Position numbers and translations under genes: made by a program
Part shown: piece by piece, positions 1-64,000 of the stretch
Layout: the number at the start of each line of letters is the position of its first letter
Numbering within the stretch: position 1 is the first letter of the stretch
DNA from: a virus
Length of the DNA stretch: 64,000 nucleotides
IMG/VR virus record: IMGVR_UViG_3300042544_000912
Location: 1-64,000 of that record
Strand: one strand, 5' to 3'
The notes under the pieces: generated by a model
What the model was told of the DNA's origin: nothing
The model's database searches: none
Seen by the model: the letters and a program-made list of their open reading frames with translations, nothing else

Positions 1-138
1 GGACCCGGTGGTGGTGCCGCGACTTTAGACGAGGCTTGCTTTAAGGTCTTCTACCTGGCACCAAGGAAAAAGCTGATGGCCTCCATGGAAATTTTTCGCG
101 CCACCAAAAACCATTCTATAGAAGTGAGGAAGAGATAA
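1..138 (+). CDS. C-terminal end of an unknown protein (partial)
   Basis: An open frame runs from the window edge to a TAA at 136-138 and encodes the last 45 residues of a protein. The fragment starts Gly-rich (GPGGGAAT) and ends basic (EVRKR). Its stop overlaps the next gene's ATG by one base (TAATG), the coupling used throughout this window. The fragment is too short to assign a family. Confidence 0.6.
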   Translation, partial: GPGGGAATLDEACFKVFYLAPRKKLMASMEIFRATKNHSIEVRKR

Positions 139-347
139 TGACAGACGAACAGATACTATTGACGCACCCTGTTGTGGCCTATTGGGGTCTTAACCCAGTG
201 AAGGCCGCTCTGGGGTACCAGGTTATGAAGCGGAGTCCCACCGTGGATACCGCTGAGGTGATTGAGAAAGAACTACTGAACATCGTTATAAATGACCATG
301 ATACATTCTTCCAATGGGTGGAAGACTTTATGGATGGTAAATTTTAG
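138..347 (+). CDS. Small hypothetical protein, 69 aa
   Basis: The 69-residue protein starts at the ATG of a TAATG overlap with the preceding gene, preceded by GAGGAAGAG as ribosome binding site. It is acidic at its C-terminus (WVEDFMDGKF) and has no membrane segment or recognised motif. Its end overlaps the start of the sulfotransferase-like gene by 14 bases, so the two are probably translationally coupled. Function unknown. Confidence 0.6.
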   Translation: MTDEQILLTHPVVAYWGLNPVKAALGYQVMKRSPTVDTAEVIEKELLNIVINDHDTFFQWVEDFMDGKF

Positions 348-855
348 ATTGTTTATACACGATAACGGTAAAGTGCATGTTATGTCTAACACTAGATGTG
401 GGCATACATCGATGAGTAAATACTTCGGCTTCGAAGAGAGGCTATACCATCACGATATCAATTGGAATAAATGGTTAAATTCTACTAGTAGAAGAGTTCT
501 TGTGCTGAGAAACCCAGTAGACAGATGGAAGTCTGCTGAGGTGTTTATGGATAAAGGATGGTTCAAACATATTGGACCCAAGAATGGTATGGATAAAGAT
601 ACTTTTCTGAGAGTCCATAGAGAGCCGTTTCTTATTAATATTCCACGTGATATTTCTTTTGAGATAATTCCTTTCGAGAACTTAGTGGCTTACTTGCCAT
701 GGGGCTATGGAACGATACCGACTTATAGTAGTGGTGTAGATATGTCTGAGGTTGAAATGACCGAGGAGTTGGAAGAAGAGTTGCTCCAGTATCGCTACTT
801 TAGAGAGAACCGTGAAGTTATTAGCTCCGAGGAATGGAAAAAGTTGACGCCTTGA
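334..855 (+). CDS. Sulfotransferase-like protein
   Basis: The 173-residue protein shows the two anchor motifs of PAPS-dependent sulfotransferases. A P-loop-like phosphosulfate-binding segment (SNTRCGHTSM, residues 18-27) follows a beta strand, and a 3'-phosphate-binding segment (RNPVDRWKSA, residues 59-68) has the R-x-P-x-x-R-x-x-S spacing of sulfotransferase family 2. That family moves sulfuryl groups from PAPS to sugars or proteins. I chose the ATG at 334 over the upstream ATG at 292 because 334 overlaps the preceding gene by only 14 bases and still includes the P-loop strand; an ATG at 382 would cut it off. The protein is shorter than most family members, so it may be a minimal or inactive form. 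Two glycosyltransferases lie downstream, so the acceptor may be a glycan. Confidence 0.55.
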   Translation: MVNFRLFIHDNGKVHVMSNTRCGHTSMSKYFGFEERLYHHDINWNKWLNSTSRRVLVLRNPVDRWKSAEVFMDKGWFKHIGPKNGMDKDTFLRVHREPFLINIPRDISFEIIPFENLVAYLPWGYGTIPTYSSGVDMSEVEMTEELEEELLQYRYFRENREVISSEEWKKLTP

Positions 856-863
856 AAAAACTC

Positions 864-892
864 TTGATTTTTCTACCTATATACTGTATAAC
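864..892 (+). promoter_or_regulatory. sigma70-like early promoter with overlapping palindrome
   Basis: TTGATT at 864-869 and TATAAC at 887-892 are separated by 17 bases, in the gap before the gene at 912. An inverted repeat ATATAC-N8-GTATAT (879-884 / 893-898) straddles the -10 box, where a repressor could sit. GAGGT at 901-905 is the ribosome binding site. Confidence 0.5.
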
Positions 893-911
893 GTATATGT
901 GAGGTAATGTT

Positions 912-1520
912 ATGAATGATGTAAAAGAAAGTTCTGAATACGAAAACTATCTGGACCAAGATGCGCGGATGCAAGACGAGTATCGCATGTCCCTGGAGCA
1001 TCTGGTAGGGGTGATTGATACGCCGCTTGCTGATAATTCTGGTAAGAAGAAAGTAGACCCTGACTTGTGGAAGGCTATCTATGTCCACTTCCGTAACGTT
1101 GAGGATATCGTAGACTTCTCGAAACGTATCGGGTATATCGTAGCGAATAACCTGAAAGACTTTTGGTTCCCCTTGGCGGATCCCCGTGCCGCGTTGTTTG
1201 ACGATGGCCAAGTGCCTTTGGTGGATGTGGATATGCGCTTGTGCGCTCCGCGAAGGGATAAGAATCTAGCTTCGCTGGAGGTTGAAGTTAATGAAACGGA
1301 AGAGAGTGCTTGGAAAGAGCATTGGGTGGGGATGCCAGAGTTTGAGTATCTAGAAGATAACGGACCAATTCGTTCGGTGATTGTGAAGTTCCGTCGAATT
1401 GAAGACTATGAAGAGTTCTCGCGGCGTATTGACCAGGTGCTGACGGATAAGTCGAAAGCAATCTGGCACCCTAAGCTAGAACGAACACCCAACTACCTTC
1501 TGAGATGGGTGGAAGAATGA
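912..1520 (+). CDS. Hypothetical protein with a duplicated ~30-residue module
   Basis: The 202-residue protein has its own promoter. It contains the same module twice: around residues 55-88 (YVHFRNVEDIVDFSKRIG, then KDFWFP) and around residues 154-187 (IVKFRRIEDYEEFSRRID, then KAIWHP). Both copies read V-x-F-R-x-[IV]-E-D-x-x-x-F-[SG]-[KR]-R-I followed by a [FI]W[FH]P element. Tyr/Trp-rich modules of this shape occur in uncharacterised phage proteins near DNA-modification genes, which is an impression, not a search result. The stop overlaps the glycosyltransferase start as ATGA (1517-1520), making a translationally coupled group of three genes with the two glycosyltransferases. Function unknown. 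Confidence 0.7.
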   Translation: MNDVKESSEYENYLDQDARMQDEYRMSLEHLVGVIDTPLADNSGKKKVDPDLWKAIYVHFRNVEDIVDFSKRIGYIVANNLKDFWFPLADPRAALFDDGQVPLVDVDMRLCAPRRDKNLASLEVEVNETEESAWKEHWVGMPEFEYLEDNGPIRSVIVKFRRIEDYEEFSRRIDQVLTDKSKAIWHPKLERTPNYLLRWVEE

Positions 1521-2602
1521 AGATATTGATGCCCGTCATCCAGCATGAGGGTAAGAACTACAAGCTAGATGACCCAATCGTTCTAGGTGGCGTGGAAATG
1601 TTCCAACGTCTGGTGTATGAGAATATACCAGGCGTTATTCCCGTTTATATCTCCTACGAAGATAGAATGAACCGCAAGACGTTTGAGATTATGCAACTGG
1701 CGGTGAATACGCATAAGCCAGATTTGATTTTCACGAACCACTTTAACAGAACTTATACAGTTGGCTTCCAGCAGTTTGATATTCCAGTGGTGTGGCTCAA
1801 TCACTCACCTGGTATTCGCTCTATCTACAATGTAGAATCCGTCAAAGCGATGAAAGAGTTTCTGAATAATCAGGGTTCATTATATTTCGTGAGCCAAGAC
1901 CAACATAATAAGTTCAATCAAATCTCCACAAGAATTGTTGGCCATGATATCGATGCTAATGGCTACATCAACTCTTGCTATGCCAATGGTAATGAACCAG
2001 TTCAACCCAACGAGGTCAGAGGCTTCGATGCTATTACAGTTGGTAGAACAGACCCGACTAAGAATCCATTCTTTCTTCACAACAAACTTAAAGGTAGTTC
2101 TCTAAGGTCTTGTGTTGTAACAAGTTCCCCGTTGTTTGGTAGCGATGCGCAACAGAAATATGCCGATGACAATGCTCATTGGGATAAGCCTAGAGAAGTC
2201 TATCGAAATCTAGACCACTCTTCTAGTATGATTATGCTTTCACTTGGTAAAGTTTATGTATCTACATGTCCGGTGGAATCATGGGGTATCACCGCACTTG
2301 AAGCATTGACGCGAGGACTACCACTTATTCTTGTTACTGATAGCAGCGGTACTCATGGAAGTCAAGCGGTTGCTGATAGTGATAAAGATTATATTACAAT
2401 ACCTACTACCGCTGACCAAGTGTGGCTGGAAAAAGCTATTAATACATTCAAAGACTTGACTTTTGAACAAAGATGTGATATATCTAATAGAACTAAACAG
2501 AAGCACAGTAAAGAACGTTGGTGTGAATCCATAAATAATATGTTCGCTAACAGCGTTTCTCGATTTTCGTCCCATTCTCTAGGTGGTTTATTTAATGACT
2601 AA
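1517..2602 (+). CDS. GT-B (GT4-like) glycosyltransferase
   Basis: The 361-residue protein has the layout of a GT-B fold retaining glycosyltransferase. The N-terminal half starts MKILMPVIQ and includes a GGVEMF segment typical of GT4 enzymes. The C-terminal donor-binding half carries CPVESWGITALEALTRGLPL, matching the E-x7-E motif that contacts the nucleotide sugar. I start it at 1517, where ATG overlaps the upstream TGA as ATGA with GGTGGAAG as ribosome binding site, not at 1505. It overlaps the next glycosyltransferase by eight bases. Plausible acceptors are a hydroxymethylated DNA base, as in phages with glucosylated DNA, or a glycan already added by its neighbour. No family-specific acceptor motif is visible. 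Confidence 0.75.
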   Translation: MKILMPVIQHEGKNYKLDDPIVLGGVEMFQRLVYENIPGVIPVYISYEDRMNRKTFEIMQLAVNTHKPDLIFTNHFNRTYTVGFQQFDIPVVWLNHSPGIRSIYNVESVKAMKEFLNNQGSLYFVSQDQHNKFNQISTRIVGHDIDANGYINSCYANGNEPVQPNEVRGFDAITVGRTDPTKNPFFLHNKLKGSSLRSCVVTSSPLFGSDAQQKYADDNAHWDKPREVYRNLDHSSSMIMLSLGKVYVSTCPVESWGITALEALTRGLPLILVTDSSGTHGSQAVADSDKDYITIPTTADQVWLEKAINTFKDLTFEQRCDISNRTKQKHSKERWCESINNMFANSVSRFSSHSLGGLFND

Positions 2603-3536
2603 TCCAAAATATCCAGTTTACATTGTTTCTAAGGGTCGTGCCGATACGATGATTACATCGCGGTCGTTGACTCGCATGAAGGTTCCACATTATATCATCA
2701 TCGAACCACAAGATGAGAAAGATTATGAACAAGCCAAGGTCAATTTTGGCTTGACTGATTATGTTACCTTGCTGGTTGCGCCCTTCTCTAATCACGGTGA
2801 TGGTCCTGGTCGGGCAAGAAACTGGGCATGGGACCACTCTATCAGTCTTGGTGCAGAAGCACACTGGGTTCTAGACGATAACATTTCAGATTTCTATCGC
2901 CTCCATCGCAATGAACGTATTCGCGTGGAGTCTGGCGTGTTCTTCACAGTCATGGAAGACTTCTTTGACCGCTATGAGAACCTCTACATCGCTGGTCCGC
3001 AGTATCGTTTCTTCATTGCACCCAATCAGAAGTATCCTCCGTATGTCGCTAACACTCGTATCTACTCAACTTTGCTGATACGTAACGATTGTAAGCATCG
3101 CTGGCGTGGTCGTTACAATGAAGATACTGATATTTGCTTGCGTGTATTGAAGGATGGTGACTGCACCGTGCAATTCAATGCGTTCTTGCAGGGTAAAGTT
3201 GCTACACAGACCATCAAGGGTGGTAACACAGCCGAGTTCTATCACAAAGAATTCTTGGAAGAGGGTGAAGAAGTCGAAGGCAAGCGTTACCACGAGAAGG
3301 GTACCATCAATAAGTCACAGATGTTGGCTGATATGCACCCAGATGTTGCGCGAGTTGTCTGGCGTTATGGTCGTTGGCATCATTATGTTGACTACACACC
3401 GTTCAAGAAGAACAAATTGACGCTAAAAGATGGTGTTACGTTGCCAGAAGGTGTCAATAATTACGGCATGAAGCTGATTACACTGCCGCCGGATACAAAA
3501 TACGCTAAAGATATTGATATTGACGACTATGTTTAA
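2595..3536 (+). CDS. TET-associated-type glycosyltransferase (TAGT-like)
   Basis: The 313-residue protein opens with YPVYIVSKGRADTMITSR and continues PHYIIIEPQDEKDYEQ, the signature start of the phage glycosyltransferase family found beside TET/JBP oxygenases and related to the GREB1 C-terminus. Metal-binding acidic motifs are LDDN (93-96) and EDTD (176-179), expected of a GT-A fold. Characterised relatives glycosylate 5-hydroxymethylcytosine in phage DNA. No TET oxygenase or hydroxymethylase gene is visible in this window, so the modified base must come from elsewhere in the genome or the acceptor differs. A GTG at 2583 is in frame, but AGGTGG at 2581-2586 fits the ATG at 2595. Its stop shares TTAA with the stop of the convergent gene. 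Confidence 0.7.
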   Translation: MTNPKYPVYIVSKGRADTMITSRSLTRMKVPHYIIIEPQDEKDYEQAKVNFGLTDYVTLLVAPFSNHGDGPGRARNWAWDHSISLGAEAHWVLDDNISDFYRLHRNERIRVESGVFFTVMEDFFDRYENLYIAGPQYRFFIAPNQKYPPYVANTRIYSTLLIRNDCKHRWRGRYNEDTDICLRVLKDGDCTVQFNAFLQGKVATQTIKGGNTAEFYHKEFLEEGEEVEGKRYHEKGTINKSQMLADMHPDVARVVWRYGRWHHYVDYTPFKKNKLTLKDGVTLPEGVNNYGMKLITLPPDTKYAKDIDIDDYV

Positions 3537-4450
3537 GGCCAGGGGTCGCCAGATAGCTTCATAGACGAAGCAACCTTCTCAGATTCGTATTTAAAACGAA
3601 TTTTCATGATATGAGAACCGTTTACAGCAACGCCAATCGACTCATTTCCTTCTTTTGTGAGTGTGATTGTCGTTGCTTTAATCAATTTTGACAATTTTGT
3701 GTTGTTTAATGGGTCAGTAGTGTCTGCCGTGTAAGGTGGTTTGCTTCCTTTACCCGTTACTTTGATATACGGCGGGTAAAGTTCTTCTGCATCCATCCAA
3801 TCACTGATAATGTAGTCTCTTAGAGCCTTTGTTTGCATAGTTTTTAGCTTTGTAAGCAAAGTATCTCTTAGTTTTGACATAATTTCCGAACCTTTTTGCT
3901 CGGTTACCTTTTTAACTGCAGGTCTTTGTCTTATATAAGACTTTCTTACTGTTTTTTGCTCTGGGAGCTTGAGTTCTTTGACGACCTCATCTTCCAGTTT
4001 TTTATTAAGTTCTGCCAAGCCGAGTCCCAACGACTTATCTACTGTTCCGATGCCTGGATTTTTGAATCCAATGTCTCCGCTACCTTTTGTAGCCTTAGCA
4101 GATAGACCTAAAAAGCCATTTGCTGGTCCGAAAGTGAACTTCACTAGAATATCTGTTGGGTTTTTCTTCTGATCAACATCTACGCCTACTGCGGATGTCA
4201 TAGAACCCGGTCTAGCAGTCCAATATACACCTGTTACTGTGCCTGAATACTTCTTAGTCTTTGCCCACGCAATAAATTCTTTAGCCATTGCTTCTGCCTT
4301 ACCCTTGGCATCTTCAACTTCTTCTTTAGTGGCTTGTTTAATGCGCTGATTGAACTGGACTTGGGCGACGGCATCGAACCATTTGTTGCCGTTGATGACA
4401 TAACCTGTCCAGATTTCATTGATGTCAGATAAAATTGTGTTTGCAGTCAC
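3533..4450 (-). CDS. Hypothetical protein, possible PD-(D/E)XK-like core
   Basis: The 305-residue protein starts at a GTG preceded by AGAGGA and is driven by the palindromic late promoter at 4474-4485. The N-terminal part has a helix-rich Lys/Glu stretch. A central segment, NPTDILVKF followed about 14 residues later by GLSAK, resembles the D...[ES]xK core of PD-(D/E)XK nucleases, but the evidence is thin. The C-terminus is probably a second domain (GSHIMKIRFKY near the end). The gene runs opposite to its neighbours and ends stop-to-stop with the TAGT-like gene. A virion-associated DNA-binding or nuclease protein is one guess. I do not recognise a firm family. Confidence 0.6.
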   Translation of the reverse strand: MTANTILSDINEIWTGYVINGNKWFDAVAQVQFNQRIKQATKEEVEDAKGKAEAMAKEFIAWAKTKKYSGTVTGVYWTARPGSMTSAVGVDVDQKKNPTDILVKFTFGPANGFLGLSAKATKGSGDIGFKNPGIGTVDKSLGLGLAELNKKLEDEVVKELKLPEQKTVRKSYIRQRPAVKKVTEQKGSEIMSKLRDTLLTKLKTMQTKALRDYIISDWMDAEELYPPYIKVTGKGSKPPYTADTTDPLNNTKLSKLIKATTITLTKEGNESIGVAVNGSHIMKIRFKYESEKVASSMKLSGDPWP

Positions 4451-4473
4451 TTAATCTGTTCCTCTTTTGCTTT

Positions 4474-4485
4474 TATTTATAAATA
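4474..4485. promoter_or_regulatory. Palindromic bidirectional T4-type late promoter
   Basis: TATTTATAAATA is a perfect 12-base palindrome containing TATAAATA on both strands (plus 4478-4485, minus 4474-4481). It sits between the divergent starts at 4450 (minus) and 4491 (plus). TATAAATA is the classic T4 late -10 element read by gp55-programmed polymerase, and this genome carries the coactivator gp33. Confidence 0.6.
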
Positions 4486-4490
4486 AGAGC

Positions 4491-4778
4491 ATGACATACG
4501 ATGTTATATTCAAATTAATCGGAGACGTTGGTTTTCCAATCGCGGGTGCATTACTCGCGGGCGTCTTCGTATACTTTGTTATCAACTACATTCTTGAGAG
4601 CGTTGTTAAAGCAATCAGGGGAATGCAGGGTATTATCATGGGGTTAGACAACCGAGTGAAAACCATGAACCATGATATTATTCGCGTTGATGCTGTTGTT
4701 AGTTCCGCTTTAGGTCTCAAACCAGACCTAGATAGAATCGCACGAGCCGACGGGAAGAATGACGCACGGAGGGATTAA
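4491..4778 (+). CDS. Small single-pass membrane protein with coiled tail
   Basis: The 95-residue protein has one hydrophobic segment (about residues 10-33, GFPIAGALLAGVFVYFVINYIL) followed by an amphipathic cytosolic tail with N-R-V-K-T-M-N-H-D-I-I-R-V-D. The real start is the ATG at 4491; the TTG at 4467 would read through the promoter. The next gene is a clear paralogue (G-F-P-I then a membrane span, then D-R-[VI]-[KR]-x-[ML]-[ND]-x-D-[IL]-I-R-[VL]). The pair precedes csgF/csgG, so they could be holin-like, or pore or scaffold partners of the curli channel. Function unproven. Confidence 0.65.
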   Translation: MTYDVIFKLIGDVGFPIAGALLAGVFVYFVINYILESVVKAIRGMQGIIMGLDNRVKTMNHDIIRVDAVVSSALGLKPDLDRIARADGKNDARRD

Positions 4779-5044
4779 TGGATCCTTCTGTAATTGCAGA
4801 ACTAGTAAAACAGTATGGGTTTCCTATTGTCGCCGCTGTGGGCATGGGATACTTTGTTTGGTTCATCTATAAATTTGTTACTGATAAATTGATGCCGCTA
4901 ATTGGTGAGACGAATGTAATTCTTATCGCGCTGATTGACCGCATTCGTATGCTTGATAACGATTTAATTAGATTAAACCAGAAGGTGAGTGTAGTATTAC
5001 AAATCAAAGAGGATCATAGCAATGACATTAAACCTAAAGATTGA
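4778..5044 (+). CDS. Small single-pass membrane protein, paralogue of upstream gene
   Basis: The 88-residue protein overlaps the upstream stop (TTAATG) and repeats its architecture. A membrane span at about residues 14-33 (GFPIVAAVGMGYFVWFIYKF) is followed by LIALIDRIRMLDNDLIRLNQKV, a heptad-like stretch that probably oligomerises. Conserved small proteins of this shape occur in marine T4-type phages. Position and size would suit a holin or an accessory of the curli secretion channel. Which of these applies cannot be told from sequence. Confidence 0.65.
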   Translation: MDPSVIAELVKQYGFPIVAAVGMGYFVWFIYKFVTDKLMPLIGETNVILIALIDRIRMLDNDLIRLNQKVSVVLQIKEDHSNDIKPKD

Positions 5045-5159
5045 GATCCTCAAAGTATTTACATTTGACTTAAATTTTTCTTCTGACAACAAAAACAAAA
5101 AGGAAGAGAAAGATGCTAAAACGAGCGACGATGCTCCTGGCGCTACTAAGTCTAAGTAG
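5022..5159 (+). CDS. Short overlapping ORF, 45 aa
   Basis: An ATG at 5022 has AAAGAGGA about 9 bases upstream and opens a 45-codon frame ending TAG at 5157-5159. It starts inside the preceding gene and ends inside csgF. The product starts MTLNLKIEILKVFTFDLNFS and then becomes strongly charged (DNKNKKEEKDAKTSDD). The good ribosome binding site and otherwise unused 68-base gap favour a real gene. The overlap with csgF keeps confidence modest. Confidence 0.45.
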   Translation: MTLNLKIEILKVFTFDLNFSSDNKNKKEEKDAKTSDDAPGATKSK

Positions 5160-5562
5160 CCCTGCATTCGCAGACCCGATTGTTCAACAGTTTAAATCGC
5201 CTTCCTTTACTGGTTATGGGTGGTCTTCACATGTTCAATCAATTGATTCCCAAGAAAGATCAAGAGAACAAGCAATAAAAGATGCAGAAGCAGCGAAAGC
5301 CGCACTAGCAAGAGCCGAGGCATCAAATACTCCTCTTGCCAAATTCATGGCGTTGTTTACTTCTCAAGTTTATGCCCAGCTTGCTACACAACTTTCGAAC
5401 AATCTGTTTGCAGAAGGTGGAACAGCAACTAGTGGAACATTTAATCTTGATGGTAATTCCGTAAGTTACGTCAAGACTGGAACCGAAGTCACATTAACAG
5501 TAGTCGATAAGAATGGTAACACCACGGTTGTTGTCGTTCCTATTGCCACATTCGCATTCTAA
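5113..5562 (+). CDS. csgF: CsgF-like curli assembly/transport component
   Basis: The 149-residue protein has a signal peptide (MLKRATMLLALLSLSSPAFA, cleaved before DPIVQQF). The mature start, a short Q-F-K-S-P-S-F-T-G-Y-G segment, matches the region of CsgF that plugs into the CsgG channel (E. coli F-Q-F-R-N-P-N-F-G-G). A charged helical region (residues 45-72) and a C-terminal beta domain of the type [V/L]-T-V-x-D-K-x-G-x-T-x-x-V-x-V follow, as in CsgF. In E. coli CsgF sits at the outer face of the CsgG pore and couples secretion to nucleation on the cell surface. Nine bases separate it from csgG. Confidence 0.85.
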   Translation: MLKRATMLLALLSLSSPAFADPIVQQFKSPSFTGYGWSSHVQSIDSQERSREQAIKDAEAAKAALARAEASNTPLAKFMALFTSQVYAQLATQLSNNLFAEGGTATSGTFNLDGNSVSYVKTGTEVTLTVVDKNGNTTVVVVPIATFAF

Positions 5563-5571
5563 GGAGACGTT

Positions 5572-6396
5572 ATGAAAAAATTAATTCTCCTTCCGCTTTT
5601 ACTTGCAACTTCTGGTTGTGTTGGTGCGCTTCATCCTGCTACCAATCAATCTTATCTACTACGAGAAGATGCAGAAGTCAAGCGTTTTGCTAATCCAAAA
5701 CTATTCAAGAATCTTCCTGAGTTAGATGGCCAACCAATTCCTATCGCGCTGTATTCATTTACCGATAGAACTGGTCAACGTAAACCATCTTCAACTCTTG
5801 CAAGTTTCTCGACAGCGGTAACTCAGGGTGCAGATGCATATCTGATTAAGACTTTACAAGATACAGGCAATGGTAAGTGGTTCATTCCTGTTGAGCGCGT
5901 CGGTATCGATTCGCTGATTAAAGAACGTCAACTTGTTCGCCAGATGCGTGAACAGATTTCGGGAGAAGGTGCTGAACCTTTGCCACCACTCAAGGTTGCT
6001 GGTATCATCATAGAAGGTGGTATCATTGATTATAACTCTAACATTAAAACTGGTGGTACTGGTGCTAGATTCCTTGGCGTCGGTCCATATCAGCAATACA
6101 CACAAGACCAAGTTACAGTTAGTCTTCGCCTAGTTTCTGTCCAGACGGGCGAAGTTCTCAATTCGGTTACTGTAGAGAAAACTGTTCTCTCTACTTCCGA
6201 GGGGGTAACTGCTTTCACATTCTTCGATATGGCGACTAAAGCGTTTGAATTTGATGGACAACAAACAAGTAATGAAGCAGGTAGTTATGCGATCCGTTCT
6301 GCCATAGAAACGGCCGTTGTTGAGTTGATCAAGGATGGTGAAACCAAGAATCTATGGAGATTCAAACAAAAGGAAACGACCAATGAAACTAAGTAA
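5572..6396 (+). CDS. csgG: CsgG-like curli secretion channel lipoprotein
   Basis: The 274-residue protein is close to the 277 of E. coli CsgG. It has a lipoprotein signal ending LLATSGC (Cys16), so it should be lipidated in the outer membrane. Family landmarks line up along its length: D-R-T-G-Q-x-K-P, then S-F-S-T-A-V aligned with the E. coli constriction loop (Phe kept, Tyr51 and Asn55 replaced), K-W-F-I-P-V-E-R, I-K-E-R-Q-L-V-R, G-G-x-G-A-R-x-x-G-V-G and S-A-I-E-T-A-V. CsgG forms a nonameric pore exporting unfolded curlin. AAGGAGACGTT precedes the ATG. Fourteen bases overlap the next curlin gene. No csgE homologue is visible. Confidence 0.9.
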   Translation: MKKLILLPLLLATSGCVGALHPATNQSYLLREDAEVKRFANPKLFKNLPELDGQPIPIALYSFTDRTGQRKPSSTLASFSTAVTQGADAYLIKTLQDTGNGKWFIPVERVGIDSLIKERQLVRQMREQISGEGAEPLPPLKVAGIIIEGGIIDYNSNIKTGGTGARFLGVGPYQQYTQDQVTVSLRLVSVQTGEVLNSVTVEKTVLSTSEGVTAFTFFDMATKAFEFDGQQTSNEAGSYAIRSAIETAVVELIKDGETKNLWRFKQKETTNETK

Positions 6397-7156
6397 GTTT
6401 TTACTAGTTGGTGCGGCTCTTTGTTATGGAACATCGGTGATTGCCCAAACTGTCTTACCAACAGCACCAACACCTCCAGCAATTGTAACAACTTCGCCAA
6501 ATGAGACAGAGGCGAATACTGTTGCAACTACAAATAAGGTATATATCGATCAGGAAGGCGGCAACGTAGATGTTAACATCGTTCAAACTGGTACTGCTAA
6601 CGTTATCGGTTCTTCTATTGATCCTATTTACCTACGTGGTGATAACCAAAGCGTTATCGCAATTCAAACAGGAAATGGAAACCAGCTTTACATGGGTGTC
6701 GTATCCGACACAGGAGCACAAGGAATCGCCGATGTAACAATTCGTCAAATTGGCGATTTGAACACCGCTACTATCCGTTGTGGAACTGAAGTAACTGACT
6801 CCTCATGTAATCAACTCGACATGAATGCCAAGTTCACTGGCAATAACAACTCGTTTGTTTTCCGTGGTTCGGGTGCTAATATCCGTAACTCGATGGAGTT
6901 TAACGGCAACAATAACACAGTAAATATGGATGCACTATCACCAAATGCGACACAAACTATTCTGGTGACAGGCAACTATAATGACTTTGATGTTACACAA
7001 ACCGATCTCGGTGGAACATTCGGTCACTCACTATATGTAAACCTGACAGGTTCGCTAAACACTGTAACAACACAACAGTATGGTGCATCTGAAACTGTTA
7101 TCAATATTAATAGTGTGGGATCAAATGGCACGTTTAATATCAAAACTGGCCACTAA
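6383..7156 (+). CDS. Secreted curlin-repeat protein (CsgA/CsgB-like)
   Basis: The 257-residue protein starts at ATG 6383, inside the end of csgG; the signal peptide MKLSKFLLVGAALCYGTSVIAQ begins there, not at 6335. The mature protein is Asn/Gln/Gly/Thr-rich with curlin-like repeats of the form V-x-I-x-Q-x-G-x-x-N-x-x-x-I (NVDVNIVQTGTANVI, VIAIQTGNGNQLYM, VTIRQIGDLNTATI). Such repeats form the stacked beta strand-loop-strand units of curli fibres. A Cys pair (CGTEVTDSSC) could form a disulfide. As the first substrate gene after csgF/csgG it is the likely export cargo: a fibre subunit or nucleator made during infection. Confidence 0.8.
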   Translation: MKLSKFLLVGAALCYGTSVIAQTVLPTAPTPPAIVTTSPNETEANTVATTNKVYIDQEGGNVDVNIVQTGTANVIGSSIDPIYLRGDNQSVIAIQTGNGNQLYMGVVSDTGAQGIADVTIRQIGDLNTATIRCGTEVTDSSCNQLDMNAKFTGNNNSFVFRGSGANIRNSMEFNGNNNTVNMDALSPNATQTILVTGNYNDFDVTQTDLGGTFGHSLYVNLTGSLNTVTTQQYGASETVININSVGSNGTFNIKTGH

Positions 7157-8270
7157 TCTTCTACTGATTTTTCTGTTATCGACTCCTGCCTTTGCGGGTA
7201 TTGGGTCGATAACAGATTTCAGAGGCGGTGGTGCCATTAAGCGTGGCGCTAAGACTACAGTAGCATCTAAAGGTGCTGGTGTAGAAAAGATGGACACAAT
7301 TTCTACCAACAGTCAAGGTAGATTTAGGATTACATTCAATGACTCGACTACCGTTAATATTACAGAAAACTCTCGCCTTCTTGTGGATGACTTTGTGTAT
7401 GATGGGGGAGGGAAGACGAAGGGCAAACTTGGACTTCGAGTCGCGCTTGGCACCGTCAGATACGCATCAGGCAAAGTCGCAAAAACAAACCCACGAGGCG
7501 TAAACATTCGCACACCAACTGCTACTATCGCGGTTCGTGGCACAGACTTCGTTATGTCGGTTGATGAAGCAGGTCGTTCTACGGTCGTGCTGGTTCCCGA
7601 ATGTTATAACGAATTAGACATTACAAAGCAGACTGCGGAATGCCCTAATGGTATGATTGATGTTATTACAGCATCTGGCGTAGTTACACTAACACAACCA
7701 TTCCAGGCAACTGTTGTTGAAAATAACTTTGCTCCTCCTGCTCCACCAGTAATCATTAATCCTTTATTGAAGACACTAGATAACAACGTTCAAATTGTTC
7801 CTCTAGAAACAGATGATGGTCAGAGTTTGCTACAACTTGCTAGAGATAGTTTAAAGAAATTCACTAATCCTGCAAAAGCAGCATCGGATGACAATAAGGA
7901 TCCAGATGCAGGAACGAATGATAATACAGAACAAGTTACTGTTGCTATGCTTCGTCAAGCAACACCACAAGAACTTCTAGAAGTTTATGCTGAGTTTAAC
8001 GAAGGTAGTAAACCAGCGGAAACAGTTTATACTAATGTGTCACCGACATTCAAGAAGAACGTTCAGGTCGGTTGGGTATATACTCGACTGTCAGATGACA
8101 GACAACAGGCAGTTACTATCTGGTTGGAGAAATCCAATGAAGCACAAGTTGTATCTGTTCAAAATGGATTAGTTGATGTTTACAACTTTATGGACGATAA
8201 GTGGACAACATCGGGAACTGGTAGACCACAGGGTAATATAACTGTAATACAGGAAACGGGTGCAAGATGA
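7125..8270 (+). CDS. Secreted FecR-domain protein
   Basis: The 381-residue protein starts at ATG 7125, 32 bases before the curlin stop; the frame's earlier start at 7080 would place codons ahead of the signal peptide. The signal is MARLISKLATNLLLIFLLST(PAFA). Residues 30-170 form a FecR domain: ITFNDSTTVNITENSRLLVDD, then GLRVALGTVRYASGK, then NIRTPTATIAVRGTDF. In bacteria this domain binds cell-envelope components, and stand-alone versions are often adjacent to CHASE2 nucleotide cyclases, as here. The C-terminal half (E-L-L-E-V-Y-A-E-F-N and W-V-Y-T-R-L-S-D-D-R-Q-Q-A) is unrecognised. It may be an envelope sensor paired with the cyclase two genes downstream. Confidence 0.8.
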   Translation: MARLISKLATNLLLIFLLSTPAFAGIGSITDFRGGGAIKRGAKTTVASKGAGVEKMDTISTNSQGRFRITFNDSTTVNITENSRLLVDDFVYDGGGKTKGKLGLRVALGTVRYASGKVAKTNPRGVNIRTPTATIAVRGTDFVMSVDEAGRSTVVLVPECYNELDITKQTAECPNGMIDVITASGVVTLTQPFQATVVENNFAPPAPPVIINPLLKTLDNNVQIVPLETDDGQSLLQLARDSLKKFTNPAKAASDDNKDPDAGTNDNTEQVTVAMLRQATPQELLEVYAEFNEGSKPAETVYTNVSPTFKKNVQVGWVYTRLSDDRQQAVTIWLEKSNEAQVVSVQNGLVDVYNFMDDKWTTSGTGRPQGNITVIQETGAR

Positions 8271-9721
8271 AAAAACTAATCGCTCTATTTCTATTATTTT
8301 TCGCAATCCCAGCATTCGCACAAACAAACCTTGGTTTTGAAAACGGAAACTATACCGAATGGACTGTTAGTAATGGTTCAACAACTCTAAGAAACAGTTG
8401 GAGTCCAAACGGTTCAGGTTCTCAGGTTACAACTGGAATGACTAACTATTGTCCGGGTGGTGGTAAGTGTTGGACAGTTACACCATATGGTTCATATATG
8501 CTTGCTGTTCAAGCGGGGGCAGGGTCAGTCAACTTCGACCCTGCCATGACATCGCTTGGTTTACAAGGCTCCGACATTTCTAGTATCAGGTCTTATCTTA
8601 CTTCTCTCGGCGGAAACTCGACACCTACCAATGCATCTTGGGTTAAAAGAACCGTAGCATTGCAGGCAGGTGTCACCTATAGTTTTGCGTGGCAATATCT
8701 CTCGACCGATTACGTGCCATTTAATGATGGTTCAATTATTACTCTTACTGGTGGCCCAGGAACACCCACTGTCAATGGTCTTACACAGAACTATGCGCTA
8801 CTGGGGTTTACTAATCCAGGAACAGGCAATTATTCAACTAACTCATATGGAGCAACCGGTTGGCAAGTCGCTGTGTTTACTGTTCCTGCTGATGGTAACT
8901 ATAATCTAGGATTTGCATCATTCAATCTCGGCGATACTTCATTATCGCCAATTTTGTTTATCGACCAGTTGCAAGGCAGCACCTCGCTGAATGGCACAGC
9001 ATTTACTCCAGTTCAACCGAATGCTGGTTCTTCTGCGCCACCACCTCCTGCGCCTGCCCCGCCTGAACCAACATATCCTCTCGCTTCTATTAGCGCGAAC
9101 CAATCATTGAAGATTAATCAAACGAATGCAATTACGCAAAACTCTATCTATATCAATGTAACTGGTTCTAGCAACTCTGTTTACATCGAACAGTTCTCTA
9201 AACAAAACCAAATCCGTGGTGTGAATGGCGCACAAGCAATGACGATTAATGGTAACAGTAATAGTATCACTATCAATCAGGGAACAGCGACAACACCAAT
9301 TGGTAAGAACTTAGCAGAAGTTTCCGTTACTGGCAATAACAACGTAGTGTCCTTAACACAACAACAAGGCAGCAAATACGCCGAGATAATCACCAATGGT
9401 CTTGGTAATCAAATATCAGCGCAACAAAAAGACGCTGGCGGAAAATCGTTGTTTATCAATGCTTTAGGAAACTCTAATAATATCAGTACCTTACAACAGG
9501 GAACTGCTAACCATTTTCTAGATATCAGCGCACCATTTGGTGGAGTTACTGCATTGGTTACTCAATTGGGAGCATCTGCAAAGCAATTTCAACTTTTACT
9601 AAATAGTCCTGGAATTGGTGTAACTGTCACACAAAATAACTTGACCGCTGCCGACTCTGCGAAAATGGAAATAACATGCACGACTGGACCATGTAATGGA
9701 TACTCTTATACAAAAAACTAA
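8267..9721 (+). CDS. Secreted two-domain protein: beta-sandwich-like N-terminus plus curlin repeats
   Basis: The 484-residue protein has a signal peptide (MKKLIALFLLFFAIPAFAQ). Residues 20-250 open NLGFENGNYTEWTV, a start typical of jelly-roll or PEP-CTERM-type exoproteins. A proline-rich linker (APPPPAPAPPEP, about 266-277) leads to a C-terminal run of curlin-like repeats with N-S-I-Y-I-N-V-T-G-x-x-N-x-V-x-I-x-Q and S-V-T-G-N-N-N-V-V-S-L-T-Q-Q-Q. One reading is a fibre subunit displaying an adhesive or sugar-binding head. It overlaps the FecR gene by four bases (ATGA) and the cyclase by 26 bases, keeping the cassette as one coupled unit. Confidence 0.75.
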   Translation: MKKLIALFLLFFAIPAFAQTNLGFENGNYTEWTVSNGSTTLRNSWSPNGSGSQVTTGMTNYCPGGGKCWTVTPYGSYMLAVQAGAGSVNFDPAMTSLGLQGSDISSIRSYLTSLGGNSTPTNASWVKRTVALQAGVTYSFAWQYLSTDYVPFNDGSIITLTGGPGTPTVNGLTQNYALLGFTNPGTGNYSTNSYGATGWQVAVFTVPADGNYNLGFASFNLGDTSLSPILFIDQLQGSTSLNGTAFTPVQPNAGSSAPPPPAPAPPEPTYPLASISANQSLKINQTNAITQNSIYINVTGSSNSVYIEQFSKQNQIRGVNGAQAMTINGNSNSITINQGTATTPIGKNLAEVSVTGNNNVVSLTQQQGSKYAEIITNGLGNQISAQQKDAGGKSLFINALGNSNNISTLQQGTANHFLDISAPFGGVTALVTQLGASAKQFQLLLNSPGIGVTVTQNNLTAADSAKMEITCTTGPCNGYSYTKN

Positions 9722-11777
9722 AAAAGTTCTACTCTCGCCTTGGTTGGCACTGATTACTTTTGCGGTATTGTTAACAGTAAAACTCGCAAACCCATACTTG
9801 GTTGAATCCACAAGATTGAAGTTTTATGATTATTTGATGCTCGGTTCACCGACGCAATCCGAACAAATTGTAACTGTTAATATTGGGGAGAAAGCAATTG
9901 AAAAATATGGACAGTGGCCTTTCCCTCGCGAAGTCCACGCTAAAATTATTAGCGATATTTATGGCAGAGGGGCTGCTCTTGTTGGTAGCACTATACTTAT
10001 GCCTGAGCCTGATAGGATGGGGACTGACGGAGTTCTTGAAGATACCCTCAGATTACATCCAGTCGTTCTGAGTCAGACGGTAAGTGACTCTTGTTCACGG
10101 GCAAGTAAGACAATTCGGAAGACAGGCGTTGCCGTAATCGGCGATGGAGAAGCAACTGAATTTCTTCCTCAATACCCATGCGTTCTAAGTAATGTCTCAG
10201 GTCTTCAAGAATCCGCAGCCGGTGTTGGGATAACGTCAACCCTACCCGAGCCTGATGGGGTTGTAAGGCGAGTTCCTCTTCTATCCCAATCAGAAGGCGA
10301 ATACTATCCCGCATTTGCTCTAGAGATGCTGCGTGTAGCTGCAGGAGACTCTTCGTATCAAGCCAAGATAAATCAGACTGGGGTTGAAGCATTACGAATT
10401 CCTTCTTTTGAAACTATTAAAACAGATGAATATGGAAGAACGTTCATTAATCCTAACTACCAATTTCCGTCATACGAAATTGGAGAGGATCCTTTACCTG
10501 TCCTGAGTGGTAAAATCGCGATTGTTGGCGTAACTGCTGCTGGTATTTCGAATCCTGTAGCGACTCCATCAGGTGCGCAACATCCCCACGTCCTTCAGGC
10601 GAGTATTCTTGAAACTCTGATAAATGGGGATTCTGTTTCGATTCCGAACTGGTCAGTAATTGCGGATCTTGCGGCTTTTCTTGGTCTTGCTCTGGCATTG
10701 ATTATTCTCTCAAGATTTCGTTTCTCTATAATTTATATCGGCATATTACTAGCTGGATATTTTTATCTACCAGTATATCTGTTCGCAAACAAGGGTATTC
10801 TGTTTGATGTGACATTTAATATCTTTGCAATCGCAATCATCTATATGCATATCTACACGGTAAAGTTTATTAGCGAATTCCTTCAAAAACAACAGATTAA
10901 GAAACAGTTTGGTACCTATTTGAGTCCAGACTTGGTTGCTAGATTACAAAGACAACCGGAACTATTGAAACTTGGTGGAGAATCTCGCGAACTTTCAATT
11001 ATGTTCACCGACGTTCGAGGATTTACTACTATCTCAGAACATTATGGCGCAGATGTCCAAGGTCTGACTTCAATCATGAATCGTTACATGACGGTCATGA
11101 CAAGAGCTATTCTTGAAAATAACGGTACACTGGATAAGTATATTGGTGATGCACAGATGGCATTCTGGAATGCGCCGCTTGATAACAATAAACATGCTTT
11201 GGATGCGGTTCAAACAGCCTTTCAGATGCTAAAAGATTTGGAGACTTTCAATGAAGAAGTTAAAGCAGAAGGCATTCCCGCTTTCGGTATGGGTCTTGGT
11301 ATTAACACTGCCACTGTGGTTGTTGGCAATATGGGCAGCGACCAGCGTTTTGATTATACTTGCTTGGGCGATGGGGTTAATTTGGCTGCTCGTCTCGAAG
11401 GTCAAACCAAGCCTTATGGAGTCAAACTCATCGTCGGACCACAAACGGCCGAATCGGTGGGGGATGTATACCAAGTAGTAGAACTTGACCTGATTGCCGT
11501 TAAGGGTAAAACAGAACCCGTATCTATCTTTACAGTTCTAGAAAAAGACCATCGAGGTCAAGATATCATCGATGTCATGGAAGATCAACACAACAAGTTC
11601 TTATCGCATTACCGGGCTGGAAACTGGAAATCCGCCCGAGTATACGCGACCGATTTACGCGAATACTGGGACGGACAATTAGCCGATTATTATGATATGA
11701 TGATTAGTCGGATCGAAGAGTTTCAGGCTTCGCAACCCAAAGATTGGGACGGAATTTATCGGGCGACTTCGAAGTAA
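9696..11777 (+). CDS. CHASE2-domain class III adenylate cyclase
   Basis: The 693-residue membrane protein starts with one membrane span (13-31), a periplasmic CHASE2 sensor (about 35-315; note INIGEKAIEKYGQWPFPRE-like D/E-x-x-G-x-W-P-W/F-P-R and GTD-type segments), then three spans (about 323-390). The cytoplasmic class III catalytic domain carries FTDVRGFT with metal ligand Asp439, LDKYIGD with Lys481 and second metal Asp485, and DYTCLGDGVNLAARLE with Thr555, Asn562 and Arg566. The Lys/Thr pair reads adenine in CyaC-type enzymes, and the transition-state Asn and Arg are present. The enzyme should therefore make cAMP from ATP, under control of an envelope signal. All catalytic residues I can check are intact. 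A cyclase coupled to a curli cassette is unexpected in a phage. Confidence 0.85.
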   Translation: MDTLIQKTKKVLLSPWLALITFAVLLTVKLANPYLVESTRLKFYDYLMLGSPTQSEQIVTVNIGEKAIEKYGQWPFPREVHAKIISDIYGRGAALVGSTILMPEPDRMGTDGVLEDTLRLHPVVLSQTVSDSCSRASKTIRKTGVAVIGDGEATEFLPQYPCVLSNVSGLQESAAGVGITSTLPEPDGVVRRVPLLSQSEGEYYPAFALEMLRVAAGDSSYQAKINQTGVEALRIPSFETIKTDEYGRTFINPNYQFPSYEIGEDPLPVLSGKIAIVGVTAAGISNPVATPSGAQHPHVLQASILETLINGDSVSIPNWSVIADLAAFLGLALALIILSRFRFSIIYIGILLAGYFYLPVYLFANKGILFDVTFNIFAIAIIYMHIYTVKFISEFLQKQQIKKQFGTYLSPDLVARLQRQPELLKLGGESRELSIMFTDVRGFTTISEHYGADVQGLTSIMNRYMTVMTRAILENNGTLDKYIGDAQMAFWNAPLDNNKHALDAVQTAFQMLKDLETFNEEVKAEGIPAFGMGLGINTATVVVGNMGSDQRFDYTCLGDGVNLAARLEGQTKPYGVKLIVGPQTAESVGDVYQVVELDLIAVKGKTEPVSIFTVLEKDHRGQDIIDVMEDQHNKFLSHYRAGNWKSARVYATDLREYWDGQLADYYDMMISRIEEFQASQPKDWDGIYRATSK

Positions 11778-11844
11778 CTTCTAGTTCGTATAGTTCCTTC
11801 TCCATTTGAAGGAAATGTTCTTCTAGTTCTTCGTCGTTAAACAT
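11704..11844 (-). CDS. Small hypothetical protein, 46 aa
   Basis: The 46-residue acidic protein starts MFNDEELEEHFLQMEKELYE and ends over the 3' end of the cyclase gene, overlapping it tail-to-tail by 74 bases. Its ATG overlaps the stop of the upstream leftward gene by one base (TAATG). Last of three coupled tiny genes from the early promoter at 12276-12304; function unknown. Confidence 0.5.
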   Translation of the reverse strand: MFNDEELEEHFLQMEKELYELEVTSKSPDKFRPNLWVAKPETLRSD

Positions 11845-12059
11845 TAAAAACTTCTTCCGACTGTATGTTGGCAAAATTGCCGAAATAGGTCCTCGAAATT
11901 GCCGGTCTTGTAGACCCATGCATCATAAAGACTCTGAGCAACAGGAATATCGCCACTTGACTTGCTAACGTAGTAACCTCGCTCTGTGAGTTCTTCGATA
12001 AGATCCTCATCCTCAAAATCATCCATGTAAACTTCGACTTCTGTAGTAATACTAACCAT
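11844..12059 (-). CDS. Small hypothetical acidic protein, 71 aa
   Basis: The 71-residue protein is acidic (EVEVYMDDFEDEDLIEELTE) and has a C-terminal aromatic section. It is linked to both neighbours by one-base TAATG overlaps. Small acidic early proteins in T4-type phages often modify host functions, but nothing here identifies a target. Confidence 0.6.
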   Translation of the reverse strand: MVSITTEVEVYMDDFEDEDLIEELTERGYYVSKSSGDIPVAQSLYDAWVYKTGNFEDLFRQFCQHTVGRSF

Positions 12060-12250
12060 TATGCAATCTTCCTTTTATATTCAACACGGGCTTCAAGATA
12101 TTCGGTAAACGTAGCATAGACAGGAATGCCATTTGCTTCAAGTTCTGAATTCATTTCATCAAATTCGGCACGTTCATATTGCCAACCATTCCAAGGCACA
12201 CCCAGCTGTTCAAGTAGGCGTTCTTCGCATTCGTCAATAGCGAGAATCAT
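12059..12250 (-). CDS. Small hypothetical protein, 63 aa
   Basis: The 63-residue protein starts MILAIDECEERLLEQLGVPW. An upstream in-frame ATG at 12262 exists, but GGAG lies inside that longer reading and sits six bases before the ATG at 12250, so 12250 is chosen. It is the first gene of a three-gene leftward early operon. No family recognised. Confidence 0.6.
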   Translation of the reverse strand: MILAIDECEERLLEQLGVPWNGWQYERAEFDEMNSELEANGIPVYATFTEYLEARVEYKRKIA

Positions 12251-12275
12251 ATTAATCTCCATAACTTATATTCTA

Positions 12276-12304
12276 GTTATAAGCTATTAACGACCAAATG
12301 TCAA
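12276..12304 (-). promoter_or_regulatory. Early sigma70-like promoter for the leftward small genes
   Basis: On the minus strand TTGACA (plus 12299-12304) and TATAAC (plus 12276-12281) are 17 bases apart, upstream of the ATG at 12250. It diverges from a second promoter 15 bases away. Confidence 0.6.
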
Positions 12305-12318
12305 CCCTTATTTTTCTA

Positions 12319-12347
12319 TTGACAAACTTGGCTATATGTTGTAATGT
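12319..12347 (+). promoter_or_regulatory. Early sigma70-like promoter for the radical SAM region
   Basis: TTGACA at 12319-12324 and TAATGT at 12342-12347, 17-base spacer, followed by AAGGAG and the ATG at 12369. No terminator is obvious between here and 23.6 kb, so this may drive the whole radical SAM-carbamoyltransferase run. Confidence 0.55.
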
Positions 12348-12368
12348 GTAACTCTTAAGGAGATTATT

Positions 12369-12773
12369 ATGTCGATGCATCTGTTGGGCCCAGCTTATAC
12401 CACTAACAATAACCGTAAGCGCAAATCTAAAGTCCCTGTTACAAAATATTCACAGGACTGGGTAGATTATAATAAGCAGATGAAACGCATTGGTGCAAAG
12501 ACCAAGACGTTTGACGAATATGTTGCATATCGCCAAGGTAAGTCCGGCTTCAAACTAAAGAGTTGTGTGAGAGGTCCAATGGATGCTGCACCATATCGCC
12601 GCGAAGCACCTAAGTATGAGAGCGGAGATGGAATCGGCGTCACGTTTGCTAAGAAGCCCAATGAATATACAGGCACACTAATTAAGGGTATTGCCACGAT
12701 GCATAAATCTAATGCAGTGCCAGTTATCAATCAAGATCAGATGGAAGAAATCTCGAGGATGCGTAGAGGTTGA
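12369..12773 (+). CDS. Conserved small phage protein (MSMHLLGP type)
   Basis: The 134-residue basic protein has a start (MSMHLLGPAYTT) and an end (TLIKGIATMHKSNAVPV) that I recognise from uncharacterised proteins of marine T4-type phages. The middle is Lys/Arg-rich and probably disordered. AAGGAG sits seven bases before the ATG. No enzymatic motif is visible. The next gene starts at a TTG overlapping this stop. Confidence 0.7.
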   Translation: MSMHLLGPAYTTNNNRKRKSKVPVTKYSQDWVDYNKQMKRIGAKTKTFDEYVAYRQGKSGFKLKSCVRGPMDAAPYRREAPKYESGDGIGVTFAKKPNEYTGTLIKGIATMHKSNAVPVINQDQMEEISRMRRG

Positions 12774-14086
12774 GCGTAAAAGAAAAATTAGATTCTGTCG
12801 GACATGGCTTTTGCCCGCAAAAGTGGAGATGGCTTGCGCTTTATCTCCATTCAGGTCATAAGCATAGTTGTCATCATCCACCGCCGATGCATATTGCACT
12901 GGAGGAGATTTCCAAGGATCCTGCCGCGCTGCACAACACTTCACATGAAAAACAACAGCGTAAGACAATGCTGGAGGGCGGAAGACCGACCGAATGTTCA
13001 TACTGCTGGAGTATTGAAGATCTAGATAAAACAAGTGACCGTGTTTATAAGAACACCGATACCATAAACAATTTGTTTGTTTTAGACGATGAAATCGAAA
13101 CACTAAAGAATGTTCCTTGGGATCAAAACGTAAATCCCTATAACATGGAAATTAGTTTCAGTAATGCTTGTAATTTCAAATGCGGATATTGCTGTCCTAC
13201 ATTTTCTTCTCTGTGGGAAGATGAGATTAAACAACATGGCAATTATGATCTGAATTATGACCAATATGGATTGCACAATAAGATTTATTCTGAAAAAGAA
13301 TATAATCCTTATGTTGAAGCATTTTGGAAATGGTGGCCAGATTTGAAGAATGACTTAAAGATTTTTCGCATCACAGGCGGCGAGCCGCTAATGACTACTA
13401 ACACATTCAAGTTATTAGACATGTTAAAAGAAGATGGTAATCCGGAGTTGTTTCTACAGATTAATACCAACCTGGGTGTAACGAATCGAAAAGTCACTGA
13501 CTTCTGCCTTCGCGTTAATGATTTGATTGAAAAGAAGCATATCAAAAATCTTCGGTTGTTTACAAGCCTTGAATGCACGGGTAAGCAAGCAGAATATATG
13601 CGCCGCGGCTTAAACTACGAATTGTTCTTAGAAAATGTAAACACAGTCTTAGAAACAGTCCCTACCGCATATCTAAGTTTCATGACAACGTATAATGTGT
13701 TGACTGTTCCTTATTTCAAAGACTTTCTTCAATTAATAGTTGAATTGCGTGAAAAATGGGGCGAGAGAATTCTTATCGATATTCCTCACCTTAAAGAACC
13801 GCCTCATTGGACAATGAATATTTTACCCCCGGAGTTTGGAACATATATAGATAATGATGTTCAATACATGAAGCAAAACGGTTTCAGTGATATTGAAATC
13901 GGCAAAATGGAACGTGTCAGAGAATATTTCTATAACGATACGCATAATATCACCGACGAATACCGGTTGAATGGTAGAAAAGATTTTGCGAAGTTTTTTC
14001 CGGAATATGACCGTAGAAGTAACAGTAGTTTAATAGAAACATTTCCTGAATTTTCAGAATTTTTAGAATGGTGTAAAACATTATGA
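12770..14086 (+). CDS. Radical SAM protein 1 of 6
   Basis: The 438-residue protein has the radical SAM cluster motif CNFKCGYC (Cys134, 138, 141) and the SAM-binding ITGGEPL segment. Before the barrel is an N-terminal Cys/His module: FCPQKW, then S-C-H-H-P (Cys34), then ECSYCW (Cys76, Cys79), which could bind an auxiliary cluster. The start is TTG at 12770 overlapping the previous stop, because the first in-frame ATG would remove part of the conserved N-terminal module and the sister proteins share that module fully. Family knowledge predicts cleavage of SAM to a 5'-deoxyadenosyl radical. The substrate is unknown. Confidence 0.8.
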   Translation: MSVKEKLDSVGHGFCPQKWRWLALYLHSGHKHSCHHPPPMHIALEEISKDPAALHNTSHEKQQRKTMLEGGRPTECSYCWSIEDLDKTSDRVYKNTDTINNLFVLDDEIETLKNVPWDQNVNPYNMEISFSNACNFKCGYCCPTFSSLWEDEIKQHGNYDLNYDQYGLHNKIYSEKEYNPYVEAFWKWWPDLKNDLKIFRITGGEPLMTTNTFKLLDMLKEDGNPELFLQINTNLGVTNRKVTDFCLRVNDLIEKKHIKNLRLFTSLECTGKQAEYMRRGLNYELFLENVNTVLETVPTAYLSFMTTYNVLTVPYFKDFLQLIVELREKWGERILIDIPHLKEPPHWTMNILPPEFGTYIDNDVQYMKQNGFSDIEIGKMERVREYFYNDTHNITDEYRLNGRKDFAKFFPEYDRRSNSSLIETFPEFSEFLEWCKTL

Positions 14087-15507
14087 ATGACGATATCCAC
14101 ACTGAGCATAACTTGGATGTTCATTCTGTTGATTCTTATTGGAATTTCCTTAAAGAGAAACGCGAAGACATCAATTCTGTTAGTCCAACGTTTTGTGCGG
14201 CCAAGTGGAAGCAATCGACTATTCTTCTGTATAGCGGAGAAACGCATAGTTGCCACCATCCCTCACGACATAAAATTACTTTAGATGATATTAAAGATAA
14301 TCCACGGGGTATTCACAACACGGCAGTAAAAAAAGCAGCCCGTATTGATATGCTCAATGGTATACAAACTAAAGAATGTGATTATTGCTGGAAAATTGAG
14401 AACCTGAATAAAGATTGGATGAGTGATAGGATATACAAGTCCACATATTCATGGGCTCTCCCGCATATCGATGAAATTGTAAAATCTGGTGATGGAGCAA
14501 ATATCGACCCGTCATATTTAGAAGTTGCCTTTGAATCTACCTGTAATTTTAAATGCGTATACTGTAGCCCAGAAAGTTCTTCAAGATGGCAAGAAGAAAT
14601 CGAAACTCACGGTCCAATCGAACTGGAAGATTTCAAATTACATGATCTTGGATGGTTGAAGGAAGTTGGAAAACTTCCAATTCATCGTAAAGAACAAAAT
14701 CCATATATTGATGCTTTTTGGAAGTGGTGGCCTGACCTCTATCCCAATCTACATACGTTTAGAATAACTGGTGGTGAACCCCTACTCAGTAAACACACTT
14801 GGCGAGTCCTTGACTATATTGCCGAAAATCCAAATCCTAATTTAACACTTGCGATCAATACCAATCTCAATGTTCCTGATAAATTAGTTGAGAAACTAGT
14901 AGAATATATTAATAGAATCTCTGGTAATATTAAATTATTTGATGTATATACTTCTCTTGAAAGCACAGGTAAACAGGCTGAGTATTCTAGATTTGGTATG
15001 CAATTTGATGAGTTTAAGAAAAACTGTGAATATGTGTTAGACAATACGCCCGACACCACTAGACTACATTACATGACTACTATAAATCTGACTAGTGCAC
15101 CGACTCTTCTTGAATACCTGAAATATATTAGAGAAATGAGATTACGATATTTCAGTAAATTACATGAATTTAGAGTAAGAACCCATCTTTCATATCTTCG
15201 TTGGCCTAGAATGTTATGTTTGACGTTATTATCAGATGAAGATAAACAGAAGTTTGGAGACTTATGGATAGAATACGTCGAGCAGCATAAACTAACACAA
15301 CTGAAATCTACCGAAGAAACATTTTATTTAGAAGAAGTGGATCAGGTAAGAAGATTGGTTGACTATATGAGATCAACCAAAGAACCACAATCTTTATATA
15401 AAGACTTTAGAAACTATACTCGAAGTCTGGACAAACGTAGAAAAACCTCATTTGTTGAGACGTTTCCAGAACTTGCATATTTAATGGACGATGATTACTA
15501 TGGATGA
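14083..15507 (+). CDS. Radical SAM protein 2 of 6
   Basis: The 474-residue protein is the closest relative of its neighbours on either side. It has FCAAKW, S-C-H-H-P (Cys57), ECDYCW (Cys99, Cys102), the cluster motif CNFKCVYC (Cys154, 158, 161), an FWKWWPD element and ITGGEPL. It carries about 20 extra residues before the FCxxKW motif. The ATG overlaps the previous stop as ATGA. The shared FWKWWP and TSLESTGKQAEY segments show that proteins 1-3 arose by tandem duplication and then diverged. Retained motifs suggest all three are active. Confidence 0.8.
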   Translation: MNDDIHTEHNLDVHSVDSYWNFLKEKREDINSVSPTFCAAKWKQSTILLYSGETHSCHHPSRHKITLDDIKDNPRGIHNTAVKKAARIDMLNGIQTKECDYCWKIENLNKDWMSDRIYKSTYSWALPHIDEIVKSGDGANIDPSYLEVAFESTCNFKCVYCSPESSSRWQEEIETHGPIELEDFKLHDLGWLKEVGKLPIHRKEQNPYIDAFWKWWPDLYPNLHTFRITGGEPLLSKHTWRVLDYIAENPNPNLTLAINTNLNVPDKLVEKLVEYINRISGNIKLFDVYTSLESTGKQAEYSRFGMQFDEFKKNCEYVLDNTPDTTRLHYMTTINLTSAPTLLEYLKYIREMRLRYFSKLHEFRVRTHLSYLRWPRMLCLTLLSDEDKQKFGDLWIEYVEQHKLTQLKSTEETFYLEEVDQVRRLVDYMRSTKEPQSLYKDFRNYTRSLDKRRKTSFVETFPELAYLMDDDYYG

Positions 15508-16819
15508 CCCCATGTTAAATTTTAGAAACGCCGTTTTGGATTCTAAATCAAAATCTTTCTGTGGTGCCAAATGGGGAAATAGTACCCTTTGGTTAAATAG
15601 TGGAGAAACCAGTAGTTGTCACCTGCCTCCTGTCCATAAGATTGATGCTGAACAGATTGCAATCGATCCTTCTAAGTTGCACAATACAGATCATAAATTT
15701 AAAATGCGCAAGTTGATGCAGGACGGTATTAAACCCTCCGAATGTGATTATTGTTGGAAAATTGAAAGTATGGGCGATACTTTTATTTCCGACCGCGTCT
15801 TTAAGTCTCTACAGTTTACAAATGATGAGATGCAGGAATGGTTCGAACTTCCGGCAGATACTAGAATTATTCCTCCTACCCTGGAAGTAATGTTCGACCG
15901 TACCTGCAATTTTGCATGTAGTTACTGTAATGCAAATTTCAGTACCACATGGGAACGTGATATCAAGACGCACGGATATTATGAACTGGAAACTAGAGGT
16001 GGTGGTGCATTTAAACATGATGGTTCATATAACAATACGCACGAAAAAACTTCTAATCCGTATATCTCAGCATTCTGGGAATGGTGGCCAGAACTTAGTC
16101 AAAAACTTCGGGTTCTCCGCATAACAGGCGGAGAACCATTAATGAATACCGATGTTTGGAAGCTGATTGATATGTTTGCTGAAAACAAATATACTTTCGA
16201 GCTTGGCATCAATACAAATTTGGGCGCCAAGAAATCGATTATTGATAGGCTCATCAAAAAGTCATTTGATATCGAAAAGCTGTGTCTCTTTACAAGTATG
16301 GAAACAACAGGCGCCCAAGCGGAATATATTAGAGATGGGTTAGATTATGACGCATGGTGTAACAACGTAGAACGTATTTTGGAAGAATCTAATGTTAAAC
16401 GTATCGTTGTGATGATGACTATTAATGCCTTGTGTCTGTTCAATATTACCGAATTTATGGATCAGGTGCAACAATGGAAGCGCAAATACAATAACAGAAT
16501 TTCGATGAGCATAAATTTTCTTAGATTCCCTGCATTTCAGAGTTTGACTGTTCTTCCTGATAACATTAGAACTGCGGCACATGAGAAGTTGCTTGTGTGG
16601 TATGAAAAAAATAAAAACGAATTAATAGGCAATGAAAAGAGTGACGTAGAACGGTTAATATCTTATGTAAGTGTAATCGAAACTCCTCACGCATATGACG
16701 ATGACTTGGAATTGAATCGTAAAGATTTTAAGAGTTTTTATTCCCAATACAGTCATCGCAGAAATAAAACACTAGATGTATTTCCAGGAGAACTGCTAGA
16801 ATGGTACAACACATTATGA
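15500..16819 (+). CDS. Radical SAM protein 3 of 6
   Basis: The protein is about 439 residues long with FCGAKW, S-S-C-H-L-P, ECDYCW (Cys82, Cys85), CNFACSYC (Cys136, 140, 143), FWEWWPE and ITGGEPL. I prefer ATG 15500 (overlapping the previous stop by eight bases) to ATG 15491; neither has a strong ribosome binding site. It differs from proteins 1 and 2 in having L for the second His of the SCHHP motif. It ends in the same D-V-F-P-G-E-L-L-E-W type tail, where proteins 1 and 2 read E-T-F-P-E. Confidence 0.75.
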   Translation: MDDPMLNFRNAVLDSKSKSFCGAKWGNSTLWLNSGETSSCHLPPVHKIDAEQIAIDPSKLHNTDHKFKMRKLMQDGIKPSECDYCWKIESMGDTFISDRVFKSLQFTNDEMQEWFELPADTRIIPPTLEVMFDRTCNFACSYCNANFSTTWERDIKTHGYYELETRGGGAFKHDGSYNNTHEKTSNPYISAFWEWWPELSQKLRVLRITGGEPLMNTDVWKLIDMFAENKYTFELGINTNLGAKKSIIDRLIKKSFDIEKLCLFTSMETTGAQAEYIRDGLDYDAWCNNVERILEESNVKRIVVMMTINALCLFNITEFMDQVQQWKRKYNNRISMSINFLRFPAFQSLTVLPDNIRTAAHEKLLVWYEKNKNELIGNEKSDVERLISYVSVIETPHAYDDDLELNRKDFKSFYSQYSHRRNKTLDVFPGELLEWYNTL

Positions 16820-17994
16820 GAAATGATGGCTATTGTGCGCTACCATTTAATCATATGAATCTACATCCAAACGGAAACGTTTCTATATGTTGTGTGTCTA
16901 AAATGGGAGGACCAGATAGCGGTTTTGCCAAAGATGAAAATGGTAAGCTATTAAATCTACGAACCCATACGATAAATGAAATTTTTGATGCTCCGTCTGT
17001 TAACAAGATCCGCGAACAGATGTTAAATGGGGAATTTCCATCTGCTTGTGAGGGCTGCTATAAAATAGAACAGTATGGTGGAAAATCTCGAAGAACCACA
17101 GAAAATACTCGTTGGCCAAAACGCGAAACGCCTGGATTAGAATTTATCGATTTGCGATTGAGTAATCTATGTAATCTGAAATGTCTAATGTGTTATCCAG
17201 ATTCCAGCTCGGCTTTGGTAACAGATTATAACGAGTGGGCAGACAGTCTTCCGTTCGTGACAAAGAATAATACAGATTTTGATAATTTCCAGTGGTTTAA
17301 CGAAGACATCATCGATCAATTGAAAGAACATAAAGATACTTTGAAATATCTTTATATCAATGGCGGCGAACCTTTCATTATGCCAATGCAGTGGAAAATG
17401 TTGGAGAAATTAATTGAGTGGGATGTTGCTAAAAATATTCACATTAGCTATAATACAAATTGCACAACCTATAGCGATTCTTTTAGCGAATATTGGAAAC
17501 ATTTTAAAGTGGTCACGTTGGGATGCAGTGTAGACGCCACAGGAGATAAGAATTCTTTTATTCGATATCCGTCAAAGTGGGATGTCGCAAATGAAAATAT
17601 TCGCAAATTGTTAGAGAATCCATATATTCATGGCATGAATATTACTTGTAGTATTCAGTGGTTAAATGCACCCTTTTTACCTGAATTTTATGATTGGGCA
17701 GTGCCATTGACCAAACTTAAACCGCATACTACAATCAATCAGAATTTTATAGTATTCCCCGATTACTTGTCGTTAAATTGTGCGTCTAAACAATTTAAGC
17801 AGGACTTATCTACGGTTTATGAGGAATCTCAATACAGAGATTATATTTTGACTGAAACAATGAAATCATATCTTAGATTTTCTCCAGATTCATCTGAGCA
17901 ATGGAATAATGGTAATAAATACCTCGACGTAGTGCAGTTGAGCCGAAAAATGGGCCCATGGAAAGATATATTCGATTATGACTATAGATTCTAA
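16816..17994 (+). CDS. Radical SAM protein 4 of 6 (twitch/SPASM-like type)
   Basis: The 392-residue protein has a different N-terminal module: YCALPFNHMNLHPNG, then SICCVSK, then ACEGCYKIE (Cys78, Cys81). It is followed by the radical SAM motif CNLKCLMC (Cys119, 123, 126) and INGGEPF. This is the layout of twitch-type radical SAM proteins reported from marine phages. The start is the ATG at 16816 in an ATGA overlap, not 16801. Its N-terminal P-F-x-x-M-x-x-x-P-N-G-x-x-x-x-C-C pattern is the one used by SPASM-type auxiliary cluster domains, but placed ahead of the barrel. Confidence 0.75.
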   Translation: MRNDGYCALPFNHMNLHPNGNVSICCVSKMGGPDSGFAKDENGKLLNLRTHTINEIFDAPSVNKIREQMLNGEFPSACEGCYKIEQYGGKSRRTTENTRWPKRETPGLEFIDLRLSNLCNLKCLMCYPDSSSALVTDYNEWADSLPFVTKNNTDFDNFQWFNEDIIDQLKEHKDTLKYLYINGGEPFIMPMQWKMLEKLIEWDVAKNIHISYNTNCTTYSDSFSEYWKHFKVVTLGCSVDATGDKNSFIRYPSKWDVANENIRKLLENPYIHGMNITCSIQWLNAPFLPEFYDWAVPLTKLKPHTTINQNFIVFPDYLSLNCASKQFKQDLSTVYEESQYRDYILTETMKSYLRFSPDSSEQWNNGNKYLDVVQLSRKMGPWKDIFDYDYRF

Positions 17995-19246
17995 TAATAA
18001 TACAATTTGTCCCTATCCTTTTGTGCATTCCTATATAGGTTCGCAGTATGAAAGAAAATTGTGTTGTATTTCCGACGACATTGATGGGTTACAAAAAACA
18101 ACTGTAGACCAGTTTTGGAATTCTGATTTTATGCGTGAAACTCGCAAGAAAATGGTATCTGGTGAAAAAGTAGACCATTGCAATAGATGTTATTATTTTG
18201 AGAGTATTGATGTTCCATCTTTGCGCGAAGAAAGTTGCCGACATTACGATGAAAAAGATTTGTTCGAGGGGTATAATCCTGATACTGGAGAGATGAGTGT
18301 AAACCCGACCTATTTTGACCATAGAACAATTTATTGCAATTTACAGTGCGTGAGTTGTGGATATGTTTATAGTTCTACCCACATGTCACTTTATGAAAAG
18401 ATGTGGAATAAAACTATACAATTTAAAGTCGACCGAGAGTTTGAAGAAAATACCGCGAAAGAAATTTTGGATTCTATCAAAAATAAAGAATGTAGGAATA
18501 TTTACTGGGCGGGCGGCGAGCCTATGATGTCAAAAGTCCATTGGATGGTTGTCGAATTGATGGAACAACTATCCTCGGACCCGGAGTATTCTGATTACAT
18601 TCGAGGATTAGGTGTCCATTATAATACAAATCTTACTAAGTTATCTTGGAATGGTAAAAATATTCCAGATATGTTGGAATTCTATCAACCATCGATTCAG
18701 GCAAGCATCGACGGCACACATGAAACCTTTGAGTATTGTCGTGATGGTGGTAGATGGGATTCTGTATCAACCAATTGGGACGAGTATTATGAGAAGCTGA
18801 ATAAGAATCAACAATTTGGTATTGCTTCTGTTCTCTCGTCTCCGGTATTAATGGACATCGACCGCTGGTTTGATTTTTTTGAACAATATAATGTAAAAAT
18901 CTATAATCACAAATATATTTGTCATCATGAACAATATCCACATTCTGCGCAAGGATTTTTAGATATTAGACTTTTTCCACAGCATATTTTTGATAAAGTG
19001 GTAAATCATGCTATTAGTAGATTTGAAAACAGCAATATGATTGGCGCAGATAAAAGTATTGATATTATTAAATCCTATATTCAAGAAAAAGAAATGTATA
19101 AAGAATTTTTTGAAGATATGGAATTGTTGAAGGAAATCAAGAAAACTAATGAATATAGAGATAAGTTCAACAAGGGTGGTAAAACATATCCTGAGTTACT
19201 ACAAATAATTAATCCTGAAGCATATGAGTGGTATTTGTCCATATGA
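17978..19246 (+). CDS. Radical SAM protein 5 of 6
   Basis: The 422-residue protein has CPYPFVHSYIGS, KLCCISDD, HCNRCYYFES (Cys68, Cys71) and the cluster motif CNLQCVSC (Cys120, 124, 127), then WAGGEPM. It is most like protein 4. The cluster motif is preceded by RTIY rather than the usual LRLSN, so this member is the most diverged around the active site. It overlaps both neighbours (17 bases upstream, ATGA downstream). Confidence 0.75.
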   Translation: MTIDSNNNTICPYPFVHSYIGSQYERKLCCISDDIDGLQKTTVDQFWNSDFMRETRKKMVSGEKVDHCNRCYYFESIDVPSLREESCRHYDEKDLFEGYNPDTGEMSVNPTYFDHRTIYCNLQCVSCGYVYSSTHMSLYEKMWNKTIQFKVDREFEENTAKEILDSIKNKECRNIYWAGGEPMMSKVHWMVVELMEQLSSDPEYSDYIRGLGVHYNTNLTKLSWNGKNIPDMLEFYQPSIQASIDGTHETFEYCRDGGRWDSVSTNWDEYYEKLNKNQQFGIASVLSSPVLMDIDRWFDFFEQYNVKIYNHKYICHHEQYPHSAQGFLDIRLFPQHIFDKVVNHAISRFENSNMIGADKSIDIIKSYIQEKEMYKEFFEDMELLKEIKKTNEYRDKFNKGGKTYPELLQIINPEAYEWYLSI

Positions 19247-20388
19247 GCGAAACCAAAATTTATTGTCCGTCTATGTGGAAATCAGTGCATGTTGATACTG
19301 ATGGCTATGTAACTCCATGCTGTCTTTTTATTCATAAAGAGGACAAAAAAAGCAAACTCGTTAATATAGAACATGCCGAGAGAGTTTTGCAAGAAGAATT
19401 CCAGGAGTACCGAGATCAACTCTCAGAGGGAATCTGGCCCAGCGGCTGCAATCAATGTAAATTCGCAGAAGAAGAAGGTAGATCGAGTAAACGTCAACAA
19501 GATTTGTGGGTTATTGACGGCGGATTGATGAAAACTAATCCAGAAGAAGTTTCTCTGGAATATCTGCAATTAAAAACTGGAAGATTGTGTAATCTTCGGT
19601 GCACTATATGCACTCCAGCTTGTTCAACTGCAATCTCGACGGAATTGTTACGCAAGGGTGAATTGGACCGAGAAACATATGACCGTCTCAACGAAGAAAT
19701 TGCTTGGTCGTATAATCTTGAACAATACAAAAAATTAAATCCCGGAAAAAACGGATACTTCAGGATTGATATTGCCGGCGGTGAACCGCTTATGAATAAA
19801 ACGCATTTTGAGTGGTTAGATCAAATCCCAAATCCAGAAAATACACAATTGTTATATAATACCAATGGTACGCAACGGCCGTCTCGTGAAGAAATTGAAA
19901 TCTGGAAAAAGTTTAGAGGAATATGGCTGTCATTCAGTATCGATTCTTACGGTGAAAAGTTTGAACAATTGAGAGTTGGTGCGAAGTGGAATCAAGTTCT
20001 TGACAATTTAAAATATTGTCAGGAAGAAATTATAGCAAAAGAATTTGATACTAACACTTCTAATTGCTCCATTGTCATGACAGTTAGTAAATTTAATGTT
20101 CGAGATGCGATTACACTCTATCAAATAATTAATCAGTATGTAACATTTACACATAAAGAACCGTTAAATTTTAATTATCTATATTATCCTGAACAAATGG
20201 CTTGTCACAACATGCCTAAGAAAGAGTTGGAGGATGTAATAGCTTTATATGACCAACAAATTCCTATGTTACTAGATGGTAGTAAAATGAAGAAACAATG
20301 TATAGATTTGCGTAATAGTTTAGCATCATTTCTAGAGGATAAGCAAATTGAGAATCCTAGACCTATTTCTATTGATCACAGGAAATAA
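19243..20388 (+). CDS. Radical SAM protein 6 of 6
   Basis: The 381-residue protein has YCPSMW, TPCCLFIH, GCNQCKFAEEEGRSSKR (Cys69, Cys72), CNLRCTIC (Cys116, 120, 123) and IAGGEPL. The start is the ATG of an ATGA overlap at 19243; a GTG at 19228 is in frame but less likely. The E-E-G-R-S-S-K-R segment after the N-terminal Cys pair is the E-x-G-x-S-x-R pattern of twitch-type radical SAM proteins. It closes the six-gene run and is followed after two bases by the SGNH-like gene. Confidence 0.75.
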   Translation: MSETKIYCPSMWKSVHVDTDGYVTPCCLFIHKEDKKSKLVNIEHAERVLQEEFQEYRDQLSEGIWPSGCNQCKFAEEEGRSSKRQQDLWVIDGGLMKTNPEEVSLEYLQLKTGRLCNLRCTICTPACSTAISTELLRKGELDRETYDRLNEEIAWSYNLEQYKKLNPGKNGYFRIDIAGGEPLMNKTHFEWLDQIPNPENTQLLYNTNGTQRPSREEIEIWKKFRGIWLSFSIDSYGEKFEQLRVGAKWNQVLDNLKYCQEEIIAKEFDTNTSNCSIVMTVSKFNVRDAITLYQIINQYVTFTHKEPLNFNYLYYPEQMACHNMPKKELEDVIALYDQQIPMLLDGSKMKKQCIDLRNSLASFLEDKQIENPRPISIDHRK

Positions 20389-20390
20389 TT

Positions 20391-21221
20391 ATGGACGTTA
20401 GCAATAAAAAACGAATGATATTTTTTGGCTGTTCCTTTACTTCTGGTCATGAACTCATGGATCACGATTTTCTTGGAATATCTTTTGATGAATGCAATAA
20501 ACTAAAAGAACAACATCTTCTTGAAAAGAAGTCGGTTGGTAAATTTGATACCTATATAAAAAATGTTGCAAATATTGATAATGCCCAGTATAATGATATG
20601 TCATCTAAAAAGTCTTATGGCGCTAAATTAGCAAATAAACTCGAACTTGAACATGTCAATTATGCCGAACCGGGCTTATCTATGGAACATTCATTCTTAA
20701 AACTAATTCATGCATTTCATTCCGGTGAAATAAATCCTTCCACAGATTTAATTTTTTTTGGACTTACTACCCCGCATAGATATATGTTGTTTACTGAGCA
20801 TGGTATACCCATAACTAAAGTTATGAGCGATCAAAATTATGCACCAGAGGATCTTCATTACAACGATTATAAGATAATGCAATCATACTATTTTTCTTTG
20901 GAAAATTTTAAAAATTTTTGCCTAACCAATTCATTTGATTTTATTTTGCAACCGGTCGTCAATAAAGGACTATTATTAACAGGAATGGTAGAGCCAAAAT
21001 ATGAGATGTTTATGGATATTCAACGTGATTGGAAATATCTGCCAATGTTTACTAAAATGTTAGAAAATAGTCTAGAATATTGTATCGATCAAGATGTAAC
21101 TCTGGTTTCAAGATATAACCCGAAAATACATGGTGTTTGTGGCTTCAAACATCCTACTGAAATAGCCCACGAATACTTTGCGGAGGAACTTTATGCTAAA
21201 ATTACTAATAAACAAGATTAA
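20391..21221 (+). CDS. SGNH/GDSL hydrolase-like protein
   Basis: The 276-residue protein has a block I-like FFGCSFTSG near its start, where the Ser in G-C-S-F-T would be the nucleophile. A G-L-S-M-E-H-S-F segment follows, and a block V-like K-H-P-T-E-I-A-H-E-Y-F-A-E-E-L lies near the C-terminus, where a catalytic His is expected. SGNH enzymes remove or transfer acyl groups on sugars. Phage versions of this G-C-S-F-T type are common and mostly uncharacterised. It lies between the radical SAM array and the carbamoyltransferase, suggesting a shared biosynthetic product. Confidence 0.6.
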   Translation: MDVSNKKRMIFFGCSFTSGHELMDHDFLGISFDECNKLKEQHLLEKKSVGKFDTYIKNVANIDNAQYNDMSSKKSYGAKLANKLELEHVNYAEPGLSMEHSFLKLIHAFHSGEINPSTDLIFFGLTTPHRYMLFTEHGIPITKVMSDQNYAPEDLHYNDYKIMQSYYFSLENFKNFCLTNSFDFILQPVVNKGLLLTGMVEPKYEMFMDIQRDWKYLPMFTKMLENSLEYCIDQDVTLVSRYNPKIHGVCGFKHPTEIAHEYFAEELYAKITNKQD

Positions 21222-21297
21222 ATCATATTTTGCTAAAAGAAAGTATCTAAAACGAATTAAAGAATTGCGTAAACTGGATCCGTTCATTTATGATTGA
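21193..21297 (+). CDS. Conserved 34-residue basic peptide ending DPFIYD
   Basis: This gene is too short for standard gene calling. The ATG at 21193 has an excellent GGAGG six bases upstream and opens 34 codons ending TGA at 21295-21297. The peptide is Lys/Arg-rich (K-I-K-S-Y-F-A-K-R-K-Y-L-K-R-I-K-E-L-R-K) and ends L-D-P-F-I-Y-D. It starts inside the SGNH-like gene and overlaps the carbamoyltransferase start. I recall similar short phage proteins ending in D-P-F-I-Y. It could be a regulatory or structural peptide, or conceivably a substrate for nearby enzymes, but no leader/core structure is evident. Confidence 0.6.
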   Translation: MLKLLINKIKSYFAKRKYLKRIKELRKLDPFIYD

Positions 21298-22723
21298 ATG
21301 GGGTATATCTGCCGCAGCACATGATGCGTCTTTGACTGTTGTTTCTGGTAATGAAATTTTGTTCGCCTCTCATGCGGAAAGATATTCTGGCATCAAGAAT
21401 GATAAGGACTTAAATGCTGATTTAATTCACGCGGCATTAAAATTTGGTAAGCCAGAAAAGATACACTGGTACGAAAAACCAAAACTTAGAGCGATGAGAC
21501 GATTGCTATCTGGTCAGGGCCTCGTTCGATTTAGTGTTAGACAGTATCTTGCGGCATTCGGTCTAAAAGATATTCCTGTTGAATTTGCATATCATCATGA
21601 ATCCCATGCCGCAGCTGGCTTTTACACTTCGCCTTATGAGAATGCGACCGCTCTCGTTATTGACGCTATCGGTGAATTTGATACCGCGTCTATCTGGAAA
21701 TGTTCCGGTGAGAACCTGAAAAAGAAATGGTCGATGGACTATCCCAAGTCTTTGGGACTGTTCTACTCTGCCATGACAGACCGAGTTGGTCTTAAAGCAA
21801 ATGAAGATGAATATATCTTAATGGGAATGGTAGCATATGGCGAACCCGAAAAATATTACGACGAAGTTAGAAATCTTTGGGAATCTGAAAACCTTCATCG
21901 CGGATGTCGTTGGTGGCGTAATGATGACTTTGATTTGGACCACTATAGTGTTGCCGCAGCAACGCAAAAAGTATATGAAGAAGAATTTGAAAAACTACTG
22001 ATACGCGCAAAGATGAAAGACACCTTCCAAGACAATCTTGTTCTTATGGGTGGATGTGCGTTAAACTGTAGTGCAAATCATATTGCACGAAAGTATTTTG
22101 ATAATGTCTGGATTATGCCTAATCCTGGAGATTCGGGTAGTTCTTTAGGTGCTATTGCAGCTAACAACAGACAGAAGTTTAACTGGAAGGGCCCATATCT
22201 AGGCGCAGATATGGGAGGAGAGTTTCCTGTAGAAAAACTCTTGACAGAATTGCGTAAGACGGGTATAGTGGGTGTAGCAAATGGGCAAGCAGAATTTGGG
22301 CCAAGAGCATTAGGCAATCGCAGTCTTCTAGCAGACCCACGAGGTCATGATATAAAGGACAGAGTAAATGAAATCAAGCAACGACAGAAGTTTCGTCCGT
22401 TCGCTCCAGTCATTCTGGCAGAACATGCGAGAGACTACTTTGAAATGTCATGGGAAGACTCCCCTTATATGCAATATACTTCAAGATGTAAATATCCTGA
22501 TCGGTTTCCTGCTATTGTTCATGCTGATGGGACATCTCGTGTCCAGACTGTGACAAAAGAGCAACATTCTGGACTATATGAACTTATTAGCAGATGGTAT
22601 GAAGAAACTGGATGTCCAATGCTATTGAATACGAGTCTCAATATCAAGGGTATGCCCATGGTGAATAACTTCAAAGATGCAGACGATTTTGAGGCCAAAT
22701 ATGGCGTGAAAGTCTTTTCGTAA
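21290..22723 (+). CDS. NodU/CmcH-type carbamoyltransferase
   Basis: The 477-residue protein has the two-domain layout of the family. The N-terminal ASKHA-like half carries GISAAAHDASLTVV and YHHESHAAAGFY; the C-terminal YrdC-like half carries FGPRALGNRSLLADP, QKFRPFAPVIL and LNTSLNIKGMPMV. Family members transfer carbamoyl from carbamoyl phosphate, via carbamoyl-AMP, to hydroxyl groups of sugars, antibiotics or, in some phages, hydroxymethylcytosine in DNA. The gene is common in T4-type marine phages. Given the TAGT-like glycosyltransferase at 2.6 kb, DNA decoration is one option; finishing a radical SAM-made product is another. ATG 21290 overlaps the 34-residue gene. Confidence 0.85.
   Translation: MIEWGISAAAHDASLTVVSGNEILFASHAERYSGIKNDKDLNADLIHAALKFGKPEKIHWYEKPKLRAMRRLLSGQGLVRFSVRQYLAAFGLKDIPVEFAYHHESHAAAGFYTSPYENATALVIDAIGEFDTASIWKCSGENLKKKWSMDYPKSLGLFYSAMTDRVGLKANEDEYILMGMVAYGEPEKYYDEVRNLWESENLHRGCRWWRNDDFDLDHYSVAAATQKVYEEEFEKLLIRAKMKDTFQDNLVLMGGCALNCSANHIARKYFDNVWIMPNPGDSGSSLGAIAANNRQKFNWKGPYLGADMGGEFPVEKLLTELRKTGIVGVANGQAEFGPRALGNRSLLADPRGHDIKDRVNEIKQRQKFRPFAPVILAEHARDYFEMSWEDSPYMQYTSRCKYPDRFPAIVHADGTSRVQTVTKEQHSGLYELISRWYEETGCPMLLNTSLNIKGMPMVNNFKDADDFEAKYGVKVFS
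22241..22269 (+). promoter_or_regulatory. Internal sigma70-like promoter candidate
   Basis: TTGACA at 22241-22246 and TATAGT at 22264-22269 with a 17-base spacer lie inside the carbamoyltransferase gene. It could serve the small genes from 22735 onward. Inside coding sequence, so chance is possible. Confidence 0.3.
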
Positions 22724-22729
22724 TAAATA
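22722..22729 (+). promoter_or_regulatory. T4-type late promoter variant AATAAATA
   Basis: AATAAATA overlaps the carbamoyltransferase stop and ends five bases before the ATG at 22735. That geometry would put transcription start at or next to the initiation codon. Confidence 0.4.
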
Positions 22730-22734
22730 TTTAC

Positions 22735-23004
22735 ATGAGCAATATTCTAAAGTTCCCGAACAAATTTCGCAAGGAAGCTAGAAGTTATCGCATACCGTTG
22801 TATACGGATGCTGATATAGAGATTGTGTTATTTTGCGTTAATGCTTTTGGGGTTACTCCAAATAGAAACATGATAGACGACTTATTAGCAATGGACCCAA
22901 TTGAAGTTATAGAATGTCTTGACATTGCCAGCCAATCTGATATAATATCAACTGTAGCTAAGAATCACATACGCTGCATACGTGAATCTATTGAAGAAAG
23001 TTAA
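22735..23004 (+). CDS. Small hypothetical protein, 89 aa
   Basis: The 89-residue protein starts MSNILKFPNKFRKEARSYRI and is largely helical (D-D-L-L-A-M-D-P-I-E-V-I-E-C-L-D-I-A). No ribosome binding site is visible before the ATG; a late-promoter-like AATAAATA ends five bases upstream, so a leaderless late transcript is possible. The MSNILKFPNKF type of start is familiar from small T4-type phage proteins, but I know no function. Confidence 0.65.
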   Translation: MSNILKFPNKFRKEARSYRIPLYTDADIEIVLFCVNAFGVTPNRNMIDDLLAMDPIEVIECLDIASQSDIISTVAKNHIRCIRESIEES

Positions 23005-23010
23005 TATATT

Positions 23011-23559
23011 ATGAATATCTTTTATTTGGACCGTGACGTTTCCAAGTGTGCCGAATATCATAACGACAAGCATGTCGTCAAGATGATTATAGAGTATGCA
23101 CAACTGCTATCTACCGCCCATCGCGTAATCGACGGCGTAGAATATGTGGATAAGACTGCCAATGGCAGGTCAATCAAACGCTGGCGAATGGAAGACAATA
23201 CTCTTGAAACAGTCCTCTACAAAGCTACGCATATCAATCATCCGAGTGCTGTCTGGGTTCGCCAGTCTAACAATAATTATAACTGGCTTGTATGTCTATT
23301 CCAATCCTTGCTTGCAGAATACACTCATCGCTATGGTAAAATCCATGCTACCGAACGACTAGTGTATTTTCTCCGCAAGCCGCCTCAGAATATTCCAGTC
23401 AGTCATCTGACACAGCCAACTCCTGCTATGCCAGACGAATACAAGGTACATGGTGACTCTCTACAGTCATATCGTAACTATTATGTAGGTGCAAAAAAAA
23501 CTATGGCAAAATGGAAAAATCGTGAAATTCCTTGCTGGTGGAAAGACGCGACACAATAA
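23011..23559 (+). CDS. Conserved phage protein, 182 aa
   Basis: The 182-residue protein starts MNIFYLDRDVSKCAEYHNDK and continues HVVKMIIEYAQLLSTAHRV. It later has HINHPSAVWVRQSNNNYNWL and ends K-W-K-N-R-E-I-P-C-W-W. This Tyr/Trp/His-rich protein is recurrent in T4-type marine phages, sometimes labelled a pyrimidine-dimer glycosylase-like protein, which I cannot confirm. Conserved His and Asp residues (D-K-H-V-V-K-M near the start) could be functional. Function unresolved. Confidence 0.7.
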   Translation: MNIFYLDRDVSKCAEYHNDKHVVKMIIEYAQLLSTAHRVIDGVEYVDKTANGRSIKRWRMEDNTLETVLYKATHINHPSAVWVRQSNNNYNWLVCLFQSLLAEYTHRYGKIHATERLVYFLRKPPQNIPVSHLTQPTPAMPDEYKVHGDSLQSYRNYYVGAKKTMAKWKNREIPCWWKDATQ

Positions 23560-23562
23560 ATA
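23555..23562 (+). promoter_or_regulatory. T4-type late promoter variant AATAAATA
   Basis: AATAAATA overlaps the preceding stop codon and ends five bases before an ATG at 23568. A 53-codon frame from that ATG runs through two hairpins into phoH and is not called here. Confidence 0.3.
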
Positions 23563-23605
23563 ACTGCATGAAGACAGTTATACCGATTTCACCTCCCGAA
23601 TTCAC

Positions 23606-23656
23606 AGTGCCTCCCTCGGCACTAGGCGACTCTGCGCTTGCAGGGTCGCCTTTTTT
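23606..23656 (+). terminator. Tandem hairpins with T-tract (terminator)
   Basis: The first hairpin is AGTGCC-TCCCTC-GGCACT (23606-23623). The second, GGCGAC...GTCGCC (23625-23630 / 23645-23650) with an inner CTGC/GCAG pairing, is followed by TTTTTT at 23651-23656, a standard intrinsic terminator. It separates the carbamoyltransferase region from phoH. Confidence 0.7.
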
Positions 23657-23685
23657 GTATCAACTCAAACCCCTAAAGGACTGTC

Positions 23686-24441
23686 ATGGCAAGAAAAAAA
23701 CAAAACCCATTACAAGTTGTCTCAAATAACGATGCTCCAGTAACCTTAGAGAAGAGTAAATTATGCAAGGTAAAATACGAAGACCTCAAACACATTCAAC
23801 CAAAGAACTTCAATCAGAGACAATTTTTTGAATTATACGATCAACAGTCCACAGCAACTCTACTACACGGTGTAGCAGGTACAGGGAAAACCTACATCGC
23901 ACTTTATAAAGCACTAGAGGAAGCACTAAATCCAGAGACAGTATTTGAGCGAGTAGTGATTGTCCGCTCTGCTGTTCCATCAAGAGAAATTGGTCATCTA
24001 CCAGGAGATGAAAAAGAAAAGACAGAAGTTTATCAGTTACCTTATGTAGAAATCTGCGAGGATTTGTTTAATCATATCCAGCCATTTCAGCGATTGCAAG
24101 AACAGAAGTCGGTGAACTTTATGATCACCTCATTTGTTCGTGGTATCACTCTAGATAATTCCATCGTCATTGTTGATGAGTGTCAGAACATGACGGATAT
24201 GGAACTTAACTCAATCATGACCCGAATTGGCAGAAACTCAAAGATCATCTTTTGCGGAGATTTCCGCCAAACCGATCTATATAAAAAGAACGATATGTCG
24301 GGACTTCAAAAGTTCATCGCTATCGCCGAACTAATGCCTTCGTTCAAAACTATAGAGTTTTCTGTTCATGATATAGTAAGGTCGAAATTAGTTAAGGAAT
24401 ATATTCTGGCCAGACTAGAATATGAGGAGAGATACGCATAA
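23686..24441 (+). CDS. phoH: PhoH-like P-loop ATPase
   Basis: The 251-residue protein has Walker A GVAGTGKT (62-69), Walker B IVIVDECQN and the downstream C-G-D-F-R-Q-T-D segment. PhoH-like ATPases are related to superfamily 1 helicases and are widespread in phages; some act as RNA helicases. Here AAAGGA precedes the ATG and the upstream terminator makes it the first gene of its block. Exonuclease, tmRNA and a wall hydrolase follow. The length is typical for the phage form, and the domain is complete. Confidence 0.85.
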   Translation: MARKKQNPLQVVSNNDAPVTLEKSKLCKVKYEDLKHIQPKNFNQRQFFELYDQQSTATLLHGVAGTGKTYIALYKALEEALNPETVFERVVIVRSAVPSREIGHLPGDEKEKTEVYQLPYVEICEDLFNHIQPFQRLQEQKSVNFMITSFVRGITLDNSIVIVDECQNMTDMELNSIMTRIGRNSKIIFCGDFRQTDLYKKNDMSGLQKFIAIAELMPSFKTIEFSVHDIVRSKLVKEYILARLEYEERYA

Positions 24442-24446
24442 AAGAC

Positions 24447-24475
24447 TTGACAAACTAAGCGAATCATGTTATAAG
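24447..24475 (+). promoter_or_regulatory. sigma70-like promoter upstream of exonuclease
   Basis: TTGACA (24447-24452) and TATAAG (24470-24475) with a 17-base spacer lie in the gap after phoH. The ATG at 24481 follows only five bases later, so this transcript would be nearly leaderless for the exonuclease. Confidence 0.5.
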
Positions 24476-24480
24476 AGTAT

Positions 24481-25149
24481 ATGTTTAAAACGATCTATGA
24501 TTATACCGATTTCGCCCAAGATGAAACAAGAGAAGATGGTAGCAGAGTTTACGTCAATGCCTTAGGTGTTGGATATCCCTCTGCTACCACTGTTCTCGGT
24601 GTTCTGAATAAAGATGGCATCAACAAGTGGCGTGAGCGCGTTGGCGAAGAAGAAGCCAATCGCATTTCTAAGCAAGCTACTACTCGTGGAACTAAAATCC
24701 ACACACTTACCGAATCATATCTAAAGAATGAAGAAGTCGATTTCGATAGCGTGAAAGCGTCCTTGTTAGACAAGGAAATGTTCAATAAGTTTAAATCAAT
24801 TCTTGACCCTATCGATAACATTCACTGCCAAGAACTGGCGCTATACAGCGACTTCTTGCGTATGGCTGGTCGTGTTGACTGTATCGGAGAATACAACGGT
24901 ATTCGTGCCGTAATCGACTTTAAGACTTCTAATCGGCCCAAGAAGAAGGAACATATCAGTTCCTACTTTATGCAGACCGCTGCATATGCAATCATGTATG
25001 AAGAACGAACTGGTATTCCTGTTCCCTTTCTCGTTATCTTGATTGCCGTAGATGGTGATGAGCCTCAGGTGTTCGTAGAAAAACGAGACAATTGGGCAAA
25101 AAAATTGCTTGAAGCCCGTGATTTGTTTGAAAAAGGTATTGACAAATAA
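24481..25149 (+). CDS. PD-(D/E)XK exonuclease (Cas4/MGME1-like)
   Basis: The 222-residue protein has the RecB-type nuclease core. A-T-T-R-G-T-K-I-H carries the conserved His, GRVDCIGEYNG supplies the first metal-binding Asp, and AVIDFKTS gives the D-x-K pair. A Q-T-A-A-Y-A helix, the Q-x-x-x-Y motif of RecB-like nucleases, follows. These enzymes trim DNA ends in recombination-dependent replication or recycle host DNA. A ribosome binding site (AAGAG) is close to the ATG. The last codons contain the -35 box of the tmRNA promoter. Confidence 0.8.
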   Translation: MFKTIYDYTDFAQDETREDGSRVYVNALGVGYPSATTVLGVLNKDGINKWRERVGEEEANRISKQATTRGTKIHTLTESYLKNEEVDFDSVKASLLDKEMFNKFKSILDPIDNIHCQELALYSDFLRMAGRVDCIGEYNGIRAVIDFKTSNRPKKKEHISSYFMQTAAYAIMYEERTGIPVPFLVILIAVDGDEPQVFVEKRDNWAKKLLEARDLFEKGIDK

Positions 25150-25167
25150 GACTTAAGGTCTTATATA
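25139..25167 (+). promoter_or_regulatory. sigma70-like promoter of the tmRNA gene
   Basis: TTGACA at 25139-25144 overlaps the end of the exonuclease gene; TATATA at 25162-25167 follows a 17-base spacer. Transcription would begin near 25174, just ahead of the acceptor piece. Confidence 0.6.
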
Positions 25168-25175
25168 TAGATTAT

Positions 25176-25490
25176 CAGTTGTTGACAGGCAACAATAAAG
25201 GCGGAAAGACGCGGGTGCAACTCCCGCCACCTCCACCATAGATACATCAAGGTCCGACCCGAAAGGGGTGCCTACTAAAGTGAGGGATGATGGTGTATCT
25301 ATGATGGGGGTGAACTAGGATCGATTTTCGTGTAATAGGAAGTCCGAGACTGATTGCTTGGCAAAGTGCCACTAAAAGTAAATGCAAACGATAACGTTGC
25401 CTTTGCAGGATATGCGCTAGCCGCATAATCTCATTGGGTTTTTGATAGTTTTCCCTCGAAACAGAATAAAACTATCACCTGTTCTTCTTA
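25176..25490 (+). ncRNA. ssrA: Circularly permuted two-piece tmRNA
   Basis: The acceptor half lies upstream of the coding half, so the gene is permuted. Acceptor piece: a T arm GCGGG-TGCAACT-CCCGC (25211-25227) leads to CACCTCC-A-CCA ending at 25238, with CCA encoded. Coding piece: GGGGGTG at 25306-25312 pairs with CACCTCC (25228-25234) over seven pairs with one G-U. UUUUCGU after the D-like loop pairs with GCGGAAA before the T arm to form helix P2. The tag frame is at 25384-25428. A pseudoknot follows: TGATAGTTTT (25443-25452) with AAAACTATCA (25468-25477), and AACAG (25460-25464) with CTGTT (25479-25483). Bases 25239-25305 form a hairpin (TAGATACATCA / TGGTGTATCTA) that would be excised. 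Outer ends are approximate. Such split tmRNAs are normal in alphaproteobacteria. Confidence 0.9.
25384..25428 (+). other. tmRNA proteolysis tag ANDNVAFAGYALAA
   Basis: The resume codon GCA at 25384 opens 14 codons, ending TAA at 25426-25428. The ALAA end is the usual ClpXP degron, and ANDN is the usual alphaproteobacterial start. Stalled ribosomes would add this tag to truncated proteins, using the phage-made RNA with host SmpB. Confidence 0.85.
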
Positions 25491-25539
25491 TACGATGAAA
25501 TGCGTGGAAGTAGAACTTAGAAATGCTAAATAGTTATAT

Positions 25540-25587
25540 GACCCGACGTGTGTAACTGAATAAGCCAAACACAGCGGGTCTTTTTTT
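25540..25587 (+). terminator. Intrinsic terminator after tmRNA
   Basis: GACCCG (25540-25545) pairs with CGGGTC (25575-25580), with an inner GTGT/ACAC pairing, followed by seven T at 25581-25587. It ends the tmRNA transcript. Confidence 0.75.
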
Positions 25588-25658
25588 GTCTTCGGGCAAT
25601 CAGTGTGGGGAGTCACTGGCTAATACCCTCTCAAGTTTAACAACTAAATGGAAATAAG
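25586..25658 (+). other. Structured leader of the wall-hydrolase gene
   Basis: Between the terminator and the ATG at 25659 are two small hairpins: TTGTC-TTCG-GGCAA (25586-25599, a UUCG tetraloop) and CAGTG...CACTG (25601-25618). The rest of this non-coding stretch, and 25491-25539, shows no gene. Confidence 0.35.
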
Positions 25659-26264
25659 ATGACTTCCTTAAACAAGAAGTTCTTCAAGTTTCTTTCGATT
25701 ATTACACTATTAAGTTATGGTTTATATGGAATTAATTCATATGCTGAAACTGCCATCGAAAGAGAAGCAAGGGAATATTCCCTCGGCGTCGGAGAAGTAA
25801 TTCAGGACATCAAAGAAGATGCCCAAGAACAACAACGAAAAGTAACACAACAAAGAATCCAGACGCAAAATATCCGTCTGGCAAATAATAGAGAATTGAA
25901 GTGTCTAGCAGACAACATCTATTATGAGGCTGGTAACCAGTCTACTCACGGCAAATTGGCCGTTGCTGCCGTCACTATCAATCGGGTAAATAGCCCCAAG
26001 TTTCCTAAATCTGTATGCTCCGTTGTATACCAGAGAACAAAACGTGTTTGTCAGTTCTCGTGGGTGTGCGAAGGAAAGAAGAGTGTCCGCAGTGCGCAAC
26101 AATATGCAGAAGCCAAAAGAGTGGCTGAGAAGGTATTGTTCGCCGGAGCCAATCATGGCGTATTAGGAAAAAATGTTCTATTCTACCATGCAGACTACGT
26201 AAATCCCCGTTGGAACTTACGTAGAGTAGCTAAAATTGGTGATCATATATTTTATGCAGGATAA
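25659..26264 (+). CDS. SleB/CwlJ-type cell-wall hydrolase with N-terminal membrane signal
   Basis: The 201-residue protein has a hydrophobic N-terminus (FFKFLSIITLLSYGLYGI, residues 8-25) ending S-Y-A, so it is exported or membrane-tethered. A charged helical stretch follows (residues 30-70). The catalytic domain shows C-L-A-D-N-I-Y-Y-E-A with the conserved Glu, GKLAVAAVTINRV and V-C-Q-F-S-W-V-C, the marks of Hydrolase_2 (SleB/CwlJ) enzymes that cleave peptidoglycan. With its own signal it could act as a signal-arrest-release or secreted endolysin. No holin is adjacent; the small membrane proteins at 4.5-5.0 kb are candidates. Confidence 0.8.
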   Translation: MTSLNKKFFKFLSIITLLSYGLYGINSYAETAIEREAREYSLGVGEVIQDIKEDAQEQQRKVTQQRIQTQNIRLANNRELKCLADNIYYEAGNQSTHGKLAVAAVTINRVNSPKFPKSVCSVVYQRTKRVCQFSWVCEGKKSVRSAQQYAEAKRVAEKVLFAGANHGVLGKNVLFYHADYVNPRWNLRRVAKIGDHIFYAG

Positions 26265-26267
26265 AGA

Positions 26268-26813
26268 ATGGGTAAGAGAAGCAACTTTGAACATCGTAAG
26301 AATGATTTCTATCCGACTCCGTTGGATGCAGTAAAGCCTCTCTTACCCTTTCTTCCATCGGAGTTTACCTTCGCTGAGCCTTGCGCTGGCGACGGTAGAC
26401 TCTGTAGGCATATCGATACACTAACTGATAGTAATGCAGTAGCTACTTTGGTTTCCGATCTTGAACCTAAAGACCCTTCTATTGAAAAATATGATGCATT
26501 AACTGTTGACATTCCCGCTAATACAGAGTATATTATAACTAATCCGCCATGGTCTAGATGGATACTACATCCATTGATTGATAGGTTTGCTAGTATTCGC
26601 CCAACTTGGCTTCTCTTTGACGCCGACTGGATGCATACAAAACAAGCGATACCCTATCTACAGTATTGTAGTAAAATTGTGGCCATTGGCAGAGTGAAGT
26701 GGATTGAAGATAGTAAGTTTACTGGCAAGGATAATGCTTGCTGGTATCTTTTTGATAAAAATGAAATGAGTGGAACACAATTTTATGGTCGAGGATTTTC
26801 AAGTGGTAGATGA
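26268..26813 (+). CDS. DNA adenine methyltransferase-like protein
   Basis: The 181-residue protein begins with the N-D-F-Y-P-T-P-L-D motif seen in phage Dam-like enzymes. Motif I is AEPCAGDGRL (36-45) and the catalytic motif IV is TNPPW (91-95), the N-P-P-[YW] of N6-adenine methyltransferases. No target-recognition domain is visible in this short protein, so specificity may be low or relate to DNA protection. It overlaps the next gene by 29 bases. Confidence 0.75.
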   Translation: MGKRSNFEHRKNDFYPTPLDAVKPLLPFLPSEFTFAEPCAGDGRLCRHIDTLTDSNAVATLVSDLEPKDPSIEKYDALTVDIPANTEYIITNPPWSRWILHPLIDRFASIRPTWLLFDADWMHTKQAIPYLQYCSKIVAIGRVKWIEDSKFTGKDNACWYLFDKNEMSGTQFYGRGFSSGR

Positions 26814-27060
26814 AATCAGCAACGAATTTCTGATTACGAAGAAGTTTAAAACTTCTACAGAGTTTTCTCAATTTATTGAGAAGCAAGCCTCATCGACAGG
26901 TCTACAGTGTATGGACTTGTTAGTTGATTATTGCGTGAAGAATGAGATTGAAATGGAATCAGTATCGGTTCTGTTGACTACTTCACTCAAGGAAAAGATC
27001 CGCGCGGAAGCGGAAGAACTAAATATGTTGAAGCGCAAGGATGGAAAGCTCCCCTTCTAA
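26785..27060 (+). CDS. 33: Late-transcription coactivator gp33-like
   Basis: The 91-residue protein follows the T4 gp33 plan. F-S-Q-F-I-E-K-Q-A-S-S-T-G-L-Q-C-M-D-L-L-V-D-Y-C is followed by E-I-E-M-E-S-V and L-K-E-K-I-R-A-E-A-E-E-L-N-M-L, matching gp33's I-E-K...E-N-x-I...I-x-E-K-I-x-x-E-A-x-x-x-N-L-L. Gp33 bridges RNA polymerase beta flap and the sliding clamp to activate late promoters, which are present here as TATAAATA boxes. Position directly before gene 59 is T4-like. ATG 26785 is preferred over GTG 26770. Confidence 0.75.
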   Translation: MVEDFQVVDEISNEFLITKKFKTSTEFSQFIEKQASSTGLQCMDLLVDYCVKNEIEMESVSVLLTTSLKEKIRAEAEELNMLKRKDGKLPF

Positions 27061-27650
27061 TGGACTCTTTCGAAGTTTATCGTGTCTACATGTCACTCAA
27101 ACTTCATTTTACTTCCGATGATTACGACATCACAAAAACAAAATCTGGCGTTAGATGTAAACGTGAAACATTCCTTAAGCGTAAGGATGTTCTATTGTTT
27201 CGTAAGTTAGCCAAACGATTTAGTTTTACTGAAATGGTGGACTATTTCGTAGCCAACTTTGTCAATGGACATAATGGTCTATTTGATGCCGAAAGTGATA
27301 ATGTATATCGGGACTGGAAGTCTAGAAAAGAGAAGCTGACATATCTGTTCACGCAAGATATCTCTACACTTATGTTAGAGGCTGAAAAAGCAAACGTTGA
27401 CCCATTGATTAGTGACGGTCAACATCCCCTAGCATTAAAACTATATCTTGGTAAAAAAATTAGTCTTGAAACTCTAGTTATTCTTGACAAATTATTTAAT
27501 TTCGTGTATAGTAACAATACTACGTTAGCAAACGATTTTATATGGAAAGATGTATCCCGTTTGATAACAAAGTACCGTGTCTTTGTCAAATTTGATAAAG
27601 ACAAATTCTCTCAACTATGGATCAAGGAGAAAGGCCAAGTGGTCTGTTAA
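27060..27650 (+). CDS. 59: Helicase loader gp59-like
   Basis: The 196-residue protein is near the 217 of T4 gp59. It shares the start D-S-F-E-V-Y-R-V-Y-M-S-L-K-L-H-F, the K-R-K-D-V-L-L-F-R-K-L-A-K-R-F segment, and the I-S-L-E-T-L-V-I-L-D-K-L-F-N-F segment that matches T4 I-S-F-E-T-F-I-L-L-D. Gp59 loads the gp41 helicase on gp32-coated forked DNA. It overlaps gene 33 as TAATG and precedes gene 32, the T4 order. Confidence 0.8.
   Translation: MDSFEVYRVYMSLKLHFTSDDYDITKTKSGVRCKRETFLKRKDVLLFRKLAKRFSFTEMVDYFVANFVNGHNGLFDAESDNVYRDWKSRKEKLTYLFTQDISTLMLEAEKANVDPLISDGQHPLALKLYLGKKISLETLVILDKLFNFVYSNNTTLANDFIWKDVSRLITKYRVFVKFDKDKFSQLWIKEKGQVVC
27484..27512 (+). promoter_or_regulatory. Internal promoter upstream of the small ORF and gene 32
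   Basis: TTGACA (27484-27489) and TATAGT (27507-27512), 17-base spacer, inside gene 59. It could give gene 32 its own transcript, as in T4 where gene 32 has several promoters. Confidence 0.45.
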
Positions 27651-27818
27651 ATGAGTCATTCTAAGCGTAGAGACTTCGATTATGAACCTCGTGTCAAAGA
27701 AGTTCGTAAAGGTGTTGATAAATCTAATAAACACCGTAAAAACCTGTATAAATACTCTGGTAGTCAAGAAGAAGATTTCGATGACTACGATGATTATGAT
27801 ACACAACGCAAATATTAA
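27651..27818 (+). CDS. Small charged protein between genes 59 and 32, 55 aa
   Basis: The 55-codon frame starts directly after the gene 59 stop (TAA ATG). The protein has a basic N-terminal half (M-S-H-S-K-R-R-D-F-D-Y-E-P-R-V-K-E-V-R-K) and an acidic tail (E-E-D-F-D-D-Y-D-D-Y-D). I recall similar small proteins upstream of gene 32 in other marine T4-type phages. A TATAAATA late box is embedded in its coding sequence near 27747. It may interact with gp32 or nucleic acid; unproven. Confidence 0.65.
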   Translation: MSHSKRRDFDYEPRVKEVRKGVDKSNKHRKNLYKYSGSQEEDFDDYDDYDTQRKY

Positions 27819-27847
27819 CGCAATACAACGCAATACAACGCAAAATA
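27818..27847 (+). repeat. Tandem 10-base repeats in the gene 32 leader
   Basis: ACGCAATACA occurs twice in tandem (27818-27837), followed by the partial copy ACGCAAAATA; an ACAACGCAAA lies just upstream. The stretch is G-poor and unstructured, ending at the AAGGA of gene 32. In T4, gp32 represses its own translation by coating an unstructured leader, and this could serve the same purpose. Confidence 0.5.
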
Positions 27848-27859
27848 AGGAATACAAAT

Positions 27860-28777
27860 ATGTCTTTTAATTCTCTATCGGAACTCCGTAAGAACCGTGG
27901 CAACTTCGACTCGCTCATGAAGGAAGTCGAAAAGATTGCAAATCCCACAAACGAAAAGCGCGGCGATGATGACCGCTTCTGGAAGCCTTCTGTAGATAAG
28001 GCTGGCAATGGCCAGGCTGTTCTTCGTTTTCTTCCTGCACCTCCAGGTGAAGAACTTCCTTGGGTTCGTGTGTATGATCATGGCTTCCAAGGCCCGACCG
28101 GAAAGTGGTACATCGAAAACTCGTTGACTACTATTAACAAGCCAGACCCTCTTGGTGAACTCAATTCAGAACTCTGGAATTCGGGTATCGAAGCCAACAA
28201 GGAAATCGCTCGTAAACAGAAGCGCCGCTTGTCCTATATCTCTAACGTTCTTGTTGTTCGTGACCCTTCGAACCCTGAGAACGAAGGTAAGGTCTTCCTC
28301 TATAAGTATGGTAAGAAGATTTTTGACAAGATCAAGGACGTAATGCAGCCTACCTTTGAAGATGAGAAGCCGGTTAATCCGTTCGATCTTTGGGAAGGTG
28401 CTAACTTCAAGCTCCGTATTCGTCAGGTAGAAGGCTATCGTAACTACGATAAGTCAGAATTTGATGGTAATACACCTCTTGATGAAAATGAAGATAAGCT
28501 AGAAGCAATCTGGAAAGAAACGCATTCACTTGCTGCTTTCCTCGACCCTTCGAACTTCAAGTCTTATGATGAACTCAAGGCCAAGCTGAATACTGTTCTC
28601 GGTGCAGGTACCCGTGTGCCTACCGCTGAGAAGGTAAATCCGCTTGATGCAGAAGATGAACTTTTCGTTGAAACCAAGATGAAGACGGCTGCTAAGGCAA
28701 CCGAAGATACTCCGCCTTGGAGTGACGATACTGCCGATGATAATATGAGTTACTTCGCAAGTCTTGCGGATGACTAA
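27860..28777 (+). CDS. 32: Single-stranded DNA-binding protein gp32
   Basis: The 305-residue protein (T4: 301) has the S-L-x-E-L-R-K-x-R-G-N-F-x-x-L motif that drives cooperative binding at the N-terminus. The OB core contains V-L-R-F-L-P-A-P and G-K-W-Y-I-E-N-S, and an acidic tail (S-D-D-T-A-D-D-N-M...A-D-D) recruits replication partners. It contains no cysteine at all, so the T4 zinc site (His-Cys3) is missing; S-L-T-T replaces the first zinc-binding Cys region. Gp32 coats DNA in replication, recombination and repair. A strong terminator follows. Confidence 0.9.
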   Translation: MSFNSLSELRKNRGNFDSLMKEVEKIANPTNEKRGDDDRFWKPSVDKAGNGQAVLRFLPAPPGEELPWVRVYDHGFQGPTGKWYIENSLTTINKPDPLGELNSELWNSGIEANKEIARKQKRRLSYISNVLVVRDPSNPENEGKVFLYKYGKKIFDKIKDVMQPTFEDEKPVNPFDLWEGANFKLRIRQVEGYRNYDKSEFDGNTPLDENEDKLEAIWKETHSLAAFLDPSNFKSYDELKAKLNTVLGAGTRVPTAEKVNPLDAEDELFVETKMKTAAKATEDTPPWSDDTADDNMSYFASLADD

Positions 28778-28785
28778 AAGAGAAA

Positions 28786-28810
28786 GGGGCGCTTAGAGCG
28801 CCCCTTTTTT
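28786..28810. terminator. Bidirectional terminator between convergent genes
   Basis: GGGGCGC-TTAGA-GCGCCCC (28786-28804) is followed by TTTTTT for the gene 32 transcript. On the minus strand an uneven CTTTCTCTTTT follows, so it may also stop the leftward tail operon, whose last stop codon is at 28809. Confidence 0.85.
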
Positions 28811-31133
28811 ATGCCATTGCTCGTTTTAGAGCAAATCTCATCCAACTACTTTCATCGTCTCTAACATAAGATTTGGTATTTGGTACAGTGGTGCTTTCTG
28901 GTTTGGCACCACCTCCTCCACCCTGATTAATAATAGTAGGGGGCGGAACATTTACTTTCATCTGGTCTTTGGCTTTTTCTGTTCCTTGCTCTAAGATGCC
29001 ACTATCAGGATTTTGACCAGACTCCACTTTCTTCTCATCGCCACCCGACATCCAATCCCATGCTTTAGATGCACCTACTGCGGCTAGACCCACACCACCT
29101 AAACCGGCTGCGGCCATCAATGGATTCTTCTTTACAAATCCTGCAGCGCGGCTGAATATGCCGCCACCTGGCTTACCTTGAACGGCAGCTGGTTTAGACT
29201 GCGATGTCGCTTTTGGTGCTTGCGCGGCTTCTGCGGCACGTGTTTCTGGTGTGCCACCTAAGGCTCCCATATCTCTAGCAGCCAGTGCAGCATCTAATCC
29301 AACAGAAGCGGCTGTTCCCACGCCAGGAATAGTTCCCGCTGCACCCGATGCCAATTCTAGACCTGCACCTGTCCAGTCACCAGCCATTGCTCTCTGTGCA
29401 GCAAATACCCCACCAGCAACAAGACCAACTCCTGGTATTTTCTTTAATAGTGATTTACCAACTGCTTTTGCGCCAACTTTAGCTACACCCTTAGACGCAA
29501 CTTTTTCTCCGGCTTTAACTGCACCCTTTTGACCCGCTTTAGTAGCAGCCTTTTCACCCGCTTTAGTAGCAGCCTTTTCACCCGCTTTAGCTGCACCCTT
29601 CTCGGCCGCTTTAGCTTCATTTTTAGCACCTGAACCACCTGCGTCTACTAGGTCAGTAGCGGTCATCGCAGCATTTGTGGATATATTCGCAGACGAACTT
29701 TCCGTGTCATCACTTGCAACCATTGCTCCTAGACCAATAGCACCCGCGCCAGCCGCTAATGCACCTAATATGCCTCTTCCTTTACCCGGTTTTCTGCCAG
29801 CAGGAAGGTCTGGTGTTCTTTTTACAAATCTACCCTTAGCGTCTCTTGGCTGACTTCTAGCTCTATCCGATTTACTTTGTTTGCGATTATCAGGAGCATC
29901 TAAACTGCCGCCGCGTTTTCTACTCGGTAAATCGATATCGATGCTTGGCAATCCACCGCTATCTCCGCCACCGGATTCTCCTCCGATATTATCTATGGAG
30001 TCTGCAATTTTTTGCATACTCTTATTGATAGCATCGATAAGTTCTAATGTCTGTTTCGATGTATCAGATATGCCCTTTATAACTTCCGTCTGCTCTTCAA
30101 TCGCATCAACTACAGGACTGTCTGCTAGTCCAGCGGAAACTTCTTGCATATCGCTACCAGTATCTGTTACTGGTGAAGCTATTTCAGCCGCCGCTGGTTT
30201 GTCAGGAACAATAGCGGTCTTGTTGTTTCTATCATCGTAATCTTTTTCTATCTCAGCATTGATATCTTTCAACGATACTGGCTTACCAGCTTTACGATAT
30301 GAAATATCTTTTTCGGAAGCGGGTGCAATACCTTTTTGCGCCAACATCTTTTTCTGATCTTCTGTCAGGTCGACCATTTTTTCTGCTTCTGGTGCCCAAC
30401 CCTGCTTCTCTCGTTCGGCACTTCTTTTAGCTTTATCAGATGTAAATATTTGGTCTCGGAAACTACCTTCTTTACCTTTTAATACACCCTTAGCGAATTC
30501 TTTCATTGCGCCTTTTGCGCCTTGACGAAGCGCGGTACCAAATGCTCTTACTCCGGTCTTCTTTGTATCTATAGGTTCTTTATTTCCTAGAGCGCGACTA
30601 AATCTATTAGCAAAAGTATCTTTATCACCACGAAGATCCATTTTATTGACACGGAAATGTTCGTCCTTGGCCGCCTTAGCAGTATCTCCAAATCTTTTGG
30701 CACCGTCAACATTGCCAGATTTTTCTGCTAATGCTTGACCCTTCTTTGCTAGGTCAACAACCTCTTTGATACCCTTATTGAATCCTTCTAGATTCTTTTC
30801 AGTTAGTTTACCAATTTCGGTAACTAAGTCTGTCATCATTTTGTGTTCGGCTTCGCTAAACTTTTCTAAGTCTTTACTTAGATTGTCTGTTGCTGCCGAA
30901 AGTATCTTACCTGCGCTCTCGCCGTCTACTCGCGTGATTGATAGCGGACTTGTTGAATCTTTAATCTTGTTTAACTGCGGTTCTTTTCCTTTACCCGCGC
31001 CAGTTGAACTTAGTAACTTCTTGATATCACGCCCAAGTTGGGTCATTTCGTCCAGACGTTCGACAACAGGATCTGGCCCGTTATTTGGGGCAGTCTGCAA
31101 TCTATCTGATAGTCCTTGTAAGTTACTGGCCAT
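28809..31133 (-). CDS. Tail tape measure protein candidate
   Basis: The 774-residue protein is mostly helical and low-complexity, with an Asp/Lys-rich N-terminal 300 residues. A Gly-rich hinge with E-S-G-G-G-D-S-G-G lies near the middle. A repetitive Ala/Lys stretch reads A-G-E-K-A-A-T-K three times over, and hydrophobic segments (GLVAGGVFAAQRAMAG, AAAGLGGVGLAAVGAS) follow toward the C-terminus. It lies just downstream of the gp26-type chaperone pair, which is the usual tape measure position. At about 1.5 angstrom per residue the length would fit a tail near 115 nm. T4's tape measure gp29 differs strongly, so identity rests on context. Confidence 0.6.
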   Translation of the reverse strand: MASNLQGLSDRLQTAPNNGPDPVVERLDEMTQLGRDIKKLLSSTGAGKGKEPQLNKIKDSTSPLSITRVDGESAGKILSAATDNLSKDLEKFSEAEHKMMTDLVTEIGKLTEKNLEGFNKGIKEVVDLAKKGQALAEKSGNVDGAKRFGDTAKAAKDEHFRVNKMDLRGDKDTFANRFSRALGNKEPIDTKKTGVRAFGTALRQGAKGAMKEFAKGVLKGKEGSFRDQIFTSDKAKRSAEREKQGWAPEAEKMVDLTEDQKKMLAQKGIAPASEKDISYRKAGKPVSLKDINAEIEKDYDDRNNKTAIVPDKPAAAEIASPVTDTGSDMQEVSAGLADSPVVDAIEEQTEVIKGISDTSKQTLELIDAINKSMQKIADSIDNIGGESGGGDSGGLPSIDIDLPSRKRGGSLDAPDNRKQSKSDRARSQPRDAKGRFVKRTPDLPAGRKPGKGRGILGALAAGAGAIGLGAMVASDDTESSSANISTNAAMTATDLVDAGGSGAKNEAKAAEKGAAKAGEKAATKAGEKAATKAGQKGAVKAGEKVASKGVAKVGAKAVGKSLLKKIPGVGLVAGGVFAAQRAMAGDWTGAGLELASGAAGTIPGVGTAASVGLDAALAARDMGALGGTPETRAAEAAQAPKATSQSKPAAVQGKPGGGIFSRAAGFVKKNPLMAAAGLGGVGLAAVGASKAWDWMSGGDEKKVESGQNPDSGILEQGTEKAKDQMKVNVPPPTIINQGGGGGAKPESTTVPNTKSYVRDDESSWMRFALKRAMA

Positions 31134-31136
31134 TTC

Positions 31137-31292
31137 TTAATAATCCTGTTGATTTCTCTCTGCTTTTTTCTTTAAATGTGTCATCAACAAACCGATGTAA
31201 ACTTCCCTTTCCCATGGCATCATATTTTCAAGCTCGGACAAACTGTATTTGTGTTCTTGCATTAAGATAAAGTTTGTCTTATAATGATTCAT
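31137..31292 (-). CDS. Short tail-chaperone extension ORF (possible frameshift product)
   Basis: The 51-residue reading starts MNHYKTNFILMQEHKYSLSE and continues with M-M-P-W-E-R-E-V-Y, a small helical protein typical of the C-terminal part of tail assembly chaperones. Its frame stays open upstream into the 3' end of gene 26 (to 31376) in the -1 register. A slippery A AAT TTT at 31328-31322 could fuse it to gp26. It may therefore be made alone from its ATG, as a gp26 extension, or both. Four bases separate its stop from the tape measure start. Confidence 0.6.
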   Translation of the reverse strand: MNHYKTNFILMQEHKYSLSELENMMPWEREVYIGLLMTHLKKKAERNQQDY

Positions 31293-31312
31293 CAAATTAT
31301 CATGAGAAAGGG

Positions 31313-31999
31313 TTATTCGAAAAAATTTTCTACACCGTCGATCAAAACTGTATTTTCTGTGCCACATTTTGCACATGCATAATCAATTGTCTTTTCGAGT
31401 CTAGGTGAAGTCTGAAAAAATTCCACAATCTTTTCAAACTGCTGGGTCGAAAGACTGTTAACAAACTTTTCTACTTCTTCTTTACCCTCATCTTCTGCGC
31501 TGTATATTTCATCTTGGTCAAAAATTTTATCTACGCATGATACCACCAGATCGAAAGCAGGTGTCTCATCGTCTACCAGAATTTCTGCTTTAGGATATTT
31601 CATAAACACACCGACATTATCAGACAACATAATCTTATTCGTATGATTGTCTTGATGCTCTACGGTAAGCGTGTCTAGGTCCAATGTCGTTTCTGTCTTA
31701 TGTCCGCATTCGCCGCAAATCAGAATAAAGTCTGTCATACTACCGATAGACTGCGAACGCAAACGAATGAACGCATTCTGTAGGTCGAAGAACGGTAAAT
31801 CTTTGCCTTCAATTACACCATTTGAACATGTGGTAACAATATCTTGCATCGCTTTGATCATTTCTTTTGGGTCGTTAGATTCTTGAGCCAAAATAAGAAT
31901 CTTTTCTTCCTTCACAAGAAACGGACGAAATTCAACTTCACTGGATAATGAATGCAACTTCACTTTGAAAGTTGGAGTATTCATAGTTGGTAATGGCAT
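31313..31999 (-). CDS. 26: Baseplate hub/tail chaperone gp26-like
   Basis: The 228-residue protein has the T4 gp26-family layout. The N-terminus reads F-K-V-K-L-H-S-L-S-S-E-V-E-F-R-P-F-L-V-K-E-E-K. Two CxxC pairs (Cys95/98 and Cys209/212) form a likely zinc ribbon, and the protein ends V-E-N-F-F-E. AAGGA lies seven bases before the ATG. The last coding bases include a perfect -1 slippery heptamer, making this the short form of a possible two-product chaperone gene. In T4, gp26 is needed to assemble the baseplate hub. Confidence 0.75.
   Translation of the reverse strand: MPLPTMNTPTFKVKLHSLSSEVEFRPFLVKEEKILILAQESNDPKEMIKAMQDIVTTCSNGVIEGKDLPFFDLQNAFIRLRSQSIGSMTDFILICGECGHKTETTLDLDTLTVEHQDNHTNKIMLSDNVGVFMKYPKAEILVDDETPAFDLVVSCVDKIFDQDEIYSAEDEGKEEVEKFVNSLSTQQFEKIVEFFQTSPRLEKTIDYACAKCGTENTVLIDGVENFFE
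31322..31328 (-). promoter_or_regulatory. -1 frameshift slippery heptamer A AAT TTT
   Basis: In the gene 26 frame the mRNA reads GUA GAA AAU UUU UUC GAA UAA. A AAU UUU fits X XXY YYZ exactly, and the -1 frame is open for a further 50-60 codons while the zero frame stops three codons later. Confidence 0.55.
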
Positions 32000-32017
32000 A
32001 ATTTAGTCCTTCATTAA

Positions 32018-32614
32018 TTAAACTGGTATTACAAACCATCTTTTGTAAGTAAATGTTACGGGTAATCTAATAGGTTGTGTGTTGCTATTAGACATTTGAA
32101 TTGGTGCAATTGATCTAGGAAATACATCTTCTAATTCCCATTTAGCAACTACTTCATCTTTATTATTTAATGCAGTTACTATCATACCACCATAGTATTT
32201 GTTTGGAAAAGCAATTTCTCTAGTTCTATTATTAATAATTCCGCGCATCCAATCGCCGAAAAAGTCTTTTGCTGCCCAAGTAACATCAACTAAAAACGTA
32301 AGCGTAATTGAGTCTCCGCCAAAATCAATCGCTGTCGCACGTTGCTCGTTTAAGTTGTTAGCTCTAAACGGTTTTGTGCCGAGAAGTATTCCTGGAACCA
32401 TGGCATCTTCGACAAAAAGAGATAGATGTTCTGCCGAACGACCAGCAGATGTCAAGTGTGTTGCCATCGCTTGACCGCCCGATACTCTTTTACCATCTTC
32501 TCCCATTAGATTTGCAGGAGGAATTATCTGCACCTCGAATCTATGAGAACGAGCAAAATCTCTCTTTCTGGATTCGGCGCGAAAAGTTGCCAAGCTATTA
32601 TGTGCTTGTTCCAT
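32018..32614 (-). CDS. 54: Baseplate-tail tube initiator gp54-like
   Basis: The 198-residue protein has R-K-R-D-F-A-R-S-H-R-F-E-V near its start, the mark of the gp19/gp54 tube-fold family. Later segments include S-L-F-V-E-D-A-M-V-P-G, then T-F-L-V-D-V-T-W-A-A-K-D-F-F-G-D-W, and D-V-F-P-R-S-I-A-P-I near the C-terminus. T4 gp54 (320 residues) is longer; this is the compact form. It caps the baseplate and starts tube polymerisation. It overlaps the upstream gene by one base (TAATG). A tube protein proper (gp19) is the main alternative. Confidence 0.65.
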   Translation of the reverse strand: MEQAHNSLATFRAESRKRDFARSHRFEVQIIPPANLMGEDGKRVSGGQAMATHLTSAGRSAEHLSLFVEDAMVPGILLGTKPFRANNLNEQRATAIDFGGDSITLTFLVDVTWAAKDFFGDWMRGIINNRTREIAFPNKYYGGMIVTALNNKDEVVAKWELEDVFPRSIAPIQMSNSNTQPIRLPVTFTYKRWFVIPV

Positions 32615-33192
32615 TAAATCTTGCTCCTAGTATCTCTGAAAACAGTTTCTTTTGTTGCGCCAACAAATGCTTCAACTGGCAAGAATATTGCTGCCTTCCA
32701 ATCTGCAGGATTGATTTTCATGAATTGTGATTTTACATGTGTTGTCAAATAGTGCTTGATGCACGGTTTAATTTCGGGTGCAGTCTGCAAACTGTTCAAT
32801 AGATTATATGACAGTCGCATTTTGCTATTGGGTGTAAGCGTTTTGGAATCCGCAAAGTTCATTAATTCACCCAAAACTTTTGCTCTTAGCATGTAAGGTA
32901 AATAGTGAACGTTGATTCCGTAGAATCCGCCTTTGGCTGGACCGAACGGTAATACTAAAGGAAAGGTATCGTAAAACGGAAGTTCGTTTTTAAACTTCGG
33001 GTCGTAGAAATACATATACATCGCGCCAATCTCTACCTTACTGGTAAGACTGCCGATATCAGATTTCAGAACGGTGTTTCCAGAAACTCTTGCGCCCACT
33101 AGACTTTTAACGTTGCGCATATACCATTCAATGGACTTCTGTCCATCTCCTATCTGCGCACGAAGTTTCTGAAAGGCGTTATTTGATGCCAT
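32614..33192 (-). CDS. gp2-like DNA end protector candidate
   Basis: The 192-residue protein has S-I-E-W-Y near the start, then E-I-G-A-M-Y-M-Y-F-Y-D-P-K-F-K, then L-P-F-Y-D-T-F-P-L-V-L-P, and L-H/V-H-Y-L-P-Y-M-L-R-A-K-V-L-G-E-L-M. These segments belong to a conserved T4-type family that I associate with gene 2. Gp2 protects packaged DNA ends and completes heads. Its place beside gene 4, with a small gene between, matches the T4 4-..-2 order. Confidence in the family is moderate. Confidence 0.55.
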   Translation of the reverse strand: MASNNAFQKLRAQIGDGQKSIEWYMRNVKSLVGARVSGNTVLKSDIGSLTSKVEIGAMYMYFYDPKFKNELPFYDTFPLVLPFGPAKGGFYGINVHYLPYMLRAKVLGELMNFADSKTLTPNSKMRLSYNLLNSLQTAPEIKPCIKHYLTTHVKSQFMKINPADWKAAIFLPVEAFVGATKETVFRDTRSKI

Positions 33193-33314
33193 TAACGGCC
33201 CTGACCTCTATACTTCTTAAAATTGCGGCGCTTATGCTTATTCATGGTGCTCATTTTCACCCCTTTGCGGCGAGGCGCAAATACTGTCTTTGAATTTCCT
33301 GATGCTTTAGCCAT
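33192..33314 (-). CDS. Small highly basic protein, 40 aa
   Basis: Missed by length filters, the 40-codon frame starts M-A-K-A-S-G-N-S-K-T-V-F and ends K-R-R-N-F-K-K-Y-R-G-Q-G-R. GGAG lies eight bases upstream, and its stop overlaps the next gene as TAATG. Similar tiny basic proteins sit between genes 4 and 2 in other T4-type phages. It may bind DNA near the head-tail joint; function unknown. Confidence 0.7.
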   Translation of the reverse strand: MAKASGNSKTVFAPRRKGVKMSTMNKHKRRNFKKYRGQGR

Positions 33315-33337
33315 TGTATAATCTCCTTAGTCTATAT

Positions 33338-33772
33338 TTATGCTTTAATTCCAAGTTCTTTTTCAGTTAATATCATAAATTCCCAGCCATTGTCTTTGCA
33401 GAATTCAGTTGCATACTTCCACTTGGCTTGATTTACTCCCCACGCAATAACTTCATTGAGAAATTGTTTTGTCTTTCTTTTAGGAATTTTGGGTTCTCTA
33501 ACGAACTTGGCTGGTTTAATTTCAATCAAGTATTTTTTTACTTGACCACTGCTTTCTTGAACTTTCATATAAAAGTCCACAAAGTATCGGTGAACTCTAT
33601 TGTCTTTAGGTGAAATATAAGGAATAGCCAGCTCTTCTGATCCCCATTCCAATATGTTTGGATTACTATCGCACCATTTCATAAACTTCAATTCCCAACT
33701 AGAACGATATACAATATTGTTGGGATTCCCAATATACTTTTTAGGATTTTGTATTTTATAGAGACCCTTCAT
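33338..33772 (-). CDS. 4: Head completion nuclease-like protein gp4
   Basis: The 144-residue protein (T4 gp4: about 150) starts MKGLYKIQNPKKYIGN and continues Y-R-S-S-W-E-L-K-F-M-K-W-C-D. It has the nuclease-type core V-D-F-Y-M-K-V...Y-L-I-E-I-K-P with the E-x-K pair of TnsA-like PD-(D/E)XK folds. Gp4 is required to finish DNA-filled heads before tail joining. The ATG at 33772 has GGAG five bases upstream; the longer frame to 33856 is non-coding leader. It is the first gene of the leftward structural operon. Confidence 0.8.
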   Translation of the reverse strand: MKGLYKIQNPKKYIGNPNNIVYRSSWELKFMKWCDSNPNILEWGSEELAIPYISPKDNRVHRYFVDFYMKVQESSGQVKKYLIEIKPAKFVREPKIPKRKTKQFLNEVIAWGVNQAKWKYATEFCKDNGWEFMILTEKELGIKA

Positions 33773-33792
33773 AGTCTCCTTTGTATAGGTCA

Positions 33793-33800
33793 TATAAATA
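33793..33800 (+). promoter_or_regulatory. T4-type late promoter TATAAATA for gene 48
   Basis: A perfect TATAAATA lies 35 bases before the gene 48 ATG, leaving a normal leader with AGGA. On the minus strand a GATAAATA variant (plus 33825-33832) could serve gene 4. Confidence 0.65.
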
Positions 33801-33835
33801 GTCCAAACTGTAAACTCAATAGGATATTTATCTTC

Positions 33836-35014
33836 ATGGCTGATGCCCCACCACAAAAAAGAGATGCGGCCGCGGTGCAGGCCACACCTGAAGTTCCAAA
33901 TAGAAGATTCAATAGAGATACTTTCAATCAGGGTGAGATGGTAAATCCCTTCAATAAGGGAAGCATTTATGCATCAACAGATAATCTAAAATACCCAGAA
34001 GGATTGAATGCACCCGATAGTGAATACACGCATTGGATTGCATTTTATCCTCTAGTTAGAGAAGGCACAACGGCAGCCGCTGCATTGAACGGAAGAGGCG
34101 CTGTATTTGAAACTTCTGGTCAACAAAGAGTAGATGCAGAACATGCCACTGCGGCAGGCGCGGCACAAGGCGCAGTTTTGGGCGCACAAACAGGCGGAGT
34201 TGCTGGTATTGCGGGTATGAAAGATGCCATGGGTGGCACTGGTGGTCTGTCTAGTTTCTTTAGAGCGGCTGGGGTAGCCGTCGCAAAAACTGTAGGCGGT
34301 GCAGTCATTGGGGGAGCAGGTGGCGCGGCATTGAATGCAATCGGTGCAAGAAGGCTGATTATGGGAGCTAAAGCCGTCGTCTTGGGCATTCAAGATAAAT
34401 TGAGCTACGGGTATGCTGCAAACTATGATGTTGCTGATTTGGGTGGTATTGTTGGCGCTGCGGCGACTGGAAACTTTAGCGGCGAAGCAAGTTTAGGTGA
34501 AGCCGCTTATGATACGGGTGCCCTAGCTGCCAGAAAGTTGGCTAAACTTGCTGGTGCCATCGGTGGTAATTCGGTAACAAATCTAAAAGAAGCTACATCG
34601 AAAGCAGTTGAAAACCCATACAAAGAACAGCTATTCAAGAATATGGGATTCAGAAAGTTTGGATTCGAATATAAGTTTGCGCCGAGATCATTGGAAGAGG
34701 GCAACAAGATTTTTGGAAAAAACGGAATCATCGAAACATTTATCAATCATATGCATCCAGAGCCAAGTGCCGCGGGCGTATTTTTGATTTATCCTTCCGA
34801 ATTTCTGATCGTGATTTATCACAATTCTGGTAAAGAAAATAAATATGTCCGCAAAATCTCTAACTGTGCGCTTACTGGTTTCAATATTGATTACGGCGCA
34901 GAAGGCTTTACTACTTTCCAGGGTACACAGGGTATGCCTACCGAAGCTACTATCAGACTAGAGTTTACAGAACTTGAAACCTTGACAAGTAAGAGAACAA
35001 AGTTAGGATATTAA
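33836..35014 (+). CDS. 48: Baseplate tail tube cap gp48-like
   Basis: The 392-residue protein starts MADAPPQKRDAAAVQ at ATG 33836. The N-terminal part is disordered and followed by Y-T-H-W-I-A-F-Y-P. A long Ala/Gly-rich hydrophobic insert (about residues 100-230, e.g. GGAVIGGAGGAALNAIG) interrupts the fold. The C-terminal half (F-G-F-E-Y-K-F-A-P-R-S, F-L-I-Y-P-S-E-F, E-A-T-I-R-L-E-F-T-E-L-E-T-L-T) has the tube-fold strands expected of gp48. Gp48 joins hub and tube with gp54. The insert is larger than in T4 gp48 (364 residues), though total length is similar. Confidence 0.75.
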   Translation: MADAPPQKRDAAAVQATPEVPNRRFNRDTFNQGEMVNPFNKGSIYASTDNLKYPEGLNAPDSEYTHWIAFYPLVREGTTAAAALNGRGAVFETSGQQRVDAEHATAAGAAQGAVLGAQTGGVAGIAGMKDAMGGTGGLSSFFRAAGVAVAKTVGGAVIGGAGGAALNAIGARRLIMGAKAVVLGIQDKLSYGYAANYDVADLGGIVGAAATGNFSGEASLGEAAYDTGALAARKLAKLAGAIGGNSVTNLKEATSKAVENPYKEQLFKNMGFRKFGFEYKFAPRSLEEGNKIFGKNGIIETFINHMHPEPSAAGVFLIYPSEFLIVIYHNSGKENKYVRKISNCALTGFNIDYGAEGFTTFQGTQGMPTEATIRLEFTELETLTSKRTKLGY

Positions 35015-35016
35015 TA

Positions 35017-35508
35017 GTGTCGTATTTTAGTAATTTTCCATCAGGTATGCTTAAAATTGGAAACGAGTATAAGTATGTCACTGATATTTTCCGAAGAGTA
35101 TATACCAAAACTCCTTCCGTGAACTACTCGGAGATTGAGACTGTTACTGTTCCAGACGGTTACACAATAGAACAAGCAAGCGATCTATATTACGGTGAAG
35201 CAACATACCACTGGGTAATTGCTATTATCAATAATTATGTGGATATCAGAGAAGAATGGCCAAAGTCTAATGCCGACCTATTAGAATATTGTAAACTAAA
35301 ATATGGCGGACTGGAAGAAATTTATCAAGTGCATCACTATGAGGCTGACGGTCTAATTGTGCAATCTTCGTATGTGGGAACGAAAACAGAAGTTACTAAT
35401 ATGCAGTATGAAGAAAAACTGAATGATGTTAAACGAGAGATTAAAATATTGCGCCCAGAATATTTAACATATTTTGTAAACAAATTCCAGACACTAATTT
35501 CAAGGTAA
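35017..35508 (+). CDS. 53: Baseplate wedge gp53-like (LysM-like)
   Basis: The 163-residue protein starts at a GTG two bases after gene 48 with AGGA upstream. It shows Y-F-S-N-F-P, then V-T-D-I-F-R-R-V, then T-V-P-D-G-Y-T-I-E-Q-A-S-D-L-Y-Y-G and H-W-V-I-A-I-I-N, the LysM-like core of T4 gp53 (196 residues). Gp53 clips neighbouring wedges together around the hub. Position between 48 and the hub proteins agrees. Confidence 0.85.
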   Translation: MSYFSNFPSGMLKIGNEYKYVTDIFRRVYTKTPSVNYSEIETVTVPDGYTIEQASDLYYGEATYHWVIAIINNYVDIREEWPKSNADLLEYCKLKYGGLEEIYQVHHYEADGLIVQSSYVGTKTEVTNMQYEEKLNDVKREIKILRPEYLTYFVNKFQTLISR

Positions 35509-35514
35509 AATATT

Positions 35515-37077
35515 ATGGATCAGTATGACGAGTCAGAATTTGGTCAACCAGAACTCGATCTAGATGCATTCAAAGAACGTTCACCTGCTTTACTGCAAAA
35601 AGCTGGAGATGTTGTTTATAATGAGGTGCTTCTGATTTCTGAGGGCGCAGGTGTGATTGATATTAAAGACTATGTAGTTGAAATCAATATCTATGAGGAT
35701 ATGTTTTCGCCATGTCTGCACGGAAACATCATCATTCGTGATACACAGAACTTAATTGAAAAAGTTCCTTTAATTGGCGATGAAATTTTGACGTTAGATA
35801 TTTCTACGCCCAAAATTACTGATTTGCCTTATGACCCCACAAACTGCATTCAAAAATCTTTTGCGGTTTATGCTATCAAGAATCGCATTCTTTCGAATGA
35901 AGATAAAGAGCAACTATATGCACTACACTTTATATCTATGGAGGGTATGCGAGATAACGTAACATATCTTTGTCAAAAATATGAAGGCACTACAGACGAG
36001 TGTGCCCAAAAAGTTTTCGATGAGGTTTTTAAAGAAATACCTCGTTATCTAAATGGTAAGAATACCGAAGCAACCGCTCCCAAGACGGGCATATACATTA
36101 GCGATCAGCCACATACTTCTAAGATATCGTTTTTGCCACCTATGTGGACACCATTTCAAATTATGAATTATCTGGCAAAGAGATCGATTGGTACTACGGT
36201 ACCAGATGCGCCGACCTATCTGTTCTACGAAACCACTAAGTCATTTTACTTCTGTTCTGTTAGTGGTCTTATTAAATCTCAGTTAGACGCTGGATACGTG
36301 GCAAATAAATTTAAATACCGCAAGAAAGAATTTAATGAGCAATTAGGTGAAGATGCTATCCGGGCGGGTTACACTCATGTTGAAAATCTAGAATTCCTAA
36401 CTAACATGGATGTTCTTCAAGGTCAAGACTTGGGACATTTTGCAAGTTCTTTATGCACTCTTGATATGGTAAACAAAGAATATATCGGCACTGTCTACGA
36501 CCATGGATTTGAATTCCAGAAGTATCCGCATCTGGGTAATTATGAATCCACTCCCACTAGCGTCACTCCTACCAAGAAAGAAAAGAAATACAATTCAATC
36601 TTTCCGGCTAATGTGATTAGATCGTCGGACAGTAAAGTATTCATTGAAACCATTCATAAGGGCGTGCTAGATAATCAAGATGATGAACTAATGAATCTAC
36701 ATCCTGAAAGATATGTGCAACAAAGAAATAGTTTGTTCTCTGATATTACAACGTTGAAAATGAAAATTACTGTTCCTGGTAGAACAAACATGGAAGTTGG
36801 TACGATTGTCGATTTAGATTATCCATCGGTATCGGCCGATAGAGATAAATCTGCGAGTGAAGATATACGAGACAAATGGATAAGTGGTTACTATATGATA
36901 ACTGCAATACATCACCAAATAACAAAACTTAGACACAATGCAATATGCGAAATTTCTAAGGATTCATATTTGAACGATCTGGTTACTGTCACAGAAAATG
37001 CACCTACAACAGAAAAGCCAGCCGCAAACCCTCCCACAAATGCGCCGACACCAACAGCGCCCGCGCCAACCAGCTAA
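35515..37077 (+). CDS. Baseplate hub protein, gp27-like
   Basis: The 520-residue protein shows a hub-type N-terminus: I-D-I-K-D-Y-V-V-E-I-N-I-Y-E-D-M-F, then G-N-I-I-I-R-D. A long central domain follows, and the C-terminus has T-L-K-M-K-I-T-V-P-G-R-T-N-M-E-V-G-T-I-V-D-L and S-G-Y-Y-M-I-T-A-I-H-H. The gp27/VgrG family makes a trimeric torus threading the spike. The last 30 residues are a Pro/Thr/Ala-rich tail (NPPTNAPTPTAPAPTS) not seen in T4. It is directly upstream of the gp5-like gene, as expected for hub partners. T4 gp27 is 391 residues. Confidence 0.7.
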   Translation: MDQYDESEFGQPELDLDAFKERSPALLQKAGDVVYNEVLLISEGAGVIDIKDYVVEINIYEDMFSPCLHGNIIIRDTQNLIEKVPLIGDEILTLDISTPKITDLPYDPTNCIQKSFAVYAIKNRILSNEDKEQLYALHFISMEGMRDNVTYLCQKYEGTTDECAQKVFDEVFKEIPRYLNGKNTEATAPKTGIYISDQPHTSKISFLPPMWTPFQIMNYLAKRSIGTTVPDAPTYLFYETTKSFYFCSVSGLIKSQLDAGYVANKFKYRKKEFNEQLGEDAIRAGYTHVENLEFLTNMDVLQGQDLGHFASSLCTLDMVNKEYIGTVYDHGFEFQKYPHLGNYESTPTSVTPTKKEKKYNSIFPANVIRSSDSKVFIETIHKGVLDNQDDELMNLHPERYVQQRNSLFSDITTLKMKITVPGRTNMEVGTIVDLDYPSVSADRDKSASEDIRDKWISGYYMITAIHHQITKLRHNAICEISKDSYLNDLVTVTENAPTTEKPAANPPTNAPTPTAPAPTS

Positions 37078-37102
37078 ATAGATCGATGGAGTAATTTGTA
37101 TT

Positions 37103-38029
37103 ATGATGGATAACAGAACAACTAATAACGTTGGTCAGTTTTACTGGTGGTTCGGCGTGGTCGAAGATCGCGACGACCCCTTACGCATGGGTAGATGCCG
37201 TGTTCGTATTATGGGCTATCACATAGATAGCAAAGAAATACTTCCTACCGAAGATTTACCATGGGCATTTCCAATTATGCCCGCAAACAACCCTTCTATC
37301 TCAGGTACAGGTACTTCATCAAACGGTGTCGTTACTGGTACTTGGGTAGTAGGCTTCTTCGCAGATGGGTCTGACGGTCAACATCCAATGTTCTTCGGCA
37401 CAGTCGGTGCTGTTCCTGGTGGACCATACGGAGATCCTTGTGCGCCCGCGGGTGGCAATTCAGCAAGCGATACCGGCGGTGAAACAGGCTCGTTCACTGA
37501 GCCAAGCGGAAATGCAAAGTCTTTAGAAGAGTATCTAGAAAAATTCTTAGATACAAATGGGCCCCAATTACCCAACTGGGGTCCAATGGCCAAAGCTGCT
37601 ATTATGGCACAGTGTGCCCATGAAACCGGAAACTTTGTTTACTTGAAGGAATACGGCTCAGAAAGTTATTTCACGAAATACGACCCTGGTAATCACAAAG
37701 ATGCTAGAGCTAACGGAAATACCCAGGTAGGCGATGGCGCAAAGTATAAGGGTAGAGGATATATTCAATTAACTTGGAAAAATAACTACATCAAAGCCGG
37801 GGAATATATTCGAAAAGATTTGCAGAATAATCCAAAACTCGCGGAAACCAAAGAGATTGCAGCAATGTTGGTAGTATGGTATTTCAAAACCCAACGAGCT
37901 AGAATTGGCAATGGTAATAAATGGGGTGATATCGTCGCTGTAACTAAAGCGGTTAACGGCGGAACAAACGGCCTTGACGATAGAAAAGCGAAGTTCGCCC
38001 ACTATAAAAAGAAGTATGGAATAGCATAA
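37103..38029 (+). CDS. 5: Split gp5 N-part: OB-fold plus GH19-type lysozyme
   Basis: The 308-residue protein has residues 10-110 forming the gp5 OB domain (F-Y-W-W-F-G-V-V-E-D-R-D-D-P, then R-V-R-I-M-G-Y-H). A Gly/Ser-rich linker follows. A GH19-type muramidase/chitinase domain (about 135-305) shows A-Q-C-A-H-E-T-G-N-F with the general acid Glu, Y-K-G-R-G-Y-I-Q-L-T-W and A-V-N-G-G-T-N-G-L-D-D-R. T4 gp5 carries a T4-type lysozyme and its own beta-helix; here the lysozyme fold is swapped and the needle is a separate gene. TAATG couples them. A weak late box (GCTAAATA, 37071-37078) precedes it. Confidence 0.8.
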   Translation: MMDNRTTNNVGQFYWWFGVVEDRDDPLRMGRCRVRIMGYHIDSKEILPTEDLPWAFPIMPANNPSISGTGTSSNGVVTGTWVVGFFADGSDGQHPMFFGTVGAVPGGPYGDPCAPAGGNSASDTGGETGSFTEPSGNAKSLEEYLEKFLDTNGPQLPNWGPMAKAAIMAQCAHETGNFVYLKEYGSESYFTKYDPGNHKDARANGNTQVGDGAKYKGRGYIQLTWKNNYIKAGEYIRKDLQNNPKLAETKEIAAMLVVWYFKTQRARIGNGNKWGDIVAVTKAVNGGTNGLDDRKAKFAHYKKKYGIA

Positions 38030-41000
38030 TGTCATTACTACAAGCAACAAGTCTTATTACTTCTGGCGTAAAGTCATTAAAGACTGGCAAACTACCCGAT
38101 CTTGCATCTACTGTTAATGCGCTATCCTCCGCAGGTGTTTTATCTAAAGACGAAGCCAAAGTTGTAAAAGCAGGTTTGTCCCTAGCAAATACTGTTGCGC
38201 CAGGAACTTCTACAAATTTATCTATTGTTACAAATAGTCTTGCAACAGTTGGAATTTTAACCAAGACAGAAGCGGCCACTTTAACTAAACAGATAAACGT
38301 ATCTTCTTCGTCGTTATCAAGCAATACAACTGGTAATGTAAATAAACTGCTGGGAACTCTAACTAAGTCTGGTGTTATTGATGCTAATACATCAAAGTTA
38401 TTATCAAGCGGGATAAGTATTTTAACATCCGCATCTAATGGCAGCGTGAACGGTGTAATTACTGGCGCATTAAAGTTAGCGGGTGTCTCACCAAGTGTGG
38501 AAAAAGCCGCGGTTCAGATTATGCAGGCTGTTCCAACTACGATTGAAACATCTAAAGCAAGTTCCGGATATCAGACAACTACTACTATTTTACCAGATAT
38601 CGGTTCACCTGGCATTCTAACTAAAGATGATTGTGTTAAATTGCTTACCGCTTGCCAGATGGCAATACATAAAAAATATGTAGTAAATGGTAAGCGCAAT
38701 AACTGGCGCAAAGTTCACAATCGCGGTGAGTATGGTGCATATAGAATGTCCGTCTCACAATTGATAGACATTGATTTTCTAAAGCCAGAAATTCAAGAGT
38801 GGGCAGAAGAATGCATCCATTCTCGTCCTACTGGTCCGGGCGCGGCAGAAAGAATTAAGACTTACGCCGAAGCGGTTCAAGAAACAAATGGCGACTATGA
38901 TTTTGCTCCATTCAAGCGTGAAGCGGCAAACAATCTTCAATACTTCTTCCTGTATAATCCTATTCCTCTAGACCATGTTGCTGCCGTAAGAAGTATGATT
39001 ACATTCATTACTTCCGAAGAGATGCAGGACAAAGCGGCATATTATTATTTGAAGAAAGCATACGCCGATTTAAGTAATGCAAAGATCGTAAACGAACAAA
39101 CTCCAAAAACCACAATTGCGGGGCTTCTGGCAATTGCATTATGTGCTAAACTAGATGATGCTATTAGATTTTCTCAGGGTGTTATTAAGACTAATGCCGA
39201 TGGTATTTCGTCGAAGTATTGGTATGATACTGGTTGGAATGCTCTCGCTGAAACTCCTAAGACAACTAATAGCGATACACCCCTATTGAAAGAAGGTGTT
39301 CGTTCACCTACTACTGAAATTAGCACGAAGGCTCTGATCGAAACTGCTAAAGACTTAGCGGACGTTATGTCCGGTAAGAACATCAATGGTGTCGTTTCAG
39401 GTCTTGTCAAAAATGGTATACTGCCAGCAGATGTTGGCGGAATCGTTGAAGCCGGTCTTGGTATCGCAGCCTCTGTAATCAAAGACAAGCTGGCAGAAAT
39501 CGACAAGGCCAAAGATGCGCTGCTAAAAGCATCCAGTGTTTTGCCAGCAGGTGCAAGTTCTTCACTAAAATCTATTTCATCCATTTCATCTAAAGTAAAT
39601 GGGGTAACAAGTAAAGTTCCCTCTATCAGTAGCGTTGCGGCTAAAGCGAATGTTGCAACGGTAACATCTAATATTTCAGCTACTTCTAATGTAACATCTT
39701 TAGCCAAAAAGATCACAGCGATTGCTGGTGATATTGAAAATACTGCAACAACGGCTGTAGGTTCAGCCTTGGGTTCCGTTGGTGCAAGCGGTAAAGTAGA
39801 CCCAGCTTCGTTAAGTTTTATTGGTGAATCTCTAAAGTCTGGATTTGGTCTTGCTAATGACCCTCAGACGGCAGTGGTTAACGAATTGAATAGAAGAGGT
39901 ATGTGTCCTCCGGGGTCAACTGCACTTCTTCGCGCCGCAATCGATGGCGTAAGTGATCCTGCTAAGATTTCAGATTTGATTGCAGCCGAAACCAATAAAA
40001 TGGGTAATGTAGGCACGGCAATTCCGGCGCTTAATACCAAGATTATCGAACAGACTGGCGCTAAACCGGGTCTTGCGAATAAGTTTGAGGAAGCAAAAGC
40101 CGCTGCAATTAGTGCTATCGGTGTATCAAAGCCGGAACTTACCGCTCTAGTCAGTAGTGCTGGTTCAGCGTCGATGGAATCTCTTCAAAAGAAAGCGACC
40201 CAGGCTGCCGATAATATTTTGAATACTACAACAACTGCCGTTTCTGGTCTTGAACTTGCGAACAATCTAACTTCTGTTACAGCGGGTGCCGCTGACCCAG
40301 CAAGTGCCGCAGCCGCACTTGGCGCTTCTGCGGTATCAAATGTAACTGGTTCCGCATCCGCGGCAACCGATGCAGTTTCTGGTATTGCTGGTAACTCACA
40401 AGGAGCCCTTAACTCCGCAACAGGCAACGTTACAAATGCACTGTCAAACGCGGCATCAAACGTCACGGGAATGTTGGGTGGTTCTTCACCTACGACTACT
40501 GAAAAGCCAGCAGAAGGACAAATTGTTTCGTCGTTCTTGCCGGTATCACCTGCTTCTGTTCCTCCAACTCCTCAAACTGGTGCAGCGTCCGCAGACGCAG
40601 TTCCTGCGCTACCCTCTACTCAAATTGCGGCTGCGGTAGGAGGTCCAACGCAGGCTTCTTCACCACCTGTTGACCCCAATCCGATAAAGACTCCATATGG
40701 TTCTGTAGAAGTCTCATACCAATGGACAGCATCTAATGGTGTTGTTACGCTATCTGCTAAGGGTTCACCAATTGCGTCTGTAAACTTAATTGATAAGACA
40801 GATACTAAAACTCCACAATATGAAACATTGATTGCAGCAATAGATGGTGCAATTAAGCAAGAGCGTATCAATAATTATACACCAAGAGTTCCTAAAACTT
40901 TTGAACAGAATATTGGAAATGCTCTTTATCCGCAAAATAGCGGTGCTCTACCGCTCAGAGAAATTCCGATAATTGCTACAGTTATTCCGTTTATGGGTGA

Positions 41001-43242
41001 CCACGCAATAAAGGTCGATGGATTAAAACCGATAAACTATCAAGCAGATAGAACAAAATACATTATACCTCTCAACAGACCCGAGGGTACAGAAAGTATT
41101 GATGCTCAATTAACTCGCGAAATTGAATATACGCAGCGAGACATTGTAGAATTAAATCAAGAGGTTACCGCCGACCCGACCGGTTCGACTGCTAAATGGG
41201 ATCTTCCTACCGCCGAGGCATGGCTTGATGTTCTTAATGCTCTAAAGAGAGAACAAAAAAATATTATCTTTAACTATAATAAGTGGGTTAGAGATACTAA
41301 TAATCCTCCTCTTGGACCAGATACTCCAGTATCGACAGATTTAGCATCTGCCAAGGTAGGAATTATAGGCGAATATACTTCAAATCTAGAAAAAGTCAAG
41401 AAGACATTTTCAAATAATACTCCAGTAGCTTCACAGGGTGCAAGTAAAGCGGGTGAAGATGGTTCTACAACAACTGTTGTCACCGAAAAATACGGCGATG
41501 GTTCGATTGTCAAGACTACAATCGTAGAAGACCAAAAGGGTTTTGCGACTTCACAAAAAGAAGTGACGAGAGTTGCTCCTCCGATTGCTTCTCCTGCACC
41601 AAGCACTAATCCTCCTGTGGAAGACTCTATCCAACATCCCGCGCATGATGATCCTAATCAAACAGTGACGCAGGCCCCACCCAATGTGGCTAGTATTCCG
41701 ATATCTAATCCTACAAACAATGGTTTTGGTGACCCCCTCGGACAATATCCAAAAGCAAGTCTTGGTGGTAAACCAGATATCAATCCACTAGCTGTAGGTG
41801 TAAACTCTCCTCATATTCAAAATGACCCAGCCTCACAGGGTGCAAAACAAGAAACTCTGGGTATAGGTTCTTCACCTGCTGCAAAGAATGCTGTTCGTAA
41901 GAAAGACGTTCCGAAAGCGGGTAGACATGGCGGGTCATGGTCGCAGCCCGAAACTCCATATGCAGCAAGATATCCTTACAATAAAGTTACTGCATCGGAA
42001 TCAGGTCACGTTACAGAAATTGATGATACACCGGGCGCAGAAAGAATTCACACTGCCCATAAGTCTGGTACATTCCAAGAAATTGGACCTAACGGCACCC
42101 AAGTAACTAGAATTGTAGGTGATAACTACACAATCATCGACAGTAATGGTTATATCCTTATCGAAGGTAGAGCTAACGTTCACGTTGCTGGTGAATGTAA
42201 TGTTATGATTATGGGTGATGCTAATCTTACTATGAATGGCAAAGTTAATATGGACGTTCACAACGACTTCAATCTAAACGTTGCTGGCCACTTCGGGTTG
42301 TCAGTCGGCGGCGGCATCTTCATTCGCAACGATGGCGTATTCTCGCACGATAACAAGGGCGATATGCAAATTCATGGAGCAGGTAACTTCAACTCTACGA
42401 TTGATGGCACTCAAAATCTAACAGCAAGTGGATATAAAGTAACATCTAAGGGTGATTATCATGTTAAGGTAGCGGCAGTGTCTTATCATACGTCTGTTGG
42501 CAATATCAATCAAGACACAGATGGTTCAATCTTGAGCAAAGCCGCAGTAACTATCGATAGTAAGTCGGGCACACATACAAACATCGAATCGCTTGGTAAT
42601 ACAAATATCAAGTCTGCTGGTTCTGTTAATACGGAATCAATTGCTGCCACAAATATCAAGTCTGCGAATGTGATTAATGCACAAGCAACAGATTCGATTA
42701 ACGTCAAGTCTGGTAATGCGGTGAATGTCAACTCTGCGGCAGCAACCAACGTTAAGTCTGGTGCAGCCGTAAATGTTGAGGGCGCAGGTAATATCAATCT
42801 TAAGGCACCTCTTGTCGCATCTTCGCCGATTGATACGCCAACTTTAGATGTTACAACTGCAAATATTTCTACACTGAATGCTGGTAGCACAAATCTTCGA
42901 GCAACCGGAACTGATACTGGCACTAATGGGGGCAGCACCCACGATCTTCCGATATCTGGACCGACATCTGCCTCTGTCACCGCACCCGCCGCGGCAGCAA
43001 CCGCTGGTAATGCTAACTCGGCTGACCCGGCAAGCGAAGCAACTGGCGCCAAGATTGCAACACTGGCTAATCCAATTCCAGTTGAGAAGCCGGTATCAGT
43101 CTCGGCATCTCCGATTGTCGCAGGCATAAGCGGTAATCAGACTAACGGAGCAGGCGGAAATAGCTTACCTATTAACTCTGCTGGTGGCGCTCAGTTTGAC
43201 GTTAGAGATTTCGAAAAAGAAAATCCAGTAACACACGGATAA
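38029..43242 (+). CDS. Giant spike protein with gp5C-like beta-helix
   Basis: The 1737-residue protein has residues 1-190 made of about 35-residue helical hairpin repeats (V-N-A-L-S-S-A-G-V-L-S-K-D-E-A, L-G-T-L-T-K-S-G-V-I-D). Residues 195-420 form a compact domain with G-E-Y-G-A-Y-R-M-S, reminiscent of wall-hydrolase modules. A long Ala/Ser/Thr-rich region follows (to about 1270). At about residue 1315 S-G-H-V-T-E-I-D-D-T-P-G-A-E-R-I-H opens the gp5C-type needle; V-x-G-x-x-N-[LV]-x-[IM] octads run to about 1600, e.g. NVHVAGECNVMIMGDANLTM. The needle pierces the outer membrane. Size and added domains far exceed T4 gp5C. Confidence 0.75.
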   Translation: MSLLQATSLITSGVKSLKTGKLPDLASTVNALSSAGVLSKDEAKVVKAGLSLANTVAPGTSTNLSIVTNSLATVGILTKTEAATLTKQINVSSSSLSSNTTGNVNKLLGTLTKSGVIDANTSKLLSSGISILTSASNGSVNGVITGALKLAGVSPSVEKAAVQIMQAVPTTIETSKASSGYQTTTTILPDIGSPGILTKDDCVKLLTACQMAIHKKYVVNGKRNNWRKVHNRGEYGAYRMSVSQLIDIDFLKPEIQEWAEECIHSRPTGPGAAERIKTYAEAVQETNGDYDFAPFKREAANNLQYFFLYNPIPLDHVAAVRSMITFITSEEMQDKAAYYYLKKAYADLSNAKIVNEQTPKTTIAGLLAIALCAKLDDAIRFSQGVIKTNADGISSKYWYDTGWNALAETPKTTNSDTPLLKEGVRSPTTEISTKALIETAKDLADVMSGKNINGVVSGLVKNGILPADVGGIVEAGLGIAASVIKDKLAEIDKAKDALLKASSVLPAGASSSLKSISSISSKVNGVTSKVPSISSVAAKANVATVTSNISATSNVTSLAKKITAIAGDIENTATTAVGSALGSVGASGKVDPASLSFIGESLKSGFGLANDPQTAVVNELNRRGMCPPGSTALLRAAIDGVSDPAKISDLIAAETNKMGNVGTAIPALNTKIIEQTGAKPGLANKFEEAKAAAISAIGVSKPELTALVSSAGSASMESLQKKATQAADNILNTTTTAVSGLELANNLTSVTAGAADPASAAAALGASAVSNVTGSASAATDAVSGIAGNSQGALNSATGNVTNALSNAASNVTGMLGGSSPTTTEKPAEGQIVSSFLPVSPASVPPTPQTGAASADAVPALPSTQIAAAVGGPTQASSPPVDPNPIKTPYGSVEVSYQWTASNGVVTLSAKGSPIASVNLIDKTDTKTPQYETLIAAIDGAIKQERINNYTPRVPKTFEQNIGNALYPQNSGALPLREIPIIATVIPFMGDHAIKVDGLKPINYQADRTKYIIPLNRPEGTESIDAQLTREIEYTQRDIVELNQEVTADPTGSTAKWDLPTAEAWLDVLNALKREQKNIIFNYNKWVRDTNNPPLGPDTPVSTDLASAKVGIIGEYTSNLEKVKKTFSNNTPVASQGASKAGEDGSTTTVVTEKYGDGSIVKTTIVEDQKGFATSQKEVTRVAPPIASPAPSTNPPVEDSIQHPAHDDPNQTVTQAPPNVASIPISNPTNNGFGDPLGQYPKASLGGKPDINPLAVGVNSPHIQNDPASQGAKQETLGIGSSPAAKNAVRKKDVPKAGRHGGSWSQPETPYAARYPYNKVTASESGHVTEIDDTPGAERIHTAHKSGTFQEIGPNGTQVTRIVGDNYTIIDSNGYILIEGRANVHVAGECNVMIMGDANLTMNGKVNMDVHNDFNLNVAGHFGLSVGGGIFIRNDGVFSHDNKGDMQIHGAGNFNSTIDGTQNLTASGYKVTSKGDYHVKVAAVSYHTSVGNINQDTDGSILSKAAVTIDSKSGTHTNIESLGNTNIKSAGSVNTESIAATNIKSANVINAQATDSINVKSGNAVNVNSAAATNVKSGAAVNVEGAGNINLKAPLVASSPIDTPTLDVTTANISTLNAGSTNLRATGTDTGTNGGSTHDLPISGPTSASVTAPAAAATAGNANSADPASEATGAKIATLANPIPVEKPVSVSASPIVAGISGNQTNGAGGNSLPINSAGGAQFDVRDFEKENPVTHG

Positions 43243-43246
43243 AAAT

Positions 43247-44032
43247 ATGACAGACACTACAAATAGTAATCCACCCACAGCAAATACTTCCACGGGCGAA
43301 AACCCTACACCCGCGGAAACGCCACCAACTACAGAAAGTAGCACTAATCCGTGTGATTTGGGTAATGGTAGTCCAAGTTTCGTTGATGGGGAAGGGGGTT
43401 CTCCAGCATCAACTGCTCCTGGCACACCCGTTCCGCCCGCGGCTGGATTCAAACCTACAAATAAAGAATATATTACAAATCAGCCTTTACCTGCAATACC
43501 TACAAATATCAACTTTAACAATGCAGCTAGAAGCATTAGGTTATCTCACTATTTTACATTACATGATGTTCTTCATCCGGCACTTGGTGCACCAGGAATT
43601 CCTATGGGCGGCAAAACTGCCGGTGGAAGAAGATGGACAGCATATCAAATAGTGCAGAATCTTCGAGACTTGTGTGTTCTTTGCTTAGACCCTATTAAGC
43701 ACCGCTACAGAAATGTTTTGATAACTTCAACATTTAGAGGTGATAGCACTGGCTCGGCACATAATGTAGGCTGGGGATGTGATATGCAGTTCGCGGCCCA
43801 TGGCAAATCCATGGGTTCATTAATCAGTGTTGCAAATGATGTTGCCAGATTGGGAATACCATACGACCAATTGCTTTATGAATATGCCCCAGGCAGATGT
43901 AAGGGTACATGGTTGCACGTGGGACTTAGAAGACCCGCCACATTAGAAGTTAGAAATCAGGCACAAAGTTTTTATAAGGACAAAGGTTATGGTAGAATAG
44001 GACAATTTGATCAAATGCCTGGCCTTAGATAA
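43247..44032 (+). CDS. M15-type peptidase-like structural protein
   Basis: The 261-residue protein has a Pro/Thr-rich disordered first 85 residues. A peptidase M15-like domain follows: I-R-L-S-H-Y-F-T-L-H-D-V, L-I-T-S-T-F-R-G, S-A-H-N-V-G-W-G-C-D with the H-x(6)-D zinc pair, and W-L-H-V-G-L with the second His ligand. M15 enzymes cut D-Ala-containing peptide bonds in peptidoglycan. Placed beside the spike, it may be a virion enzyme that helps the tube cross the wall. Five bases follow the spike gene. Confidence 0.75.
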   Translation: MTDTTNSNPPTANTSTGENPTPAETPPTTESSTNPCDLGNGSPSFVDGEGGSPASTAPGTPVPPAAGFKPTNKEYITNQPLPAIPTNINFNNAARSIRLSHYFTLHDVLHPALGAPGIPMGGKTAGGRRWTAYQIVQNLRDLCVLCLDPIKHRYRNVLITSTFRGDSTGSAHNVGWGCDMQFAAHGKSMGSLISVANDVARLGIPYDQLLYEYAPGRCKGTWLHVGLRRPATLEVRNQAQSFYKDKGYGRIGQFDQMPGLR

Positions 44033-44042
44033 GAACTTTTCG

Positions 44043-44050
44043 TATAAATA
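44043..44050 (+). promoter_or_regulatory. T4-type late promoter TATAAATA before gene 25
   Basis: A perfect TATAAATA ends five bases before the gene 25 ATG at 44056; T4 spacing would start the RNA at the ATG itself. No ribosome binding site lies between. Confidence 0.55.
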
Positions 44051-44055
44051 CACTT

Positions 44056-44454
44056 ATGGCTACCAAACTATTAAACAGAATATATTCGGACTTCGATCTT
44101 TCATTCGCAGCTAATCCTGTGACGGGGGATTTGGCAAAAAAGTATGATGTTAATGCGGTAAAGCAGTCCCTTAAAACTCTTATCCTGACTAGATTTTATG
44201 AAAGACCTTTTCAACCAAAATTAGGTTCCCCTATCTATGCTATGCTATTCGATAATATCGATGTGATATCTGCCAATAGATTACAATTAGAGTTGGAACT
44301 TTTAATATCTAAGTATGAGCCAAGAGTATTAACACAAAATATTGAAGTGATTCCAGAATATGATCTAAATGCATTTAGGGTGGATATAACTTTTCAGGTA
44401 ATAGGCGTCGAAGGACCAGTAACATTTTCAACTATTCTAAGAAGAAGTAGATAA
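44056..44454 (+). CDS. 25: Baseplate wedge gp25
   Basis: The 132-residue protein (T4: 132) has Y-S-D-F-D-L-S-F, V-K-Q-S-L-K-T-L-I-L-T, F-Y-E-R-P-F-Q-P and L-G-S-P-I-Y-A-M-L-F, which mark gp25 and its type VI secretion homologue TssE. Gp25 seeds the sheath and binds gp6 through its helical core. It starts two genes after the spike, and one base separates it from gene 6. Confidence 0.9.
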   Translation: MATKLLNRIYSDFDLSFAANPVTGDLAKKYDVNAVKQSLKTLILTRFYERPFQPKLGSPIYAMLFDNIDVISANRLQLELELLISKYEPRVLTQNIEVIPEYDLNAFRVDITFQVIGVEGPVTFSTILRRSR

Positions 44455-44455
44455 T

Positions 44456-46315
44456 ATGGCACAATTAAATGTCACCGAACTAGATTTCTTCGGCATCAGA
44501 CAAAATCTAAAAACATATCTTGAAGCTCAAGAAGAATTTTCGGACTACAACTTTGATGGTTCTGGTTTATCTGTATTGATAGATTTGCTGGCATATAATA
44601 CCCACTATAATGCCACACTTGCGCATTTACTTTCAAATGAAATGTTCATCGATAGCGCAATTAAGCGCGGGTCAGTTGTATCGATTGCCAAATCTTTGGG
44701 TTATACTCCTCGCTCTATTGTATCTTCTAAAATAGATGCGACGATTACTATCACACCTGCGCCCACATATACTAATAATACCTTAACACTAAGCAAGTCT
44801 ATAGGATTTTCTGGTGCTGGATTAGATGGCGGCAGCTATGTTTTTTATTCTACTCAAGATGTTACCGCACTAAAAAGTGACGGAGTGTTCGTATTCAATG
44901 TAACTCTAGTTGAAGGTAAGCCGACCACGAATAGCTTCGTCGTAGCATCTGATACAGTATCTGGGCCGTTTGAGCTTCTAAACGGAAACGTTGATACGTC
45001 CACAATCAAGGTTCAAATTCAAAAGTCATCTACCGAATTAGAATACACCACGTATACTAAGAGTGAAAACATCTTATCTGTTACCGACGAATCGCAGGTA
45101 TTTTTCGTCGAAGAGAATTCATACGGAACAACTGAAATTAGATTTGGTGATAATGTTCTTGGAAAGTCTTTGGCCCAGGGTAATATTGTTGCCGTGGAAT
45201 ACATGGTAAGTGCTGGTATTTTAGCAAATGGCATTAGCGGAGTTGCGACAAAAAATGTTATCACTGGAACAGGCGAAACTGTTACTGTTTCCGGCACAAG
45301 ATCGTATGGTGGCGCAGACGCACAGACAACAGATTCCATTCGTTTCATCGCACCAAAGTTCAATGCGACAAAGAATAGAGCGGTAACTGCCGATGATTAT
45401 ACGGCATTGATTGAGAGTCAATACGGAAATATCAACTCTATCACTGTATGGGGCGGAGAGGATAATGATCCACCAATCTACGGCAGAGTGTTTGTTTCGA
45501 TTGAACCTTTACCAAATAGTATTATTACCGAAACAGATAAGGCAGCGATTGCTCGCGATATCATTAAGCCTAGAGGTGTAGTAGGAATTCAGCCGGTATT
45601 TGTTGACCCGACGTATCTTTATGTTAGCTTTAATATTACGTCAAGATATCTTAAAAAATCTACGTCGGCAACTCAGGCTACAATAGAAGCCACGATGAGA
45701 AGCTATTTGTCTAGTTACTTTATCAACACCACATCAAAGGTGAAAAAGAATTTCTATTATTCGGAACTACTAGAACTACTCAATTCAGTATCTCCGTCGA
45801 TTTATTCTACTAATATCGAATTAAATCTGCATCGCGCATTTGAGCCTTTTGTAGGAGAGAATAATAGAATTGTATTTAATTATAATACCGCTATTGCTCC
45901 AAATACCGTAAGATCAAACACATTCGCAACAACTCTTGCGTCTGGCAAATCTGTCAATTGTTATCTGCGTGATAGTTATACAGAAGAGTTGACAGTTGGT
46001 AATTTAGATTTATATGCAGATACAGATGTTCTACTCTCATCGGCGGTAGGAACAATTGATTACACAACTGGTAAAATTAGTATTCCTAGTTTGAATATTT
46101 CATCTGTTGTTAATGATTTATATCTAAGAGTTTATATTAAACCTCAGAGTTCATCACCAGATTTAATTCTTGTGCCAGTAAATGAAGATGAGAGATATAC
46201 ATTTGCAACTACGCCTTCGGTGAATAGTAGTTTGGTGTTAGCACAGGACAACTCTACCAAAGTTGCTGAACGTAATTATATCACTGGCACAACAATCAAT
46301 ATAATCGGAACATAA
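44456..46315 (+). CDS. 6: Baseplate wedge gp6
   Basis: The 619-residue protein (T4: 660) has the gp6 N-terminal signature F-S-D-Y-N-F-D-G-S-G-L-S-V-L-I-D-L-L-A-Y-N-T-H-Y-N-A. F-I-D-S-A-I-K-R-G-S-V-V-S-I-A-K-S-L-G-Y-T-P-R follows, and A-V-T-A-D-D-Y-T-A-L-I-E-S-Q-Y-G-N-I lies in the baseplate_J-like middle. Gp6 dimers form the inner ring that holds the wedges together. It follows gene 25 as in many contractile systems. Confidence 0.9.
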   Translation: MAQLNVTELDFFGIRQNLKTYLEAQEEFSDYNFDGSGLSVLIDLLAYNTHYNATLAHLLSNEMFIDSAIKRGSVVSIAKSLGYTPRSIVSSKIDATITITPAPTYTNNTLTLSKSIGFSGAGLDGGSYVFYSTQDVTALKSDGVFVFNVTLVEGKPTTNSFVVASDTVSGPFELLNGNVDTSTIKVQIQKSSTELEYTTYTKSENILSVTDESQVFFVEENSYGTTEIRFGDNVLGKSLAQGNIVAVEYMVSAGILANGISGVATKNVITGTGETVTVSGTRSYGGADAQTTDSIRFIAPKFNATKNRAVTADDYTALIESQYGNINSITVWGGEDNDPPIYGRVFVSIEPLPNSIITETDKAAIARDIIKPRGVVGIQPVFVDPTYLYVSFNITSRYLKKSTSATQATIEATMRSYLSSYFINTTSKVKKNFYYSELLELLNSVSPSIYSTNIELNLHRAFEPFVGENNRIVFNYNTAIAPNTVRSNTFATTLASGKSVNCYLRDSYTEELTVGNLDLYADTDVLLSSAVGTIDYTTGKISIPSLNISSVVNDLYLRVYIKPQSSSPDLILVPVNEDERYTFATTPSVNSSLVLAQDNSTKVAERNYITGTTINIIGT

Positions 46316-46318
46316 TAC

Positions 46319-49300
46319 ATGTCGGATTTTAAAAATTCTCTGGCATATTTGATTGCAAATCAAGTTCCAGATTATGTCAGAACCGAATTTCCTCAGTTCG
46401 TTCTTTTTCTAGAAAAATACTATGAGTTTCTAGATCAGGACGGAGAGGTTAATAATGTCCTATTGAATGCTGCTTCGTTTTCTGATATCAATAATACACT
46501 AGATGCGTTTCTACCGTCTTTTCGAGAACAATATCTCCAGATGTTTCCACAAGATTCTCTGGTTGATGATCGCCGTCTTATAAAATTTATCAGAGAGTTT
46601 TATGAAGCAAAGGGTTCGGAAGAAAGTATCCACTTTATTTTCAGAACATTCTTTGATGAACATGTTGAGATTATTTATCCTTCTGAATATATTCTGAAAG
46701 CATCGGACGGCGTATGGAAAGAAAGTCAGAAACTTAGAATTACCACCGACGATACGATAACTCTTGACCCCTTCACTCTTCAAGGTAAGAGAGCTACGAT
46801 CTATGCCCATAAAAATATCGGCAATATTGCTACATATGACTATCATAGCATAACGGTAGAAACTGTTACTCGCCTCGGTTATGCTATCCAACCGACATAT
46901 GAACTTTATGTGAAGCACGAAGAAAATGACTACATTCTTCTTCCAGGTGCAGGCGCAAGCGCAAGATTGCTAGTGGAAGATGGAGAAATTCTGGCAGTTA
47001 CTGGCGATCCTGCTACTCATGCCAGAGACTTCAATACCGATACAGATTTCAGCTATGACTATGCATGGATCAATATTCCATCTCACGGCTTTACGACCGG
47101 GGATTGTGTCATATATGATCCGATGGGTGGTGAAGTAATTGGTGGAACAGTAGCATATAGACAATATTACGTTAAGGTAATTGATGTAAATTACATCCGA
47201 TTATATCGTGATAAAATTGCATTGAGTCAACCAACATCAAAGAAATTTATTACTAGCAATAGTGTTGATATTACATATAATAAAATTACTATAGCGAACC
47301 ATGGTTATATCACCGGTGACATGATAATCTATTATGCCGATGCTACTGCCATTGGCGGACTACAGAACGGCAAAGTATATTATGTAATTAAAATAGATGC
47401 AAACACTATCAAACTGGCTGAAAGTTTGATTGATTCGGATCCTAGATATTGTTCGGAAGACTTCTTCGCGGCAGACTATGTTACTATTACTTCATACAGC
47501 GAGGTTAATTTAACTTCCCAGGGTGAGGGTAACTATCACGTTCTTTCAAAAGAATACTTTATCAATTTTACAGAGCCTGATACTGCCAGTGATCAAAGAA
47601 TCATCGATGCTATGGATGCAACAGGTAGTGGCTACAATGCTCTACCGGAAGTAGTATTCATTTCGGATGGAGATGGAATTGGTGCAACAGCAACTGCCCA
47701 TCTAAATGATAGTGGTGGGATTGAATACGTATCAATTGATTCTGGTGGCACAGGCTACGATGATACATCAACTGTAGTAGAATTCAATACCAATAATGTT
47801 CGTTCATTCCTGTTCATAGATGAATTGGCAAACAAGTATGGTTATGTAAGCCGCAGCATTACGGATACAGTGACCATACTGAGCCACACAGGAACTCCAA
47901 ATTACGGTTTCAAAGCAGCCGAAATTTATAGTATTACAGAAGCGGGTTCGGCAGGACAATTTGTCTACACATATCCGGATACCAGCTTAAATTATTTTGC
48001 CGGTGATTATGTAAAAATTGGCATAGATAACAATGCAAGTGTTATTATCGATGCTGTTGATACCAATGGCCTACCTACTAAAGTTAGAATTTTCTCATCT
48101 GGCGGTGGGTTTGAGGCCGAAACGTTTACTGCTACAATTACTTCCAAGACCGGTGCTGGCACAGTAACTCTAGGATTTACTACTGGCGCGATAACGTCAA
48201 TTCAAGATGGATATCAGAACCGCCAGGGCATGTTATCCGATATTAATAGGCTACAAGATAATTATTATTATCAAAACTATTCATATGTTCTACGTTCGAG
48301 AGTGCCGTCATCCAACTGGATGACAATGATAAAAAATACCGTGCATCCTGTCGGTATGGCTGTATTCAGCGAACTTCTAATTATGGATACGCTTGACATT
48401 GGCGTTTCATTCGAAGTATCACAACAACCGATTGATTTCTACGAATTCTTCGATGAAACCATCACCATGACTGATACTACATTTGCAGTAACATTCACTA
48501 AAGTCCTTTCAGATTCAATCTCCGCACCTACTGATACTAAGGTAATTACGTTCCGTAAGGTTCTATCTGATTCTATTACTGCGCCTACTGATACTAAGGT
48601 AATTACGTTCGGTAAGGTTCTATCCGATTCCATTGTTGCACCAACAGATACCAAGGCTGTCACGTTTAGTAAGGTACTATCCGATTCTGTTACCATAACA
48701 GAATCGTTATTGATCGGTCAGGAAAGAGATTTTGATGACACATCAACTCCAACGGATTCTAAAGCTATCTCGTTTGGTAAAACTCTATCGGATTCCATTA
48801 CTGCACCAACCGACGCGGCTCTAATTTCATTTGGTAAAAGCGTATCGGATTCCATTACCGCACCAACAGACGCCATCAATTCATTCGTTGTCGGTAAAGT
48901 ATTAACCGACGCAATAACTCCGGTCGAGGCCGCAACAGTGACGTTCGGTAAAACTCTATCGGATTCTATTACTGCACCAACGGATGCCGCGGCAGTCACT
49001 TTCGGTAAAACTCTATCGGATTCCATTACCGCACCAACAGACGCCATCAATTCATTCGTTGTCGGTAAAAATGTATCGGATTCCATTACCGCACCAACAG
49101 ACGCCATCAATTCATTCGTTGTCGGTAAAAATGTATCGGATTCCATTACCGCACCAACCGATGCTGCGGCAATCACATTTGGTAAAACGCTATCCGACTC
49201 AATCAATAGTCCGACAGATGCTGCCGCAGTAACCGTAGGTAAAACACTATCGGATTCTATTACTGCACCGACAGATGCTATTACCTCATTTAATGTTGGT

Positions 49301-49546
49301 AAAACTCTATCGGATTCTATTACTACACCTACAGATGCTGCCGCAGTAACAGTGGGTAAAACGCTATCGGATTCTACCACACCTGCCACTGAAACATCTA
49401 CTATAAATATAGGTAAGGTGTTAAGTGATTCTATAACAAGCCCACTTGATGCAGGTAGTATAAATATACAAAACTACTGGGCTTACAACTATACATCAGG
49501 CCAAGATGGCATCGGCGATTATGTCGGAACTGATTACACATTTTAA
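46319..49546 (+). CDS. Large wedge/fibre protein with C-terminal tandem repeats
   Basis: The 1075-residue protein starts L-I-A-N-Q-V-P-D-Y-V-R-T-E-F-P-Q-F-V-x-F-L-E-K-Y-Y-E-F-L-D, the N-terminal domain shared by large wedge proteins of marine T4-type phages, where it takes the gene 7 position. The middle has G-S-G-Y and G-G-T-G-Y-D-type beta modules. From about residue 720 it is made of roughly eighteen copies of an 18- to 20-residue repeat, V-T-F-G-K-T-L-S-D-S-I-T-A-P-T-D-A-A. The repeats probably form an extended beta-solenoid or fibre. Copy number varies easily in such arrays, which may tune reach or binding. Confidence 0.7.
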   Translation: MSDFKNSLAYLIANQVPDYVRTEFPQFVLFLEKYYEFLDQDGEVNNVLLNAASFSDINNTLDAFLPSFREQYLQMFPQDSLVDDRRLIKFIREFYEAKGSEESIHFIFRTFFDEHVEIIYPSEYILKASDGVWKESQKLRITTDDTITLDPFTLQGKRATIYAHKNIGNIATYDYHSITVETVTRLGYAIQPTYELYVKHEENDYILLPGAGASARLLVEDGEILAVTGDPATHARDFNTDTDFSYDYAWINIPSHGFTTGDCVIYDPMGGEVIGGTVAYRQYYVKVIDVNYIRLYRDKIALSQPTSKKFITSNSVDITYNKITIANHGYITGDMIIYYADATAIGGLQNGKVYYVIKIDANTIKLAESLIDSDPRYCSEDFFAADYVTITSYSEVNLTSQGEGNYHVLSKEYFINFTEPDTASDQRIIDAMDATGSGYNALPEVVFISDGDGIGATATAHLNDSGGIEYVSIDSGGTGYDDTSTVVEFNTNNVRSFLFIDELANKYGYVSRSITDTVTILSHTGTPNYGFKAAEIYSITEAGSAGQFVYTYPDTSLNYFAGDYVKIGIDNNASVIIDAVDTNGLPTKVRIFSSGGGFEAETFTATITSKTGAGTVTLGFTTGAITSIQDGYQNRQGMLSDINRLQDNYYYQNYSYVLRSRVPSSNWMTMIKNTVHPVGMAVFSELLIMDTLDIGVSFEVSQQPIDFYEFFDETITMTDTTFAVTFTKVLSDSISAPTDTKVITFRKVLSDSITAPTDTKVITFGKVLSDSIVAPTDTKAVTFSKVLSDSVTITESLLIGQERDFDDTSTPTDSKAISFGKTLSDSITAPTDAALISFGKSVSDSITAPTDAINSFVVGKVLTDAITPVEAATVTFGKTLSDSITAPTDAAAVTFGKTLSDSITAPTDAINSFVVGKNVSDSITAPTDAINSFVVGKNVSDSITAPTDAAAITFGKTLSDSINSPTDAAAVTVGKTLSDSITAPTDAITSFNVGKTLSDSITTPTDAAAVTVGKTLSDSTTPATETSTINIGKVLSDSITSPLDAGSINIQNYWAYNYTSGQDGIGDYVGTDYTF
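48480..49470 (+). repeat. 54/60-base coding tandem repeat array
   Basis: The array encodes T-L-S-D-S-I-T-A-P-T-D-A units. Two adjacent 60-base units at 49021-49080 and 49081-49140 are identical, and a further near copy lies at about 48845-48900, so recent duplication or gene conversion has occurred. Most other units are diverged at third codon positions. Confidence 0.85.
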
Positions 49547-49569
49547 TTTTTAAACCAAGGAGTATCAAA

Positions 49570-50025
49570 ATGCAAAACGAAGAATTTCTAAAGATGACAG
49601 GTAAGCTGGATATCGTTGTTTACGATGCCGATGGCAATGTCAAGGAACAACGCGAAGTTCCAAATATCGTAACAACCGCTGGTAAGACCTTCATTGCTGC
49701 ACGTATTGCCGGCACTTCGGCTGCAGTTATGGGCTGGATGGAAGTTGGTACAGGATCTACTGCGGCTGCAGTCGGCGACACCGCTCTAGGAGCAGTTGTT
49801 GCTAGTTCGAGAACAGCAACCTCGGTTTCTGGTGGCACACCATCGTCAAACACTGTAGTTTATGCTACAACATTCCCAGCTGGCACTGGTACTGGCGCTC
49901 TTACCGAAGCAGGTGTTTTCAATGCTTCTTCATCGGGTACAATGCTTTGCCGCACTGTTTTCTCGGTTATCAACAAGGGCGCATCTGACAGCATGACCAT
50001 CACATGGACTGTGACTATCAACTAA
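49570..50025 (+). CDS. Conserved small virion protein, 151 aa
   Basis: The 151-residue protein has K-L-D-I-V-V-Y-D-A-D-G-N-V-K near the start, then G-K-T-F-I-A-A-R-I-A-G, then E-V-G-T-G-S-T-A-A-A, and ends L-T-E-A-G-V-F-N-A-S-S-S-G-T-M-L-C-R-T-V-F-S-V. This jelly-roll-like protein is recurrent beside gene 8-type genes in marine phages, and probably decorates the baseplate or fibres. AAGGAG precedes the ATG at a normal distance. Role not known. Confidence 0.7.
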   Translation: MQNEEFLKMTGKLDIVVYDADGNVKEQREVPNIVTTAGKTFIAARIAGTSAAVMGWMEVGTGSTAAAVGDTALGAVVASSRTATSVSGGTPSSNTVVYATTFPAGTGTGALTEAGVFNASSSGTMLCRTVFSVINKGASDSMTITWTVTIN

Positions 50026-50034
50026 GGATAGAGC

Positions 50035-51600
50035 GTGGCTTTATTACTAAGAACATTAGCACGAAACGAACTTGCCCGAGGGTTCTATCGTGATGTTGTA
50101 AACGAGAACGATTTTTTCTATTTGTTCGTGGGTAAAACCACAGACTGGCCAGGGGACGGTAGCGCAGAAACTCCTCTTGATACCGAATCGTATAATGGTC
50201 AGACACATAGAAACATAATGTTCGTTAAACGCATTCAATCGTCCGACGTGGTCATGATGATCCGTCGGATCGATTGGACTGCGGGCACGGTATATGATCA
50301 TTATGATGACATGGATAATCTCTCAACAAAAGATTTTTATGTCCTTACCAAGGACATGAGAGTGTATAAGTGCCTAAACAACAACAATGATTCTCCTAGT
50401 TTTAATATGCCAACTAGCACAGATACTACAAATGCATTCATTCTTCCTGACGGGTATGTTTGGAAGTATATGTTTAAGGTAGAAGCATCAGATGAATTGA
50501 AATATCTGTCCGCAGATTATATTCCAGTTCGTAAGATGGCAGGAGTAGGTGTTCCGTTATACGACATCAATGGTGAGATAGATTCTATTACAGTAGATGA
50601 TGGCGGTTCTGGGTATGACCCGGAAAATGTTCCCACTGTTCTTGTTCGTGGCGACGGCGAAGGTGCAACGGCAGAAGCTGTTGTAGATGAAGAAACCAAT
50701 GAAATAACAGAAATCGATGTTGTTACTCAGGGGTATGGATATTCGTTTGCCTATATAGAAATTCTCGATAATGAAACTGGTACGGGTGCCGCAGCTACTG
50801 CAAATCTTGGTAGTATTCCAGTATCGCTTGTTCAGGAATCTATTGAGGCGGCGGCAGTTCCAGGAACGGTTGATCGCATCACACTGGATGAAGTAGGCAA
50901 CAACTATTCATCGGGTGACGTTTTAGTTACCATCATGGGAGATGGTACTGGTGCCGAAGCGGTTGCGTTTGTCGATGAAAATAGTAGACTTGAACGTGTA
51001 GACGTTACAAATCCGGGAACTGGCTATACTTTTGCGGAAGTCTCTTTCAATAACATTCTTGGTATTGGTTCGGGGGCAACTGCAACGGCAGTAGTATCTC
51101 CATACTATGGCCATGGTGCTAATCCAGTCAAAGAACTTCTTGCGAAGACGGTTTGTATTTCGGTAAACTTGACCAATGACACAAGCGACTATTTCTATAA
51201 CAACGATTATCGTCAATTAGGAATTATAAAAAATCCATTGAATTCTGATTTCGTTAATTTTATGGGTGATACCGGGACAACATGTTATGTGATTGAAGTA
51301 GATGATACTTCTTTATATTCCAATGATGATGAAATTTGGTCAGATAACGGAGGAAGATTTATTGTTGCTCAAATTAAGGCGGAAACAAATCTCGTATATC
51401 TTCTTCCTGTAATTCCCGTCATCACTTCTTCTTCAACATTAACAAATAATACTACTAGCGTTACTGGATTGACTATAAATAGTCTAACTATACCAGATGT
51501 TATTAATACTACCGGCGAAATTCTTTATATTGATAATCGCCTACCTATTAATAGACAAGCTGATCAGGTAGAAAAGATTAGAACAGTTATTAACTTTTAA
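50035..51600 (+). CDS. 8: Baseplate wedge gp8-like
   Basis: The 521-residue protein starts at GTG 50035 with AAGGA upstream. F-Y-L-F-V-G-K-T-T-D-W-P, then A-F-I-L-P-D-G-Y-V-W-K-Y-M-F-K and L-K-Y-L-S-A-D-Y-I-P-V match the gp8-family core. The middle has G-G-S-G-Y-D-P and N-P-G-T-G-Y-T-F beta repeats inserted (about residues 190-345), so it is longer than T4 gp8 (334). Gp8 forms dimers in the outer wedge. Confidence 0.75.
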   Translation: MALLLRTLARNELARGFYRDVVNENDFFYLFVGKTTDWPGDGSAETPLDTESYNGQTHRNIMFVKRIQSSDVVMMIRRIDWTAGTVYDHYDDMDNLSTKDFYVLTKDMRVYKCLNNNNDSPSFNMPTSTDTTNAFILPDGYVWKYMFKVEASDELKYLSADYIPVRKMAGVGVPLYDINGEIDSITVDDGGSGYDPENVPTVLVRGDGEGATAEAVVDEETNEITEIDVVTQGYGYSFAYIEILDNETGTGAAATANLGSIPVSLVQESIEAAAVPGTVDRITLDEVGNNYSSGDVLVTIMGDGTGAEAVAFVDENSRLERVDVTNPGTGYTFAEVSFNNILGIGSGATATAVVSPYYGHGANPVKELLAKTVCISVNLTNDTSDYFYNNDYRQLGIIKNPLNSDFVNFMGDTGTTCYVIEVDDTSLYSNDDEIWSDNGGRFIVAQIKAETNLVYLLPVIPVITSSSTLTNNTTSVTGLTINSLTIPDVINTTGEILYIDNRLPINRQADQVEKIRTVINF

Positions 51601-51614
51601 GAGAGAAGTTACAC

Positions 51615-54600
51615 ATGGCCTTGGACTTAAATGTATCACCGTATTATGATGATGCTGCGGCAGCGATTGCAAACAATTACAATAGAATTCTGTTCAAGCC
51701 AGGTTATGCTGTTCAGGCAAGAGAACTAACGCAACTTCAATCTATTCTTCAAGATCAGGTTGGAAAATTTGGTAACCATGTTTTTAAAAATGGTTCTGTA
51801 GTTGCAGGTTGCGAGTTCAAACTTGACACTGCACGAGATTTCATCAAAGTTCTTGATGAGAATACTTCTGGAAGTTTAATCGAAAATATTGAAGATTATA
51901 TTGGTGCCAAGGTAATCGGTCTAACATCATCCATTCAAGCAGAAATTGTTCATGCGATTTCAGGCTCCGAAGCCGACTCGCCTAATCTCAATACACTTTA
52001 TTTAAGATATCTTACCGGTGATGGTTCCACTGACGCGGTTCACTTTTCTCCCAGCGAAACAATTCGAGTAATAGAATCTGAAACTGGAGATCAAATTGGC
52101 GATACCTTTGTAGTAGATAACACCTTCGAAGAGGGCAATTATTATTATGGTAGAGGGTCATTCATAACTCTAGATAATGGTATTATTTTTCTAGATGGTA
52201 AGTTTCTTCCTTTTACTAAAACTACTCTCGAACTACTAAAATATAATGCGTATCCGTATTTTAGAATTGGGTTTGAGATTGTAGAAAGTATCGTCACACA
52301 CGAAACTGACCCAGATCTTTTGGATCCTGCACAAGGCACATTCAACTATGCGGCACCTGGCGCCGACAGATATGTGACTACCGCGTCTCTGGTCAAATAT
52401 GCACTGGATGCCACACCCTCAGATGACTTCTCAGAGTATTTGACGATTGTTGGTGGTAAGTTACAAAATGTTGTAAGCGAAGATCGCATTTATGCCGACC
52501 TCGGTCGCAATCTTGCAAAGCGCACTTTCGATGAATCCGGTAACTATACCGTAAAAGCGTTTCCTATTTTAATCAAGGAACATCTCGACACCGGAACTAA
52601 CGGCGGTCTGATTGCATATGATGCAGAAAATCCCGCGGCGGGTGGCGATGAGACACTTCTCGCAATCGGTATTGAAGCTGGTAAAGCATATGTTCGTGGT
52701 TACGCATACGAAACCAGACAGACAGAATATATTGTTGTTCCGAAAGGTAATACAACAAAAGTCATAAACGAAGTTCCTATTTCTACTGCATTTGGTAGCT
52801 ATATTCTAGTTGACAACTTCTGCGGTAACTGGGATATTGCAGCGGGTGATACCGTATCTCTTCGTGGTACCGCAGCGAATGCAATTGGCACTTCTGGTTC
52901 TCCAACTGGCGGCGCACAATCTCTTGCTGGCCCACCCGGTTCACAAATCGGCACAGCTAGAGTTCGTCATATTGTCCATGAAACCGGCACACCTGGGGTA
53001 TATAACACCCAATATCGTATGTATCTCTACGATATTCAAATGGCATCTTCATATAACTTCGAAGATGTTAAGGGTGTTTACTATGATACTACCGCCGATG
53101 GCCACGCGAACGTTGTTCTTGTAGATAGTAAAGCATACCTATACGAGAGTAAGTTCAACAGCCTTCTTTTCAAGTTACCCGCAAGAGCATTGAAGACTAC
53201 AAATCCTGTTTCGGTTGACAATAGTTTTGTCTACAACAAACAGTTTGATGATACTATTGATAGCAGCAACACTATTACATTCTCGGTAAGTTCACCAGAG
53301 AGTTTTCCGTTTACAGTTGGAACACTGACTAATACAGAAATTCTTGATAATATTATTGTTACTACAAAAGCTGCCTGCACTATCAATAGTGTTGCATATG
53401 AGATCGGTTCAGTATTAGACCTTCGCTCTACCGCTGGCGTATCTGTGACCAATACTGGTTCGCAGATTACAATAGCTTTCCCAGGAGCAATTCTCGCTGC
53501 CACGAACATTCGCGTTCACTGTAAGGTACAAGTTGCTGGTGCAAATAAAGTAACCAAGGAACTTAAAGAAAGTGCGGTTGTTGTTCTGGATACAGAAGAT
53601 AGCGGTAATACTACTGGCACATATAATCTCGGTGCGTCCGACGGTTACAAACTTCGCTCGGTCAAGATTGGCGATTTCGATGAAGACGCGGCAGATATTC
53701 AGACAGGTGGAACAGATGTAACTGCACTGTTCAACTTCGATACTGGTCAACGTGACGGCTTCTACGCAAACGCTAGAATTGTTAAAAAACCAGGTGCAAG
53801 TCTTACGCTAACCGACAAAAAGTTGGTTGTGACATTTGACTACTTCACGCACGGTGGTTCTCCTTCTACGGTATACAACTTCTACACAGTTGATTCATAT
53901 CCGGTAGACGATGAAACTACCCCAGCCGGTAAAATTCGCACGGAAGAAATTCCAATTTACACCTCCACAACTTCTGGGGTCACATACGACCTTCGTGATA
54001 CATTGGACTTCCGTCCTCGTTGGGACGATACAATTACATTCACGACAAGTCCTGCCTCAGCACCAGTTAATCCTGCAGTAGGTTCTTCACCGAGCGGCCC
54101 CGCTGGAGGTGCTATCATAACACCTTTCCCGACAGAACAATTTACTACAGATATTGAATATTATCTGGGACGTAAAGACAGAATTGTCATGGATGATGAA
54201 GGCGTATTCTCATCCGTATATGGCGTCTCCTCACTATCTCCAATTGAACCGGTAGAGCCAGAGAATGCTTTGTCTATTGCGATTGTGGATATTCCTCCAT
54301 ATCCTTCACTGGCACCTAGTGTTGCTAAGTCTGTGGGTAGAACCGATTACGGGGTTAAGTATAAATCGATTGATAATCGTCGCTATACAATGCGCGATAT
54401 CGGTCAACTAGAACAGCGACTAAATCGTCTTGAATATTATACATCTCTAAATCTACTGGAAAAATCTGCCAGTGATTTGAGCATTACTGATACAAACGGT
54501 CTAGACCGTTTTAAGAATGGTATTCTCGTAGATGCCTTCACCGGGCATAACGTTGGTAATGTTTTAAGTAATGAATACCATATTGCTATCGATCCTGCCG

Positions 54601-57536
54601 CTAAAGAAATGCGTCCGTTCTTCTTCATGGAAAATGTGGACTTACAATACGATTCGACAAACTCGACTAATATTACAAAAACAGGCGATTTACTGACACT
54701 ACCGTATACAGAATTTACGATGATGAGTCAGTTACAAGCATCTAGGTTTCGTAATTGCACAGGCGAACTTCTGTTCACATATATTGGTGATATGGAACTT
54801 GATCCGCCTGTCGATAACTGGTCTGACACTACAACCCTTCCTGATATTTCTGCAAACTTTGACGGTAACTATGACGCATGGGAAACTCTTGCCGACGCAT
54901 GGGGTACCCAATGGGAAGATTGGCAAGATACCGGAACAGGTAGAGTTACAGCGAATACGCAGCGCGCCGCGGGTAACACCGCAATACGAGGCGATACTCT
55001 TTTCCAAGAAGATATTGCTATTGTAACGACTACAACAGAACAAAGACAAACTCGTCAGGGCGTCCAACTTACGGTAACACCGGAAACACAGACTCAAAGA
55101 ATAGGTCCTAGAGTAACAAATACTTCTATCATTCCGTTTATGCGTTCTATTATAGTAACGTTTAAAGCAACGAGAATGAAGCCACTTACTCGTGTATATC
55201 CATTCTTCGATGGCATTACTGTGGAAGAACATTGTCGCCCACTATCAGGTATTGTTAGTGGCACAACAAATTCTGTTCAAAACTCATCACTAGCAACGGG
55301 TGATTATGGTGATCCCTTAATCACAAATGCGGCAGGCGAATGTTTTGGTCAATTCAGAATTCCTGCTGGTACTTTCCGTGTAGGAGAAAAACTATTCAGA
55401 CTTGCAGATGATTCTAAAAATAGAGTTAAGTTTATTACTACATCTGCATCGATGGCATTCTCTGCAAATGGTTTATCACAAAGCGTCCAAGATACAGTAA
55501 TCTCGACGAGAGTTGCCAATGTGGCAGCCGTCAATCTTTCGGATAGCAGAACGGTTTCTGATAGCAATACGACGGTAAATCGTCTAGGCGAAAGAGCAGT
55601 AGGTGTCGTTCAAACAACAGTTGTGAACAATACATTCACTACAATTAATAATACGACAAATGTTACCGAAGTTACGCAAGTAACACAAGAAGTAAATAAT
55701 ACTTTTGTAACAGAAGTCACTAATAATATCACAAATGTTACCGAAGTTACTCAGGTAACTGCGCCAGATCCGGCGCCCGTTGTTCCACCCGCGGACTTGG
55801 ACTTGGACTTCGATCTTGGTTTCTTTTCAATCGGCCCATTCCAATCTATTGACCCTATCGCTCAGACGTTTATGGTTTCTGAGGTGCCGTTCGGTTGTTA
55901 TGTGACTTCGATAGATACCTACTTCAAGAAAAAATCTCTGACAAATCCTATTACACTACAACTGCGGGAAGTGGTAAATGGTTATCCAGGTAACAGAGTA
56001 ATTCCTTTTGGTGAAGTAACACTATTGCCAAGTCAGGTAAATGTTGATGCGGACAATGGCGAAGCGTCAACCAAGTTTACTTTCCCTTCACCGGTATATT
56101 TGCAAAACAATACCGAATATTGCTTTGTTCTTCTGCCAGCGGGCAACGACCCTAACTATGAGATTTGGGTTTCTGAATTGGGTGAAAATCAACTCAATAC
56201 AACAACACGCATCTCAGAACAGCCAAATGTTGGTGTCCTATTTACATCTGCGAACAACAGAACTTGGACAGCATGGCAAGCGGAAGATATTAAGTTTAAA
56301 TTACAGAGAGCAAACTTCAACATCGGTACAACCGGAACAGTTACACTGAATACACATGATATCGATTATGCGAAATTTGATTCCTTCTCGGAAGGTGCAT
56401 TTACTTCCGGTGATAAAATTCATGGCTTCTCGTTTGACATCGTTAACGCGGGTACTGGTTATACACCGACAAACGGTACGGTCAGCCACGCACTGAGTGG
56501 TGGAATAAGCACGGGCGGAACGAATGCTACGGTTGCAGTCACTTTTTCCGGTGGCGCAGTAAGTAATGTGGTGGTGACAAACCCAGGTTCTGGTTATGTA
56601 AGCAATCCTACTCTGACTATTACTGGTGGTGGTTCAAATGCAAATATTAGCGTGACCCTCAATTCCGGTTTTGCCCATTCGTATGATTCCTTATACAACG
56701 TTGCTAAGGTTTATGTTGAAAGTGGAAACTTTACTGTAAACGACCGAGTGGGTAATGGAACTTCTCATGCTCTAATAGCAGAACTTGAAGACAAAGTGTT
56801 GAATGCATTAGGTGCCAATGTTGGATACATGGATCATACTCCATGTCAACTAATTTGGGCATATTCTGCAACGACAAATACTGGTTCCGAGACACAAGCA
56901 TCGTCATCATATGAGAATTTTGTGCCGGATAAAACAACGGAACTGACAATCGATGCCGCCATTCGTTCATATTCAAATGAGCAAAATGATCTTGGTGGAG
57001 ATAAGTCATTTAAAATTCAACTTGGCATGACATCACAAACATCTACTGTTTCGCCGGTTATCGACCTTAGAAAATGTTCTATGATTGCAATCGCAAATGA
57101 CGTTAATAATGATGCGACCGACGAAGATATTGGTATCGGTGAAGCAAGGTCCAAGTATGTTTCTCGTCAAGTTGTGCTTGATGATGGACAGGAAGCAGAA
57201 GACCTTAGAGTATATCTAAGTCAGTATGTTCCAAATGGCACGGACGTAAAGGTATATGGTAGATTCCTACATCAAAGCGATCCGGCGGCATTTGAAGAAA
57301 AAGATTGGATTGAGTTGACTACCACTCCACCAACAGTTACTTCATCTAGCTTCGTTGAATATACATATGATATTCCATCGACCGAATTGAATGGTGATGG
57401 CGTATTTGAGTATACTACAGACGGTGTAACTTACACGGGCTACAAAACTTTTGCGATTAAAGTAGTTCTTCTTTCGAGTAAAACTAGTGTTATTCCAAAA
57501 TGTCGCGAACTTCGCGCAATAGCTCTACAGGTATAA
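51615..57536 (+). CDS. DUF4815-type giant baseplate/fibre protein
   Basis: The 1973-residue protein has the N-terminal signature L-D-L-N-V-S-P-Y-Y-D-D, then Y-N-R-I-L-F-K-P-G-Y-A-V-Q-A-R-E-L-T-Q-L-Q. This is the DUF4815 family of large structural proteins from marine T4-type phages. A Thr/Asn/Val coiled region (N-N-T-T-N-V-T-E-V-T-Q-V, about residues 1338-1385) separates the DUF part from a C-terminal set of beta modules (L-S-G-G-I-S-T-G-G, N-P-G-S-G-Y-V). These are probably trimeric fibres or receptor-binding arms. AGAGAAG precedes the ATG. Confidence 0.75.
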   Translation: MALDLNVSPYYDDAAAAIANNYNRILFKPGYAVQARELTQLQSILQDQVGKFGNHVFKNGSVVAGCEFKLDTARDFIKVLDENTSGSLIENIEDYIGAKVIGLTSSIQAEIVHAISGSEADSPNLNTLYLRYLTGDGSTDAVHFSPSETIRVIESETGDQIGDTFVVDNTFEEGNYYYGRGSFITLDNGIIFLDGKFLPFTKTTLELLKYNAYPYFRIGFEIVESIVTHETDPDLLDPAQGTFNYAAPGADRYVTTASLVKYALDATPSDDFSEYLTIVGGKLQNVVSEDRIYADLGRNLAKRTFDESGNYTVKAFPILIKEHLDTGTNGGLIAYDAENPAAGGDETLLAIGIEAGKAYVRGYAYETRQTEYIVVPKGNTTKVINEVPISTAFGSYILVDNFCGNWDIAAGDTVSLRGTAANAIGTSGSPTGGAQSLAGPPGSQIGTARVRHIVHETGTPGVYNTQYRMYLYDIQMASSYNFEDVKGVYYDTTADGHANVVLVDSKAYLYESKFNSLLFKLPARALKTTNPVSVDNSFVYNKQFDDTIDSSNTITFSVSSPESFPFTVGTLTNTEILDNIIVTTKAACTINSVAYEIGSVLDLRSTAGVSVTNTGSQITIAFPGAILAATNIRVHCKVQVAGANKVTKELKESAVVVLDTEDSGNTTGTYNLGASDGYKLRSVKIGDFDEDAADIQTGGTDVTALFNFDTGQRDGFYANARIVKKPGASLTLTDKKLVVTFDYFTHGGSPSTVYNFYTVDSYPVDDETTPAGKIRTEEIPIYTSTTSGVTYDLRDTLDFRPRWDDTITFTTSPASAPVNPAVGSSPSGPAGGAIITPFPTEQFTTDIEYYLGRKDRIVMDDEGVFSSVYGVSSLSPIEPVEPENALSIAIVDIPPYPSLAPSVAKSVGRTDYGVKYKSIDNRRYTMRDIGQLEQRLNRLEYYTSLNLLEKSASDLSITDTNGLDRFKNGILVDAFTGHNVGNVLSNEYHIAIDPAAKEMRPFFFMENVDLQYDSTNSTNITKTGDLLTLPYTEFTMMSQLQASRFRNCTGELLFTYIGDMELDPPVDNWSDTTTLPDISANFDGNYDAWETLADAWGTQWEDWQDTGTGRVTANTQRAAGNTAIRGDTLFQEDIAIVTTTTEQRQTRQGVQLTVTPETQTQRIGPRVTNTSIIPFMRSIIVTFKATRMKPLTRVYPFFDGITVEEHCRPLSGIVSGTTNSVQNSSLATGDYGDPLITNAAGECFGQFRIPAGTFRVGEKLFRLADDSKNRVKFITTSASMAFSANGLSQSVQDTVISTRVANVAAVNLSDSRTVSDSNTTVNRLGERAVGVVQTTVVNNTFTTINNTTNVTEVTQVTQEVNNTFVTEVTNNITNVTEVTQVTAPDPAPVVPPADLDLDFDLGFFSIGPFQSIDPIAQTFMVSEVPFGCYVTSIDTYFKKKSLTNPITLQLREVVNGYPGNRVIPFGEVTLLPSQVNVDADNGEASTKFTFPSPVYLQNNTEYCFVLLPAGNDPNYEIWVSELGENQLNTTTRISEQPNVGVLFTSANNRTWTAWQAEDIKFKLQRANFNIGTTGTVTLNTHDIDYAKFDSFSEGAFTSGDKIHGFSFDIVNAGTGYTPTNGTVSHALSGGISTGGTNATVAVTFSGGAVSNVVVTNPGSGYVSNPTLTITGGGSNANISVTLNSGFAHSYDSLYNVAKVYVESGNFTVNDRVGNGTSHALIAELEDKVLNALGANVGYMDHTPCQLIWAYSATTNTGSETQASSSYENFVPDKTTELTIDAAIRSYSNEQNDLGGDKSFKIQLGMTSQTSTVSPVIDLRKCSMIAIANDVNNDATDEDIGIGEARSKYVSRQVVLDDGQEAEDLRVYLSQYVPNGTDVKVYGRFLHQSDPAAFEEKDWIELTTTPPTVTSSSFVEYTYDIPSTELNGDGVFEYTTDGVTYTGYKTFAIKVVLLSSKTSVIPKCRELRAIALQV

Positions 57537-57537
57537 T

Positions 57538-57771
57538 ATGTCTCAAAGATATCAGTTGGACGACACAACTAAATATGTTAGAGATGGCCATTCAAAAGCT
57601 ATTATTTCTACGGATGTTGCTGGATTGTCTGCATACAAAGCTAGAAAAAACAAACAAAGAGAACAAGCGCATCAACTTCGACAGTTTGAAAATGACATAA
57701 ATACTGTAAAAGAAGAGATGCAAGATATCAAATTGCTATTGCAGCAAATCTTACAGAACCAGGGTAGATAA
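57538..57771 (+). CDS. Small coiled-coil virion protein, 77 aa
   Basis: The 77-residue protein has Y-V-R-D-G-H-S-K-A-I-I-S-T-D near its start, and a strong coiled coil in the second half (L-R-Q-F-E-N-D-I-N-T-V-K-E-E-M-Q-D-I-K-L-L-L-Q-Q-I-L). It lies one base after the DUF4815 gene. Small coiled-coil adaptors at this position probably connect fibre parts; no function is proven. Confidence 0.7.
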   Translation: MSQRYQLDDTTKYVRDGHSKAIISTDVAGLSAYKARKNKQREQAHQLRQFENDINTVKEEMQDIKLLLQQILQNQGR

Positions 57772-57774
57772 GAT

Positions 57775-58257
57775 ATGTCCACTATTACACTTAGATCCGT
57801 AAAAGGAACTCCACTTACAAACACAGAAGTTGATAATAACTTCAACAACCTGAATACTGATAAGTATCAGTCGGGTGATAGTCCTACCTTTGGTAGTCTT
57901 ACTCTCACTGGTAATTTCATGCCGTCGATTGCTACCGCAGTTTCGGCCGCAGGCACAAATCAGTCAGGTGCAACAGAACTTGCTAAGGTATATAACTTAG
58001 TGACTACTGTTGGTTCGGGTGCAGGAGTTAAACTTCCTACCGCGGCAGAGAAGCTAACATATACGGTAGTGAATACAACGGCTACTAATCTTTTGATTTA
58101 TCCTAATCTTTCGGATAAGATCAACGGCGGAACTGCCAATGCTGCGGTAACATTAGCGGCGGGTTCTTCTGTAACTTTCATTGCTAAAGACGCTACGGAT
58201 TGGTATTCGTTGACCCCTCTATTAGTATTTGATTCGAGCGGCACAAGACTAAACTAA
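57775..58257 (+). CDS. Fibre-associated structural protein, 160 aa
   Basis: The 160-residue protein has the common fibre start T-L-R-S-V-K-G-T-P-L-T-N-T-E-V-D-N-N-F-N-N-L-N. This trimer-forming motif is found in many tail-fibre and head-fibre proteins. The rest is a beta-rich domain (Y-P-N-L-S-D-K-I-N-G-G, A-A-G-S-S-V-T-F-I-A-K-D). It may be a short tail-fibre or a connector for the following YTG-repeat protein. Confidence 0.7.
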   Translation: MSTITLRSVKGTPLTNTEVDNNFNNLNTDKYQSGDSPTFGSLTLTGNFMPSIATAVSAAGTNQSGATELAKVYNLVTTVGSGAGVKLPTAAEKLTYTVVNTTATNLLIYPNLSDKINGGTANAAVTLAAGSSVTFIAKDATDWYSLTPLLVFDSSGTRLN

Positions 58258-58268
58258 GGTTATAGAAA

Positions 58269-59750
58269 ATGAATCCTTTAAAGATTAAGGCATCTGCAAC
58301 TCCGATTACGTCTTCAAACTTCCAAGGTTTGCAGACGATGACGGACAATGAAATAAAGAACTACATTGCAAATGTCATCACAACAAAGTTTGCTACCGAT
58401 ACTAACGGTTCGGGCACGGCAGAATTGAATGTTGATACTGCAAATGCTTTATCGGGTACCTCAATCGGAACATTTTCTGATACTGATAGAACAGAAGCTA
58501 CCGGCACACACCCTGCAACCGGTGGCATTACTACCACAACATATTATGCAAAGCAAGTTACTGCCGCTGCCTCTGAAAGCATAACTAATAGACCAGTCGG
58601 TTATGGTACTGGCATGGAAGAGTTGACAGATGCCGAAATGCGCACCGATGTTCTCGACAAAGTTATCGCCGCGATGGTTGCAGAATCTTCTTATACTGCT
58701 GGCCAATATAAGTTGTCCGCCTCGGCTCCAGCTGGCGGCACCTGGACTTCTCGTTACACCATTACAGACGTTGCGAATGGTGGAAACACTACAACATATC
58801 TGTGGCAGAAAACGGCTGCAACTTCGGCCGCAGATGGCGATCTACGCCCACTAAAAGTATTCAGTGGAAATAACGTCAGGCAAATGAGTGATGCTGAAAT
58901 TCAGCAAATGCTTCCTTATTTCCGCAACAGAATTATTTCTACTGGCATCGGCACATATTCGTTACAAGCAACTGCTCCGGTATCTGGTACGTGGGTTCAA
59001 ATGGGCGATGCATTCAGTGATACTCGTGAACAAGTAGTGTCGCAAAACTATACCGGCTATTATACAGGTAACTATACCGGCACATATACAGGTAGCTATA
59101 CTGGCACATACTCTGGTCCATATTCACAAAACTATACGGGTACCTACACAGGTAACTTCGTTGGACCTAAAACATATTCACAAGCATATTCCGCAGGATA
59201 TACAGGTAGCTACACAGGTAGCTTCGTTGGACCTAAAGCATATTCACAAGCATATTCCGCGTCATATACAGGTAACTATACCGGTTCGTTTGCAGGTACT
59301 GGAGCATATTCACAAGCATATGCCGGAGCATATTCTGGTGCATATACAGTCTACTATGGTGGTTATAGTTCCCCTGCTACATGGTACACGGGCTACTATA
59401 CCGGATATTTTACTGGCTTCTATACTGGTCCTAAGAACTATTCTGGAACATACTCTGGACCATATACTGGATTTTACACCGGTTTCTATACAGGCACAGG
59501 CACATATTCTGGAACATACTCTAGTGCGTATACTGGATTTTACACCGGTTTCTATACAGGCACAGGCACATATTCCGGACCATACTCTGGCCCATATACT
59601 GGATTTTACACAGGTAGCTATACTGGCACATACTCTGGTCCATATTCGCAAGCATATTCTGCTGCATATACTGGCGTATATGCGGGCAACACAGTAATCG
59701 TAACCAAAGATACAGTATCTACGGTAAAGCTCTGGATTCGCACAGCCTAA
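58269..59750 (+). CDS. YTG-repeat fibre protein
   Basis: The 493-residue protein has residues 1-255 with two copies of a helical-beta unit (Q-T-M-T-D-N-E-I-K-N-Y-I, M-E-E-L-T-D-A-E-M-R-T-D-V-L, R-Q-M-S-D-A-E-I-Q-Q-M-L). Residues about 258-480 are an almost pure aromatic tetrad repeat, [YF]-[TS]-G-x, with F-T-G-F-Y-T-G and Y-S-G-P-Y-S variants. It ends with a short V-K-L-W-I-R-T-A. Similar Y-T-G-x-Y-T-G repeats occur in marine T4-type fibres. They likely form a thin aromatic-rich rod or adhesive surface; exact use unknown. Confidence 0.75.
   Translation: MNPLKIKASATPITSSNFQGLQTMTDNEIKNYIANVITTKFATDTNGSGTAELNVDTANALSGTSIGTFSDTDRTEATGTHPATGGITTTTYYAKQVTAAASESITNRPVGYGTGMEELTDAEMRTDVLDKVIAAMVAESSYTAGQYKLSASAPAGGTWTSRYTITDVANGGNTTTYLWQKTAATSAADGDLRPLKVFSGNNVRQMSDAEIQQMLPYFRNRIISTGIGTYSLQATAPVSGTWVQMGDAFSDTREQVVSQNYTGYYTGNYTGTYTGSYTGTYSGPYSQNYTGTYTGNFVGPKTYSQAYSAGYTGSYTGSFVGPKAYSQAYSASYTGNYTGSFAGTGAYSQAYAGAYSGAYTVYYGGYSSPATWYTGYYTGYFTGFYTGPKNYSGTYSGPYTGFYTGFYTGTGTYSGTYSSAYTGFYTGFYTGTGTYSGPYSGPYTGFYTGSYTGTYSGPYSQAYSAAYTGVYAGNTVIVTKDTVSTVKLWIRTA
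59040..59690 (+). repeat. 12-base-phased coding repeats (Y-T-G-x)
   Basis: Imperfect repeats such as CATATACAGGTAGC / CTATACCGGC recur every 12 bases, with longer duplications (e.g. GGATTTTACACCGGTTTCTA at about 59468 and 59528). The array would recombine easily and could vary in length. Confidence 0.75.
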
Positions 59751-59795
59751 CTATACTATATACATTATATAATTTCTTTTTATGGAGAATTTGAA

Positions 59796-60242
59796 GTGAC
59801 ACGGAAAATTGAAAATCCCTATTGGTCAAATAAAGATACAAAGCACGTTATTGCCGAATTCGTATACGAAGATGGTAAGAGACAGTTGGCATCCATCATG
59901 GGTGATGAGAATAATCCTGATTTTAAAGAAATCATGGAACTCTTCACCGAGGAAGAAATTGATGCTAACACAAAAGTTCGGTTAGACAAGCGCGACGAAC
60001 AGGTTCGCCGCAATCGCGAACGTCAAGAAGTAGATAGATCCAGAATGCAGCAAGAGACCTTGTTCGCGGCCAAGCTGGATGCTTTTGAAATTCCCATAAT
60101 CAAGACTTCAACAAATCGTGCAGCAAAAGCAAAGATACGTAAGGCCAAAACACTTATGGAAGTAACGGCATATGCTATCATGCTTATGATGCAAGAGGAA
60201 GCTAATACAACAATCGTAACAGAAGCGCAAGATGCAGAATAA
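59796..60242 (+). CDS. Hypothetical protein, 148 aa
   Basis: The 148-residue protein starts at GTG 59796, preceded by TGGAGAA. It starts M-T-R-K-I-E-N-P-Y-W-S and has a charged helical middle (E-E-E-I-D-A-N-T-K-V-R-L-D-K-R-D-E-Q-V-R-R-N-R-E-R) and a hydrophobic helix near the end (L-M-E-V-T-A-Y-A-I-M-L-M-M). It follows the last fibre gene, where fibre chaperones are often found, but no chaperone motif is seen. It overlaps the next gene by 11 bases. Confidence 0.65.
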   Translation: MTRKIENPYWSNKDTKHVIAEFVYEDGKRQLASIMGDENNPDFKEIMELFTEEEIDANTKVRLDKRDEQVRRNRERQEVDRSRMQQETLFAAKLDAFEIPIIKTSTNRAAKAKIRKAKTLMEVTAYAIMLMMQEEANTTIVTEAQDAE

Positions 60243-60933
60243 TGGTTTTGTTTACGTAGCATCTAATAATAGAGCGTATTATAGGGCAGCAAGAAACTCT
60301 GCTCAGTCGCTACTAGATTATTATCCTGATGCCAAGATCACAATTTTCACACATCCCGAATGGGTTGAAGAGGGTGACGACCAAATTTTCGAACGTATTT
60401 ACACGGATGATGTCCCGTATCATATTAGAGCCAAGCTGTGGGCGTTGGATAAGACGCCATATGACTTGACTTTATATGTGGATTGCGATACTGAAATTTG
60501 CCACGAAGATATCCAAAAAGTCTTCGAACAGATACCAGAAGATACGGACTTGTTATTCACTGCCAATCGACCATATAACGCAAAGCTCACTCGGTTATCC
60601 GAGACTGAGGAGATGACAGAACATTGCGGTCTATTTTTATATCGCAGTAACCCCGAAACGTTACGTTTGATGGGTGCATGGTGGAGCGAATATTGTAAGC
60701 AGAGAGAACCAGATTACGACCATCTGCATTATCCAAAGCAAGCACTGCAATGGGATACATTCACCATGTGGCGTCTACTGACATATGGCGACTTCAAAAT
60801 TAAACACGGTAGATTTCCAGACCCCGATGCAAGATGGAACTTTGTGGTCGGATACAAAGAAGAAGAACTACAGGGTCAAGAAATGGTAATTTACCATTAT
60901 ACACTCCCCAAATCTATATTGGATGCAAAATGA
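60232..60933 (+). CDS. GT8-like glycosyltransferase
   Basis: The 233-residue protein has an alternating start (F-V-Y-V-A-S-N-N-R-A-Y-Y-R-A-A-R-N-S-A-Q-S-L), K-I-T-I-F-T-H-P, and the metal-binding D-C-D (84-86) in L-Y-V-D-C-D-T-E-I, the signature of GT-A fold family 8-like enzymes. R-A-K-L-W-A-L before it fits the family. It overlaps the next gene as ATGA. The acceptor is unknown; a host surface glycan, or a virion fibre, would be plausible. Confidence 0.7.
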   Translation: MQNNGFVYVASNNRAYYRAARNSAQSLLDYYPDAKITIFTHPEWVEEGDDQIFERIYTDDVPYHIRAKLWALDKTPYDLTLYVDCDTEICHEDIQKVFEQIPEDTDLLFTANRPYNAKLTRLSETEEMTEHCGLFLYRSNPETLRLMGAWWSEYCKQREPDYDHLHYPKQALQWDTFTMWRLLTYGDFKIKHGRFPDPDARWNFVVGYKEEELQGQEMVIYHYTLPKSILDAK

Positions 60934-61580
60934 GATTTACACCTAAAATCAGTGACGACCTTCTAGCAATTCTTGAACCATATCGCGAATGGTTCTTTGC
61001 TCAGAATGATCATGATAGCCTACGCGAGCCTAGTAGGATTAATGGAAAGACTTTCGAGACTGCCACGAGTGAACAATATCTGAATGAACTCGTGGCAAAA
61101 GATGGAGAGCATGTGGGATTTCCAGAATGCGCTTATTGTTGCGACATTGGTATGGTAGATTCTGTTCCTCGGCACCACAAAGACAAGCAACGGGCGCTAA
61201 ACGAGCAACTTATTCGGTTCCTCGGTGCCAGAAATAATGCGGTTCACGTTTATTATCCAGAAGAAGGATTCATGGGCTGGCACACAAACTGGAATGCACA
61301 CGGTTATAACATTCTTCTGTCATATAACACAGAAGAAAATACCGGCTATTTTAGATACTTAGACCCAGTAACAAAAGAAGTAGTCACTCTCTGGGACCCA
61401 AAAGGGTGGTCTTGTAAAGTTGGATACTTTGGTCGTCGGAGTGAAACGGATAAGATTATTTACCATTCTGCTGGCTCACATACTAAGAGATTGACATTGG
61501 GTTATGTTGTTCCTCATCTTGAAATCTGGCAATCAATGATTGAAGATATTTCAGGTGAAGATGCGTCTGACTACTTCTGA
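60930..61580 (+). CDS. 2OG-Fe(II) oxygenase-like protein with HxN in place of HxD
   Basis: The 216-residue protein has the double-stranded beta-helix signature of 2-oxoglutarate oxygenases: G-W-H-T-N-W at residues 117-121, Y-N-I-L-L-S-Y, then Y-H-S-A-G-S-H-T-K-R-L-T-L-G-Y-V with His179, His184 and Arg187. The first iron motif reads H118-T-N120, not the usual H-x-D/E. That could weaken iron binding or alter chemistry; halogenase-like relatives also replace this residue. It is paired with a glycosyltransferase through an ATGA overlap and ends tail-to-tail with the next leftward gene. Confidence 0.55.
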   Translation: MRFTPKISDDLLAILEPYREWFFAQNDHDSLREPSRINGKTFETATSEQYLNELVAKDGEHVGFPECAYCCDIGMVDSVPRHHKDKQRALNEQLIRFLGARNNAVHVYYPEEGFMGWHTNWNAHGYNILLSYNTEENTGYFRYLDPVTKEVVTLWDPKGWSCKVGYFGRRSETDKIIYHSAGSHTKRLTLGYVVPHLEIWQSMIEDISGEDASDYF

Positions 61581-62227
61581 CCTATTACCATGAAACGGTC
61601 AAAAGTAACTTTGCCATCCCATGACCAATAAGACTGTTCGATGCTTCCTTCGTAAAAGCTATTGGTAACTCCAACATTTTCAATATGTTCTTCGATGGTT
61701 GGAACACAATTGATTCCATACATTTCACGAAATACATTTGAAGATTGGCACGCAAAGATACAATCTGGATTTGCCGTAGTCATATTCTTCAAAGGATACA
61801 TAACTTCACATGCAAGTGAAATTACCACGTCCGTATTTAGCGCATTGATATCATGATACGCAAATGGTATATCCCAATTTAAATGATTCAATTCTATATT
61901 TTTTTCATTATTATAATGTCTATTGAATACCTTTGATAGCTCAAGTGCATCTTTATCAATATCAATAAGATTAATCTTCTTAATATTTAAGTTTTCACAA
62001 AGAAGTGGTACTAGTGGAAATCCTAGCCATGAATTGAGAATAGTAATATCCAATTCTTTGGTCTGCACTAAATCTTTAAGATTTTCTACTAACCAGATAG
62101 CAGCATCCATTGTATTTGGATTTAACGACTTGCGAAAGTCTTCGTGCTTCCATGGCATCTCATGGTTGATCTTTTCTAGACCTTCACCCCAATTACGATA
62201 GTTATTCAAAAAATTATAGTTTAGCAT
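61571..62227 (-). CDS. Methyltransferase-like protein
   Basis: The 218-residue protein shows a Rossmann-type SAM fold pattern. Motif I-like I-T-I-L-N-S-W-L-G-F-P-L-V-P-L-L is followed by the acidic end of strand 2 (I-N-L-I-D-I-D-K-D-A-L). The D-V-V-I-S-L-A-C-E-V-M-Y strand-4 region and a final V-T-F-D-R-F-M-V-I-G strand follow. The Gly-rich loop is imperfect (S-W-L-G-F), so a catalytic role is uncertain. It overlaps the preceding glycosyltransferase gene by 14 bases and is convergent with the 2OG-like gene. Confidence 0.5.
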   Translation of the reverse strand: MLNYNFLNNYRNWGEGLEKINHEMPWKHEDFRKSLNPNTMDAAIWLVENLKDLVQTKELDITILNSWLGFPLVPLLCENLNIKKINLIDIDKDALELSKVFNRHYNNEKNIELNHLNWDIPFAYHDINALNTDVVISLACEVMYPLKNMTTANPDCIFACQSSNVFREMYGINCVPTIEEHIENVGVTNSFYEGSIEQSYWSWDGKVTFDRFMVIGQK

Positions 62228-62897
62228 CTTGTGGTCTTTCCATTGAATCGTATAAACAAATTAGTGGCTCTTCTCGTAGAACTTGTTCCCTAGTATCTGT
62301 CGGCCACATATATCCATAATTATAACTGTATATCCAGCCGTCCGGAAAATAGTCAATCTTTAAAAGACGTTCTCTTTGATGCCCGAACATATTATCAAGA
62401 CCTCGATAATAATAAAACATTTGGTCAGGATAATCTTTAACAAACTTTGTGATTTTATCAACATCCAATTTGTCATTCCATCTCAATACACTTGAATTCA
62501 AGTCTGTATACTTGTGAGGAATATGTTTAGTGTCGTCCTTCATCTTCTTTAGATTGTGCCAATGAGTTCGGATAAAAGTTAGTTTATCTTCTGGATCATG
62601 CTGAACAATACAATCGATGTTCTGTTGAATATCAATATCCAAATCGAAGAATAGTTTCTCACCCTGTTTCCGAATAAAATGTCTATCAAACAGATAAAGT
62701 TTATTCCACCATTTTTCATAATAATTATTTTCTGGAATAGGAACAATAATTATTTCGGGATTTAAATCTGTAGCATGTTCTGTTATGCAGTGAAACTCAA
62801 ACTCACTGGTGATATGCTTGTTGCATTGCTCGAACAATTTATTGACATATTCTGGGCCATATTTGAAGCCCCATTTTACTGTATAGATGTTAATCAT
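62214..62897 (-). CDS. GT-A glycosyltransferase-like, paralogue pair member
   Basis: The 227-residue protein starts at the ATG of an ATGA overlap at 62897 (M-I-N-I-Y-T-V-K-W-G). F-K-Y-G-P-E-Y-V-N-K-L-F follows, and a DxD-type L-F-F-D-L-D-I-D-I. The order, K-W-G-[FT]-K-Y and F-[FV]-D-L-D-[IV], is shared with the next upstream gene, so these are tandem paralogues. Glycosyltransferase assignment rests on the D-L-D motif and K-W-G start. Its C-terminus lists R-P-Q-D-A-K-L. Confidence 0.65.
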   Translation of the reverse strand: MINIYTVKWGFKYGPEYVNKLFEQCNKHITSEFEFHCITEHATDLNPEIIIVPIPENNYYEKWWNKLYLFDRHFIRKQGEKLFFDLDIDIQQNIDCIVQHDPEDKLTFIRTHWHNLKKMKDDTKHIPHKYTDLNSSVLRWNDKLDVDKITKFVKDYPDQMFYYYRGLDNMFGHQRERLLKIDYFPDGWIYSYNYGYMWPTDTREQVLREEPLICLYDSMERPQDAKL

Positions 62898-63715
62898 CAA
62901 ACGTTCCAATGCTCTAATAAGTCAGAATCAACCAAAGATTGCTGCTTCACTTTACCGCGTCTATTGTCCTGAAATGGAAGTAAGTCTACATTGAATACAC
63001 ATAGAATGCAGTCTTTTCTATATTTAGCTACTTCTAAATCACCTTCGTGCCAGTTACGACCACGATTATATGAATACGCAAATGTGCTTGGGAAATGTCT
63101 CCATAATGGAGTATCGCTAAAGTCTCCCCATCTCCAACTGTGGTAGTTGTCTGTGCCATCTGTAAACGTGAACCAGATACGTTCTTGATGTTCTAGAACA
63201 TCCTGCCAAATACATTCTGTCTGATCATCTGACCAGACCATGCAACTACCATTTGTATATGCGCCATGTGCCAGTTTGAAGTTGCGAGATTTCATTGGTC
63301 GAGGGTCTTGCCACCACGAACGCAACTTGGTAGGATTCTCTAAGTCATAAGTGATGATTGGCGACAAATCATTTTGAATGATAACATCAAGGTCGAAAAA
63401 GACAAATCTTCCAGTGGGGTTATCGTCTGCGAAGTTGTGTGTATTGAAGATGAACGTCTTTGGTCTGTCCCAACAACGTGCCATGCCGTATTTGAAATCA
63501 TCTGTTCCAAACCAGTATTTCGGATGAATGTCGGGAATGTCTGGGAAGTCGATGACTTTAATTTCATTTTCAAAACCTTCACTGTTATCGGTATAGCAAT
63601 AGAAATGGAACTCAAATTTATCCGGGGTATGCTTCTTCGCCATCCGATAAAGACGGTTGACAAACTCGGCATCATATTTGGTACCCCATTTGCAGCAAAT
63701 ATAATTAACTCTCAT
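62897..63715 (-). CDS. GT-A glycosyltransferase-like, paralogue pair member
   Basis: The 272-residue protein starts M-R-V-N-Y-I-C-C-K-W-G-T-K-Y at 63715, where ATGA overlaps the upstream stop (63721 is an alternative). It has F-V-F-F-D-L-D-V-I-I (DxD) and a downstream T-F-A-Y-S-Y-N-R-G-R-N-W-H segment also seen in the partial paralogue at the window edge. Sugar transfer to a glycan is likely; acceptor unknown. Confidence 0.65.
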   Translation of the reverse strand: MRVNYICCKWGTKYDAEFVNRLYRMAKKHTPDKFEFHFYCYTDNSEGFENEIKVIDFPDIPDIHPKYWFGTDDFKYGMARCWDRPKTFIFNTHNFADDNPTGRFVFFDLDVIIQNDLSPIITYDLENPTKLRSWWQDPRPMKSRNFKLAHGAYTNGSCMVWSDDQTECIWQDVLEHQERIWFTFTDGTDNYHSWRWGDFSDTPLWRHFPSTFAYSYNRGRNWHEGDLEVAKYRKDCILCVFNVDLLPFQDNRRGKVKQQSLVDSDLLEHWNV

Positions 63716-64000
63716 TTCCATAATTCAAGAATACTTTCATCCTGACAATCTGCCAGTTCTATTTGTTCTTTTGCAGAAGGATGTGGAACATTATCGGTAT
63801 TGAATATACAGATTTTCGCATCGTCTCTAAACTTAAAACGCTCTACATCCGTTGGATGATAACGGCCTCTGTTCCAAGAATATACCCAATTATCTGGAAT
63901 GTTTTTCCAGAAATCTCGCTGTCGCCAATAATGATAGTTATCGCTGCCTTTAAAGAACGTTTTAAAAACTATCTCTTCTTCACTAAAAACGTCAAAATAT
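63712..64000 (-). CDS. Partial glycosyltransferase-like gene (third paralogue)
   Basis: An open minus-strand frame enters from the window edge and ends at a TGA (plus 63712-63714). The 95 residues include G-S-D-N-Y-H-Y-W-R-Q-R-D-F-W and V-Y-S-W-N-R-G-R-Y-H, which match G-T-D-N-Y-H-S-W-R-W and A-Y-S-Y-N-R-G-R-N-W of the next gene. It is therefore a third tandem paralogue, with its N-terminal part outside the window. Confidence 0.7.
   Translation of the reverse strand, partial: YFDVFSEEEIVFKTFFKGSDNYHYWRQRDFWKNIPDNWVYSWNRGRYHPTDVERFKFRDDAKICIFNTDNVPHPSAKEQIELADCQDESILELWK

Follow-up and report, generated by a model that had tools for sequence, protein, structure and literature searches.

A six-gene array of N-terminal twitch radical SAM genes and its partner genes in a T4-like aquatic phage

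A large aquatic virus of bacteria, a T4-like phage that is kin of the pelagi- and methylophilales-myophages, carries six consecutive and intact radical SAM genes (R1 to R6) of the N_Twi_rSAM family, which fall into two old subfamilies and are followed by genes for a putative SGNH-like acyl enzyme and an O-carbamoyltransferase (Table 1). Such arrays are common in uncultivated viruses. The best reading among the substrate classes, tentatively held and drawn solely from gene neighbourhood, is that the genes form a radical tailoring module for a surface glycan, with peptide or protein modification as the main rival. The array lies in IMG/VR record IMGVR_UViG_3300042544_000912 (130.9 kb), of which positions 1 to 64,000 are the stretch analysed here (the window). 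No seventh N_Twi_rSAM gene was found elsewhere in the 130.9 kb, and a search for close isolate relatives found none.

Table 1. Genes of the array and its immediate neighbours (positions in the window).
Feature	Coordinates	Strand	Evidence
phrog_27048 protein, function unassigned	12369..12773	+	Upstream of R1, overlaps R1
R1, N_Twi_rSAM clade A (FCxxKW, SCH, ECxYCW)	12770..14086	+	NF033640 300.5 bits
R2, N_Twi_rSAM clade A	14083..15507	+	NF033640 315.1 bits; tree
R3, N_Twi_rSAM clade A	15491..16819	+	NF033640 275.2 bits; tree
R4, N_Twi_rSAM clade B (CC, CxxCY)	16801..17994	+	NF033640 314.5 bits; Pfam SPASM residues 12-87
R5, N_Twi_rSAM clade B	17978..19246	+	NF033640 236.9 bits
R6, N_Twi_rSAM clade B	19228..20388	+	NF033640 218.8 bits; Pfam SPASM residues 13-78
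SGNH-like putative acyl hydrolase/transferase	20391..21221	+	GCSFT block, C-terminal HP...H
O-carbamoyltransferase, NodU/TobZ/GdmN type	21290..22723	+	PF16861 2.7e-53, PF02543 5.4e-37

The six ORFs (12770-20388) overlap head-to-tail by 4-19 bases and code for proteins of 386-474 aa. In an NCBIfam search all of them match NF033640 (N_Twi_rSAM) over nearly their full length, with 219-315 bits (curated cut-off, 170 bits), and Pfam PF04055 is above its cut-off in five of the six (R3 stays below, 25.1 vs 29.5). The preliminary description, made from the letters alone, had located this run correctly and had noticed a C-x3-C-x2-C motif, a GGEP segment and N-terminal paired cysteines in every member; all are present, and the four cysteines that precede CxxxCxxC (C15, C34, C76 and C79 in R1) are invariant in a six-way alignment. 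None of the members is truncated, which had been named as something that would speak against the array: there are no internal stops and the cluster motifs are complete. Together with low dN/dS values in R1-R4 (0.02-0.06 vs the relative L008; R5 and R6 are saturated in dS), this rules out pseudogenes, and purifying selection is supported for R1-R4, the members that could be tested. A chimeric assembly was also ruled out, because the same six-gene order recurs in relatives from other metagenomes, several times with the same flanks. The phrog_27048 gene adjoins R1-type genes in relatives too, and its product is probably not specific to the array module.

NF033640 describes radical SAM proteins with a twitch module at the N-terminus rather than at the C-terminus, and the textbook twitch motif is CX9-15GX4C...CX2C. 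The paired-cysteine module of R1-R6 corresponds to this motif (R5 lacks the glycine), spans residues 11-102 with the barrel downstream, and was found in all six proteins by none of 2000 shuffles of their N-termini. All six are of twitch type, and not just the last three, as had been thought. The full motif, with a spacing of CX9-18GX4C...CX2C, occurs in 78 of 78 clade A and 42 of 53 clade B sequences. These motifs predict two clusters per protein, a SAM-cleaving [4Fe-4S] cluster at CxxxCxxC and an auxiliary one held by the four twitch cysteines. Positions 6-79 of a clade B profile align to the C-terminal twitch region of BtrN (E 5e-5), a twitch radical SAM 2-deoxy-scyllo-inosamine dehydrogenase (an aminocyclitol dehydrogenase) that shares the same auxiliary-cluster motif, although its twitch is C-terminal and its solved chain has only about 270 aa; R1-R6 are thus not BtrN-type proteins in the strict sense of a twitch C-terminal to the barrel. 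A possible refutation had been listed, that the proteins belong to a family already known and with an established role of another kind; the family is indeed known and the match is complete at family level, but its model assigns no reaction and holds neither the array, nor the pairing of clades A and B, nor the SGNH coupling described below.

The division into proteins 1-3 and 4-6, already proposed from motifs, is backed by pairwise identities (35-39% within R1-R3, 20-28% elsewhere) and by a tree with two old subfamilies, A (R1-R3) and B (R4-R6). In this tree each of the six groups more closely with proteins from other phages or from Bdellovibrionota than with its array neighbours, the nearest kin of R2 being from Bdellovibrionota and the R3 group mixing phages and Bdellovibrionota, which, with the low identities, rules out recent tandem duplication. 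The sequences thus portray R1-R6 as old lineages gathered together, and the suggestion that motifs had been retained after duplication is not supported. In the relative nearest to the array, R5 is only 54% identical, vs 98% for R1, and by this measure R5 is the exchangeable member, with gene exchange at its position.

One IMG/VR scan gave 499 sites encoding N_Twi_rSAM relatives, with up to eight genes in a row and 14 per phage record, and in Bdellovibrionota 14 such genes lie within 33 kb. Nearly all arrays of at least three genes mix clades A and B. Clade A was found within 8 kb at 30 of 32 B-anchored loci and often stands alone; these association counts, and those given below for the SGNH gene, are biased upward because anchors and profiles came from loci containing the array. 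A clade B alignment used as scan query offered no conserved stretch. It had been stated that six tandem radical SAM genes in a phage were not described, and a literature search on such arrays led nowhere, but they occur in many viral contigs and radical SAM cassettes are mentioned in passing in pelagimyophages, between the VrlC and gp14 genes, in host-recognition clusters or islands that combine them with glycosyltransferases (PMC7029224). Those cassettes belong to the same phage type (with curli and cyclase genes) and presumably to the same kind of gene; they differ in that the present array is positioned after the curli/cyclase cassette and in that family, subfamilies and partners are defined here.

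The SGNH-like protein is a putative acyl enzyme, assigned from motifs: among 12 relatives GCSFT and HP...H are fully or almost fully conserved, with S15, G124, H254 and H260 invariant, Pfam gave no match and the best PDB match has an E-value of 0.097. Across phages its gene is associated with those of clade B, being present at 16 of 32 B-anchored loci, and SGNH-anchored loci contain N_Twi genes in 24 of 28 cases and at least three of them in 21 of 28; a scan with the single sequence returned three matches. The carbamoyltransferase has both Carbam_trans domains and a RALGNRS motif and most resembles GdmN, novobiocin carbamoyltransferase and TobZ (GdmN and TobZ have structures in the PDB), enzymes that act on small molecules and sugars.

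Phage carbamoyltransferases can also form 5-carbamoyloxymethylcytosine in DNA (PMC8670742), and the window encodes a TET-associated-type glycosyltransferase (TAGT-like, 2583-3536), so that the array might make a hypermodified base decorated by these two enzymes, a reading to which viperin folds among the R1 matches could be added. DNA hypermodification is nevertheless disfavoured, and we hold it to be highly improbable, because the starter enzymes were not found: TET/JBP, C5-methylase and thymidylate-synthase/dCMP-hydroxymethylase had no match in the 130.9 kb record, which may be incomplete and holds only ThyX, the absence of TET weighing less since a TET control search matched nowhere. Nor is any such starter enzyme common to array-bearing phages. 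The carbamoyltransferase is of canonical type, sharing superfamily and 25% identity with the 5hmC enzyme but carrying G-N-R (342-344) in place of C-N-T at the highlighted positions, carbamoyltransferases of unmodified contigs adjoined GT group 1 genes (PMC8670742), and the N_Twi homologues of Bdellovibrionota are chromosomal.

Neighbourhoods of the family are dominated by carbohydrate genes. Clade A genes adjoin a putative, DGDN-bearing glycosyltransferase family, A6 (40 of 77 copies; a Pfam search gave it no support and a PDB profile search no credible match), group-7 glycosyltransferase/LamG proteins (19 contacts for 42 copies), LamG-like proteins and sugar epimerases. Within 5 kb of N_Twi genes there are RmlD, RmlC, GDP-mannose dehydratase, UDP-glucose dehydrogenase, NTP transferases, DegT and carbamoyltransferase genes, and the Bdellovibrionota homologues adjoin GT group 1 genes and ABC-2 exporters. 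In the window itself no glycosyltransferase gene lies beside the array, the nearest recognisable ones being at 1505-3536. Of the products in the earlier proposal (a modified sugar, lipid or peptide), a glycan would be the best class.

Predicted structures give evidence on both sides of the glycan reading. AlphaFold2 models of R1 (pLDDT 95.8, pTM 0.92) and R4 (pLDDT 92.9) match radical SAM structures, the top PDB match of R1 being BlsE, a cytosylglucuronate decarboxylase (E 1.3e-4, all R1 matches being weak). R4 gave the peptide-modifying SPASM proteins CteB, anSME and SkfB as top Foldseek matches (low TM-scores, 0.3-0.45), with BlsE and DesII also among its matches, so that clade B resembles peptide maturases more than sugar enzymes, and the peptide-binding chaperone PqqD is enriched near cellular homologues. 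The six enzymes may instead modify a peptide or protein, RiPP-like or of the virion (a tail fibre, for example), on whose product the SGNH-like and carbamoyl enzymes would act. Besides the clade B folds, this somewhat unlikely alternative draws on PqqD lying no more than 8 kb from an N_Twi gene that passes the cut-off, which holds for four of eight places in six bacterial genomes, on a YcaO gene near one homologue, on N_Twi genes often lying downstream of tail-fibre-like genes in other phages, and on short LamG-like proteins adjoining clade A genes. Against it, PqqD has no match in the array phage or in G003, the Bdellovibrionota genome with the largest array, a precursor gene would not fit between the overlapping ORFs of the array, carbohydrate genes prevail around the family, and the maturases have another domain order; neither a precursor nor a PqqD/RRE partner was found for the phage array.

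The BlsE and viperin matches of R1, weak pVip profile matches and many divergent tailoring enzymes reminiscent of natural-product pathways could also suggest a small molecule (a viperin-like nucleotide, cofactor or signalling compound) for host takeover or competition. This is very unlikely, as viperin models reach only 17-41 bits, explained by the shared barrel, and beside the phage array neither an exporter nor an enzyme for making a scaffold was recognised; viperin defence (pVip) was discarded, since R1-R6 miss the cut-off (best NCBIfam viperin score 31.5 vs 180, NF038283).

Under the surface-glycan reading, the six radical SAM enzymes, the SGNH-like enzyme and the carbamoyltransferase would form one operon-like module. 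By analogy with BtrN, a 5'-deoxyadenosyl radical would abstract a substrate hydrogen and the auxiliary cluster accept an electron; at unreactive carbons this would allow dehydrogenation, epimerisation or the making of a bond. Clade A may perform the basic step, since in other phages it often stands alone next to glycosyltransferase genes, and clade B, which seldom occurs without clade A and is linked to the SGNH gene, would add further steps. The substrate would most likely belong to a surface polysaccharide (O-chain or capsule of the host, or a glycan of the virion), as a sugar or nucleotide-sugar, and might then be acylated or deacylated, and carbamoylated, altering recognition by other phages or host defences.

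Radical SAM enzymes carry out chemistry that few other enzymes can do, and one of their families, very numerous in viruses, occurs here in modular arrays whose partners recur. The NF033640 family and the radical SAM cassettes of pelagimyophages (PMC7029224) were already known; the new regularities are the mixing of clades A and B, the dependence of B on A, the SGNH-B coupling and the adjacency of clade A to glycosyltransferases. More speculatively, and in our view rather unlikely, the arrays might be a general form of radical tailoring encoded by viruses and predators, in which a clade A core enzyme prepares a polymer of the surface for variable modifications, written by interchangeable B enzymes with an SGNH partner, so that gene swaps would alter the chemical coat as tail-fibre shuffling alters receptor binding. 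If the glycan reading is true, viruses would diversify surface sugars by radical chemistry, which would matter for superinfection exclusion and for host range among the abundant bacteria of aquatic habitats.

The source virus, whose 130,898-base IMG/VR record begins with the 64-kb window, is by its sequence a T4-like phage. The terminase shares ~50% identity with those of cyanophages. Both the curli genes (CsgF, curlin repeat) and the CHASE2/cyclase gene that comes after them have counterparts in Pelagibacter phage HTVC008M, the cyclase gene also matching Methylophilales phages, including Methylophilales phage Melnitz. Between this cassette and a carbamoyltransferase gene lie six radical SAM ORFs (R1-R6) with mutual overlaps of 4 to 19 bases, all above the NCBIfam cut-off for N_Twi_rSAM (NF033640); a seventh such gene was not found in the whole record. 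This six-gene feature is real and well conserved. The phage also carries a permuted, alphaproteobacterial-type tmRNA gene (tag ANDNVAFAGYALAA) and, near tail-fibre-like genes, four tandem paralogues (24-36% identical) that are possibly glycosyltransferase-like, two of which were tested and gave no Pfam match over cut-off.

Coordinates of the features discussed (window positions unless a relative's locus, L, is named)
Feature	Position	Strand	Remarks
GT1-like gene, then TET-associated-type (TAGT-type) glycosyltransferase	1505-3536		PF20691, E 1.4e-43 (TAGT-type)
Curli-type cassette	5113-11777		comprises CsgF, probable CsgG and a curlin repeat protein, with the CHASE2/cyclase gene last; also present in HTVC008M
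R1-R6	12770-20388	+	
R5	17978-19246	+	
R5 counterpart	L008 10577-11866		nearest relative
SGNH-like gene	20391-21221		directly after R6
Carbamoyltransferase	21290-22723		
tmRNA	25146-25519		
Four tandem paralogues	62214-65194	minus	to 64000 in window, remainder in virus record
Weakly matching array proteins	L021 13704-14924; L024 8574-9860; L033 12667-13926		three of seven

The motif for the auxiliary cluster of SPASM/twitch enzymes, CX9-15GX4C...CX2C (PMC6231123), lies C-terminal to the barrel (PMC9012708). The array proteins carry this motif at the N-terminus (in R1, C15-x13-G29-x4-C34 and C76-x2-C79); R5 lacks the Gly but retains all four Cys, which are invariant across 78 clade A (R1-R3 side) and 53 clade B (R4-R6 side) sequences. 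Positions 6-79 of the clade B profile aligned with the twitch region of BtrN (E 5e-5), which is C-terminal in that enzyme. The N-terminal Cys module, rightly recognized in all six proteins by the preliminary description, is thus a domain-permuted twitch, presumably cluster-binding. The architecture is already known, being described by the name N_Twi_rSAM. AlphaFold2 models were confident for R1 (pLDDT 95.8, pTM 0.92) and R4 (pLDDT 92.9, pTM 0.90); their PDB matches were distant (BlsE, NifB and viperin for R1, E ~1e-4; CteB and anSME for R4, E 1e-8 to 1e-7), with TM-scores of ~0.5 or less, and near-whole-length matches of R1 among predicted viral proteins came almost all from uncultured phages. 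Seven array proteins give weak family scores (42-48 bits) and are devoid of CxxxCxxC and GGE; they could be degenerate or non-catalytic partners.

The run had been thought undescribed in phages, but an IMG/VR search with R1 alone gave 499 coding sites, with one to eight members per locus in the 80 loci examined. A whole virus record can contain as many as 14 genes that exceed the N_Twi_rSAM cut-off (G017), and one (G012) has eight inside 13.5 kb; in Bdellovibrionota, there are 14 inside 33 kb in genome G003 (contig C192; L173, L174) and seven inside 9.7 kb in G005. A set of 50,697 phage records gave distant matches only, Vibrio phages accounting for nearly all of them. Taken together, these counts show that the array is not unique but characteristic of aquatic phages that have not been cultivated. 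On the G003 contig the 14 genes are interspersed with a beta-hydroxylase and other uncharacterised genes. Radical SAM cassettes have been mentioned in pelagimyophage host-recognition islands (PMC7029224), and no paper describing the arrays was found in the open-access literature; the family is known and functionally uncharacterised, and the arrangement of the array and its partners looks undescribed.

In a tree of 139 proteins, one half holds R1-R3 and the other R4-R6, recovering the two subfamilies proposed earlier. R1 is placed with other phages, Bdellovibrionota proteins are sister to R2 (support 95) and R3 falls within a mixed phage and Bdellovibrionota group (support 100); some long branches, including R6 and R4, are of uncertain placement. 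The array is therefore an assembly of old lineages, and the retention after duplication first envisaged is not supported. Against L008, R1-R4 are 96-98% identical (R1, 98%) with dN/dS of 0.02-0.06, whereas R5 is 54% identical and appears to have been exchanged, so members are kept by selection, yet exchangeable.

Both clades occur in 59/60 non-redundant viral loci with three or more members, and only clade A in 46/58 with one or two, these loci having been located mostly via clade A; a clade B-anchored scan, which removes that bias, found clade A within 8 kb in 30/32 and three or more members in 29/32. N_Twi genes were present in 24/28 SGNH-anchored, 18/31 carbamoyltransferase-anchored and 32/36 GT-family-anchored loci; the percentages for anchored loci are biased upward because the anchor profiles derive from array-bearing loci. 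Of 71 SGNH copies, 35 either overlap an N_Twi gene or lie no more than 4 bases from one, and the N_Twi neighbours within 20 bases are mostly clade B (29 clade B vs 6 clade A). The immediate neighbours of clade A genes are instead a putative glycosyltransferase family, group-7 GT/LamG proteins, LamG-like proteins and sugar epimerases.

The TAGT-type glycosyltransferase and GT1-like gene, and the capacity of phage carbamoyltransferases to act on 5hmC (PMC8670742), would fit a role of the array, carbamoyltransferase and glycosyltransferase in DNA modification, which is disfavoured: the 130.9 kb record yielded no TET, C5-methylase or thymidylate-synthase-family starter genes, and the carbamoyltransferase has G-N-R, not the C-N-T of the 5hmC enzyme, at what appear to be the positions highlighted in PMC8670742 (mapped by spacing, not by TobZ alignment). 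Peptide or protein modification is a serious alternative, given the resemblance of clade B to peptide maturases and the presence of PqqD near N_Twi genes at 4/8 places in bacteria; with only an estimated ~2% of each genome falling within that distance, chance is an unlikely explanation. The sequences establish the family, motifs, selection, gene coupling and neighbourhoods of the array, whereas its cluster binding, radical chemistry and substrate are inferred. A surface-glycan tailoring module is preferred, since carbohydrate genes predominate in array neighbourhoods, cellular homologues adjoin GTs and ABC-2 exporters, and the carbamoyltransferase is nearest to GdmN, novobiocin carbamoyltransferase and TobZ. 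From the earlier proposal of a pathway for a modified sugar, lipid or peptide, the sugar side is favoured, and the predicted radical chemistry of R1-R6 may act on surface glycans.
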